Below, one piece after another: positions 1 through 64,000 of a stretch of DNA of 64,000 nt. The DNA lies in the NCBI GenBank assembly GCA_037833965.1, contig AP031352.1, positions 26,454,501 through 26,518,500 on the forward strand, given 5' to 3'. The notes beneath the pieces are model-generated. The model had not been told where the DNA came from, made no database searches, and saw only the letters and a program-made list of their open reading frames with translations. Position numbers and translations under genes: made by a program. The DNA comes from Marchantia polymorpha subsp. ruderalis (Eukaryota > Streptophyta > Marchantiopsida > Marchantiales > Marchantiaceae). The stretch's first letter is position 1, and each line of letters begins with the position of its first letter.

Positions 1-1521
1 TCGGACCCAAAGTTCCGGGGGCCGGGGCCACTGAAAGAGATTTATAAAGCAGGAGAAGAAGGCCACAAAGCACAGAGCCGAGACGGGCGAGAGTATTATA
101 TTTCAGACCAGATCATTTTCTATTGCCTGGCTAATGGCGAAGATCCCTTCGGCGATAACCTGCAACCTGTTGGAGGCTGTATGTGGGAGACAACTTGTTC
201 TGTATGTCACAAACCTGCAAATCTGCAAATCTGCATTTGAAATGTTCCTCGAGTGTTACTATTCAGGTTACTCCTGAGCGCTAACAATTAGAGAGAGAGT
301 GGACCCGGAGACAGCCTCCAGATGGACCCAGAGATCAAGACAGATATATACTGTAGGTAGACAAAGACAGCCATCCAGCCAGCCCAGAAAAGAACAATCT
401 GCACAACCCACAAACAAACATCACCATGCGCCTCGCCTGTCTTGACCCCACCCCCCACCCCCCATCCCCCATCCCCCACACACTCACTCGCACACACGTA
501 ACTCAACCGCAATGCAGCGCAATGCAATGCGATGCAAGCCATCCCAGCTCGAACTCAACCACGCATCATCCCGCAACAACTGACTGCACGCTGCGAGTCA
601 GTCAGTCAGGGCAGGCAAGGGAGGGCAAGGTAAGTACCATAACCTCTGCTGCTGCTGCTGCTGCTGGGCATAGAAATGGGAAGAATCCCCATCGTGACGT
701 ACAGGGATGGAGTTTAGGAGAAGGGGAAAAAGGAAAAAAACCCCCGCCCGCCAGAACGGGGCAACAACAACCCCTACGGCAGCGTCGCGAGCTGAGGCTG
801 AGCTCAGGCTGTGAGTCAGACGCGACTGGACTGTCTGCGAGCGAATCAGTCAGTCAGACACCAACGAACCTCGTTAGCCTTCCCCCGTCCCGAGAACACC
901 GGCTTTCCTTCCTTCCGTCACCAACAGCGCATTACAATCTTCGCGCTGTTTGCGTATCCTATTCGACCGCTGGCCTCCGCTTTACGACACCTCGTCCGCG
1001 TCCGCCTTCTGGCTCGGCCGCGAGAGAGGCCTTCAGAGAGGCCTCTGTTTAGGACGCGGGCAAAAGAAATTCTTTTCGCTCCGTGCCGAGGAATAATATC
1101 TTTGTCTATGTCCCATGCGGTGCATCTTTCCATCTTTCCATCTTTCGCCCGCGGCCTCGTGATAATTCGCCACGTTTCCACCTCGCGCGAGGCCATGGAA
1201 ATGCATTTTCCTCCAATCTGGTGCGCGCAGCGACGAGGCCTTCGCCTCATTCTCCCCTTTCTCGCCCAGCAGCTCGGCCTCTGTAATCAGAATTATTGCC
1301 TGCTAAAATGCCTCGTTCTCGCCCATGGCCGGCCCCCGCCGATCACATGTTTGGCTTTTTCGGTGGCAATTCGCCGGATTGTGCTGCAATAATCCTCGCA
1401 CTAAACTAAGCGGAAACTCGACGGGGTGCAGATAATAAGTCCGCCTTGCCACCGTCAACCGCTGGCGATGGAGCGAGGCCTTTCCGAGCAGCCAGCCACG
1501 CGGACAGCGCAGGTGGAAGGC

Positions 1522-1527
1522 CACGTG
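1522..1527. promoter_or_regulatory. G-box (CACGTG)
   Basis: A CACGTG palindrome sits in the context GGCCACGTGTG. This is the core recognised by plant bHLH and bZIP factors. It lies about 3.8 kb before the first candidate start codon of the RAV-PB1 gene, so its role is uncertain. The match is exact; function is inferred. Confidence 0.25.
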
Positions 1528-2141
1528 TGCAGGCGCGCGGGGAAATAATTGTGGATGATTGGGGTTGGGGTTAGCCGGGGCCGAGTGCCTGCCTGCCTGC
1601 CGCCGGAGAAGCGATCGTCGGGACATACCCTTCATGCTCCCGGGAATGCGGCTCCGGCGAGGAGCGCTGGCGCTGTCGGTAGCGCGACCGGCATGCTCAT
1701 GAGGAGGAGGAGATACGGGGCCCAGGTCCGGATCAGTGCAACACTGGCCCGGCCTTCGGAGCCGGGGCCCCAGCCTGGGCTTTGTATTAATGAGGGGCTT
1801 CGCGAGTCGGCCGTCGGAGCACTTTCCCGAGATTCCCCGAGACTTCAGATATTGTACGCCTCGCGCACTTCTCGGCCTCTCGACAAGGCCCGGCGATCTG
1901 CCCAACCGCGGACGAGCCCGACCCGGTTACGCGAGATCCTACTGCGGTTGGGCCGAGCGGAGGAGCGCGGGTCAAAGGTCGGGGAGGGGAGGGGGCTACA
2001 GATTTGTACCGTCCCTGGGTTAAGCTGCCGCCAGGGAGGTCACGGACAGTTTCCAGACCAGGGCACAGTGATCCGTCTGAGCAAATGGGGAGATCTCGGG
2101 GCCAATGCTTTGACGGCACAATGTGCTTGACGCCCGAGGAC

Positions 2142-2195
2142 GGGCAGGCAGGCGGGCGGGCAGGCCGGCAGGCAGGCAGGCCGGCAGGCAGGCCC
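2142..2195. repeat. GGCA/GGCC tetranucleotide tract
   Basis: An imperfect run of GGCA and GGCC units with GGCG variants, about 54 bp long. Similar (GGCA)n tracts recur near 10480-10520 and 14415-14441, so this is a repeat type shared across the GC-rich part of the window. It opens all frames and explains the spurious alanine- and glycine-rich reading frames nearby. Confidence 0.7.
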
Positions 2196-2336
2196 CAGCG
2201 CTGGCCGGCCCCTGGGAGTGGAGATACGGGGGGGCCGGCCGGGTGCGGCTGAGCCCCAGCGCTGGCCCGGCGAGGCGAGGGCGAGGCGGTGCGATGGTGC
2301 GGGGAGATGCTGGCAGATGGGAATTGGACGCCCGCG

Positions 2337-2346
2337 GTGACGTCAC
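2337..2346. promoter_or_regulatory. Palindromic TGACGTCA bZIP site
   Basis: The perfect palindrome GTGACGTCAC contains TGACGTCA, the C-box/CRE core bound by TGA and other bZIP factors. It stands in GC-rich DNA about 3 kb upstream of the RAV-PB1 gene. The sequence match is exact; its use as an element is inference. Confidence 0.3.
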
Positions 2347-3536
2347 GGTCGCGGGTAACAGATATGAGAGGGAAGGGCAGTCTGCCACGTTGGTCAAGCG
2401 AACGATCGCATGCCAGATGAGACAGGCATGGGGAGGGGTCGCGGTAGGACCCATCGGTCAAGGGAACGGTCAACAGCTGAATGTTTGACTGACCGCCTGA
2501 CTGGCTGACTGGAGCTGTTCCGCAGGAATGGAATGCAGCGATGGATGAATCCCAGCAGCAGCTACTGCCGCAGAAGAAGAAGTAGAAGAAGAAGGCGGAG
2601 AAGAAAAAAGCAGAAGATCAGAAAAAGAGGGACCGGGAAAGTAAGCAGGAAGAAGATCAGTAAGAGGGACGGGATGGGACGGGACGAGAGGAGACGGAAG
2701 AAAAGAGAAAAATATTCGTCGCAGCGACCGACTGAACTCGATGGGATGGGACTTGGAAAAGCACGACTGCTGCTGCTGCTGCTGCTTCTGATGCTGTTGC
2801 TGCTGGTGCTGTGGTTGTGTTGTGTTGGGGTTCTGTTGAGGTCTGTTGGGGGTTTGAATATGCTGCTGCAGCTGGACCTGGAGCCGAGGGGTTCGTTCAA
2901 TGACATTCTCGAATTTGGGGGTGACTGCGCAGCGAGGAGGGGTGGTTGTTTTGCTGCGGGGATGCGTGTGGGGGAGCGAGGCGAGAGTAAATTGGGAAGG
3001 GAAGACTCGAGGACCCGGCCAGGCCAGACAAGACCAGACCCGAGAGACCAGTCAACCACCAGGAACAGAACTGGGTTGAGTTGATCCGAATGTTCATCGT
3101 TTGCGGGTCGGTCTGGCGAGGCTGGGGATGGGCAGGGCAGGGCAGGGCACAGAGCAGTAGCAGCAGCACTGGACCAGCAGCAGTAACCATGTTCACACAA
3201 CAGAAGCGAGACTGACCGAATGACTGCCCTTGCCTTGCCTTGCCCTGGCCTGCCCTCCCTCCCTGCCTGCCTCTTGCCTGCTGCCTGCCTCACTGACTGA
3301 CTGACTGCCATGCCAACTCCATGCGTACAGGGTGGGGGCCGTTTGTTACCATGCTTGACTGCACATTCCAATCTTCGAGAGAAACAAAACAAAACGAACC
3401 CGAGCCTTTTCATTCCATTCAACGCAACGATCGCTGTCGCTGCTGTTGCGATGGACTGGAAAACCTTGTCTTTGAAATATTTTGACTTTACCAAAGTATC
3501 TTTTGCCTCAGGACTGGACTCGATACTCTCTGCAGA

Positions 3537-3579
3537 GCAGCAGCAGCAGCAGCGGCTACTCCTGCTGCTGCTGCTGCTG
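3537..3579. repeat. Inverted CAG/CTG trinucleotide hairpin
   Basis: Five or more CAG/AGC units (3537-3553) are followed after about nine bases by six CTG units (3562-3579), giving a self-complementary stem. Such a structure could form in DNA or in a leader RNA and would be prone to length change. Confidence 0.6.
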
Positions 3580-5364
3580 GTCTAGCTACGACAGCCACCC
3601 TTGGCTACCGTAGCTAGCTAGGTTGGCAAGCCAAGCCAAGCCAAGCGCTGCACTGCATTAGAGTAGAGGACGACTCCGGATGCTTCTCACTCACTCACTC
3701 ACTCACTCACTAACGCATACGCTTGCGATGGTCGCCTGCTGACTGCCATGGCAGGCAGTGCGCATTGCACCACCCGACCCCGTATCTGGGGTCTGACTCC
3801 AGTACACATGAGCCGTGTATGCACCCAGGTTCCGTTCGCCATCGCATCCCGGCCCGCATTTACTGGTCATCTATTTACTGCTGCTGGCCTCGCTCGGGTT
3901 TACTTTTTCTCCTGCTGCTGCCTTCTTTCTGTGCCCGTGCGATGAGGATGGTTGGATGCGATTGTGCAATGGGCAAGGTGCGAAGGATGCGATTTGCAAT
4001 GAAGCAGGGTGAGTGAGTGAGTGAGTGAGATGAGGTGAGATGCGATGTGATGCGATGCGATCGCATCACACTGCAGGGCAATGCGATCGGCATCACTTTG
4101 TTGGGTCTGGCTATGATCGCCTGCTTGCTTGGGGCACAGACCAACGAGCCTCTACAAGCGATCCCATCATAGTTAGCAGGAGTCGCGCCCACTTCGCTGC
4201 TTCTTACCTCCGTACCTTTACTTTACCTTTACCCTTGGCGTGGCATTAGTGTGTCCCCCTTGGACTTGGGTGTGGGTTTGGGTTTCGGTCTGGGCTGGCT
4301 GTGGCTTCATTCATTCTCAGCACAAGAGCAGCTCTGGGCCTTGTACTTTTTTTGGCTGTGTCCCGGGCCCGGGGCCCGGCCCCCACCCAGTGGCTGGCTC
4401 TCCACCCGACCCCAGCCCGGCCCTCCTCCCCTCCCTCCACCCCCCTCGCCCTCCACCTCTCTCTCTCTCTCTCTCTCTCTGATCGCGACGCGACAGCATT
4501 TTAAAACTTGTCCGCTCCTGCTCGCATCCGCGCACTGTCCGATGAGCTATATGAGGGAGCTGGGTTCGCGAGAGCTCTGCTCAGTAGTGCAGCCTGCTAA
4601 GCTTGTCTGTCTCGCTTTCCTTAGCTTGCTTCCGAGGGACGTTCTCACGCCTCAAAGCACTTGCTTCTTCCGCTTCCACAACCACAACCCAACCCCTCCT
4701 CTATCGGTCAATCCACCATCTCCTTCTTCTGTCTGCGCATGCCTGCCTGCCTGGGTGCCTGCGTGTCTGTCTGTCTGTCTGAGAGATGGATAGGTAAATA
4801 TGTATGAGGCATCGCATCGCATCGCATCGAGGGAGCGTGAGATAGATAGAGAGGGAGAGTGAGCGGGATAGTTAGATAGAGAGTCGCGAGCCGCCGTGCC
4901 TTCGCTCGCCTCGCCTCGCCTCGCCTCGCCTTGCCTTGTCCGGTCCGGTCTCGGGCCATCTTCTCCTTCTTCGGTGTTAGAGGATGTCTTCACATATTTA
5001 TTCATTCATTCATTCAGAACTCGCAACTACTTCCTTTCTGTCTGTAGCAGGCAGCCTACGAGAGAGAGACTGAGTGAGCGAGAGACTGAGAGAGCGAGCG
5101 AGAGAGAGATGGGCCAGCGTCCTCGTTCTGATTCAATCATTGATACCGACACCAATCCTTGTGATTTCTGCCCTTGTCTCCACTAGCAGCTCCGTCATCT
5201 GTAGATCTCGTATAACGCGCGAGGGACCGACATAGAGCCCAATGAAAGAAGCCTGGGGGTTCTCTGGGAGAGAAGATCGAGTAATGCGAAAGGGATGGGA
5301 GGGTTGTCCATGAGCAATACCTCCTCATCTTCTCATCGTGTATTTAGACTACCATCGACACAAT

Positions 5365-5412
5365 ATGATGACCGCCGCAACTTCTCGCGTTACGTGTCTC
5401 CGTCTCCACTCC
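5365..5412 (+). CDS. Possible first coding exon of the RAV-PB1 gene
   Basis: Two adjacent ATG codons at 5365 and 5368 open a 16-codon frame ending at 5412, immediately before a consensus donor GTAAGTAG at 5413. The next good acceptor, CTCCTACAG ending at 6018, joins it in phase 0 to the large open exon, with a 606-bp intron. If used, the protein would be about 1160 residues. The encoded residues have no recognisable motif, and an in-phase join occurs by chance one time in three, so this exon could equally be untranslated leader with translation starting at the ATG at 6187. Confidence 0.4.
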
Positions 5413-6018
5413 GTAAGTAGACTTCTCCATTCGTATCTCCACCATTTTTCTCCCTCCCTCCTCACTCTCACTCTCACTCTCTCCCCCTCTCTCCCTCCCT
5501 CCTTCACTCTCTCTCTCTATCTATCTACTAGCTTCCGACGTCTGAACGATCAATCTTACGTCACAACATCATTCATATGCTGTCCACAGAGGAAAGCACT
5601 GATTGATATGGCTTGCCAATGGTCGACGACTGCGAAAAATTTCAGAAGCTTATGATTCACACGCATTCAAGTTGAGTGTTCGAAGTCAAACCACGCTAGA
5701 GTCGCCTGCCTGGATCGTCAGATGTTTAGCGTTGCAAGCAAATCAAGCAGTCTCAGAAGTCTAGCTTGCCGCTATGCGTAGTGCCCATTCTCCACCCTTG
5801 CCAGCCGCTCCCGATGTCATTTCTTATCGATACGTTTGCCGCCTCTGCTCGTCTTCTCAATCTTCTGCTCCTTCTTCTGAGAGACACACCGCGTGCTTGA
5901 AAATTTAACGACCAGGAGTCTCGTGCTTGTCTCGCGTTGCTTTGCCTCGCCTCGCCTGTATGTAGCCTGATGGTGCTGATTGTGGGTGCCTCTCGTCCTC
6001 CTCCTCGTCCTCCTACAG

Positions 6019-9000
6019 GATCCTAAGGAAATTGCGGACTTGTGGTCCAATGCTGTATTACGAAGCCAACGCTCACCACTTTCGACCCCCGGCAAGGGCG
6101 GTCCCGATGTTACTTTGAGACTGCGCGCCGTGTGGGATCAACAATCATCCACATCGAACACGACCGATGCGAGCTTGCAGCAGCAGATGACAAGCCCGAG
6201 ACTGAACCGACATGGTCTTACGTTAAATCACGAAGCTGCTCCGGGCGCCAGGACCACGCAGTCGTCCACCAGGTCTTGCGACAACAGCTCTTCTTCCAGC
6301 CCCCCCGAACAGCAGCAGCAGCAGCAACAGCAACACCAGCAGCAACAACATCACCACCATGAGCACATGAAGAGCCTCAACGCCAGCATCAACATCAACA
6401 CCGCCGTCAACTCATCGTCCTCGGACGACAAGGAACTAGTCACCGTGGAGCGCAAGACGGCCAAGCTCGAGATTGGCGAGCACCACCACCATCTCCACCA
6501 CCACCACTTCCATCAGCAGCAGATGGTAAAAAGCAGTCAACCCATCAAAGTCGAATGGGCTGAACGAGGAGCAGCAGCAGCAGCAGCAGCCGGGGCGGGT
6601 TCGGGGATCAATCTGGCCAATTTCTCTCAGAGCCACAAGCTCGAGGTGTCCGGGGACGTGAAGGATGAGGGCGCCGCGTCCGAGGAGTGTTCGAGCTCTC
6701 CGTGCTCGAGCTCAGACAAGCGCATGAACCTGGAGCTGGGCGCCTGCTCGCAGGATGACGCAGCGGCAGCAGCCTTGGTAGGAGTAGCAGCAGCAGCAGC
6801 AGCGTCGGCGGCAGCGGGAGAGAGGGGAGGCGAGCGAGGGCCCCCTTCGTGGGCGGGCACAGCGTGGGGTCCCGGGTGCGTGACCAATCCTCGCAGCAGC
6901 AGCTGCCTGAACGAGCGAGCTGCGAGCGAGAGGAGCTTCTCGGGAGTGTCGGGGGATGCGGTCACGGGGCCGCCCGAGGAGAGCTCGGACGGGGGCGAGG
7001 ACAGCCGCGGAGGCGTGCTGAAGGAGGGCGTGAACAAGCTGCCATCGTCGCAGTACCGCGGAGTGGTGCCGCAGCCGAATGGCAGATGGGGCGCTCAGAT
7101 TTACGAGAAGCACCAGCGCGTGTGGCTGGGCACGTTCAATCGCGAGGAGGATGCGGCTCGCGCCTACGACCGCGCGGCCATGAAATTCCGCGGGCGCGAT
7201 GCCATGACCAATTTTCGCCCCGTGCAGGAGACGGATCCTGAGGCCGTGTTCCTGCGCCAGTACTCCAAGGAGCAGATTGTCGAGATGCTGCGCCGGCACA
7301 CGTACGAGGAGGAGCTCGAGCAGAGCAAGCGCCTGGCGAGCATGCGCGTCACCTCGCCGCAGACGCCCGCGGGCATGGTGCCCAATCCGCCGAACGAGAG
7401 CGACGACCCGCCCTCGCTGCCGCCCAAGCCGACCATGCAGCGCGAGCATCTGTTCGAGAAGGCCGTGACGCCGAGCGATGTGGGCAAGCTGAACCGGCTG
7501 GTGATTCCCAAGCAGCACGCCGAGCGCTGCTTCCCGCTGGACCTGGCCTTGAATGCGCCGTGCCAGACCCTCTCGTTCGAGGATGTGTCGGGCAAGCATT
7601 GGCGATTTCGCTACTCGTACTGGAATAGCTCGCAGAGCTACGTGTTCACCAAAGGCTGGAGCCGTTTCGTCAAGGAAAAAAAGCTCGAGGCCGGCGATAC
7701 GGTGTCGTTCGAGCGCGGGCCCAACCAGGAGCTCTACATTGACTTCCGCCGGCGCCTCAACAATCAGGTCGCTCAGATGCTGCCGGGCCCGTCGACCTCG
7801 GCCTCCGATTTCGCTCGCAATCGCCCCTGGGTGCCGCGATTGCCCAACCCGGCTGGCGGCCTGAATCCGGCCGTGTGGCACCAGCTCAGCTTGCAGAACC
7901 TTCAATCGTCGCTCGAATCGAGGGAGCAGCTGCAAATGCTCTACGCGCGCCAGGCTTTCCCGCAGCACATGCACTCGCAGCAGCTCTCGAGTTTCTCGAG
8001 CCTCCAGCAGCAGCAGCAGCAGCAGCAGAGGCAACAGCAGCAGCACATGGAAAGTGGAGTGTCCCTCCCGCATCAGACGAGGACGGGGGACGACTTTTTC
8101 TCGCTGCTGGAGCTCGGGCGACGCACCGACGGCGGAGTGGCAGCCATGGACCGAACTGTCGTCGGTGCCTCGACTACGGTCGTCAAGCCGCAGCAGCTGC
8201 TCGCGGAAGGGCCTGTTTCGACGCCGTCGGCAGCCCCTGCCGGCGCGAGCGGGGGCACGAGGCTGTTCGGGGTGGACTTGGAGAAGACGTCGTCGTCGTC
8301 CGCTCAGAGAAGCACCGAGCGCGAATCCGCTGTGGTCTCGGGGCTGAACGACTGGAAGTCGCAGACGTACGCGCAGCAGCTGCAATCTTTGAGCAGGGCG
8401 TCGTCGTATCATCAAGGAGAGTCGAGCTTCCAGCAGCAGCAGCAGCAGCACTTGCCCACTGCGCGCATCCTGCCGTCGTTCCAAGGATCTTTGCATGGGC
8501 AGTCGCCCGCTCCGGTGCTGATGGCGGCTAGCGCCAAGCAGCAGCAGCAGCAGCAGCAGCAGGAGCAATCGTCATTCATGGGATTGTCAATTGTGCGAGG
8601 CCGAGCGGGCGAGCAATCGCCGGGCACGCGGCTCGCGGCCTCGCATTCGAATTTGCAGCTCGCGTCGTCGACCAACATGAACAGCGGCAGCGCAGCTCGC
8701 GCTGCCGGGGCCGGGGCCGAGCTGCAGGAGGCCGGGGCGAGGACGGTGGTGGCGCTGGGGCTGGCCGGGCCGCAGCAATTCGCAGGCGACAGCCGCAAGC
8801 GCAAGGTGGGAATTCTCGAGAGTCTGAAGAACTCGGGTCCGGCCGATTCGTACGCGAGGGACGGGGCGCCCGACACCTCGCTCTCGCTGGCTCAACATTC
8901 CGAGTCCACGACGCAGGTCTCGTTCACCACGGAGTCCTCGCATTTCTCGAGCAGCACGCAACCCAGCGGCAGTACCTCGACCGCCGAGGACCGGGAGCAG

Positions 9001-9453
9001 AAGTCTCCCAAGCGACATTGCTCGCCGGTGCAAGGCGCTCCCACAGGCAGCAGCAAAGCTTGCGCCGCGGGCCTGCCCTTGACCTCGACGACCACCGACA
9101 CTCGCGGCTGCCGAGTCGATCAGAAGCAGCAGCAGCAGCAGCAGCCCCCGCAGCCCGTCGCCAGTGCCAACACCACCAGCGGACCTCCCGGGGCCGTCGT
9201 CAAATGCCATCTGCAGTGGTCGCCCGAGAAATTTCTCAACATCAGCCTGGCCAATTTCCATTCCGTGGAGGGGCTCAAGCGCGAGCTGCTGCAGTTCACG
9301 CATTTGGACTTCGCCCAGGGCCTGGACATTGTCTACAAGGACAAGGACGGCGACATCATGCTGCTGTCGGAGCATTCCTGGGGCCTGTTCAAGGAAAATG
9401 TGCAGGAGATGTGGATCCGGAAAACCGAGCAGCCGCAGCAGCAGCGTGCGTGA
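6019..9453 (+). CDS. RAV-type AP2/B3 transcription factor with C-terminal PB1 domain (main exon)
   Basis: This is a large nuclear transcription factor. The exon starts after an acceptor at 6017-6018; its first in-frame ATG is at 6187, giving 1088 residues, or more if an upstream exon is used. Domains in order: an AP2 domain (7051-7221, starting [20 protein letters not shown]), a B3 DNA-binding domain (7447-7755, with [19 protein letters not shown]), an RLFGVDL motif (8260-8280), and a PB1 domain (9196-9432) with a lysine in its first strand (VVKCHLQW) and an acidic DKDGD cluster (9340-9354). AP2+B3 followed by RLFGV defines RAV/TEM repressors; PB1 is the oligomerisation domain of ARF, Aux/IAA and NLP proteins. 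The linkers carry many polyglutamine, polyhistidine and polyalanine tracts. Typical flowering-plant RAVs are about 350 residues and lack PB1. DNA binding and repression are inferred from the family. Confidence 0.93.
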
Positions 9454-12400
9454 ATTCGAATTGAATGTCACGGCGCGTCGTCATCGACATCGCATTGAAT
9501 TTCTCGATCGGACATCACAGACCGATCAATCACGAGCAATTCCGCGCGAGGGCGGATAGGAAGCAAGCAAGCAATCAAGCATTCAAGTCGTATTAGGAGG
9601 AGGACAAGACTCATTCTTTTGTCTGTGGACGGGTGCGCGCAAATGTGAAGAGGCTACGTCGGTACCGGTGGCACTCTTACGTCTGACAGGCCCTCGATCA
9701 GATCACACACCCCAGATCTCGAGGTGTAATTTGTATAGAAACCCAGTATGGTGTAGATCTACCAAAGGCATCTAAAAGGTCCATATGACATTTTAACTGA
9801 TAAGTCCCAAACTGGTAGAAATTTTGTCGAGGACGAACATATAGATAGACCGGGCATCTCTCGACCCACTTTTACGATTGCACATGCTCCAGCCTCGGGA
9901 AGACAGACCGAGAATGTACGCCTGCCCGCCAGCAGCCCGCCAGCCCGCCCGCCCGCCCGCTCGACTTTCCCGAGATACCATGTATATGTTCGATCCCAAC
10001 ACATGTATATCATTTTTTGAAAACGTTTATCAATCAATCTACCCCCTTTTCGGCTAGTACATTTGATGTTGTGTGTGTCGGGGGCCATGGCTCGATCGAT
10101 GGTTGGCATGGTCGTTGTTGGTTTGTTGGTGGTTCGTGCAAGGCTTGCTCTTTGACTCGACGACAATTCTCTGTCGTGGAGTCGACTCTCGTGCGCTTTC
10201 GTGTGGAGTCAGTCGGTCTGGGGCTGTATCTGGGGGTGGGGTGTGTGGGCTGGTCTGTGGCTGTTTGCCTGGCATCGAGAAGCGATCGCGCAGGCCGCGC
10301 GCGTATTATAACATAAATTGGCCGACGCTGGAAAGAGAGAAAGAGAGAAAGAGATCGATGTCCAAAGGCTGCATGCTAAGCTCGGGCTTGCTGATAGGCA
10401 TGACCTGCAAGCTGTTCAACTTCTCCTCGTGGCAGGAAGGCAGAACAGGCAAGCGGGCAGGCTGAACTGAGGCCCAGGCAGGCAGGCACGCAGGCGGCAG
10501 CAGCAGGCAGGCAGGCAGGGAGCATTTGAGCTGCTGCTGGTGCTGGTGGTGCGGCCCGCTGCTGGCGCTGTCGAAGGAAGGAAGGAAGGAAAGGAAGGGA
10601 AGGGAAGGATGAGATTTGTTCGTTGTGTTGTTGAATCGTCAAAAAGACGAGAAGGTCCCTTGACTTCCCGCACGTACACTGGATGAACTCGAGCACTGGC
10701 ATGGGGGTGAGAACCCGAGTCCCCAGACGTTCTGCAAAGAGGTGACACAGATAGTCTGTGTGGCTATGTTTTCGATGCCTGACAGTTACTAGCTAAGCGT
10801 GATGGAGGCAGAAGCCAGAAAAACTCATGACCTGACAGTGCAGATTCTGCGGAAGGATCAAAAGGGGTTGATGGAATAATTGCAGTAAGTGAAGAGGAGG
10901 AGTCGAACCGCACAGCACAGCAGGTTTCGCAAGTGGTGGGCTGGGCTGGACCCCTGTAGTCGTGTACTTTGGGTTTCTCACCGCGAACATACAGTATTGG
11001 AATCTAGCTGTAAGCTGCCCTTGTGTCTCGGATGTAGCAGCTTCGATCCACCTCTCTGATGGCTGGCTACATACATAGATAGATAGATCCTACACGTACA
11101 CACTCCCCCTCATAGATAGATATATAGATAGATACTTAGATAGCTACTGGCCACCTCTACTACTACTGCTACTACTCCTTCTTCTTCTTCTCTCTCTCTC
11201 TCTCTTTCTATTTCTCTGCCCCTCCGCTCGCTCGTGGGAGAGGGTGAGAGAGAGAGAGAAAGAGGGACAGAGAGTAAATGGCGAGCGAGGGGGGCAGTGC
11301 GGGGTCTATCTATCTATCTATAAATTGATCTATCTACCTATGTCGAGTGGGGGGGGGGGGGGGGAGACTCGGTCGCCTTGACCGTGTTCTGGCTCGCGTT
11401 GCCGCTAGTGAGACAGGCGGTTGCCACTGCTATAGTTGCTGGTGCAGTGTGCAGGGCGAGTCGGCCAATTAAAGAAGGGGGGACATTAGATGCTGATTGT
11501 GGGCACTGTGCACGAGTCAGGAATTTTTCCGGAGGTTTGATGAACCGATCGATTGAGGATCACGACGATATGAATCTGGAGTTCAGGCTTTTAGATATTC
11601 AAATGGGGGACTTCGGAACAGCATCAGCATGAGCAGCATGCATCCTGCAGCTGCTTCAGGTCATCTACTTCTTTTCTTGGACTAGATCGCTGTACATAAG
11701 ATCATAGCTAGCCCTGGACAGATAACATATTCCAGCAGAAGCACTGTGCTGCCATGACAACTCATTTTAGGTGGTGGTGGTCTCAATGTTTGTTATGGAA
11801 TTCACGTTGATTCTCTTCTGGAGCATGCACCCGCACAGTGTGTCGACACACCGGCACCCCCACACTTGCACACATAAACACTCACTCACGCACCCCCCTC
11901 GACTATTGACTCCCACTTACGTTAAACTTGTTGCTTCCGAAGGTCTGGTCTGAGCTGAGCTGAGCTGAGCAGAGTAGATTCTCAAGGGGATCCTGCTCAT
12001 CATGCATCTCCTCTCGTGCTCCATGGACACGCTGAGAAAACAGAAGAGCATCTGGTCCAGAAGTCTTTTTGTGAAATAATTGCGTTATTTGCGGGGGTGT
12101 GTGTGCAGTCTCTCTAGTATCGGTCAGCTACTTTTCTCCCTTCAAGATGACGCTGCCAACACTTTCTACTTTTGTAATCCTTTTTTCTGAATCGTAGCCT
12201 CAGGAGTCTCCCCCAGGCCCCCTGCGCGGAGCCTCCTCGCTCCAATCCCATCCATCAAGAGCGTAAAGTTGGCTGCTAGTTTCTAGATCTGAGTCCAGTA
12301 GACCCCGGGGTGCTGTGTTGCATCAGGTGAGGCCAAATCCTCGTCTTCGTTGTTCTTTCTCGCCTCCTCCTCCTCCTCCTCCTCCTCCTCAATAATTTGG

Positions 12401-12705
12401 CAAACCAATTAAAGCGACTTTTCGAACACCATATGCTGGATCGAATTTAAGACAGAAAGGCATGGAGACCTCGAGGGAACGGAACCGAACGAATTCCTTG
12501 CCAACAGAGCTACTGCTACTTGTCCTACACATCTACCTCTACTCCTACTCCTTCTACTACTTCTGCTACTACTACTTCTACTTCTACTACGACTTCCACC
12601 CCCACTACGACTGCTACTGCTACTAGATCGACCGAACGGGAAGGAAGCTGAGTGGCTTCCAGTCCAGGCAGGCAGGCACAGAGAGCTGGGCTCAGCTCAA
12701 CGGGG

Positions 12706-12706
<1 letters not shown>

Positions 12707-12739
<33 letters not shown>
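12707..12739. repeat. Poly-G run of 33 bases
   Basis: An uninterrupted run of 33 G residues follows CGGGGC at 12701-12706. It can form G-quadruplexes and is hard to sequence, so its true length is uncertain. Shorter runs of the same kind occur at 11349-11364 (G16) and 20969-20987 (C19). Confidence 0.9.
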
Positions 12740-12740
<1 letters not shown>

Positions 12741-14379
12741 GTCTGGTCTAGAGTCCAGAGCATGTTTGAGTTTCGATTCGGTCTCATAACTGCCAGCGGA
12801 TAAGTTGTGAACTGACGAGGGAGGTGGAGGTTTTGTTTCCTTTGATAATAGACTCGATGCTCGAAGAAAGGCTGACTCTGAGTTAAGAATCGTTCCATGG
12901 GTAATTCCTCCGCTATGATGCCTTTGCCAGATCTTTTGTTGCTTTCTACGATTTTCCAGGTAAGCTAGGATCCTTCGATAATTCCTCGTAATCATTTCGC
13001 TTCGAGATCTTTTTTCTATCATGATCTGTAAACGGTCCGGATCTTTCTTGTAGTTAGAGTTCATCATTTGTTATTTATCATCGTTCCTTGTCTCCCTTCC
13101 TCTTCTTACCTCGTGCTTCAGATACAGATACAGACACAGACAGAGAGAGAGAGAGAGACGGAGAGAGATAGAGGTGGGGAAATTTTGTCAGTCAGGCCCA
13201 TCTCTTCCTCACTCCGCCACCACAGCCAGAGCCAGAGTCGAGCCAGCTCGCCTGCCTCAGATAAATCCCTGGGGCTGCCCATTCATTCACTCGCCTTGTG
13301 CGTTTCTCGTTCTGCGGGGAATCTCGCGTGCCCCCCTTCGTTCCTCTCTGCGTGTGACTGCGGGATACGGAAGCCCCCCGCCCCCCCGCGAAACGCAGAA
13401 TCCAAGTTGCAGTTGCCCCCGAAAAGCGTTTGCGATTCGACGGGTATTTAAGGTCTGACACAAAACGCTGTGCCCTAGTTGCACCTGAGAATGATCACTC
13501 GAATCCTTATCAATACACTTCGATTCCTCCACGAACCCTGAACCCTGCGATCGCGACTGCGAGGGAAATTTCAAACCCCCCTCCCCCCTGAACCCCCTCC
13601 CCCAACCCCAACTCTCTGAACTGAACTGATCCGAATGAACTCTGCTGAGAATCACACGTCCGCCGTACGGAGCTCCACCGCGGAACACGAAGCACGAAAC
13701 GCGAAACGCGAAAGGCAAACGCGAATCCAGAATCTCGGCGTGGACCCGAACGGGAGCGAGAGCGAGAGCTGGAGATGGAGCAGTAGCAGCAGCAGCGGCA
13801 CCACTAAAACAAGCACTGTGGATGGGGATGCATGATTAGCGAGCGACGACAAAAGGGCAGGGGCGAAGTAAATCCTGGGGGGCCAATGACCCAATGGCGC
13901 CGGGGAAAAGTTTTCACTCGCGTAGACGGCGTACGACATGAGGTACTGCAAATTCCTCCCCCGTTCGAAGGGCAACTGGCGTCTGAGCAACTCTGCTGCC
14001 CATTATTAGACCAAATTTAGCAGCACTAGTCGGGAACGGGGGTATGGAATAAGCTCCAGACAGGCAGGCCGGCAGAGGGCCGAAGCAGCACCAGATGATC
14101 GGCCAACAGTGATCGCACCAGCGTGATGCCAATTTAGCTCGATCCGAGCTTTTTAGCCCGCGCTGGCTTGAATCCCGGGCCAATGTTCCATGATCCTAGT
14201 CAGGCCGGGCGTCCCCAACACAGAGAGAGATGCAACCCAGGTAGAGGAGCGAGCGAAAGCCGGAGCGGTTGAGGGCGACGAGGGCGAGGGCGAGGGCCAC
14301 ACAAACCTGAAGGGGGGCTGCTGCTGCTGTTCTGGGAGTCAAGGACGAGGGAGAGTGAACCGAGTGAATGAATGAATGG

Positions 14380-14464
14380 AGGGAGGGAGGGAGGGAGGAA
14401 GGAAGGACGGAAGGAGGCAGGCAGGCAGGCAGGCAGGCAGAAGAAGAAGAAGAGAAGAAGAAGA
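14380..14464. repeat. Compound purine microsatellite
   Basis: GGGA repeats pass directly into GGAA, then GGCA (about six copies) and finally AGAAGA units. The neighbouring tracts appear to have grown from one another by slippage. No coding function is seen. Confidence 0.75.
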
Positions 14465-15819
14465 TTCAGGAATCGTTTTGGAACCCACATTAATGGAATG
14501 GGGCTGGGCGTCATAAAGCAGGGAGTAATGTTCTGAGTATGGCACCCCCTGCCGAAAGTCAATTTATAGTATTGATTCCTCACCTACGGGCCTGCAGCAA
14601 TAGTTTAGTCGCGCGAGCCCGAGACTCGGTCAAGGCGAGTAACTTCGCACCTTGAAAAATCAACCTTTCGATGGAGAACCTTTTTGGTGCAGGAAAAGCC
14701 CAGCGGCCCATGTGGTGAGCAACACAGGAGGAGGATCTGCAGTCTATAATGTCATACCCATTGATTCATACAGCTTTTCTCATGGAGGGGATGCGCAATT
14801 GGCAGGATGATGCGTCAAATTTTGTCTCAAATTCTTCAATCCACGATCGGGTGATTCACAAGCCGGTTTAACTTACATGGAGCTCGGGGCTAGGGGGTGG
14901 CATCAGCACGGGCGTCAGCATCTGCTTCGACCCAGCTACCGAGCTCTGTATGGAAGACAACTTACGTACACGATGGAGGCGAAGCTCGAGGTTCCAGTGT
15001 GCGTGCTAATGCTCTAACCAAATGCCGGGGAACAAACAATCGGGCTTGATCTTGTGCTGATGCAATGCTCGCGTCATGGGGCCTCGTTTGCGTAAATGAG
15101 ATCTGAACTGGCTCTTGGAGCCGAGGTGACAAGCGCAGGCAAGGGAGTAGGGCATATTCATGACACAATATATTTGAAATATTCCTGGAGCATGAACTTG
15201 ATGAGAAAAGACAACGAGGAGGGTGAGTCCCTTCATTATCATCCGGTTTGTCCAGAGCTGCCAAATCTCTCGTGATATTTGGACGGATGGACGCTTGCGC
15301 ATCCGCGTAAATGCCACCAGCCGAGCGATCGAGTGAAAAGGTCAAAGCACCTGCCCTGCCCTACGCTGTCTTCTTGGAGTGATGCGCAGCGGGACAAGAT
15401 TGAGCATGTCAAACTCTGATTTGCGCCTCTCACGGGCCCCCTCCCCTTTTTTGGAAATATTTGGATTCAGCAGCAGCGACGCATCGCAAAGCAAACCCTG
15501 CGCGCAGGCGACCGCATCTCGCCCCTCGGATCATATTCCCCCCATCCCCATCCCCATCGCCATCGCCATGCCATTGCCCCCACCCACCGACCGCCCTCCC
15601 CCCTCCCCTCCCCCTCCCCCTCCTGGCCCATTCCACCCCATCCCCCATCTCAGCCCATTCCCCTTACCGGTACCACAGCAGAGGCAGCTGCAGGAGCCCC
15701 AGCGAATAAAATATATTCCGGCCTTCTGCCCCTCCTCCTCCTCGTCCTCCTCCATACCCCCAGCCAACAGCCACACCAACAGCATAAAGCTCGCCCGATA
15801 ACTGCTTGTCACTCTCTCT

Positions 15820-15829
15820 CACGTGGCGG
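15820..15829. promoter_or_regulatory. ABRE-like G-box CACGTGGC
   Basis: CACGTGGCGG matches the abscisic-acid-response type G-box. A second one, CACGTG in TCCCACGTGGTC, lies at 19749-19754. Neither has a supported gene nearby, so any role is inferred only from the motif. Confidence 0.2.
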
Positions 15830-17462
15830 GCGAGGCCCCCGAGGAGACGAGACGAGAGACGAGAGACGAGACTGGGCCGGGCCGAGGAAGAGGGTGGCCC
15901 GGGGCTGGGGCTTGGGGACGGACGCTGGGGCACGGGGGGCGTTAAAAAAATGAATTTTCTGGAGCTCGCGTTGGAATTAAGTCGGGATTAATACAATGGG
16001 TGTGTCGACACGAGGAGAGGTTGGGGGGGACAGGGGGACACACATAAAAAGGGGAAGTTGAGGGTACGAAGAAAGCAAGAAGCAGGGAGGAGCAGGAGCA
16101 GGAGCAGAGCAGAGCTGCTCTCTTGTGTCGGATAGATCCCGTACCCCCGATTTCCGCTGGTGTCTGAAATAGGATATTACTGACTGTCATTCCTCGCCCT
16201 CGTTGTATTAACCACGGGGGATGTGATGTGATGCTGCTGCTGCTGTTGCTGCTGCTCCGAGGGGCGAGGCCGAGGCCGAGGCCTCCCCCCCGGACCTCGG
16301 AGAGCCGAGCCTGCGAGCTCCGGGTGGATGGGAGGGGGAGGGGGAGGGACGTTCGTGCTCTCCTCCGTTGTCCCTTCATGTGTCTAGAAATTTCGGGCTC
16401 GCGCTCATTAGGAGCTATAATTGGGAATCCGCGACGCAATAATTTGCGCGAATTGTTTATTCATTGCACCTCGGCCAACAAGTCAAAATCTATTCCTATC
16501 TGGGAACATTTTCAATTATTATTTATGATGGTGCAGAGCTCACTCACGATCTTAATGTAAAGAATGGGACGATGACCATGTGCTGCAGCACACTCCCCTG
16601 TAGAAGAAGGCAATAATAATAAGTGGATGATAGAACAGAAGCTGCTGCTGCTGCTGCAAGTGGCCGTATGCGTGGGGGGCAGGCCAGGAAGGAAATCTAC
16701 TTCGCACATATACGGACCACTCTAGCCCTGCACTGCACTGCACTCCATTCCCTACCCGCGACTCCCCACAAGATCTTCCCACCATCAAAACTAATCATCC
16801 AGTACTGACCGGTAAGACTGAATTGGCAAGGAAGTTTGAACCCACCTCGCACAGTACCCCGAATTCGAGACTTTCCATCATTACTCCTCCCTCGAGACTA
16901 GACCTGGTACTCATCCATCCCCGAAAGCATCGAGATCGAATTCCCTAGCATGGGTTTAGCTGCTCACCCCAACTCTCCCAACCACTCCTCCTCCTCCCTC
17001 CCTCCCTCCTTAGGGGAAGGAGGTCGACGTAGACTCGAACTCTGTTTGCACGCTTAATAGTTGCGAGCATCGTGAGTTCACGAGCTAGGAAAACTTGCGC
17101 AAATTCCTCCTCCATAGGGACAAACCTGAAGTTGTTGGGATATTTTTCTAACTATATCCCACTGGAAGGTTTCCCGATTCCCCAGTGGAGGAAGAGCGCA
17201 CAGTGCTTGTACAGCGTAGGAGCGAGTAATGAATGCCCCATTCCCTGCCCTGCCCTGCCCTCCACCCCTGTCCTGTCCTCCGAGTCCCCTTCCCCCCTCG
17301 GCCCCTCGGCCCCTCCCAGCTCTCTGACCACTTTGTGCTTTTCCTCATGAGAGAGCGAGCTCCGAGGGACTCGGGAGGGACGCCTCGCAAGCGACCCATC
17401 TCCTACAGAACACTCTGTTCGCCTCTCTGTTCCTACACAAACAGAAACACACTCTCTCTCTC

Positions 17463-17503
<41 letters not shown>

Positions 17504-18049
17504 GTCTCTCTCTCCTCCATCGTACCGGGGGCAGTACCCTTCGTCCCGGTCCCCGACCAATCCACACCATGCAGTACGAAGGGCGGTGTTGCCCATGGCC
17601 TTAGGGAGGGAGCGAGGTACTCCTCGCTTCCTTCCTTCCTTCCTTACGACTTTCCCTTCAGCTCCCTTCATGCGCAAGTACGAACTTTTTGCAACCGATT
17701 GTTTGCATGATGCCCGTATTACCATTAATGAGGAACCACTAAGGGCGTAATCCGGCGGCCTAACCACAGAAAGAACCTGAAGGCACCGCGCCTCCTACAA
17801 CATGGGAACAAAAACCGAACAACACCAGCAACAACAACCACAACCATCATCTGCTTGGGCTTCGCTTCCCCTTTTCGTAGAGCTTGTTTGTACCTCGAGC
17901 TTCCTGTTTGGACTATTTTGTAGCCATTCACACTTCACATGCAACCATTACGTCCTTGCTCGCCTTTTTGTTTTCGTGTCGGCATGATTGATTGTTCCGG
18001 CACTCCCGAGTAGGCCTATAACGACAACCCCGAGCCCGGCCCTTAAAGA

Positions 18050-18077
18050 GCACACACACACACACACACACACACAC
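18050..18077. repeat. (CA)n microsatellite
   Basis: About fourteen CA dinucleotides in a row in the GC-rich gene-free region. No other content is seen next to it. Confidence 0.85.
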
Positions 18078-21000
18078 CGCGTCTCAGGCCTCGCCCCCTC
18101 CCTCCCACTCCGCGTTCTGGATCCAACAACTGGACCCCAGTTTTCTAGAGCCGATTATATTGCATCCCCCATCCCCCATCCCCCAGGTGGTTCGAGCTCT
18201 CATCAGTGTCCCGGGTTCGTCCAAGCCCGAGGTGATCTCCAATAATCACCGACACTCGCACAGTGGGCATGACATCGGACGTTTGGAGTGAGGAGGACTC
18301 GCAGCTTGTGGACGATCAAGACAAAGATTCGTCCTCACCAATAGTTGAGGCCTCGAGAACCAGTTGTCGGACTCTGTGTGTGGGTGAGTGTATGTATGTA
18401 GCTTGCGAGCGAGCGATCCCCGAGCTGAGCTCGCTCGCTCGAAGTCCTAGTGGATCTACACACAAGCAGTCAAGAAATATCTGAGCGTCTTGAAGATCCT
18501 CACGAATCCTCATAGCACAGGCGGTTGGATTCGCAGGCTCGAGAAAGTATGCGAGAGAAGGGAATGTAGGCAGGCAGGGCAGGGCGAGGAGGGGCCAATC
18601 AGGCAAGCAATTCACTTTTCTCGCTTCAAGGGAGGTTGCTGTTCCTTTTGGCTTAGTTTCCAATGACAAAGGTTTTTGAAGCTCGAGAAGGAGATGCAGC
18701 TTATGACCACCGAGGTCGTAGTGATGGTTGGATAAGAGGGATCCATTAATAAAAGAAGGCCATGATAATTCCGTATAATCATGACATCCACAAGCGAACG
18801 ACGTGAATACATCTTCCCAGATGCAACAAGTAGAACACGAACAATGACTCACGGAACGACCTTTTGACTTCTGGGGGCGGGGTGGGGAGTAAAACGGTCT
18901 GGGCTCGCGGAGGGAGCCAGCCCCCACTTGCGATGGATGCCATGGCGCAGCGAGGAGCTCGGACGAGGTGGAAAGTTTCAAAGGCTCCCGGAGGCAGGCA
19001 GGCAGGCACCAGGTGAAACTCCGCGAGACGCAGCCATGCTTTTTTTATTTATCCAAATTATGAAGCCTAGATCATGCGTAGGAGCGAATGCATGCACCCC
19101 CGAATAACATAAAGTGGAGGGGCGGAGAATATAAGCGAGATAAGCTGTCACGAAACAAGATTACGTGACGAAATCCAGCGAGGTTGTTCCGTTAGGCGGT
19201 ACTTGAAGCGAAGCCATTATATTCGCGGCCTGCTCGACGAGGAGCTGCTGCTGCTGCTGCTGCTGCTGCAGCCAGAGGGCCTAAGTCTCTGTTGACTTTA
19301 ATGCTGCCCATGCAAATCACATAGAAGAGCGGACTCTCGGGAAAGTGCCGAGTGCCGACACATCTGACCTATCATGGCGCATATATCCACCCTAGTGGAT
19401 TGCTTATCTCCAGTCACAAGATATCCAAGTGGGGCTGGGGCTGGGGCCGGGGGCCGGGGGGAGGGGACGCGATGCAGCATAGCGTGATGATGGATAGCAG
19501 GGGCTGGAGATCGACCGCGGCCTAGTAGCGGAGGAGGGGCTAAAAATGGGAGCGGATCGCTCCCGAAAATTGCGACGGGCAGAGGAAGATGTCCCGAGGA
19601 CAGAGCGACAGACAGAGCGACAGAGTCGCAGTCGCGCAGAGCGGGCGAGCAAGGCAAGCGATACGGAGAATGGACGAGAGAATCGCAAACTCGTGTACTT
19701 TAGCTCACCGTGAGGTCATGCCACGGACATCCCCAACTCTTTATCTCCCACGTGGTCGTCTTCAAGGAGCACTGATGCCTCCATGATCTGCCAATGACTC
19801 TGAGTCACAGGCCAATATGAAATGCTACACACGTACAAATCTTGATCTGCTCATGCTGCTTGTCGCTGCATACGGACAGCCAAGGAAAATGCTCGCAAGA
19901 GATTCCGCTGCAAGCAAGGCGAGCGAGGAAGAGGCGGGGAGAGACAGTGCTCTGCCATTTTCAGAGGTGGGGAGCAACAAGGATCATGGATGGTAGGAGA
20001 ACCGAATTTCCCTACGCCTTTCGGCGACGAGGGAGGAAGATCCTGCGCTAAGAGTCACGATCGGCGTGCGGATGCGGGTATTCTCACACGGGTTGGCGGC
20101 ATCCGCTTCGTTGACTCGCGCCTCGATGAGCCAGCAGCAGCCGCTGCTCTGGCACTGCTCGCGCTCGTCGTAGTTCCACTCCGCGAGTCAGTCCGTTCGA
20201 GGACGACGAGGAGCCCGCGATGCCACTTGCCGCTGACAACTATTTTCCTTCGCGTCGCTCGCCCTGCCCTCCCCTTGGGGACTATCTGGCCCAGCCCTAC
20301 CTCCTGGCAGGGCCCAAGGGGCACCCGGCCCTCCAACGTGGTTGACACCCCGAGTCCGGTCAACCACGGTCCCCCCCCATCCCTCCCCTCAACTTGGCAC
20401 TTCGCCTATTAAAGAGCGCGAGGGCAAAAGATGCACCCCCTGCTCCCACTCCGATCCGAACCCGGCGAATTAATGCTCACCTCAATCTGAGCCACCATCA
20501 CCATCACCCTCACCCTCATCTGTCGACGTATGCGCGCACTGTTCTCCTTCCCGAACAAACTCCCGATTTCCGGAGGGCGTTGGTCTTATGCGGCCGACGG
20601 ATGCTCCTTCATGCGCTGGAGCCTCGCTCAGATGCTCGTCTTGCGAATTGACTGACCCCTCATCCGTCGCCGTAGCGAGAACAGTCAATTTCGATTTGCT
20701 CTGCAGTGCGGAGCTGCAGCCTGAAAAGTGGCATCAGTGCCCGCACAGAGATTTGTTGTTCGCGCTCGCCCATCACATGCGAAGTGAATCCGTGTTCGAA
20801 TGAAACAGGGTGAGGTGGTCGGGACTCGGGAGCCATGCGACAGCCCGGAAGAGGACAAATGCGAACTCTGGACCTTCCCCCACGCCACACACACGCTTCG
20901 CTTTCCCAGCCCCACTTTGTTCAGCCCCGGCCCCTTTTCGACCTGGCATTGTTCATCCTTTCGCCATACCCCCCCCCCCCCCCCCCCTCCCTCTCCCTGT

Positions 21001-21599
21001 CTGTCACCGCTGCGTTCCTACATTCCTTCTGTATTCTTGCATTGTACTCTCCTCCTCCTCCAGATCGCCCTCCCCCCAACCTCTCTCTCTCTCTATCTCT
21101 CTCTCTCTCGATCGACATTTTCTGATTCCCCAGTAACAAAACATTTTTGAGAGCACACAGCAGATAACTGCTGCCTCTCGGCGACACGTAATTCAATAAA
21201 TGTGTAAGTATGAGACCTGTGTCCACATCCTGCACCTCTGAGTGTGGATCAAACCTGCAGTCCTCTTGCCGTCTTGATAGGCAAGCTCGCTTTGGCACAA
21301 GTTCTTTTCACGCGCAATGTGTGAGCCTGCGACAGAGAAGAAATCTCAGAAAAGATTGCGCACACTCGCAGACCAGGCCAAACCTCCAAACCAGTAATAA
21401 AAAAAAATTGATTCGTTTACTGAGGTGAACGATCGTAGATTTCTTCTCGTCGACTACAGTGAGCCATAGCTTGAGTTGAGTTGAGACTAGCGTTCTGACT
21501 CCCAAATGGCATGGGGAAAAGTAAATCTTACAATACATTACTACTGACAGGATCATCAAGGTCCTCGTTCCACTCTACTGCAGGTCTTGAATTCTACTG

Positions 21600-24500
21600 C
21601 TGTCAAGTGGTTGTCAAGGTTCCAGCAATATAACACCAAAATGCAGGGATGAAAGGATACTACCTGTTACATTAACACCAAATGATTCTCATTGAAGTTT
21701 TGACATCTAGCTCTTAAAAAATTACATGGCTATTCACCCCAACCTCTCCTCATTATGGGCATATGCAGTGCTACTTTATAAATCTTGCTCATTAAACTTG
21801 ACACAGTGTTTAAATTCATCACGTTATTGTTGGAAAATATGCTCAAGTGAATTACTACACCCAATTTGTTCATTGCTTGTCAAAATATCGAAGATATCAA
21901 CCTGATCTAAAAAAGAAGCTGTTCAGACCAATTGTAAGAAATTAATGATTGTCTAAGTAAACCGCATGAAACACTAGAAGATTTATTGAAGACATTACTT
22001 CATGTATCTAGTGTTAAAATCAATGTCATAACACCTTTCCTTAACATTGCAAAACAATTTCACAATCTTTGAACAGTATATGTTCAGTGAAATAAATTTT
22101 GTTTCAATCTAATATCAAATCAGCATATGCATTGAAATTTATGGAAAAATCAAGATCATTTCAAATCTCATTTTTTTAGCTTTTGAGAAACTTGTATTCA
22201 AACTTGCAGCGAATATATGCTCACTACATATTTATAACATCAATCAATCATAAGGCAATTTTTTATCGATATACCTCTTTGGCTAATCTAATGATCTCTT
22301 CATGGTCAGTTCAAATTCAACCGTACAATCTTACTGTAGATAATCAGTTTTGCAAAGATTTTTGGATTCATCTAAAACATGTAATACATATTTCTTATTT
22401 TAAAAACATTAAAAAAATTAACTTACCAAGACAATCATATTTTTCTGATTTAAAAACAAAAATATTAGATTAAATTTTCAATCTAGTGATTTAATCACTA
22501 AATTCGAGCCAAGAAAAATATTAAAAAAATTTGGTTATCCAACTGGTTTTAAAATATAAATTTGTGCTAAATGCAATTTAATGTAAGTGACAAGGATTTT
22601 TTAGTTCTGCTTTGTAGCAAAAATTTCTTTTGTATTTTTAAAATTGAAATTTTTTTAGAATATACAAATTTTAAATCTTTGAATATTTATAAAATCTATG
22701 GCAAACTATCAGAATTTCAAAAAAAAACCCCCTGGAAATTTTTTATACTCAATTTCATAAAACATTGAAGAGATCATGAGAACGCTTTTGTTAAATTAAT
22801 CGTTTTGGCCAAAAATTTAAACCTCATTATGATGATATATGAAACAGATCATCTTACTGTGATAATGAAGTTTGTGAATATAGTATTATGAAGATGATTA
22901 ATTAATCTTTCCTGAGTATTTTTAGGATGTGCAAGTCAAAAATATTATGCTTTTGAAATAAGTGTAAAAGTTCAATAAATACTTGCTTAAAAATTAAGAA
23001 TACTGAAATTTATTACAGTATATTTTATTTAAATATTTTACAATTAGTCATCTGAATCATTAAGTGATATAATTTCATGAAACTAAATTCAAATAAAAAA
23101 TAGCTTAGATGTAGTAGGGTAAATGGCATTTTATAACATGAAATTATCAATGAATGATTGTGTAGACAACCATCATTCTTTAATCATTGCATTAAAAACA
23201 CATATCAACTCGTGTCATAATATTCAATAAACATCACACATCAATCACTTTGCTAGCTACACATTTCATAATCAACATATCCAGCTTATTTGAATAATGA
23301 TGTTGATGTTATTTTCAATCACCATTTCCATTTTTTAATAGTTGCAAATAAATATAGTTCAAAATATTTAAAATTGAATATTTTAGAAATACACTGAATT
23401 CAAAATGCTAACAACTCAACACACTACATACATGTAAATATTACCTAAACAATTCCAAAACTTAAATTTATTATGTAAGCAATATTTGACATGACTTATA
23501 ATAAGATTTGAACATCTGTAAATTCCAAATAAATGATAATGTTAGATATTTTTACAATAAAATAAGTTTTTCTATTTATTAAAAATACACTAATTTGTAC
23601 TATAAAAAATAAGTTTTTAAATCTAACAAGCTCAAAAACTTTTATGAAGTAAGATCTATTGTTTATTATTGAATATAGTATCTTGCATAGAGCATAGATT
23701 AAAATTTGAGTTTAAATATAATACAAAACTGCGTAATACAAATTATTAATCTTCTGAATAATACCAATGAATTCAGATATATATTTTTGGAAATTTCACT
23801 TTTATCTTTAATAAGTATCAAAATTATTTAAATACAAAATTTAGCTTATTGTTCAATCAAGATAAAAAGGGTAAAATTTGATTATGATGATATGAACAAA
23901 TAAAATCAGTAATAATTTTCTGAATTGAAAGAATAATACATTCAAAATTTTCAATATATATTTTCACGAAGCCTATCATTTATTTTTCTTCAGTCATCAA
24001 TAAAACTAATTTAATAACTTACAACTTTTTATCCAAGTTGGATTATAATATCATTGAATTAAAAAGCTGATGTTCAAAACAAATTATACCTCAAATTACT
24101 CGTTTTATAATGTAGTAAATTTTTTTATTTGCTTTTTAATCATTTATTACTTGATTGACATACTTCAATATAATTATAGTTATCATCAACACATTTTAAT
24201 AGCATCTCAAAATTTTTGACAAAAATCTGCTATTCTTTTATGCAAAAAATTCTAGAATTCATGATAATGTATATTTTTTTAAATATTATTTAAAATTAAA
24301 TCAAATATGAAATTATACATCATTTCAAAATTATATTTTTTTCATATATAATGAAATAAACATTCAAAGTAACAATAAACTTCATCATGTTTACTTGATT
24401 CACAATCTAATATGCTATAATTAGAAAATAATTGTCATTATTTTTTTATATATACAATGTATACAAGTACTTTTTTATCAACCAGCTAAAAGTGTTATTT

Positions 24501-25800
24501 ATTCTAATTTTCATCAGCTTCAAGATATAAGTAAAAATATCTTATTCATCAAAAATTTTAAAAGATCATCATATCATTAAACATTTTTTTGTAAATATTC
24601 ATTATACATATATGTATAATTATAAATAGTCAATGTTCTCAATGATGATATATATTGAATTATGTAGATTTTATATACTTAAGGAAAATATTGATCATTT
24701 TATGTTTGAACAAAAATTCAAATTTTCGAATAATTCATTGTATGTATTAAAAAATTTCACCAATAATCCAAAAATTTAATTCGTTTCAATGATTGATGAT
24801 ATGATTAAAAAAACATAGCATGAAATATATTCTTACATTGGAGCAATACATTAAAAAACAAAACAAAACATTCATAAGTTTTCAATGTGAGATCAAAAAA
24901 TTATTTTTTTAAAATAAAATAACAAAATTTCCAATTTGTTTCAACTTGATGACTAACATTTTATTAGATTGATAGCTTCAGTCAAAAAATGTAATACATT
25001 AAAATGTAGATAATTTCCTGCTGACTTGAATAAGCAAGAAGGTCATGATATTCATTACTATTTTGAAACATGTCATATTTACCCGCTGGATGATAAACAT
25101 TTAACTGAAGGAATGGACAATAATACCTACATAAAATAATCGTGATAACATCATCTATTTAATAATTTTGAAGAAACTAATGAGAAACAAAAATTAGTTT
25201 CATATTTATATTATAATAAATTGTGTCATGCAACACTAACTTTTCCAAAAAAACATAGACCACTAGATGTGCTTCATAGTTTCCTGTCAAAGTAACCTTC
25301 AAGAAATTGTTCTCACGTCCTAGCACTGTAATGAGAATTTGAGACGCCAAATCTCGAGATATTCTGTACAAATTTACATCTATGAGCGATCATGAGAACG
25401 TGTAGGAAACATAACTAAATATGACGGTAAGGTCCAATTAATTCTTTTGGTATGCTATCTTTTGATACAGATAGTACTTCAATTCCTGGTCTTATAACTA
25501 AACCCAATCATCTAGATATATTCACGTGCGTCGAGTATAACATTCGAAACCTTTGTGGAAAATATAAAAGTTATTCAAAATGTTGCGTGCATGACTACTT
25601 ATTTTTCGTTTTATAAACTTCGGATATGTTCTATCTCTATAATGTATTACAAATGGTGACAATATAATAAACGAAAAATATGACGTATCAAGTATTACAA
25701 CCCATTGAGATTACAAGCTATAGATGTATAAGTTTTTAATTATTGAAACACATCAATATTACATGATGACAAAAAATTAAAGAGCGGTAACATAGTTCGC
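21600..25800. other. AT-rich intergenic block
   Basis: Composition changes abruptly near 21600 from GC-rich to strongly AT-rich and changes back near 25800, with no intact gene between. Apart from one possible gypsy-like relict at 22180-22473, only short frames broken by many stops are seen. It is most likely old, decayed transposon DNA. Confidence 0.6.
22180..22473 (+). mobile_element. Possible Ty3/gypsy RNase H relict
   Basis: An open stretch of about 96 codons in AT-rich DNA contains INHKAIF, then LANLMISSWSVQIQPYNLTV. This resembles the DH(K/Q)AL ... (L)xRWxLxLQxYxF segment of the RNase H region of Ty3/gypsy polyproteins. Only this segment aligns; I see no integrase or LTRs around it. 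The match is from family patterns by eye and could be chance in a low-complexity frame. Confidence 0.3.
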
Positions 25801-26205
25801 AATTTTAATAGGCGAATTCATCTCGACTACAACAACTCTCCTCCTCAGCTAAAGGATTAATTTCTCATGGCAAGCAATTTGAAGGACATCCGGCACAAAT
25901 ACTATTCAACTCGAAACTTCGAAGGATGAGACATTCAAGAAGGGCCCGGATGTACAAGCTTGATGAGGCCATTATGCCATCCTAACATGGGTCAGTCACT
26001 GTCAAGACTCATTTGTTACAATGTTGGTACACACCAAAGCCCGGGCACCAAGAAAGGCATTGGCACTTGATTCTCGCTCCGAAGAGCAGATTCCAGCTAA
26101 TTTTTGGATCTACGAATCGAGATTCTTACCTCTTAACAAAGCTCTTCATCGGCGAATGCATAATTTACACAGGAGCGCGACTTCGCTGGGCTAAGCACTC
26201 TTCCA
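25801..26205. other. 3' flank of the LPA2-like gene
   Basis: About 400 bases downstream of the LPA2-like stop codon, intermediate in base composition. Probably 3' untranslated region and intergenic DNA; no frame here shows a motif. Confidence 0.5.
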
Positions 26206-28705
26206 TTACCTAATGGGAACTTTGATCCAGTTGTTGGCAAAAGCAACGGCCAATATAAGAAAAGGAGAAAGAATGCTTAGAATCAAAATGTAAGGGAGAG
26301 GTGAAGCCATTGGGTTCTTTCCATCCCTTTCATCCGCTGTCTGCCAGTACCTGCGTCACATGTCAAATAACTGCCATTAACGCCAAGTGCATCAACACGC
26401 TCCAAGACAGTGCTTATGATATCAGCAAAACAAGCACAAATCATAAATAGAACTGTAAAGAGAAGCTATTACACAGCTTGCCGTCTGTTCAATGCTCTAG
26501 ACATAAAAATGTGCAGATTGTCTTCAAGACTTCGTTTGTTTTTTGGGAATTTCTAGTAAAATCGGTATTTCAAAAAGGTTCTAGGTTGCAACTTACACAT
26601 ATCCAGACCTAAGTAACATCGCTGATCTAATCAGCCAGCGGCATCAAAAGATCCTGAACTAAATTCTTCACGAACCAGGAGTTGCTCTCAGATGTTGACA
26701 ATGAACAAATTGGTGATTTGAACAAAAAAAGGAACCAGTTCTCACTATACAGGCTGCCAAGCACTTACTCGTACAAGAGTAGGAGCCTTGAAAATCTTCA
26801 GATCTGTTACTCTCTAGGAGGCCTATAAACGAGCTTCTTAAATACATTCATAAACACGTGCTGCCTATGGTCAACCTCGACATTATAACAGTCTCAACAC
26901 TCAAGGCCATGCAGGTAAGGCGTCACAAATTCTCTGCCTGTGAGGCCAGCCCCAAACCTGATGGGATAGCATAAAGGTAAACTACTAACCCCTTGAGAAT
27001 GTGCACTTAATGCTAAATTGGCATTCTGCCCGCAAGACTCACTCCCTATTCAGTCTAACGATAGCATAACAAAGAGCGGCCTCCTATTCATGAACTGGAC
27101 GTGGTTTTGCGACTAGTTCATTGAGTAAAGCGATTGTTCTCAAAAGGTGATTGCAAGGAATTTAGTTGAGGTTTGTGTCCCACGAGAAGATAAGTCAGGA
27201 GTTGAAATTATACGAACGTGTGTACTTTCAGAAACTCCTGATAGTGGCAGAACATATGGAATAGATACTACTCAAAGTAGGATGATAAAAGAATTCTTGG
27301 ACAGGACCAATACAGTACTTACTGTTCAGGTTCTTGCTCCTTCGTTATGAACTTCTTCTTGTCGTCTTTCTTGGCCTCACCGTCGTTTCCAGTGCCGTTG
27401 CCTCGGTCTATGATCCTTCAAAAGAGTTGTGGAGACCTTGTTAGACACATCCACCCAAAAGCTGCCTCTCTCAGCAAATGCAAGTAGGAAAAGTGCTGCC
27501 CGGCTTTGCCTTATCTGGGCACTCCCACCGGAAGGAATGCAGCCCACATTCCACTGGAATGCACCACACATTACCCAGCTGGGGCCTTGAATTTATCTGG
27601 GACCTGAAGATTAGAGAGAATGGCCATATCCTTTTTGACCATCAGTCAGCTTTCCGCTGTGACAATTCACATCCTGCACGTTACGGAAGACGCATCAAAT
27701 CGACCACTCTATGAACATCTCCACGAGAATGTGATTTCAACATTCTTATCCGTGATGCGAGCTCAACGAGGACTGCATTTGTTTCAACTTAACTCTCAGT
27801 TTATTTGTCCAGGTACATACTGAGAGCGTATGGTTCTGGATCCCAGTTAGTCCAGTATCAGAAGATCAAGTATACCGAAGAAACGCAATCAGATCAATAT
27901 GAATCCTACCAAAGCAAACTTGTAATGCATGATTGCCCTCGTGAGACGATATTCCAATCGTTGCCAAGAATCTCTCTGTGGTACTGCTCGATATTATCTC
28001 AAAACCTAGGGCAGTTGTTCACTTGCTAAAGAAGTGCAGTACTACCAGAATGAAGTTAAATCCAGGAGGAGACGTCGGGGTCGAATCGGCGAATCGGCCA
28101 TGGGTTTTCTGCTGCTTACTTGCTCAAAGTCAGACCAAATGAATGTTCGAACCCTCGCGTAGATATTTTTACTATCCTTTTCTCCAAGTACTGTGCATAC
28201 AAGGCCTATGTCCAAACTTCAGCTAGATTTCTTCAAGCAAAATTACACTATAATGTGCATAATGTGTAGAAGGCTTCAATACATTAGGGCTGGAGGCGTG
28301 CAATTCCGGGTTCCTTTGTTGCGTAACGATGTGATTATGAAGATGCTTCGATCGAACATTTGAGGAACCAGACGATGTTACAGAATTGGAGAGCTGACGA
28401 GAAAAACCAAGCTCAGAGTGAAGACAGTCCGACGGCAAATTGAGTGGGCGAATCAACAATAGACTGCAATTCAAAAGCACAGAGCGAAGATTACACCCAC
28501 CGAACAGGGCTGAAGGTCCCTGGCAAGATTGCCTTCTTCGAACGCCAAAGCGAGGTCCTTTCAGAGACGGTAACGCCAATCCTCCACCGAGAGAATTGAT
28601 GGAGCCCGCATTCTTCGTACCGACGAAGCTAGTTGAAGGAGCGAAGGAGGAGGAGCAGCTGATGGCCGTGGTAGTGAGCTGCGCCAAAGCTGCCATGGCG
28701 GCCAT
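26206..28705 (-). CDS. LPA2: LPA2-like photosystem II assembly protein, three exons
   Basis: Exons on the minus strand are 28705-28501, 27407-27323 and 26350-26206, all with GT/AG borders and matching phases, giving 144 residues. Exon 1 (68 codons, two candidate ATGs at 28705 and 28696) is a serine- and alanine-rich plastid transit peptide. Exon 2 is charged and ends FITKEQEPEQ. Exon 3 runs YWQTADERDGKNPMASPLPY into a hydrophobic segment and ends AFANNWIKVPIR. The EQEPEQYWQ ... PLPY ... FAN-WIKVPIR signature is that of LOW PSII ACCUMULATION 2, a thylakoid membrane protein needed for efficient photosystem II (CP43) assembly. The protein is shorter than the Arabidopsis one as I recall it (about 185 residues), mainly before the conserved part. 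Identification rests on recalled family motifs, but the reading frame closes across both introns. Confidence 0.85.
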
Positions 28706-30429
28706 TCTTCCTCGCTTCCTACAGCTCTGAGATTAACGCAACTCAGAAGAACGCAGTGAAGGAATGAGAGTCTAGAGCCGAGGAATTCTCGCGCAGCATG
28801 CGCATCGCTGATCCTGATGGAGAGGAGCTTTTTCCTCCGAGCCAAACGGACCCGAGCCTTCGCACAAGTGGGCCCCGTTTCGGATAATACGATACGTGTC
28901 AGCGGCCCGTCCTTTCTTTGCGACGCCCTCCGTCGATCTCCATTGCGAATGTCTTTGTTCTCGAGCTCATCTTGTCTTGTCCTCCGGGTCCCATTCAGAT
29001 CTGCGCTGGAGGCTGAGCACACTTTCGTCGCATCGTTGCGAGATCAACTTTGGACAAAGGATCCCGAAACGTGGTGACGCTGACGACATTGCACAGATTT
29101 GTTACTTTGGGTCTTTTAGGCCTGCTGCAAGACAGGACGGTCCTCTGCTTCCTCGAGAGTCCAGAGCAGGACTAGCTACAGTATATGTTCGCCTATGCTT
29201 TTCCGGCTCCTTGACAGAGAGTCGTGCAGACCGACTGAATGCGCGTAATTCCGTAAAAGCGCTCCTAAGAGGCAACCGTGTGGCTCCCCGCTGTAGATCA
29301 CTGAACCCATGCGCAGGTCGGTGAACAGCGAAACCTATGGAAGATATGACTTCGTTTACATGCTTTTAAGCTGTAATGCAATGCTTTTACCCTAATGCAA
29401 AGGTTGTCGCTGGACTGGATTTGTGCAAAATTTCGTTCTCTTTTTCCTCTCTCTCTCTCGCGATTACAGCAGTGAGTCAGATGTAGAAGCTCCACATTGA
29501 AATATTTTTATTGGTAAATGACATAGATAACAAGTAGAGAAACTCCTATCCAACATCCTCATCCACGTTTAACTTTACATGATGATGAAGAAAATCATCT
29601 GTGACAGCTCCATAGACAACGTTCGCCGTTTTTAGATGAGCTTGACTGCGAACAAAATTTCTCTTTCTCATGTACAAGGGAGGGGGGAGGCAAACGCGTC
29701 CGAAGGGCCAAGAGGAACACTGTCAGTGAATCAACAAAATACTATCTAACGAACACTCGAGCTATGGAGACACTTTATGTACAAGCGGATGTTTGATCCT
29801 GTTCCTATGGAAACACAAATGTGCAACTATCGGGTACTCGACTGGTTGAAGACGAAAAGAAAGTCAGACTTGATAATAACAAAGACCTAAGCTCGTGGAC
29901 ACAGACAAAGGGCGGGAGATGCAGGGAAAGTACAAATGCCTCATGCTAGAGCAGAGGCCGGAATCCCAACTTCAACCTCTTCACAAAGTACCACATCGGG
30001 GGATGAGTGAATGATGTCACAATGCAAGGGACATTTTTCTCCGTATGGAAGCATAACTGCATAAGTGCTTCATCTCATCCAAAGCATGAGCACCAATCCA
30101 AACTTGGTTTAGAGATCCCAGTGGCTCTCACAATCGAGAACAACGATCTTTCATATACAGACTCTGAATCAAAGACTATTACACTGGGAGCACGGACTGT
30201 CTATTGGCCATGGTGTCTGATGGATTCGGGTGCAAAATGACGAGGGCAGAATTCTCTTCTAGAAGCCAGGATTAAATCCGATCCTCAAAAAGAAAAGAAA
30301 AGACAGAAGAAAACCTCCAACCGCAACAACCACTTCGCAGCTTTCATCTGGTTGAAGGCCCTCCTGACAGCAAGGTGTGGGCTCAATCTTCAGATTCTTC
30401 GGGATCTCTCAAGGAGGCAACACAGAGAA
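28706..30429. other. LPA2 promoter side and 3' flank of the receptor kinase
   Basis: This holds the upstream region of the minus-strand LPA2-like gene (28706 to roughly 29300) and the 3' side of the minus-strand receptor kinase (roughly 29500-30429). Overlapping short frames at 28800-29320 show no motif. No TATA box or polyadenylation signal stands out enough to call. Confidence 0.5.
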
Positions 30430-33400
30430 TCAGGGCTCGGGTTGACAGTCCTTCAACAAACCGACGACTTGCTGCATAGTAGGTCGCTTTGAGGGAGCTT
30501 CCGCAGTGCACAGATAACCTATTCTCAGCACTTCTTGGATCTGGGCGACGTCTCCTCGACTTACAAGCTTCGGATCCAGGGCCTTCAGCTCTCTTTTATC
30601 TTTGATCAACATTCGAACCCACCCCACCAGATTTCCTCCATAGCTGTCGTGGAAGTAATGACCCGTGGGCATTCTCCCGGTCACTAGCTCCAACAGCACG
30701 ACTCCAAAACTGTATACATCCCCCCTCGTGGTAGCCTGCCAGGTCTGGCCATATTCGGGAGGAACATAACCCATAGTCCCTCCGTTGACAGGAGTTCCGC
30801 TGGGCTTCCCAACGCCAGCGAGCCCGGCATCCACCAGGCGTGCCTCGAAGGACTCGTCCAGCAGAATGTTGCTCGCTTTGACGTCTCGATGTACAACATG
30901 AGGGGAATTGCCGTGGTGCAGAAAGGCAAGACCTCTAGCGACCCCGAGCGCAATCTTGTGACGTGTTGGCCAGCTTAGAAATTCGCCGGAAAGGTCATCC
31001 GCATTAGGCTCGTCCAAGTGCTCCCAAGTGTCCCTACTCCAGTCCTCCGGATTTCGAGTTCCCTCTGGCAGTTCGTGTAGCCATCTCTGCAAGTCTCCGT
31101 TCACCATGTACTCGTGAATGAGAAGGCTGTCCTCTCCAACGAGGCAGTAACCCGCGAGTGTGACTAGGTTTGGATGCTTGATTTTTGCTAGTGCCTCAAT
31201 TTTCGCAACTGCATCCTTGCCATCGGCGAATTTGACTTCCACAAGAACTTTGATTGCGAACTGGGTACCATCTGCCAGCATTCCCTTGTATACAGGACCG
31301 TAGCCACCGTCAGCAATCTGCAGCTCTTTGTTGAAGTTGGCTGTTGCCTGCAAGAGGTCGGCGAAAGTCAAGCTGAGTAGAGGCTTTTCGAACATGACGA
31401 CCGGGATGTTGTGCGGATCCTTGATTCCCTTTGCCCACAATTCTGCATCTTTGTCGAAGAGGATGGGACCCGACACGTGCCTGGTTTCATCCTTGCTTAA
31501 TGGTTTCACGGCCATGGACACTCGACACCAGATGAACATACCAACGGCGACCAGCACCACGAATGCAAGAGCGGTAACCAGGCCGATGATGAGGCCCTTC
31601 CTATCGTCGGAATCCGAGGCCCCCTCAGAACTGAGTGTTCCTTTGGGCCCTTGCGAGCACTCCGAATCAGGGACATTGAGCTGTAAACCACACAGATACG
31701 GATTTCCCGCAAAGGAAGAATTCGTGTAAGTCAACCACTGATTTTTGGTTGGAATGATGCCGCTCAAATTGTTGTTGGAGAGATCCAAGCTGCTCAGAGA
31801 CGTCAAGAGGGTCATATCGTCCGGAATCGCTCCCTGCAAATGGTTAGAAGCCAAGTTCAAATTCTCCAGATCCTTCAACTTGCCCATCTCCGCTGGGATA
31901 TCGTTCACGAGATCATTGAACGACAGGTCGAGAACTTTCAGCAGTTTAAGGTCACCAATCGCGGACGAGATGTTGCCGCCTAGATTGGTTCTTGAGAGAT
32001 TCAAGACCTCCAGTCTGGCTAAGTTGGACAGAGACACGAGCTGCTGCAATGTGTAACTGGAAAACCCGTTGTCGGCTACGTTGAGTCGTGTGAGGTTCGA
32101 CAGAAGGGTGACATTTGATGGAAATGCTCCCGTAAATAAGTTGGAGGAAAGATCCAAGTACTCCAGGGAGACCATGGCGGACAAGGATGGCACGCTTCCA
32201 CTCAACTGGTTGTCAGCTAGACCGAGTCGTTTCAGGCTCGACTGAAGGCTGATGTCTGGCGGAAGGCCTCCTTCGAATTGGTTGAAGGAAAGATCCAGGT
32301 ACTCCAACGATTGGACATCGTTCAACCCTGGCACAGGTCCGCTGAAAGAATTGGAACTGAAATCCAGCCTGAGAAGACCAGCGGCAAGGCTTGGAAGCTT
32401 CCCGGAAAAGTTATTGCCGTGAAGATCCACATCCTCCAGCGGACTCAGCAACAAAGCGGGCAGCCGAGTAGTTTTCAGGGGGCCTGAGAACTTGTTCCTC
32501 CCTAGTTTCAAGACTCTGAGTTGGGGAAATTGCAATAAGTTGCTAATCACGGTGTCGCCATCTAGCAGGTTGGACTCCAGATCAACCACTGAAAGATTTC
32601 CCCCAGTCCCAGTCGAAATCGACACCGGGTTAGTCAGACTGTTGTACGCCAGATTCAAGTGTCTGAGCCTGAGCGACTGGAATAACGTGTCCGGTATGGG
32701 TCCGCTGAAGTCATTTCTCGCAAGATGCAGTTCCTCCAACGTAGATATCTTACTTAAGGCGTCTGGGAAGGGCCCCACGAAACTGTTCGATGAAAGATTT
32801 AAGCTCAGCAGAGAAGCACAGCGCTCAAAGCTCGTGGGAATCAGCCCAGTGAACCTGTTCGAGCCCAAATGTAAGGTTCGGAGGTTACGTGGTGCATCGC
32901 AAAACCCGTCAGGAATCGTCCCGTTAAAATTGTTGCCCGACAGGTCCAGATTTGTGAGCGCCCTGAGAGATTGAAAGGCATTCAGAACATCACCTTCGAA
33001 CTTGTTTGTGGATAGATCGACTTGCACGAGTGCAGAAAGAGCCCGAACAATATCCGTAACCGATCCGCTGAAATTATTCCTCGCGAGATTCAAATTTACG
33101 AGATTCGCAAGCTGCGGCAAGTCGATCGGAAGAGACTCCGTCAGATTATTGTCGGAAAGATTCAAGTCCGTCAGGAATGTCAAGTTCGAAAGTGTGCCCG
33201 GCGGGATTTGTCCTGATAGACCAAAGCCAGTCAAATTCAACATGGAGACACGCCCGCTGTTCACGCACTGCACCCTCGCAGCATTCCAGTCACAAGGATT
33301 CACCGTCGCGTTGTAATTATCACTATGCCCAGGACGAACACTGTCCATGAATTTCTCCAGCGCCAGCCCGTCACTTCTACCATCCTGCTGCCCTTCTGCT

Positions 33401-33462
33401 CTGTCCCAAAGTATCGTGAACAAAAACAGCACCCAAGCCAACGCCCTATAGGCGCCCGCCAT
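30430..33462 (-). CDS. LRR receptor-like kinase of the At2g24230 type, DAG instead of DFG
   Basis: A 1010-residue single-exon protein. The start is the ATG at 33462; the frame stays open ten codons further, but only to a TTG. It has a signal peptide (residues 1-24), an N-terminal cysteine pair (C57, C66), about twenty leucine-rich repeats to about residue 575, a membrane helix near 622-646, and a kinase domain from about 700. Kinase features: glycine loop GGYGPVYKG (from G719), lysine K738 in FAIKVL, HRDVKASN at 858-865, then VDAGLAG where VDFGLAG is expected (D878-A879-G880), and a normal PPEYGQ segment. The juxtamembrane stretch (PVVMFEKPLLSLTFADLLQA) and NGDLQRWLHELPEG match the Arabidopsis At2g24230 group as I recall it. 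It would sit in the plasma membrane; its ligand is unknown. The metal-binding aspartate is kept, so activity is possible but uncertain. Confidence 0.93.
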   Translation of the reverse strand: MAGAYRALAWVLFLFTILWDRAEGQQDGRSDGLALEKFMDSVRPGHSDNYNATVNPCDWNAARVQCVNSGRVSMLNLTGFGLSGQIPPGTLSNLTFLTDLNLSDNNLTESLPIDLPQLANLVNLNLARNNFSGSVTDIVRALSALVQVDLSTNKFEGDVLNAFQSLRALTNLDLSGNNFNGTIPDGFCDAPRNLRTLHLGSNRFTGLIPTSFERCASLLSLNLSSNSFVGPFPDALSKISTLEELHLARNDFSGPIPDTLFQSLRLRHLNLAYNSLTNPVSISTGTGGNLSVVDLESNLLDGDTVISNLLQFPQLRVLKLGRNKFSGPLKTTRLPALLLSPLEDVDLHGNNFSGKLPSLAAGLLRLDFSSNSFSGPVPGLNDVQSLEYLDLSFNQFEGGLPPDISLQSSLKRLGLADNQLSGSVPSLSAMVSLEYLDLSSNLFTGAFPSNVTLLSNLTRLNVADNGFSSYTLQQLVSLSNLARLEVLNLSRTNLGGNISSAIGDLKLLKVLDLSFNDLVNDIPAEMGKLKDLENLNLASNHLQGAIPDDMTLLTSLSSLDLSNNNLSGIIPTKNQWLTYTNSSFAGNPYLCGLQLNVPDSECSQGPKGTLSSEGASDSDDRKGLIIGLVTALAFVVLVAVGMFIWCRVSMAVKPLSKDETRHVSGPILFDKDAELWAKGIKDPHNIPVVMFEKPLLSLTFADLLQATANFNKELQIADGGYGPVYKGMLADGTQFAIKVLVEVKFADGKDAVAKIEALAKIKHPNLVTLAGYCLVGEDSLLIHEYMVNGDLQRWLHELPEGTRNPEDWSRDTWEHLDEPNADDLSGEFLSWPTRHKIALGVARGLAFLHHGNSPHVVHRDVKASNILLDESFEARLVDAGLAGVGKPSGTPVNGGTMGYVPPEYGQTWQATTRGDVYSFGVVLLELVTGRMPTGHYFHDSYGGNLVGWVRMLIKDKRELKALDPKLVSRGDVAQIQEVLRIGYLCTAEAPSKRPTMQQVVGLLKDCQPEP

Positions 33463-34950
33463 CCCAGATGCTGCACTAAAAACCTGATTCAATCAACTGT
33501 CAGAGCGAACGTCGTCGTGTTGCATAAAACCCAATGTTCTACGAAGCTAAACCCCCCTGCGCAGGATTCCACTTTCCACCCCTATCAAAGACACACGCAG
33601 AACAAACCACCAAGAACCTCATCTCCTCAGCTTCCGCACACCAGCGCCCTCCTCCTCCTGCGCAAAGTTCACTCGCATCGCAATCCCGTCCGCCCTCGGC
33701 ACCCATTGCCTCAACATTCCGACTCCCTTCTCGCACCACACGCCCCTCGTTCGTGCCCTCCCTCCCTCACTGACACGCCCCACTCGATGACTCGTTGACT
33801 ATCCGCAAAACTTGAACTCGATCTCGATCTATCATCAGTTGACCATCTGCAATCTTAGACCTCTATCAATCTAAGCAACCACAAGGCGATGGGGCGGCCC
33901 GCAGTCGAGCTGACTTTTTCGACCCTGAGTCCGAGTCCGAGTCCGAGTCCCTCGTCACCTTTCCTTCTTTCTTGTTTGTCTCCACGCGAACGAGAGACTC
34001 GTCCTCTCGTCTCGCGAGGCGCCGGATGTTCTAGTCCAGCCGATAATATAGTCCGTCTGTCAACAAGACAAACGATTAATTCTTTTCTTGAAGTTTTTAG
34101 CAGTCGATAGGTTGGTAGCTCGAGCTTATGAGCGAGCGAACGAACTATCGAACGAACGAAGAACACTTCAACGAACGAACAGAACGAACGACGCGAACGA
34201 CCCTCTCTCTCTCTCTCGCTCGCTCCCTCGCGCTTTCCCTCTCTTCTCCTTCTTCTACTTCTTGCTGCTGCTCGTGATTACAAGACCTGCAGACCAGAAT
34301 TGACCGCCCGCCCAGAAAGCATGCCCGCCCGCCCGCGCGCCCGCCCTTCCGCCAGCTAGCCAACCAACCAGCCAGCCTCAAGACCGCTCGAGCGCCTCAA
34401 CACCAAGTGCTGCTGCTGCTGCTGCTACTACCACTACTAGCAGCGCGACAACACCGCATCGCAACGACAGATTCGCCATCATGATCCTGGCACCTGCTGC
34501 TTCCCTCCATCGCTGCTGCTCCTCCGCTCCCCTGGCTTTCCAGAATCGAGGACCAGAAAGGACCGAATGCGGGCGCCATTGGAGGGTCCTGCCCTCGTCG
34601 CCGGCCCAGGACCGGCCCAGACCAGCGAGACATGGAAAAGCGGCCCGTCATTTTCTGCGCCCGCCCGCCTCCTAATTCTGACAGCGTCAGGACATCTGGA
34701 CCCGCGATCCGCTGCTCCGCCCGGCCCTGTGCCCAGTGCAGCAGTGCGTTTAACTGCCTCTCTGCCAGCGATCCGCTGCTGTCTTACACCTTCTCCGGCC
34801 CTGCGATTCCTGGTCCTACCCTTCGTTCGGTGCAGTACTCCCCCCTTGCATACTGTACTTACGGTGGAGTGGAACGCAAAAGGTGGACTCTTATTCTTGC
34901 TCGTTCATTTTCTAGGACCATACAGTTCCTGCTTGGTTTTTCATCCAATT
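33463..34950. other. Leader/promoter region of the receptor kinase
   Basis: GC- and CT-rich DNA upstream of the minus-strand receptor kinase, with (GAGTCC)n-like units near 33930-33950, GAAC repeats at 34135-34200, CT runs near 34203-34225 and a (CTG)n tract at 34407-34427. It resembles the leader of the RAV-PB1 gene in texture. No coding motif is seen. Confidence 0.55.
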
Positions 34951-36130
34951 GACTCTTAAAATGAGACTATTAAATTCACTTGGGGAATAAGTCCATATAC
35001 TGTATATAGATGCTTGTTTTGAATGAAAATTTATTTTTCTCATTATGCCAAAGGAAATTTCATGACTGCTATGAAACAAGAATGCATAGGAATGAGCATG
35101 CGTATGTTCTGTAATCTAACGCGTTAAGACAAAGATTTTATTTCATTAGAAATTACCGTGTTCATGTAGCAGACATATTTTTTTCATTAAATAGTTTCTG
35201 ATTATATTTCTATATGTATCTCATACAATTTTTTAAATAAATGTTATCACAGTCGCATAATACGATAACCTATCACACATTTTACCATGTTCCACATTTT
35301 ACATGTCGGAGTTGATTTTATTATTTAGATTTTATAAAAAATATTCTTAAACCTGAATGATTGGTATGAAATGAATAGTAAAACTGGTGCGAAATTTATA
35401 TTTATAATCAAACCATATTGACTACACTGTTTCATACAATGTTTCAAATAAAAGCTTATCAAAGTTGGAGTCACGAAAATCAATTTTTTTCACACAAAAA
35501 ATTGACTTCCTTGGAGATGTTCTAAATGTTGAAGTCATAAGTCATATATCACTAGTCAAATTTTAGAAGATCTGCAAGGACGTCAATTCTTTGTTATGGA
35601 CTTCATCTTTAAGAATTTATTGAACACGTTGTAAGACTTAGTTTAGTCAATGTGCTTTAATTGCTGACATTGAGCACTAGGTTATACAATACATTTGATA
35701 TCAATCACAAGTTCATGACCCTTTGCATGCTTCTTTCTTATCCAAACCATTGAAAGTATATAGATTCTTTGTCTTGGGTACATGATGACAAGGTTTCCAT
35801 CGTGATGGTATTGGAGGCGTTGCCCTATCAATTATTTTTACCTACATCTTTCATTTATCCCTTTCATAGATTAAGTATTGATTGTACGGCAAAGAAAACT
35901 TATGTTTTATCATTTTCACCAGTATCATATGAAATGGATATCTTCAAATGACGATATGGATTGTGATCAGCCCTATCAAACTTTATTAAGTGTGATCATA
36001 ATTCTCTCAATCATATTTCAAAACATTAAGGCCCAATGAGAACATGTTTCTTTTGAATAAGAATAGTGAACACTGGATATGATTATTATTATGGAACTAC
36101 TATAAGCTTTCGTAAACATTCGATACAGAC

Positions 36131-36167
<37 letters not shown>

Positions 36168-36389
36168 CTTATAAGATTAACCTAAAGGCAGTTCATTGAC
36201 CATGTACTTTGTGGAATTTTAGTCAGCTTGACTCATTCAGTGACTTATGGTTCGGATCTGCGGGGGAGCCAAACCAGAAAAGTCGGATTTCATCCCTTCT
36301 GGCAGTCACATTCTAATGAACACTGTAATATAACATCGAGGAATCGACGATCGCAAAAGTTTTGCAACAACAGTGTGAGCTAAATAAAT
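34951..36389. other. AT-rich intergenic block with (AT)16
   Basis: Composition turns AT-rich at about 34950. The only defined element is an (AT)16 microsatellite at 36134-36165. Short frames such as one at 35769-35951 show no recognisable domain and may be transposon remains. Confidence 0.55.
36134..36165. repeat. (AT)16 microsatellite
   Basis: Sixteen perfect AT units. A self-complementary, slippage-prone tract in AT-rich DNA. Confidence 0.9.
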
Positions 36390-38514
36390 TCAAACTTCAG
36401 AGGGCAAAAATTTGAGGCCGTACTTGCTTACGGGGAGTTTCAAAGTTGCCTGTGAACTTTGAAGAATCCAGGACAGTTTGGTGAGTGAAATTATCACAAC
36501 TAAACCCTCGGCGCTAAGCCAATAAAGTTCGTAGCTGCGACTCTTTAATCCACAGAGCGCGTTCGGTAGATTTGAAATCGGCAATCCACTGTGTCTAGAT
36601 ATGTCACACAAGCTTGATTCACTCACTTGTATAGATTAGGGTTCCTTTTCCTTCTGGCGTACTTTTGCGTCTTGCGAGTGTATGAAAGCAATCGCTGTAC
36701 GCAATGGCAGACACATCTGCTCAAGCGTCACTGCAATAGCTTTCACTCACGGAGTTTGGCAGCCCTTGTGATTTGATTTTCCTTGGCATAGCAGGACCTT
36801 CGAAACAGACTTTCTGCTGATGGTGAGAAGACATTCGAGTGCTCTTCTCCGTGACCGAATAGTGGAGAAGTTTTTTTCCGAACTCCAGAGCAAAGTGGAG
36901 AGTGAAGAAGGAATCGAGTGAGTCTGTGAACGTCCAGCATTAAGAACTTCCAAAATCTGCGGATGTTGCAATCCTTAGTGATATTATTGGCCAAAGGCCA
37001 AGACTGGACACGGATAGGGTTGCAAGCAAACAGACAGCATTCACGCCTCCTTTCTCGCACCCGTAAGCGTAACTCACGGCCGCTGAAGTGGTCCATGAAG
37101 ATATTTTGACGTAACCGACAGAATACTGCTTTGTTTATACCTCACTAAAGTAAGCATTCTCCTCATTGCTCAGCACGTCGGGGTTTTCTTTGAAGAAGGT
37201 CGTCATCATATATTGACTTGTGCGGAGCAACTTACCTGGAGGTGATGGAATCCGGACTTTGCAGATAAGCGGATTCTAGCTGTGCAGTCTGTTGCCAAAA
37301 GGACTGTACTACTACATGTCAACGTTGAGCAAATAATCTGCAGCATTTTCTCAATTAAGATAATGCTTGACGCATTCGAACTACTCGTTTTGTACATAGA
37401 AGTCATTTCTAGGAAGAGGAAGAAAGAAGCCAAAGGAGTTGAAAAGGCTCTATAAGCACAATATTTAGAATAAACAGTTATGAAGTCCGCGTTTTTCTTG
37501 CGAAAATGTTTGGAACTTCAAGGAGGAAGTGAGAAAACGAGCTGCATGGTTTCCATGAGCGACGATGGCGCGAAACTGTGACGAATCACAGTTTATAGGC
37601 CTAGAGTGGAGGGTTTCCAAAAAGCGTTCAGAAGACTCTTTCACACATGCACAGAGTATGGGAAGAGATAGGTTATCCGCTACTAACAGAAGCTGACAGC
37701 ATGCTCCCTGGAACTTTTAGGTAGGAAGATCCCTTTGAAAGGGATTATACCCTAAATTGCGGCAAACTCGAGTATGACACTCAGGATCTACTTGTGACCT
37801 GAAAAAGCCTGATTGAATGCTCTCGGTCACATGCCCCATGAAGATGGATGATCTCATGGGGAACATCAAGAGCGTTTGAATTATGTCCAAAATCCACTGT
37901 GCTCCATCCACACCACATGATGACGATGATGACGTGCAAAGTTTCTTGACTTTGAACATTTTGAAAGAATCTCCAATCTTGTAAGTCTCGGATACTCAGT
38001 GGTTCAAATTCCTGGTTTTAAGCAGAAATCACATTATTGCATCTCTTCCCACAAAAACGTCCTTCAAATTCTCCATCATGAACTCTTTCCGTTAACCCAA
38101 AAAACACTCGACAATTTCAGATTTTCTACTCAAAGAGATCTAGTCTTCCCCTCGGGTTTATTCCTGCGCTTGCTCCAGAGAGACAATCTGAGGTGTCAAG
38201 AATACTCAGATCATCGAACACAGCTCGTCAAGGAATAAGCGCGGAAAGATTCCCTGCTGGAATGCAGGAGAGTCTGACATCGTTCCTTCCCTGCATGAGG
38301 CTTGGCCTTGTCTAATCAGGTTCGTGACTAAAGTACACATTAAAATAAGAAGGAAGATTGAAATACCATAGGATGAAAACAAACGGTCACATGGATGTAG
38401 GTTGCAACAAAACCGCAATGTAAAATGTATTCTATAGTACACAAGACTTGCTGATAATCCACGTAGAACGACCAATGACACCAGCAGTACCCGAAGAATC
38501 ACATCTCTTAACAT
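36390..38514 (-). CDS. Candidate multi-exon gene, unidentified
   Basis: Several minus-strand stretches look like exons but do not match a family I know. Around 37433-37240 a frame follows the acceptor CTTCCTAG and ends KSGFHHLQ at a consensus donor GTAAGT. About 36950-36743 follows acceptor CCGCAG in phase 0, begins ILEVLNAGR and ends in a stop after GCQTP. About 37959-37800 contains GAQWILDIIQTLLMFP before a GT. A frame starting FRAIVAHGNHAARFL lies near 37600. A further open frame (36626-36390) ends LKFLPSEV. A candidate ATG lies at 38514. The helical character suggests a repeat protein, but the chain is not closed and a decayed gene is also possible. The outer limits are those of the candidate pieces, not a proven gene. 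Confidence 0.3.
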
Positions 38515-38978
38515 GCTCGTTCATGACCGAAGCAAAGGGCCGAAACTTTAAAAAATGCTGCAACTGGATTGGAGCATCTCCGGTCTAAAGTATGAAAGCC
38601 ACGTACCGTAGGAGAGAGAGCGGCATGAATGTACCGTAGGTACAACAACAGTGAGACATCGGGCACAGGACTGTACATACAACATCTGGTGTTCGATCAT
38701 TCCGATGCCATCGTCCTGCTGTACCTCACCATTAAAGAAGTCCCTGGTGAGAATCTCCGTGGGCGCAGATCGACCAGTTGGGTTTCACTCCCTTCATTTT
38801 CCGCGCTCAGAGCCTCCTCCTGAAATTTCCGGCCAGACGAGATGACGGGTCGGGTCCCGTTGGTCGGTCAGACCAACCCATGATTCACTTCCGGTAATGA
38901 CCCGATGAGTCGACTCCCACGCTTTCCTCGAACTTGAACCTGAATACCTCACTGGGTCAATGAAGTCGGCCTCTGACC

Positions 38979-39006
38979 TCAGACTGCGGCCAGGGCCGCA
39001 GTCTGA
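38979..39006. repeat. Perfect 12-bp GC-rich hairpin
   Basis: TCAGACTGCGGC (38979-38990) is followed by the four-base loop CAGG and the exact reverse complement GCCGCAGTCTGA (38995-39006). It stands in a short GC-rich patch (38580-39130) between AT-rich DNA and has no T-run after it, so it is not a typical terminator. Function unknown. Confidence 0.8.
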
Positions 39007-39209
39007 TGGACTTAACCTTAACCTCCACGTCTTTGACTTCTCCAGCACTAATTTGCGGTCATGGAATTCACTTCCTTGGGCAGATGATCCATCGATTCTT
39101 AGAACTCCAACGATGGCTTTTTGGGTGGCGGGAGTGATGCAGGAGAGCGAGAGAAGAGTAGGATGGTGTGTTCAGATTTCAGAGCATATAAATAAGCTTA
39201 AAAGTTGAA

Positions 39210-42200
39210 AATGATGCGATAAATTTGTCAGATTTAAGATTTTCGCATGCATTTTCAATCATATGGAACATTATTATTCTTTATTTTTTATCTCTAAGTT
39301 TTTAGTTATTTTCTATTAAATTATAGTGATGTACTAATACTGCTTTACTCCAATCTCTGTATTTAAACACATTGACTTCATTTGATTTCTTCTGAAAAGT
39401 TTTGGATATTAAAGTATAGATAGTTTTTATAATTGTAATCCTAAACTATGATTCATGCATTGATCTCCATATTTTTTACAATTCTTATGTTAATAATAAA
39501 AAAAATTTCATTAGAGACGTATGCTTTTACGATTGTGTTCATGGAAATATTTACGTTATGTTTGTTGGTGTGAGCTATAAACTCATTATTCTCCATAAAA
39601 ACACCTAGATATTTGTGTTGTACATTATCTTAGATTCGTTAGATTACTCTATTTGTCACAAGGTATTAATGCACGTGAAAAAATTATTATTAAGGCACAT
39701 GCATAGATTATGATTGCATATACATTTTCCACTTCAAAAATAAAAAATGTTGTAAAATTGTTCTCTGCATCATTCAAGATAGATCGTATTAGGACGTGAA
39801 AGTGATCAGCAAAATAACAAGGTAATGGATTGAGATTGCCGGATATTAGATTTTTATTTTCACATTGAATCAATGTTTCTTCTCATACAGCCTCCACAAT
39901 TAAGCTAAACAGAAATTTAATATTATTACTTGATTGTTTACAATATGCTATCATTAGCATTAATTATTTTTTTCCAATTTCAAAAATCAATTGTACATTA
40001 GACAAGAGGATAAAAAGGTTGTAATAATGAATGTTATATTTGGATTTTGAGCAAGAGATTGGAATACATTGCATGATGTAATTATTTCGTGTATTATAAA
40101 TCAAGTTTTATGAGATAATAAATTTTATTTTAGAATAACAAAAATCTAACATCATGAAGTAGATTCAAAAGAATAGCATTGTCATAACTTATTTTATTTT
40201 TCTTTAAACTACTTGAAATCCATTTATGTACAAATGAACATTATTGAATATTCTAATGTATAAGCATGATGTTTCAAATTTTGTCAATTCTTTGCATTTC
40301 AAGGTCTATCCTTATAAAATTCAATACAAATTCATGATAGCAATATCATGTGAGTAATTATTTTCACTTAAGATGTATACTTGTGTTGCATGATATTAAA
40401 TCAATTACAAAACCGTTTATTTTGCAAGATTTACATTATTTTACTTTATTCTTGTTTTTATTCTGATAAGTCCACTTTTTAAATAAATGTATTGATATTT
40501 AAGAGGTCTAGTTAAATTCTTCAATTGATTAGATGATAATACAATATCTGAAACACTTTCCTATAATAATTTGATGTTGTTGCAAATAATAAATAAATTT
40601 TGAGGTGATATACTTGACGAATAGAAAAATCTAGAATCCAGATTTTATTGGAAATTAATATCTAGTGATATTTTAAAATGCATGAATAATCAAATATCTA
40701 AAATTTATAATTTATTAATATTTTTTATAATCTATTTTCAACTGGAATTCCTTTTACCGTTTCATCATAAATATTAATATGACAGAGTCATAATCTTTTA
40801 TCGAGATAAATCTATGCTATTTTTGGAACATCTAATCTAGATTGTTAAAATATTTAAGCAGTATATTTACTTCATAGTAACCTAAAAGATCTTTACAAAA
40901 CTGGTTTCCCTAGTAAGATTGATCAACCTGGATCTTATAATACTGATGTTGAAAACTTGATGTTGTAATTTATAAGAGAATTCTTATCTTAAGTGATAAC
41001 ACTTGAGGATTATCATGTCATAATATAAAATCTATATATCTCAAGGTGTTGTTAGTGGGTCGACCCATCTTGATAACCCTGCTTGTGTACATGAGTTGAA
41101 GTCTTCGTATTCTCCTTGCTATTGGAGCGTTATTCAAAAGACCTCTAATTGGGAGAAGACCGGAGAGTGGACCTTTAAGTAGCATTCGCAGCAAGAGCAA
41201 GTGACACAATTATTGTTCTTGGTACATGAATTATTTTAAAGGCAGTACACAGTTGAGTTGCAACCTCTATCAACGGCTGGCTATTTTACAGCTGTTGATG
41301 TTAGTTTGCAAGAACATGATTGACATGAAGTTGTGACACTTAATGTTGACTTGCAGGGAAGATCTGAAGGTTGCAAGTTGAATTCTCAGTTTTGACTCAA
41401 GAACGTTGCAACTGGATTTCAGAGTCTAGATAGACGGTGGCAAGGCATGATCTGACTCTTCAACGATTGATCTACTCGCATGTTCTATTTCCTCTTCTTA
41501 CGCTCTGCTGTAGAGCACCTTGTTTCTGCTCACCCTGAACCGGTCATTCACCTAATGAAAGTTATTGATCCGAAGACTTGTGCATTGTAACACCAAAAGA
41601 CAATGTACAGTAGAAAAAAATATCGCTCGTATTATTTATTGTTCATTGATGTCATGTAAATCAAAATAATAAAAAGAGCAGCTGATTTCCGATTTTTTTT
41701 TTTTAAATGATCAAATGATGACACACTTTCAGAAACAAATTATCGGTTTCCTCGAGGCTATGTGTGTTACCCCTAAGTGAGGAAAATGGAGGAAAATCGT
41801 TGGAATAATGGAAGAGAATTCACTGATATAATAGTTTAAAAAATAGAGGAACTTAATTGCAAAGCAAAAATCACTTCAAAATGCAGTACATCGTTTTACT
41901 AAGTGTCATCATTGAAGAAGAAAATTTTCAAACTGCTCATTTTCCAACTATCATGCTAAATTAGCATGTGTGTTTGTTAGTTTTTTTATAAACAATAACG
42001 TTGAAATCTCTCATTCTTTATTAATAAATTTTCAATGTTACATGGCTTATACATTTTATAGAATAAGGATGTTCAATGTAGATTAAACTTACAGAAGTAG
42101 AGTGTATTTGAAACTTTTTCACCAACATTCCGTTGGGTTGCGCACTCTCTTCGATATCAAGAGATTCCTGTTTTTCCCTTTGTAGTCGTTTATATCATTA

Positions 42201-43780
42201 TTATTTTATATATCTATTTTAAGTTATTTCAACCAAGAACACTATATATATATACACACACACATTTGCAAATCCTAGACTTTCAACAAAATTAGCATAA
42301 ATCAATTAGTATAAAAATACATATGCCTGAATCTAGCATCCGTATCCACCAAAACTTGTTAGTATTACTATAGAAAGGAAAACGGATACATTAAAAACCC
42401 TAGCTTTTTGCATTACATAAATTCACTGATCGTTGAGTCGTTAGGTCATGTAGCATATTTATAATTTCTTGATAATATCATCGTCAACTGTCACAATTGA
42501 GTACATGACTCGATAGAGGACCTTGGTAGTATTCCTTTTAATGCCTTGAGAATCTTCAAGAATCTGCTACGGAGAAGAAGTCGTGCTTAGTGAACATAAA
42601 ATTCCATTAACGAGCATCAAGGCCATGAAACCTCACTATCGAACAGGTAGAAAAGCGAAAGGACATGGAGCTAACAAATGATAATAGGTGCAAGGTGTGA
42701 CGTTCATACTATTGAAAATACACATAGGGAGCGAACTTGGGAAGGAGCTGGTCTTAATGACTCCCATGTTCGAATTTGGTTTCGAAGTGTCAACCCCACC
42801 GAGTAATAATATAAGAACGTTCTTTGCATCTATGTTGAAGCACGTCTAACTGACAAATGCGTAGGAAGTAATGTTACCACTTCGTACCGGCTGAAATACA
42901 ACACTTCTTAACGCGGGACTGAGTATTTGTCTTAAAAACATGTATAATACTTCTTATTAATCAGACTTGCTAATCAGTAACTAGCCTAAAATAAATGTTC
43001 ACCTATCTCGTATATGTTGCAAATGAAGAGCGTGACCTTCTTGCTACGCGTATAGGATTGTACTTGCGGTAATGGAGATAACAGTCTGCAAGTTTTCGAA
43101 GATGAACAAGAACGAGAAGTAAAAGACTTCGTAGCACTGTCAGTGAAGAGCAGACTAAATACCATAAAAAATGTGGTTAATACTCTTGAATACATCTGAC
43201 TTCTACCCCCATGACCACCATCTGCTAATACTGTACCGTGCAGTGGGCCCAGTTAACATTCTTAATCGACAGCCATTGATTACACGAATTCATATCAGCC
43301 AGTGAATTCAAAAATGCCCCACCCCCTCGCGAATAAAGAACTCACAGCATTGGCCTGGCCATTCAGTTTAGAACAACTCAATGGAAGACTGCATAATCAT
43401 TCCTATTTGAGACTTAAGAGGAAAACCTGCATCGGATAAACGAATCGGCCGAAGCGCATCAATAGCGAATCAGAAAATTGGGTGAATGCTATGAATGGAG
43501 CAATCCAGGCACCAATTCGGAAGGAGGAAAGAATTTTGGCAAAAAGTTTCAACTCGAATGAGAAGTTAAATAATTCCGGATATTAATAGCACTGATGTGC
43601 ATGATAAGAGATTGGGGTAGGTTCTAGAGCTTAGAGTAGTGTTCACTGGACCGCTGGACTCGTACAACGAGAAAGTATGCTATTTGGAAACATGGTGATT
43701 AGCCTTTATGTTTAAAAACTCCTTGTCAGCTGCCAAAACTCACCAAACGCCATGAGTGAAGCTCGTTGGGCTATATCGCT
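39210..43780. other. AT-rich block and flank without supported genes
   Basis: Bases 39210-42500 are strongly AT-rich with dense stops in all frames; 42500-43780 are more balanced. I see no domain. Small frames at 41018-41209 and 42986-43195 are open but unrecognised. Likely old mobile DNA and intergenic sequence. Confidence 0.5.
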
Positions 43781-43833
43781 TTACCTTTTCAGCAGAACAC
43801 GAATATGACATTGTGAATCAAATCTTCTTGTAC

Positions 43834-44166
43834 CTCATGTCCAGAACGTGCTAAGCTGACTGTGTAACCCCTGTGACATTCCTCGGAGCTTAAAAAATGG
43901 CCGGAGCTGCAATTCTCTAGTCCTCCAGCATCTTCATCTGCCCGGGGTCTGGAACTTTGAACTTTGAGCCGTCGTTGGAGCCACTTGTCGCATGTGCATT
44001 GATCCGTGGGTAGATTTTTCGTCCGTGATGAGTGATCCTTTAAAAACACGCAAATAGGAAACTTGTAAATAGAACGTGTCGAGGTGTGTCGGACCAAAGC
44101 TCTACAGACTTTCATCGATGTTGTTGCAACTTTTGCACAACAGAGAGCAGCACCCACTGACAGCAT
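43834..44166 (-). CDS. Possible first exon of an unidentified gene
   Basis: An ATG at 44166 opens exactly 111 codons ending at 43834 in front of a donor-like GTACAAG. The N-terminus is rich in A, V, S, T and R (MLSVGAALCCAKVATTSMKV), which could be an organelle-targeting peptide. The remainder includes two close cysteines (DQCTCDKW) and no domain I know. Downstream exons were looked for to 43200 but none joins convincingly. An E2F-like site lies about 100 bp upstream. Confidence 0.3.
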
Positions 44167-44170
44167 GTGT

Positions 44171-46226
44171 CATGAGTTTTATGCGCATATCTCCTCCCTC
44201 CCTCTCTCTCTCTCTCCCCGCAACTCGAGATGTGCTCAACTGAAAAGAGCGAAAGAGCTCCTGGCGGGAATGATGTCATCTGGCGGTTAAAAAACTGGAT
44301 ATCGTATCTCGATCGGAGGAGGAAAGGTTTTTAAAACTTGAGACACTCAGACATCATCAGATATGCGTCAAATAAAGTGAAGCGAAATGAAGAGAAAGCG
44401 TGGCCGACTTATGTCCCCTCCAATTCACTCCGGCAGCTGCATATCACGATCAGTAGCAGCCCCTTTCCACGATCTGCACCTCAGTAGTCGCTCTGTACGA
44501 GCTGAACAGTCCACATTTGTCTGTAGGACTCATTCTCCTTTCGTTGTCTCGCTGGCTGACCAGGTCTTCGAGTCATCCTCACCTGGTGCAGCTAGGTACA
44601 GTACAGTACAGGATTGGCGTTGTCGTCATCTCTGGACCTCGAGTGGCGTCTAGAAATGATTCGATGCTGTGTGGTTTGTCATTCACGCATGGGACCGACT
44701 CTCCCTTCCATATTCGGTCGCAGTAGAAAGCCTCATAGGGGTCGGAGAGAGATGTAGTAATACTACAGTTGACCGACGTCCAAGCTGAGCAAGACATGAA
44801 CGGACAATCGAATGGGAGGTAGAGGACGGTGGAGGTTCGTTTGGGAAAACACTGTTTTCAGTATTGATAAGACATCGTACGGACAGGCTGGCGTGGTGGA
44901 TTCGGAAATCTTGTGATGGACGATTCCATTTGCTGTTTTGTTTCTCTTTTGTGGATTGAGCATTTCGATTGAGACATTTGTCTCTTCTGGGCCATATCAT
45001 CCTTTCTCAGAAGTCAACATGGACGCATTTAGCTCGCATCAAATGCTTCGGTCTCTAGGGTAGGCCGGGATTCCTCGAGCGACAGCAAGTTGTGGTAACA
45101 CCAATAAGTCCGATTTCACCTGAAGACCGTCCAGCCAAAGTACCATCCCGGCACCCGTTGGATGCAAAAAGATGCAGTCCGCCACATATGGAAAATCGCC
45201 CTTCTCGGGATTCACCCCATGTTGTAATTTTCAACGTCGGGTTCAATTTTAGGACAGCATCAGAAACTTTGACATGTCTTTTGGGCTACAGTTGATTGTT
45301 GTAAAAGAGGAAGATTTCCAGTGAAAATTACGTCCTGTCCCAAGGGCCTGTGACAATATGGCATTGGAAAAGGTAGACTGCACACGTTGTGGAATCACAT
45401 GGGCTCTGTATGACGGTCCAGATGTTGGCTTCGCCGTCGGTGACGTGAAGACGAATAAACGAATGTTCTTTACTGGAAGTGGACATGGTGAGCTAGGACA
45501 GGGTTGCATTGTCAAAGTATGATCAGATGGACCAGATGAACCATTGACTTGCTGAAAAGCTCCCCAAGTTTTCGCAAACCCCTCCGATCACGTTCATGAG
45601 GTAAAGGTAAAGCTCCTAGCCTTCGGTGTTAGGAGCTCTCGAGTACAGCAGATCAATTTCAGGCGGAAACGTGGACCAACATATGCTTTTCGGGGCTCCA
45701 TGATAAAGCCATCCATATTCAGACGGAGACCATACATTTACAGTTTGTAGTCCAAGATGATCTTCGCACCTTTAGCCCTTTCGGTTGTGAGATCCTTTCC
45801 GTTAAAAGCACTTTCTGCCGTCAGTACATCGGAAATAGCCAATGACTGCCTTCACTTGTAAGAATTATCATGATGAAAGAAGAACAAAATGAAAAGGAAA
45901 CTCCTTTGCTCTCCCTTCTTTCGACACAAGCTCAGAATGAATATCTGAGTTTTGAAACTTGAAGAGGAACTATACTACAGAGCTTGAGAATTGCATTACA
46001 AAGTTCAAGGTAGAGGATTAGGACAGCCAGAGAAAAAACTGTCTCGCGGCTTCTTTTCAAGCTTAAAAGCAGCTACGTTTCTAAGGTACAACCTAGCAGT
46101 CACTATACAGAAAAAAGAGCATCATGAGCACAAGTGCATGGTGTTCCATGTAAGATTGCAGCCTTCCGCATTTGGCAATTTTGACAAAAGTGGAACAAAG
46201 GTTCTCTGAATTTCCGGCGTTCTAGG
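44171..46226. other. Intergenic region, no supported gene
   Basis: Apart from the E2F-like site near 44263, this stretch has only short overlapping frames on both strands without domains. A hairpin with near-perfect 10-bp arms (45611-45620 with 45628-45637) and a CTTCGGT loop is present. The last few hundred bases are the 3' flank of the ureidoglycine aminohydrolase gene. Confidence 0.5.
44263..44270. promoter_or_regulatory. E2F-like site GGCGGGAA
   Basis: GGCGGGAA (reverse complement TTCCCGCC) is a consensus E2F/DP site, and TGGCGG occurs again about 18 bp later. It lies about 100 bp upstream of the candidate ATG at 44166 on the minus strand, the distance expected for a promoter element of an S-phase gene. 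Its use is inference. Confidence 0.3.
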
Positions 46227-49200
46227 TCAGTGCGGATGCAGAAGTGGATCTCTATTGACATCTTTATAAATAATATATCGTGATCTAGTTCGACCTAAAG
46301 CAGCATACCTGCAGAACACGAGACTTTAGTTAGTCTAAGAGGACAAAAAACTGCAGAAATCCATTCAGTTAAAATTTACTGGGGCAATCTTCGTCATAAA
46401 AATACTTGCTACAAATAGATGAATTGAGACGTGACTGCTTATGAAACTACAGTCATTATCGAAATTAGCACTCACCACTGCGGAACATAAGGTGCCATCC
46501 AAATCACGTCACCCGCTTGAACGGGATGCCTGCGTCAAGAACGAAATATGACCATATACTTTCTTAAATACATCCGAACAGGCACAGTCATATTTTTTTA
46601 CAATACTAAGGAGACGATTTTGAAGACTATGCCATGTATTCTACAGCAGCTAATTGCGTGGAAAAGGTAAACTACTTGATAAATCGAGTGAAATAAGATA
46701 TGTAACGATGAGTCACATTGAGTTGAAATCAATGGGCAAGACAATACCAATCTTTTCCAAGTCGGTAAATCCCCCGTCCTTCGAGAAGTAGAAGACCATG
46801 CTGGTTGTAATGTACTTCCTGAAAAGGGGAAACCAAAGTGCAGGCCGCAAGTCTGTTAAGCATGAGGATGATATGAATAAAGGCAATGAATGAATTCGTG
46901 TGGTCAGCATATATGCCTACGAAGTGGTTAGACTGTGGATCAATCAAACTTGCATGAAAATGTGCGAGTCTCTTTCAAGAAAAGGCATGCACCAACTATA
47001 ATGAGTCCCAGAATCCGCGATACCGAGTACAGGAAAAATAGACACTAGAGAACTGGAGGTTGGATATGTCTTATGCAAAGACTAGGCGAGAAAAAGAAAT
47101 TATTGCAAGGAGAAGAATTCACCTTAACATTCAGATATTCTCCCGGTTGGAAGTCCATGATCTTGGGCAAAACGAAGTACAAATTGCAGTGAAGTCAACT
47201 TTCCATTTATGGCGCGTAAATTAAAGGCCTGAACCTCTCATTAAACGCCCCATTTATAGGGCTACGAGTTTTTTGTGACAGCTCTCCCTAGATTCGTATG
47301 CTTATCGACAGGTCTCATCCTGGACTGCAGAAATGGAAAATAAAGATTCGTAAAACTTTCAGAAGTATATGCATAATCTCCATATAGAGTATCTTACGTG
47401 GATATTGAAATCATATACGCCATTTGTAGGAAGCAGCTTCCGAAGCTCAAAAACCTGCAAAATGTGCGAAAGGGTTCGCAACAAGCAGAACCACCATCAA
47501 ATGAGTAGGCATACCACACGTCTAGCCTTGGTTGATTACACTGTATACACCACATGAGTGCATAACAGCAATCATGTGGTGTGTAGATAATGCAACAACA
47601 CTGAGTCGCGCAATATTCAGGGTATCTCCAGGATTACTATTTCCATTGTTATTTCAATTACTTACCTCCCCGGGAGTATCCAGAAGGGGCTGCACATCCG
47701 TCACGCCCACTATCAGTTCTGGTTTTAAACCTACTTCGTTGGAGTACCTTCATTGGAAAACACGTGGACGTCAGTGAGCCGATTGAAATGAAGTCATAAC
47801 ATGGAAAGATAAAAATCATCAATGCGCTTCAAAGAGTAAATGCAATATTTCACCTCCCTCATGTCAGACAGCTCAAACATCATGGGTGTCGTTCTAGACT
47901 AAGCAAGATCTTCCTCTTCCATGCGCACATACACTCCATTATTCGAAAATAGTAAGATTGTACCTGCGCTCGTAAATGAGCAGCATGGAGGATCCATCTG
48001 ATCGAATCTCATGGATTGTACCAGGAGGCACATAAGCATATCCATCCGCCTTGAAAAAAAGCAGGCTTTTAAGTCAGTTGGTGTGAACATATAAGATATG
48101 TTCAGTAAGGCGTCGATAGGAGTAGCAAAGACAAAATATAGTATGTACCTGAATAAGATGATTCTGTCCTTCACAAGAGAGTTGTATCTGACCATCGACT
48201 ACAAACACAAACCTGGAACACAGAGAAACGGTTTCAACTTGCAAGTCAGGTGAGCAGCCCGCAAAGAATGATAGGGTAAAGTTTTGATGGTCATGTAGAA
48301 TATTCGCAATACCCCATGAACTCTTCAAGAAGCTGATTCGACGCAGGCAGTATAATTTTTTACAGTGCCACTTGGAAGCCTCTAACTCTCTACTCAAGCG
48401 AAGGTAAGAGAATCATTTGCATATCTGTGCTGAAAAACATGACTTCAGATGAAAAATATTTTCACCTCTCCACTCCCTTGGAAGGTTGAGCAGCAGAAGA
48501 GTTCCCTACAAGTGAACACAGTCCAGGGCGAATGAAAGCTTTTTCATGACATTCAAAAACTTTGAGAACATGAAAATTCTAGTTTTCAATCGCAACAGGT
48601 CCAATTACAGAAGATCAATGATAAAATCTAAACTATTCTCAGGTTGATCGGGAATAATTATCACTCACCCTGAAACTTGACAAAGTACATGGAGAAATGT
48701 GAACCCATGGCGGGAGTTATGAGAAACGCAGCAAGGCTGTTGATCCTGCATGGCATAGATGTAACACACAATGAAGTGCGTACTTGGACAACAGGACATC
48801 AACTGTGCCAAGTCAAAGGTAAGTGACTTGGTTCCCAGCCAAACCACATGTCATAACCTGGTCCACTGCCAAGTTCAGAAGATTACCAGCCACTGATAGG
48901 CGAGAAAACTTGACTCTCAGGAGTAATGAGAGCATAGTCCCGTTCATAAACGCTTCTGGTATAACCTGGTAAATCTGCAACCATATCAACTCAAAAGGTT
49001 AGCCAAAGAGAAAATTGAAGGGAAATTTGAGTACTGCGAGAAAACAAATGAAGGCCAATGTAAACTCTCACACAGCAGGATAAACCTTTCGTCCATCACA
49101 ATTGAGGAATTTATTTCATACCATTTGGACGGCGTGCCAAGGCCAAAACAGGCAAAAGAACACAAGAAATATAAATACAACTGACACAGGAGACATGAGG

Positions 49201-50021
49201 CTCGAACCGACAATGCCAGAACCAGACGAGGTCAGTAAGGGCTCAGTAAGGCTCCTGGCGCTAAACTGTAAACTGGAATGAAATGACTAGTAATACAGCT
49301 GTGAGAAAAAGGGAATTACTGACCATATAGGTGAATTGGAGCAAGTGTAGGCTCCACCACTTTGATGTATTTGTTTTGAGCATCTTTAGGCTTAAGGTGG
49401 TTTATTCCGCCGAACGCCTGATTTAATTCCACATCGTCACGATCTGTAATTTGGTCAAACAAGACAATGCAGCCCAAATAATCAGTAGGAATTTCAACAA
49501 ATTGGAAAGTCAGCCACTGCATTATTCACAGAAAGGGCCAGTAGGGGAAAGCCAGACTTCAGAAAGGATATTGTTGTTGTTTAGCCAGAGCTTCTATATG
49601 ATAGAGCAATTCAGCTGGACTAGTACAGAGCAAACAAAGAATGCAGACCGGATATGCTTGAATCTAAGAACAGAAAAGTTCCAGAAAGCAGAAATTTTCC
49701 GAAGAGTTCTTCCGGCAGGATCCACTTACGACATTTTGTTCGTCTTGGAAACTCAACCAAAAAAGAAACTAAGTACAGCACGACTTCAGCAACATCATTT
49801 AGGGGAGAAACAATCAATGATCACTGGCCGCAGCAACGCAAATAGAAAGCTTAGCCGAACATCGTTCCCCACGAAATTGCACCAACAGAAATGATCACCA
49901 AAGCTTCTCCGACCATAATTCTCACACCTGGACACGAATCGGCAGAAACGAAATCCGAGTTGGATGGACGCAACCAAACACCCAAGAGCAGGAGAAGAAG
50001 CATGCTGTGAAAAATCTTCAT
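46227..50021 (-). CDS. UGLYAH: (S)-ureidoglycine aminohydrolase, 13 exons
   Basis: Exons (minus): 50021-49928, 49443-49324, 48974-48887, 48745-48669, 48505-48466, 48212-48149, 48049-47964, 47747-47666, 47454-47398, 47161-47123, 46818-46748, 46529-46476, 46308-46227. All have GT-AG borders and matching phases and sum to 954 nt, i.e. 317 residues plus stop. The protein starts with a signal peptide (MKIFHSMLLLLLLGVW) and is a bicupin: DLPGYTRSVYERDYALITPE, LITPAMGSHFSMYF, GYAYVPPGTIHEIRSDG, then the second cupin with EVHYNQHG and VIWMAPYVPQW. E250, H252, H256 and Q290 have the spacing of the manganese ligands known in the Arabidopsis enzyme. It converts ureidoglycine to ureidoglycolate and ammonia in purine (allantoate) catabolism, probably in the endoplasmic reticulum. 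Exon 1 and exon 2 boundaries are the least certain. Confidence 0.93.
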
Positions 50022-50390
50022 CTTCCTCAACCGGCAGCACCGCAATCGACGTGCGTTGTGCGAAATGCTCTACAGAACCACCGAGCGGAGGTGAACCATT
50101 CTCCCTCTGACGATGTAGCTGACAACCTGCGTGAGCTCCTGCATACTTTGAGAATTAAGCAAATCCTGCTTAAATTAAGAATTTGATGAGGCGAGTTTAG
50201 CTCCTCGTCTCATTACCATGCGTCGCAGTTTTCTTCTGTATTCCGCGAGAGGGGCAGGGGAGAATTAGCCTCACGCATAATTACCGAGCGGGGCCGGGGC
50301 CGGGGTTGGGGTCGCGGTCTTTTCCAGTTGGATGGTTGTGCTTGTTCCTGCTGCTCTCTCTCTGCGTGATTGCATATTTCTTCATTCCTC

Positions 50391-50414
50391 TTTTTATAGA
50401 AGAGTGGACACGTG
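50391..50414 (-). promoter_or_regulatory. Putative TATA box and G-box of the UGLYAH gene
   Basis: Read on the minus strand, CACGTG (50414-50409, in GTCCACGTGTCC) is followed about ten bases later by TATAAAAA (50398-50391). This lies about 370 bp before the ATG at 50021. The order and spacing fit a light- or stress-responsive plant promoter with a leader of roughly 340 bases. No transcription start is known. Confidence 0.4.
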
Positions 50415-50579
50415 GACTCCACGAGGGATTGGGACCCCGTCGACTGGGAAAGAGTGGCCATGTGTACCCTGCAGAGTCTGACGCAGGAGCCGACTCATTT
50501 GGCGAAAACTTTGGAAGCCTCTGAGACGTTACTAGGCTGCAAGAAGCCGTCGATTTGTTCACAGACTTCCAATCCTGAT

Positions 50580-52228
50580 ATTGATTCATAGATACTTTAG
50601 AATATTCAATAAATTATGTCACAATATATAATATATTTTACATTTTAAGTAATTTCAATAACCTCCTTATCCTATTTCAATATTCCATTACGGGACTCAA
50701 AAGAATATTTACATGAAATGATATAACATTCGGACAACGACTAATATTATTAATAGAAAAAACTGTTAGTTCCACCAAGTTAAATTGTGTAAAATTTAAA
50801 TCACATAAAGATTCTAAGTAATTACTATTTATAATAAGAAATTTATTTGAATCATAATAACATAAGCTGACATTTCCAATATTTTATAATTTATTTTTCT
50901 TTATAATCGTGAAATATCCTTAGAATAGAATATCATATATAAAATATTTAAATAACATGTATTAAAATTTAAATTATATCAACATCTTTAACAATAGAAG
51001 TATTTAAAACAACTGATATTTGAAAAAAAAATTGAAAAAAAATGATTAACACATAGAATATTGGAAATAAATATATTTGTTTAAAATACTGATATTTACA
51101 CAAAACAGGTTGTTTAAATAAATAAATTTAATAATTTAATTTTCAAAATTGGGAAAGTATATCAATGAAGATGGATCATTGACATTAAACGTAAGAACAG
51201 GAGTATCAAAATGGCATAATTATACATTATTTTTGAATTTGAAAAAAATGTAAACGTAATGTAAGATTAAATATAGAAAACGCCTTCAATTCATCGTCCA
51301 ATTCTTTCGCATGTGCAAAAGGGAAGTTTCAGATGTTTTTTTATTACTTATAAAAGAAATAAGAATTATATATAACGATTTATAAAGTTAAAATCATTTG
51401 ATCATCTGTTTAGGGGAAAAAGGTAATTCTAAAATCTCCATATATATAATCAACGTGAAAATATCAAAATAAGAAATTTTTGAATTTTGAAAAATATAAA
51501 TTTGAATCTTTAAAAAACATAGAGATGTTTTTAAAGATTTTTTTTTTGAAAAAATTCAATTAATGTAAATTTCCTTTTTATGTTTTGAATCATATTTCAT
51601 ACGTAAAAAAGAAAAAAATATATAAAATAAATAGTATGAAATCTAATAACTTTAAGTAAGGGGATTATTCACTCATATTCAATCAATAAGAAAAGAAAGT
51701 TGGAAATAATCAAAATGTTGAAAGGAATTTTTTCCAAATTTAGTAAATTAAAATATTTATCATCTAAAAATAATTATTGAAAGAATAATACCGCTGAAGT
51801 CGTAATGACTAGTAGGAGAGTTTGCGATACTGATTAACTATACAGCCAGACGTGAATCCTAAGAAGCCGAAGGCCCTTTGGTCTATGGGCCTGAGAGAGT
51901 CTCGCCTACCGCGCGCCTCCAGCTAGGCCCGTCGAACTGTTCGCTCCAAAATCCAAGCAATACGTGAAGCGAGTAATCTATAATCCCATCTAAGATAGTC
52001 GAAAGTCCCTTTAAGGTCCTCTTTAGAGATAAAAAACAAGAACTATAACCACAAATCTTCTCTTACTAGCACTAATCAATCTGGCAGTCTACTGCACTGT
52101 GACACCCACTGCGCCCGCAACCTACTTTGTCAAAGGCACACAACTCCAGTCTAATCTATTCCAAAGAAAGGTAAAAATAGGTCTTTTTTAATATTGATTT
52201 ATTTTGTCTATAGCTGCTTAGGTACCAA
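50580..52228. other. AT-rich block and tRNA upstream region
   Basis: Bases 50580-51790 are strongly AT-rich with no supported gene. From about 51790 the composition becomes mixed. This last part (51850-52180) was checked for 5S rRNA, U6 and further tRNAs, and none was recognised. Confidence 0.55.
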
Positions 52229-52299
52229 GCGCAGCTGGTGTAGTGGTATCATAGTACCCTCCCACGGTACTGACCGGGGTTCGATTCCCCGGCTGCGCA
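52229..52299 (+). tRNA. trnG-CCC: tRNA-Gly (anticodon CCC)
   Basis: A 71-nt cloverleaf without intron. The acceptor arms GCGCAGC and GCTGCGC pair perfectly, with discriminator A at 52299. The D region has the A-box TGGTGTAGTGG. The anticodon stem GTACC/GGTAC encloses CTCCCAC, giving anticodon CCC (glycine). The T arm CCGGGGTTCGATTCCCCGG is the B-box. A TTTT stretch follows directly. It is a nuclear Pol III gene. Confidence 0.95.
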
Positions 52300-52303
52300 T
52301 TTT
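52300..52303 (+). terminator. Pol III terminator of tRNA-Gly
   Basis: TTTT begins at the base after the discriminator, as usual for RNA polymerase III termination. Confidence 0.75.
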
Positions 52304-52385
52304 GCCCCGCCCACTTCTAAGCGAGTTGCCACAATCCACAGCCAATGTTCCGTGTCTGAATTCTTTCAGAATTTCGTAAAGCATC

Positions 52386-52390
52386 AAAAA
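52386..52390 (-). terminator. Pol III terminator of tRNA-Glu
   Basis: Five A residues on the plus strand, i.e. TTTTT on the minus strand, immediately follow the tRNA-Glu 3' end. Confidence 0.75.
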
Positions 52391-52463
52391 TTCCGTAACC
52401 GGGACTCGAACCCGGGTCGTCTGGGTGAAAGCCAGGTATCCTAACCATCTAGACTATTACGGA
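52391..52463 (-). tRNA. trnE-UUC: tRNA-Glu (anticodon UUC)
   Basis: A 73-nt cloverleaf on the minus strand without intron. The acceptor TCCGTAA pairs with TTACGGA, with discriminator A. The A-box is TAGTCTAGATGG. The anticodon stem CCTGG closes the loop CTTTCAC, giving UUC (glutamate). The T arm is CCGGGTTCGAGTCCCGG. It closely follows the usual plant nuclear tRNA-Glu. It converges on the tRNA-Gly gene, with 91 bp between their 3' ends. Confidence 0.95.
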
Positions 52464-52651
52464 TGATCTGATAAATAAATCTCTAAATAAATTATTAAAC
52501 TTACTACTGTTGCCCAGCTGTTGCAGACATTGGCGTTCCCTCGATACGAAGATAATCAGGTGTTGAAGATTGGACTTAGTATCATTCCTCTGATTAAGTG
52601 CTATCACTGGCTCTGTGAGCCAATCGTGGCTGCAAGTGGAGAAGCTGCTTC

Positions 52652-52951
52652 ATGGCTTTGCATGATTTACTGAAACGCTCAATCGAAATGAAGGGACGGA
52701 ATCGAGAGGAACCTGGCAAATTGTGCGAGATGCAGAAGCTGACCACGTACAGGAAGTGCGTAGACCCAGATAAAGAGCAGAGCAGCTTCTGTAGGTGTCG
52801 ACGATCCACAAATCGATCATCCATCCAACACTTTCTGAACTCCGATTCCCATCGGACACGGAAACTCGAGGTCGAACTCGATGGAATAGCTCCCACCGAA
52901 GTTGCAGAGCTGGATTTTGCAAGCAGTGTACTTCCGCCATCCACGAGGTAA
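52652..52951 (+). CDS. Unidentified 99-codon open frame
   Basis: An ATG-started frame of 99 codons, rich in charged residues, ends just after a donor-like GTAAAT, so it could be a lone exon. A second ATG-started frame of 96 codons runs opposite (52940-52650, minus). Neither shows a known domain, and the two cannot both be coding. It lies in the 3' flank of the TADA gene and may be untranslated. Confidence 0.15.
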   Translation: MALHDLLKRSIEMKGRNREEPGKLCEMQKLTTYRKCVDPDKEQSSFCRCRRSTNRSSIQHFLNSDSHRTRKLEVELDGIAPTEVAELDFASSVLPPSTR

Positions 52952-53046
52952 ATTCATGAGATGATTGTTAAAGATTTTTTTTTTCATATCAGGGAGACAG
53001 ATTCAAGGATTCAATTTCCAATTCCAATTCTGCCGCGAAGGTTTAG

Positions 53047-54177
53047 CTAGCCTAGAAGTCTTCTGAAGAGAACCCAAACTTCAAACGACAGCCACCATGG
53101 CTTCTTCTTGGCATTAGGAGCTTCGTCCTTTCTTCTCGACCGGAAGAATGTACGCATGATCATGGAACAATCATCGGAAAGAACTTCTCGACGCACTTCC
53201 ACAGATTTATGGAAGGGATGCTGCTGCTGCTGCAAGGAAGATTGTTCTGCTTCTCCATCGACATGTGATTCGCAGTTGGGGAACAGACTGACCCAGCTCC
53301 CGTCGGCACCGAGGAGCTTGTTGCGCGCGCCCCACACCACTCTCTTCACCCTGGCTTGCAGCAGAGCGCCCGCGCACATGGCGCACGGCTCCATCGTCAC
53401 GTAGATGCTCGCATCGGTGAGGCGCCAGTCGCCGTTCGTCTTCGACGCGCTGCGGATGCACAGCATTTCCGCGTGTGCGGTGGGATCTCCCTCCGCTTCC
53501 ACTCGGTTGAACGCTCGCGCGATGATTCTCCCGTTCTGCACGACGACGGCGCCCACGGGCACCTCCCCGAGACTGGCGGCCTTCTTGGCCTCCAGCAGCG
53601 CCTCCAGCATGAATTTCTCGTCCTCCACGTCGTTCCACTGACACTGCGTCGTCTGCTTCTCTTCGTCCCTTGAGCGACCCGCACCTCTAACCACAGTCCT
53701 AGCTCTCGGGAATTCGCCCCCGCTGCTTGTTGATGATTCCTCTTCAGACTCTTGCTCTCGATGGCCCCGTCTGCCTCTTGCTCTCGGTTCGACATCGTCG
53801 GTGCAGCTGCTTACCTTCTGCTTCTCGTCAGAAATCGCTGCCTTCGAGTAACTCTGCTGCTCATTTCCAAGAGGGTCGTCGCCCCCGCCGACGTCTTTCA
53901 AGTCGGCGCTTGCACTGGACCGACCGCCATTTGTCCCGATGGAGGAGTAAAGCTCGAAGCGCACCCCCTCGAAAAGGCCAATCAGTTCCAGGAATGGCGC
54001 ATGTGGACTGGTCTTCACGGACTCTTGAACAGAGACGAGCAGTCGTCGGGGATGTTGTTTCCTGTACGCAGCAGCATACTTTGCCCTCGATGCTACAGCC
54101 TTGCAGTTTCCCCCGACGATTCGCTTCAGCAGCTCTGCTCGTGCGAGTAGCGCTGGAGTGAACGTCAATGTGTCCAT
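53047..54177 (-). CDS. TADA: Plastid-type tRNA adenosine deaminase (TADA)
   Basis: A 376-residue intronless frame from the ATG at 54177. The N-terminal 200 residues are basic and serine-rich with no domain, suitable for plastid targeting plus linker. The C-terminal half is the TadA/CMP-dCMP deaminase fold: GEVPVGAVVVQNGRIIARAF, then the zinc site H235-A-E237 and PCAMC with C265 and C268. The H-to-C spacings of 30 and 33 residues are those of E. coli TadA (H57, C87, C90). It continues KRVVWGARNKLLGADGSWV. The enzyme deaminates A34 to inosine in the ACG anticodon of chloroplast tRNA-Arg. The Arabidopsis protein is above 1300 residues as I recall, so this version is unusually compact. Further 5' exons are not excluded but not seen. 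Confidence 0.9.
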   Translation of the reverse strand: MDTLTFTPALLARAELLKRIVGGNCKAVASRAKYAAAYRKQHPRRLLVSVQESVKTSPHAPFLELIGLFEGVRFELYSSIGTNGGRSSASADLKDVGGGDDPLGNEQQSYSKAAISDEKQKVSSCTDDVEPRARGRRGHREQESEEESSTSSGGEFPRARTVVRGAGRSRDEEKQTTQCQWNDVEDEKFMLEALLEAKKAASLGEVPVGAVVVQNGRIIARAFNRVEAEGDPTAHAEMLCIRSASKTNGDWRLTDASIYVTMEPCAMCAGALLQARVKRVVWGARNKLLGADGSWVSLFPNCESHVDGEAEQSSLQQQQHPFHKSVEVRREVLSDDCSMIMRTFFRSRRKDEAPNAKKKPWWLSFEVWVLFRRLLG

Positions 54178-54935
54178 ATCCCGTTCTTAGGAAAATCGTC
54201 GAGAGATGCGGTCCTCTCATACATTTCTTGAGTACGGCGCCATCCTCGTTTTGCCAGAGGCAGCCAAGCAGATTGTCCTTGTAAGCCTCGAAGCGCCGAG
54301 GATTCCTTTCTACCTCATTAGAAAAGCTGGATCAGCGTCGTATCTTCACATTCTCCTCAAGGGTTGTACGCCGGCTTTGTATGAAACTGGGACAAGACCT
54401 CAGTATGTAAAACCTGTCCACAGATGCCGAGCGTTTGGATTCCCGAGAGCTGGGAAGGCGATTACAGAATAGAGGAGATTTGGCCCTTCGAGTTCCATTC
54501 ACCGCCGACTAAGCAGCACAAAGATACACCGAAGGGGGTTTGAGAGGCTGGAGACCTATTACTACATCTGGGCGTCCCTCACGCTCTCTTGTCATACCTC
54601 ACCACTCCCGGGCATTAATGATTAAGGCCCGGGAGTGGAGCTTTCACGGAAGGTGAGGTACAACAAGATGATTAACGATTATGCGCGCTACCTGTAGTCG
54701 TCTTCCCAGAGCTCTGATTCTTTTCTCTTAAAATTTGGGTCCATGTTTTGTGGGAGACGCTGCCTTCTGACTCGACTTCGGACGCTTCTTTATGTAGGAG
54801 TGATAAAGGGAGGACTCCACCTGCGGATCTTGTGAGGCTCTGTCTCCCAGCCTCTGATGTTCGGAGACATGCATCTGGACATCGACTCTTGTTGTCTGAA
54901 CTCTTGATCTAACAATGAAACGGTATTGCGATTAA
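54178..54935. other. Upstream region of TADA with nested inverted repeat
   Basis: Leader/promoter side of the minus-strand TADA gene. A plus-strand frame at 54206-54472 has no domain. A nested inverted repeat occupies 54594-54660 (listed separately). AT-rich DNA begins near 54900. Confidence 0.5.
54594..54660. repeat. Nested inverted repeat
   Basis: CCACTCCCGGGC (54602-54613) and its exact complement GCCCGGGAGTGG (54627-54638) flank the AT-rich loop ATTAATGATTAAG. A second pair, TACCTCACC (54594-54602) and GGTGAGGTA (54652-54660), brackets them. It could be a small fold-back element or a regulatory palindrome near the TADA promoter. Confidence 0.7.
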
Positions 54936-57420
54936 TTGTTTATAATCCTCACGGTTAAAATCTCACTATTTTCTTCAACATTTGAGATTTCATTATTGTT
55001 GTCTGAGTATCATCATCTAATAACGTCATCTAATAACATGGAGTTCAAGGTGCAAAAGATGATTAAGAGCACGTTAAATATCGTCATCGTTTTAAGAGTT
55101 GCCTTCACAACCTCAGCAAGGAGCATTGTGATCTCAGGATTTAATTTCATTCAGATTTACCTCGTATGGATTTTTGTAGCTCATCATGATTTTAGAAAAA
55201 AAAGATTTATTTATATGATAGTTTCACAAACAAACTCTCACACAATCTTTCCACTCATCACTCAAATCCAATCATTCAATGACACTCCAAGATATGTAAT
55301 TTAATATGTTATTGATGGAAAAAAATTTCACACAATGAATACTCCAATTTTGCTTGGAAGTATACTTTCTATCTCTTTATTTAAACAACTTGAAAAATTA
55401 CGATAATAATATATGATAATTATTATCTAACTTAATTTTACTAAGAAAATTGTTGATAGGTTTGACTAATTTTCATTAGGTGTTAATATGTCATTGATAT
55501 CTTTAACTTTCTTGAAGTTTTCTTATCCCTAGCTTGAGATGATGACATGTCATTTGAAATCTTGACATTTTTTTTCTTTAGTTAATTTTCTTGGATTACT
55601 CGACATTCTAGAATTTTTATTTGTCACTAATTCAACTTTAGATAAAATTTAGTTATACTAAAATTTAGTTTAATTAATTCATAGAAACGTCACAATGGAC
55701 AATTTCATGTGTGCAACGGAAAAAAATGACGGTCATAAATTCAGAAATAGAAAGATATGATATAATCAAATAAAATAAACCTTGTAATTATCTACTCGAA
55801 GAAAACAAGTCAAAGACAAGCTAAATGCTACTTGTTTGGACAAGACAATAAAATCTAAAACATTCTTTTATAACAACAATAGAAATATGTTAAGAATACA
55901 CAAGTATAACAATATATGTATGTTAAAAGATATTATTATCTTTGGTCTAGTCAATTTTATTAATTTTGAAATCGAGATGTAAATAGTTGATAAGATTATG
56001 GTAAAATACATAAGCATGACAATCTATTTATGTTAAAAGGCAATACCATCTTTGAAAAAATATATTTTACTAAATATTAATTTGCACTAACTCATGTATG
56101 GTAAAAAAGCATTATCATCTTTGATGAAAAATATTAGATTAAATATTTAGGTGCAATGTTTCATGTATGGTAGAGAAGCATTATCATCTTTGCTTAAATG
56201 TATTTTACTAAATAATGAATTGCAACGACTCATGTATGTCATTTTAGTATATGACAATTGAGTAATATCTACTTGATACTCCTTGGCAATAGAAATGTGT
56301 TACCAGTCATAGATAAACTTGATGAAATAGTAAGAATATTATGATGTGAACAAACATCATAGAAAAATCTTTAGTGTTTGAATTCATAGTGTAAGAAAGT
56401 TATGAAAATATGTACATAGTGATGTTTGAAGGTCTGTTCTAAAAATATCACTATCTGGAAAATTAAACATAGTATCATTTATTTATGAATATTATTGTGC
56501 GGATTTATGTTTTGACACAAAATTCTAAAGTTTTTACAATTCTCAAAAGTTGGAAATTCCAAGTTAAAATCAAATTAGACATAAGGTGAAAAATCTACTT
56601 ACTAAAGAATAATAAGTATTATGTTTTTTGGCAATTTACAAGTTAATTCAAAGAAAAGTACATTTGTCATCTCATCAATTTTATGCTTTGCAAAGGAATA
56701 TTTATACTGAAAAACTCAATTGATCTGTGTTGAAAAAGATACAAAGTATGTTATGCCAATTCAATGTATCATATATATTTTGGATAAAGTTTGTCAATAG
56801 CATAATACGCTTGGTACTTTTTTAATCCTTGTTGTGACTTAAAATCCTTTACATCATTTAAAATGAGACGTAAATGGATGATTGATTATAATTTTTCAAA
56901 AAAAATGTTATATCATTTATCCTTTCATACATAAAAGTTTTTTTACCAAATCATAAAACATTAAAAAATATTATTTTTATAAATATGATTGTGGTGAAGA
57001 ATTATATGCTATATAATACAATAGCTTGTAATATTATTGGTAGTAGGTATTTCATTGTGATGAGCATACTTCACTAGAAAAAAAAGATTTAGTGCACTCC
57101 TTCACTAATACAAATAATGATTAGATGTGATTTGATCACTATAAATTTAATCATGTGAAAAAATGGAAATTTCTAATACAATCAAAGCAAATTTTTGAAG
57201 AAAAAAAATTAAATAGCAAGTTATTGTTGGTGAATTTCAAATATACAATGAAGATCATTGGATTGGATGAATGAAGCTTCTACCAGGTATAAAATATGAT
57301 GTGATTGATTCAATTTTTTATCTTATGATATTGACATTGATGATAATGATGTAAAAACATGATCTTGAAAAAGAACCTTAACTTTTATATAGAGCATCAA
57401 TTTTCTATCACTATGTTTGA
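54936..57420. other. AT-rich block, decayed mobile DNA likely
   Basis: Strongly AT-rich. The longest frame (54936-55304, plus) has no domain and starts at a TTG. A minisatellite occupies about 55913-56240. The remainder has dense stops; parts just before 57421 may belong to the copia relict but could not be aligned. Confidence 0.5.
55913..56238. repeat. Minisatellite with 69-bp period
   Basis: The motif (T)CATGTATG-like + GTTAAAAG/GGTAAAAA + ATTATCATCTTTG recurs with starts at 56023, 56092, 56161 and 56230, an exact 69-bp spacing. A more distant copy sits 110 bp before the first. Units are diverged in their second halves. Confidence 0.75.
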
Positions 57421-57700
57421 GTGAAATTGCTTTACAGCATGAGATGCATAACAAGACCTGAAGTTAGTGGTTTTTAGTTAAGCTAATAAAGCTTAACTAA
57501 AAATCAACGCTTTGTTGATAGCTAGTAGATATACAAGCTGAAAGACAATCCAATTGAGTATATCATTTTCAAAAAAATATATTTCAAAACCCGGTTGGTG
57601 GTTACAATTTTTTGTTTATTTGAAGCAAAATATGCTCTAATTTAACTAGTATGTGCATTTTGCAAAATATCTAATCTGGTTTCAAATAATATGAATATAA
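57421..57700 (+). mobile_element. Ty1/copia relict, copy 1 (end of RT to RNase H)
   Basis: The frame VKLLYSMRCITRPEVSGF (57421-57474) matches the SLMYxMVCTRPDIAY block after the copia reverse transcriptase. About 85 bp later, ISFSKK (57560 on) and LFEAKYALI (57619-57642) match the RNase H stretch ISWxSKKQ...(S)EAEYxAL. Stops and frame changes interrupt it, so it is dead. A 14-bp inverted repeat (57471-57484 with 57490-57503) lies inside. Confidence 0.55.
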
Positions 57701-57801
57701 TTACAACAATTTTTTAGATTGTTGTAATTACATGAAACGACTACTTGATATTCAGAAAAAAAATTAAAATATTTTGATTTGTAGATTGTTGTAATCATTA
57801 T

Positions 57802-58600
57802 ATGGATTGGAGCAAACTCTTAGAAAGTAAAATGCAAAGTTTGATGAGTTCATTAAAACACAAATTTTTTACGAAGTGTGCATTTTCATATACATACATG
57901 AAAAATATAAATAATAAGATAAAATTTATTATTCTTGTATCTTATGCTGATGACATGCTTATCTTGTCAAACATTTATGTTGATTAAGTAATCATATTAG
58001 ATACTAAACTCTCTTTCATATAACAAATAGAACGTAAAATGGATGTGAAATGTTAACCTAATTAAGAATAATGTGACCAATCCAACACACCAAACTAATT
58101 TGCCATTTCTTGTGGACCTTAATGTTGCAAAAGTCTAACTAAACTTTTGCGATTCAAGCGTCTTTACAAAATTTTATGCACCGGAATCTTGGGTTAGAGC
58201 TTAGTTTAGAGAAATTCAATCACACATCAACAAATACAAGAATCAACTTAAATCTGCATTCAAGATGAAAAATTTGACTAAATTGAAGAGTTTGTTATGG
58301 ATAGATGCTCATAAAGATTTGAAGAAGAAAAATCTATGATTAAGTGAAGACAAGTATATACTACATGTGCTTTACAAGTTTAACATGGCAAATAGTAAAA
58401 AATCTTGAGTGTTTTGGAAGCGCGTTTAAACTTTACGCAGCTCAAATTCCAATTTATGACTCTTGAATAAAATTTTTTTTATCAATTTTTGATGACAAAG
58501 CCATGAGCAGCCTCATGTATTTGATGGTGTGCATAGTACAATATGTTAATATGGCTTTGAGATTTTGCATGCAGAGCACTAATTAAATTTCACTAGCAAT
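57802..58600 (+). mobile_element. Ty1/copia relict, copy 2 (reverse transcriptase)
   Basis: Three pieces appear in the order expected of a copia reverse transcriptase. FIILVSYADDMLILSN (around 57925-57972) is the catalytic YVDD region with YADD in place of YVDD. LKSAFKMKNLTKLKSLLWID and the following LSEDKYILHVLYKFNM (about 58245-58390) match LKxxFEMKDLGxxxxILGM and LSQxxYIxxxLxxFxM. DKAMSSLMYLMVC (58494-58532) matches the SLMYxMVCTRPD block. In-frame stops separate them. Because this block also occurs at 57421, two copies or a duplication are present. No LTR was found. Confidence 0.75.
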
Positions 58601-60210
58601 TACTTTATGTCTTTAAATTTATTCTATCATGTTCTGGCTAAGGCTTGGTTTTGTTAACTCTAGTTTAAAGAAAATCTTATGTTAGATTTTTTTCTAGAAC
58701 TTTTAGCATAATGATTTTATAGAATATAAAAGTTATAGATTTCATGATATGAGACGATGTAACTATAGTTAGAAATTAATTATGCTATTTTGATAACTAA
58801 GTTTAATTCATCTCTAGTTAATGAAGCTGATTAAATTCCCACAAAAAAAATTGTCAAAATTTACTCTTAGTAATTTTTTTTTGTTCCCTATGATGTATTC
58901 GTATGAATGTATCATGTTTTTCTTATTGACATATGTGCTTGTGTGTTTTCAATGATTTTGGTAATTTCACATAACATATATTTTATAATCATTAATTTAA
59001 CATTAAATTAACAAAATTTATTGTTGTATGATTCAATCTTCTAAATTTTTGTAAAAATAAAAAAGCACATAAGAATGTGCAATGGTTTTTTATTGTGATA
59101 TTGAATAATTTCATCATTCATTATATTCTATTTTTCTTACTAGAAAAATTTTATACTAAATGTATCAACATCTCACATGTCAAATATTTGAAATTCTTAT
59201 ATTATACATAATATTTTTCAATTTGACAAGATTTAATTCATAAATATTTATATATTATGTGTTAATACAAAAAGCTGCAATCAAACTAATTTTTTTCGTA
59301 AAGATTGAATTTTTCTGCAATTTTCAAGAAAAAAGTTAATTTATAATCTATTTTTTTCACTCCTTCCAACTTTTTAGCCTTATATTTTTATCTATGTCAT
59401 ATAAATTTAACTTTGCAAATATGTTAGTCAAAACAATTACATTTTTTATACAAATGTTAATGATCATACATAAAAAGAAACGTAAGAAAATATGAAAAAA
59501 CTTAATTCAAGTAAGAAAATGAAGAGAACAGATCTTAATGTTTGTTAGAATCAAATGCTAACACGGAAAGTAGTTCTCATGTATATTAAATCTTTTAATA
59601 TCAAAATACAACATACATGAAACTACAAATGATGGAATAATTTTTAGTGTAAGCATATTGAGTAAAAAAATAGTGGAATAATATGGCAAATAAAGTCTTT
59701 CAAAGTTGTGATACTTATATTATAGTCAACATATACTACAATTCAAAATGAACAGCCTTCCCAAAAAAACAAAGATTGTTTTTTTGACAAGATGTTTGAT
59801 TGTTTTTTTACTTTGATATATCTTTTCATCATATTTCGATGTCATTTCCAAAGAGAAAAAAATATTATGGGTGAATCAAAGAGCATGAATTTATTGCTAC
59901 GTAATCCACCATCAGGAAGATTCTGATGGTTTGTGGTACTTTTACCTCTACATAATCTTGTAGATGTTGTTCAAATGTATATCCTTGAATTGAAATTCTT
60001 ACTAGCTGTTTTTTCTAATGTAAGATATCAAGGCAGTGAATTACAGTAACTTGCAAAAATATGTTTCTCTCTCCCACTCTGGTCTCTCGGTTCTATGTAT
60101 GTGCTTTCACCTTTGATGGAAATTTTTGACATCTTGGACTTATGAAGGTTTTCCTTCACCTGCAACACTCTTGTCTTGGAGTCAACCTTCCAACTTTATT
60201 TTATTTTTTT
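58601..60210. other. AT-rich block without supported genes
   Basis: AT-rich with dense stop codons. No domain seen beyond the copia relict. Composition rises near 60060 where CT-rich repeats begin. Confidence 0.5.
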
Positions 60211-60438
60211 CTCTTTTGTATGACGTCTTCTTTTCTTTCTTCTTCTTTCTTTTTTAGGGCTTTTTTGATTTCTTCAATCTCGTGATACTTCTCTTCATCG
60301 TTCATCTTTTTCTCCTTTTCTTTCTCCTCACTTGTTTGGAATTCTTTTTCCCTCTCTTGTATGACGTTTTCTTTTCTTTCTTCTTCTTTCTTTGGTAGGG
60401 CTTTTTTGATTTCTTCAAGATCGTGATACCTCTCTTAA
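60211..60438. repeat. 141-bp tandem duplication, possibly coding
   Basis: A CT-rich segment starting TGACGTCTTCTTTTC at 60221 is repeated as TGACGTTTTCTTTTC at 60362, and CGTGATAC at 60281 recurs at 60422: a constant 141-bp offset. On the minus strand one frame stays open through both copies and reads EEIKKALxKKEEERKExVIQ twice, a likely coiled coil of 47-residue units. A multiple of three suggests selection for coding, perhaps as the end of the lysine-rich gene next to it, but purine-rich repeats stay open easily. Confidence 0.5.
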
Positions 60439-60442
60439 TCGT

Positions 60443-61074
60443 CTATGTTTTTCTCCTTTTTGCAGGTTTCTTCTTGTTTCTGGTTGCAACTGCAGGTTTC
60501 TTCCTCTTTCTGGTTGAAACTGCAGGTTTCTTCCGTTTCTGGGTGCGTACATCATCCTCCTCATCGCTTTCTGTCTCTGTTCTTCTCGACGAACCTCCAG
60601 AAGAACTGTTTGAGTCTTCCGACTCAGCCGACGAACCTCCATAATAACTGTCTGAGTATTCCGACTCAGCCGACGAACCTCCAGAATAACTGTCTGAGTA
60701 TTCCGACTCAGACGACGAACCTCCAGAAGATCTGTCTGAGTATTCCGACTCAGTCGAGTTGTTCTTTCTGGTTGCAACTGCAGGTTTCTTCCTCTTTCTG
60801 GTTGAAACTGCAGGTTTCTTTCTGGTTGAAACTGCAGGTTTCTTCCTCTTTCTGGTTGAAACTGGCTTTCTAGGAGAGAGAAGAACTAGAGAAGGACTGT
60901 CTGACGGTTCCGAGGGCTTTTTTGATTTCCTCACTTGTTTCGTTCTCTTTTCTCCTCTCTTCTTTGGCGTTTTCTTCACTTGTTTCGCTTGTTTGGTTTT
61001 GTCTTGTTTGGTTTTGTACTTTGGGCGGCTGATCCTGCGACGTAATTCCGTACGTTCAGAGATCTGTCGACCTC
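60443..61074 (-). CDS. Terminal exon with basic and acidic repeat tail, unidentified protein
   Basis: After an acceptor-like GAAAAGTAG the frame begins GGRQISERTELRRRISRPKY and continues to a stop after KKPAKRRKT. The middle has four copies of a 14-residue acidic unit (42-bp period from 60588 to about 60757) of the type SYSGGSSAESEYSD. On both sides are KRKKPAVSTR-type basic repeats. The composition suggests a nuclear or chromatin-binding tail with many phosphorylation sites. It has no known domain. Upstream exon candidates lie to the right (61258-62710), but their phases do not yet join. Confidence 0.45.
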
Positions 61075-61257
61075 CTACTTTTCAATTTCATACAATCTGT
61101 AACATGTCTAAATTATAGCAGTAATATAGGTTCCAAATGTTACAAGCAATCATAGATGAGGTATATTCACTTTCACCTGAAATTATGTTGCTTACATCAC
61201 ACATATTTTAGTGTAATAGTGTAATGTCCCAAGAGTTTGCGGATCTTCAAGCCGTAC

Positions 61258-62710
61258 CTTGCTCGAAAGATATGATCTCATAGACATGGTCAACAAGTAA
61301 AGCAAAATCTTATCCTGAGGAGAAAGGAGAAACATTTCGGATAAAAGTCCTCTGCATAATGTTGTCATATAATCATTGACAGTAGTCAACGTATCTGATC
61401 ATATCCATATCTGTCTCAGAACGATTTCTATCCGTGTCTACATGTCTTTACTTTCTTCATGGATATCTCAGCTTTTACATCTGTAAATCTCAACTAAATA
61501 TGCTGCAGAATTTGTCTATGCAAAACTCCATTACGAAAGTGCAAAACTGCAAGTTAACTAGTCGTCAAATTGAACGGACTTGATCATTGCTTGAGAATAG
61601 AGAAGAGATCTCTATGATAGACAAATTCACTCAGATGATATTTGGCCTTGGCTACATAACAGCTGCCACTTAAACTCGCAAGGCGGAAAATTTCTTCAAA
61701 AACGATCTTGTAAGAAAAAGTTAACTTTGCCCGACAAAAATTCATTTGCGTGTCAGACAACTTGTTCTACATCCATGAGCGCCTATCTGAGTACGATGCA
61801 CACAAATTATCCAGATTGATTGTTTTAGTGCGATTTGTGAGCACTTACATGTATGTACAATATTGACATAAGATTAAAATCAAGCCACACATTGACAACC
61901 TTGTGTACTACCCACAACCCCAATCGCCTACATAATGTCTGTACATCGACTGTAAAGTCGTCTTTATTCAAGTGATTTCTAATCTATTATAGACTTGAAG
62001 TCCGTCTTACCTTACTTTGACTGTGGCTTTACTCTACATAAGACCTGTTCATGTGCAATTCCATTAGAGCAGTGAACTCACAAATTTTAAAAAGTATGTA
62101 AAATAAAGGCCATAGCTCACAGTCGGGGCACTAGCACGGATCAACGAAAAACAGAAGATGAATAATATAGTAGAAAGTGAAATCCAGTGAAGACTCACTA
62201 ACATCACGTTTCTCTATTTCTAAACAGAAGGAAAAAATTACAAACCTCTATCAATGTTTCTGTTCCTAAACTGGGCGTGTAAGTGTTTTGAACAATTGAT
62301 ATCATGGCGTAGCAATATATATCCAGAAGGCAAGCGCTTGTAGGATTAATCGAAGTAATCAGGTATGAGAAGGGACAATGTCTAGCAGATGTATTGACTA
62401 CAAACTGTGCAACATGTAGACAAGAAACTGCAGATACCACTCGTCTCCATTTTCAATACTACCCACTCAGACATTCTCACTGGCATCAACCTGGGAAAGA
62501 TGGATGAAGAATACCAGACAGTTCAGGTAGTTGAACTCACCGGTCTTTAAGTGGTGCGAAGGGTACATCTGTATCAGAGTCGCAGAGTTTCAAGGTTACT
62601 TGCACAGTTATAGAAATGCAATTGAAGATCACATGCAAAAATATACACAAGTTTGTACATACAACAGGAGGTGGATTAGATGGTGAAGCCTCTAAATTTT
62701 GAGTGCTCAT
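61258..62710 (-). CDS. Candidate 5' exons of the repeat-tail gene, unidentified
   Basis: An ATG at 62710 opens 16 codons (MSTQNLEASPSNPPPV) ending at donor GTATGT (62662). A following stretch reads TDVPFAPLKDR, then, across an intron ending CCCAG, LMPVRMSEW in a compatible phase. About 62336-62246 encodes LPSGYILLRHDINCSKHLHA before a GTTTGT donor. A 57-nt exon (61314-61258) reads DKILLYLLTMSMRSYLSSK between TTTCTCCTCAG and GTACGG. These look like real exons by their splice signals, but I do not recognise the family and not all junctions are settled. Confidence 0.35.
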
Positions 62711-63226
62711 ACAATTATTTTGGACGATTCGATGTAGAAAAAGAAGTTGGAGCTTCTTTGCTTACAAGAGCCTTCGATAAGGATCTTAAAAATTATTAAG
62801 CTCATATCCAACCAAATGGATGAGCTTTACAATTCCTTAATTCTTCGTTTCCATAACACCACCCATGCCATATTATACTATACCGTACGGCCTGTTTCAA
62901 CATTTTGTGGTAACCACTGGCTGAGCCTTAAGAAACTCAACCCATTATTTACAAGGCCTGGATTGCGAATTATTACATCGCCTTCGCAGAGATAGAAAGC
63001 ATTACAGTTCATTTGAGATTTCTTTGGACTAGATTCAACTCGATCCTCGAAGGCTGAATAATTCTCACTCTCCTTCCAGATCAACAGTTGAAACACTTCA
63101 AACGCATGTAATTTCTCCGGCAAGAAGAGAAAAGCTTTATTCATCAAAGAATCAGTTGCTAACAAGAATATTAGTGTAACCCAGAACTCATCTATACAAA
63201 TCCTCCCTATTCCACGCTCAGTGGCC

Positions 63227-63911
63227 TCAAAAAATTGACTTCAGGAGCCAGTGCTTTTTTTTCCTTACCGATGTCAAATAATGCCTTGGTTCTGCTGATA
63301 GTGGAGAAGAAAGAAATAACAAGATATTAATACATCGCACATATTAACTATTACATATATGGATCGATAATGTCAAGTAGAATCAACCCAATAGCGCACA
63401 TGGTGGTGAAATGGGCAAGGAATAGAAAGTCACCTCCTTCCAAATCGAGAGAATTGTAATGAACCTCCGACCAATAGATCAGAAACAATGCTGTAAATGA
63501 CGCCGATATTCACATCATGAGATAAAATCCTCAGTACTAGTGCATATGCAGAACATGATATTTGAGGAATTTCCAGCTATCAAGGTTCGAAGAAGACGCC
63601 TTAGCCATTTGTGTAACTTAGGCACTGATCCGCTCCTAAAGCAGATTATGGTCTATCGATGATCATCTTACAACACTTGCCTAGAACCGCGGGCTATAAC
63701 AAGGAAAAATCACTCTTGGTTCCGTACTATGCCAACACAAGTTTTAGCGGTCACAACCCCACAAAAGTACATAGATAAAAATATGCCAAAATAAAAGTAA
63801 CAAAGCGATACCTCGTTCACTGATATGGACACCATCTTGAGGTCGGGGCAATATTTTGTGACACCCACTACCGTCCATGTAAGACGTCATAATAAATATG
63901 GTTACTCCAAA
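63227..63911 (-). CDS. OTU-family deubiquitinase, C-terminal three exons (5' end outside window)
   Basis: Exons (minus) are 63911-63812, 63490-63434 and 63294-63227, joined with consistent phases after acceptors CATGCAG, TTTACAG and TATCAG. The first reads FGVTIFIMTSYMDG..ILPRPQDGVHIS, the second LFLIYWSEVHYNSLDLEG, the third ends RKKKHWLLKSIF and a stop. FGV-I---TSY-D----ILP followed by (S/Y)W(S/A)EVHYNS is the end of the plant OTU cysteine-protease domain (OTU9/10/12 group). The histidine in EVHYN is the catalytic histidine. The short lysine-tryptophan tail is also typical. The catalytic cysteine exon must lie beyond base 64000. It would remove ubiquitin from proteins in cytosol or nucleus. 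Confidence 0.8.
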
Positions 63912-64000
63912 CTGCATGACGTAAAATAAATCTTGAGAAATAAAGTCTAAACCAAATCCAGATAATTGTGTGTGGTCCACTTTTTTCTTCTCCATCGATA

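Follow-up and report, generated by a model that had tools for sequence, protein, structure and literature searches.

A PB1-bearing RAV gene of Marchantia polymorpha, very probably MpRAV, with AP2, B3 and a repression motif in one reading frame

The window was a stretch of 64,000 nucleotides of contig AP031352.1 of Marchantia polymorpha subsp. ruderalis. On its plus strand, positions 6019–9453 formed a single open frame of 1144 codons that ended in a stop codon. In 500 dinucleotide shuffles of this segment, read in three forward frames, the longest open run was 613 codons and the mean 266. The GC3 of the frame, taken in 300-base windows, was 0.68–0.93 from 6100 to 9399 and 0.80–0.93 from 7000 to 9399, compared with 0.47–0.62 beside the gene. 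Position 6019, at which the preliminary description had begun the gene, was not a start codon and adjoined a likely 3′ splice site, a pyrimidine-rich CAG acceptor (...CCTCCTACAG) ending at 6018. A GTAAGT donor at 5413 closed a 48-base stretch that opened with ATGATG at 5365, and its join to 6019 was in phase 0. The stretch 5365–5412 on the plus strand (MMTAATSRVTCLRLHS) is predicted to be a short in-frame first coding exon, followed by the main coding exon at 6019–9453; the first in-frame ATG of the latter, at 6187, is an alternative start. An antisense frame of 618 codons under the gene (6712–8568, minus strand), G+C-rich and with CAG runs, is most likely a by-product of composition.

Elsewhere in the window, a leucine-rich-repeat receptor kinase occupied one stop-to-stop frame of 1020 codons (30433–33492, minus strand), and a cytidine/deoxycytidylate-type deaminase domain was located in a 379-codon frame (53050–54186, minus strand; MafB19-deam 121.6 bits, dCMP_cyt_deam_1 109.2 bits). 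Genes for tRNA-Gly(ccc) (52229–52299, plus strand) and tRNA-Glu(ttc) (52391–52463, minus strand) were placed on opposite strands. An open frame on the minus strand contained short tandem repeats at 60441–60874, in most cases with units of 30 and 42 bases. The G+C content, in 2-kb steps, fell sharply to 23–26% at 22001–26000 and 56001–60000 and was 30 to 63% elsewhere.

The AP2 domain of the RAV protein (residues 345–392; 7051–7194, plus strand) matched Pfam PF00847 at 37.5 bits (cut-off 33.3), and the B3 domain (residues 479–579; 7453–7755, plus strand) matched PF02362 at 91.6 bits (cut-off 30.1). AP2 was located N-terminal of B3, which is the RAV domain order. In a search of solved chains, B3 was nearest to NGA1, RAV1 and TEM1, and AP2 was nearest to TEM1, at E-values of 1e-46 to 5e-40; these included the TEM1 AP2 chain 7et4 (1.3e-43), NGA1 5os9 (1.2e-46) and RAV1 1wid (4.3e-43). 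ARF chains, whose alignments covered the B3 region and extended slightly N-terminal of it, reached 1.4e-21 at best. The B3 domain contained WNSSQS (7621–7638, plus strand), the mark of RAV-type B3 domains (PMC6797205). The B3 repression domain (BRD), RLFGVDLE (8260–8283, plus strand), was positioned between B3 and the C-terminal domain; it held the one occurrence of [KR]LFG in the 1144 residues and corresponds to the R/KLFGV repression motif described for RAV proteins (PMC10272232).

The C-terminal PB1 domain, with limits set by eye at 9199–9432 on the plus strand, was in the same frame as AP2 and B3, as in PB1-bearing (proto-)RAV proteins. Its first strand carried a lysine (VKCHL), and its acidic face carried YKDKDGD (9334–9354, plus strand). 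A second basic residue on the positive face was assigned by eye to the lysine of SPEKF, the counterpart of the R in the ARF GR; the MAFFT alignment placed gaps in strand 2. Pfam scores were below the cut-offs: AUX_IAA (PF02309) gave 15.2 bits for the whole protein, over profile positions 180–213 only, the PB1 end, and 21.5 for the isolated domain against 22.7, and PB1 (PF00564) gave 14.4 bits for the isolated domain against 23.6. Of the HMMER matches proposed as a check in the preliminary description, those to AP2 and B3 were thus obtained and that to PB1 was narrowly missed. In a profile comparison by hhalign with six ARF and Aux/IAA PB1 pieces of the same genome, the domain aligned with an E-value of 4.9e-6 and a probability of 86%, spanning 47 of 68 profile columns. 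The pairwise scores were reached by 0 of 2000 shuffles for the IAA, ncIAA-like and ncARF-like pieces, by two for the ARF1 piece and by one for the ARF2 piece; for the PB1 exon of ARF3, an incomplete piece, 758 of 2000 shuffles did as well, so that a pairwise signal was lacking. The top pairwise score among the six pieces belonged to Aux/IAA by a thin margin (65 against the next, 62), in line with the Aux/IAA–RAV PB1 clade published in PMC11685440.

The fold search used a poor single-sequence model (mean pLDDT 58). Its best 15 Foldseek matches were all PB1 domains, with a best E-value of 0.18, so that none was significant alone. In a PDB sequence search with the PB1 domain alone, 11 sequences were returned at E-values up to 10, none significant and the best being IAA4 at 0.13. 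A genome search with the domain returned only itself at E-values up to 1, which indicates that its kinship to the ARF and IAA PB1 domains is distant. The assignment of the C-terminal part as PB1 is supported by the profile comparison and by the shuffles for five of the six pieces, and weakly by the fold search. Across the whole protein, Pfam at E-values up to 1 returned only B3, AP2 and AUX_IAA; the ARF dimerisation and ancillary domains gave no match, and there was no Aux/IAA match outside PB1 that would represent domains I and II. The Aux/IAA degron strings GWPP and WPP were found nowhere in the 1144 residues, and LxLxL, the Aux/IAA co-repressor (EAR) motif, was found once, within B3.

The scores below the Pfam cut-offs could speak for a PB1 part that is a separate downstream gene or a spliced-away exon, with no single protein holding all four elements. 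However, the 1144-codon frame was free of stops, GC3 remained continuously near 0.8 between B3 and PB1, so that the linker reads as coding and not as intron, and the PB1 domain is part of MpRAV as published (PMC11685440, PMC6797205). A separate PB1 gene or exon is therefore very improbable. AP2, B3, RLFGV and PB1 lie in one protein, a complete RAV factor that keeps its repression motif, as the preliminary description had claimed.

The genome searched comprised 241 Mb in nine contigs. B3 matches, counted exon by exon, numbered at least nine, and among those listed the window B3 had the highest score. The only other listed match spanning model positions 1–100 was ARF-type, the remaining seven were partial, and WNSSQS was present in none of these eight other B3 stretches. 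A candidate second RAV gene at 14.9 Mb of contig C6, where B3 and AP2 were 2.4 kb apart, was rejected; by eye its B3 was not RAV-type, and several AP2 repeats followed. At this locus (C6:14901000–14910900), the B3 exon (2651–3076, 50.4 bits) was preceded by sub-threshold Agenet (16.9) and BRWD_AD (15.6) matches and followed by a zf-C3Hc3H stretch (3100–3876, 44.5 bits) and then by two further frames, one of 1334 codons that held three AP2 stretches and one of 444 codons whose AP2 match was sub-threshold. All of these shared one strand and lay within 8.5 kb; if this is one gene, it would encode an unusual Agenet/B3/zinc-finger/multi-AP2 protein.

Two ARF-related loci were also observed. At C4:24566500–24574500, a sequence resembling the ARF1 DNA-binding domain lacked the introns that the ARF1 locus has, carried four in-frame stops across its aligned pieces and looks like a processed pseudogene. 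At C3:3628500–3637500, on the contig of the window, a PB1 exon was 75% identical to the ARF1 PB1 exon over 65 residues, and one ARF DNA-binding query had no match in the 9 kb around it; it fits a non-canonical ARF (ncARF), as such genes are named in the papers.

The gene in the window is very probably MpRAV (Mp2g22250), called single-copy in PMC11685440. This identity is inferred from the domains and their order, the uniqueness of the B3 domain and WNSSQS among the matches listed, the ARF2 identity and the chromosome context, rather than from a letter match to the published sequence; Mp2g22250 and Mapoly0072s0102 were equated through the shared name MpRAV. The ARF2 stretches of the genome were identical to chain 6sdg, which is MpARF2 (PMC10690724), at 31 of 31 and 70 of 70 aligned residues. 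At about 0.86 Mb of the window's contig, one of the 16 bromodomain matches in the genome was about 0.9 kb from a BRWD_AD match, the sole one in the genome at E-values up to 1 (E 0.028, below its cut-off). This pair fits MpPHIP (Mp2g00710), which is on the same chromosome as MpRAV.

We consider it highly likely that, as a whole, the locus is the single RAV gene of M. polymorpha, acting by the mechanism proposed here and bearing an inherited PB1 domain. AP2 and B3 would together bind a bipartite RAV element, as was shown for KnRAV; binding to CAACA and CACCTG was reported for AtRAV1 and KnRAV (PMC6797205, PMC10272232). The RLFGV motif, judging from AtRAV1 and the motif itself, would recruit a TOPLESS-type co-repressor, and the net effect of MpRAV would be repression. 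Through the C-terminal PB1, the basic face of one RAV molecule would meet the acidic face of the next in head-to-tail fashion, and several DNA-bound RAV molecules could thereby act together. In yeast two-hybrid assays reported in PMC11685440, the MpRAV PB1 interacted strongly with itself, supported by the swap of this PB1 into MpARF1, and weakly, in one direction, with MpIAA and MpARF3; a 2025 review (PMC12041631) repeats the two-hybrid and swap results. Of the joining suggested by the preliminary description, that of RAV with itself was accordingly borne out, and that with auxin-response proteins much less so.

These weak interactions, the thin lead of Aux/IAA in the PB1 scores, the co-expression of MpRAV with MpARF1 and MpARF2 in sporelings (PMC6174852) and the implication of KnRAV in auxin-induced KnLBD1 expression (PMC10272232, 2023, in which KnRAV enhanced KnLBD1) would agree with a RAV protein that takes part in auxin signalling, with MpIAA or MpARFs joined by its PB1 and its target genes thereby placed under auxin control. 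Against this, the Mprav mutation, reported in the Mparf1 background only, changed neither phenotype nor auxin-induced expression, and an MpARF1 chimera with the MpRAV PB1 gave mild rescue without auxin responsiveness (PMC11685440). The weak binding and the unchanged response so far lend no support to an in planta association with auxin-response proteins, and a role in auxin signalling appears unlikely. In the wild type, no Mprav mutants could be recovered (PMC11685440). A reading in which the gene is essential there, and in which its PB1 in certain cells still cross-links with MpIAA or with the class C ARF and so gives PB1 proteins a second, weak route to RAV target genes, has a similarly small chance of being correct.

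The PB1 of MpRAV, with the self-joining preferred here, would be inherited from a streptophyte ancestor of RAV and ARF rather than newly fused. Had a RAV gene recently acquired an Aux/IAA-type PB1 by fusion in liverworts alone, this could account for the top score to Aux/IAA within the genome and for the lack of PB1 in tracheophyte RAVs (PMC11685440), but AP2, B3 and PB1 occur in one protein in streptophyte algae, including Klebsormidium (PMC5873896, PMC6797205, PMC10272232), and such a fusion is hardly credible. The liverwort PB1-bearing RAV is already described and tested in print. In 2018, AP2-B3-PB1 'proto-RAVs' were reported in charophytes, and land plant RAVs were held to be without PB1 (PMC5873896); in 2019, PB1 was reported with B3-RAV in charophytes and M. 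polymorpha (PMC6797205); and in 2024, descent of RAV and ARF from one ancestor that had B3, BRD and PB1 was proposed in Nature Communications (PMC11685440). The vague memory of such forms in early-diverging plants in the preliminary description was thus correct and its ancestral RAV–ARF link agrees with this proposal, whereas a bryophyte-specific state does not hold, since PB1-bearing RAVs are published from both bryophytes and streptophyte algae (PMC11685440, PMC5873896, PMC6797205, PMC10272232). PB1-bearing RAVs are living evidence of the shared ancestor with B3, BRD and PB1, and through this ancestry they bear on the origin of auxin response. This argument has already been published and tested, very probably on the present gene; what the window contributes is an independent verification of gene anatomy, together with the predicted short first exon.

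When compared with known systems, published MpRAV (Mp2g22250/Mapoly0072s0102; PMC11685440, PMC6174852) likewise has AP2, B3, BRD and PB1 in one single-copy protein whose PB1 resembles the ARF and Aux/IAA ones, and compared by description it probably does not differ from the window gene. KnRAV of Klebsormidium nitens (kfl00094_0070; PMC6797205, PMC10272232) shares AP2, RAV-type B3, BRD and PB1, and its DNA binding and PB1 oligomers were measured (PMC6797205); it differs as an algal orthologue that is implicated in IAA-induced KnLBD1 expression. Arabidopsis TEM1 (AP2) and RAV1, NGA1 and TEM1 (B3) matched the window protein with E-values of at most 5e-40, and Arabidopsis RAVs have the R/KLFGV motif in common with it (PMC10272232), whereas tracheophyte RAVs are reported without PB1 (PMC11685440, PMC6797205). 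ARF and Aux/IAA proteins carry a PB1 of the same clade (PMC11685440), and ARFs also share B3 and BRD, although the window B3 was far nearer to those of RAV and NGA.
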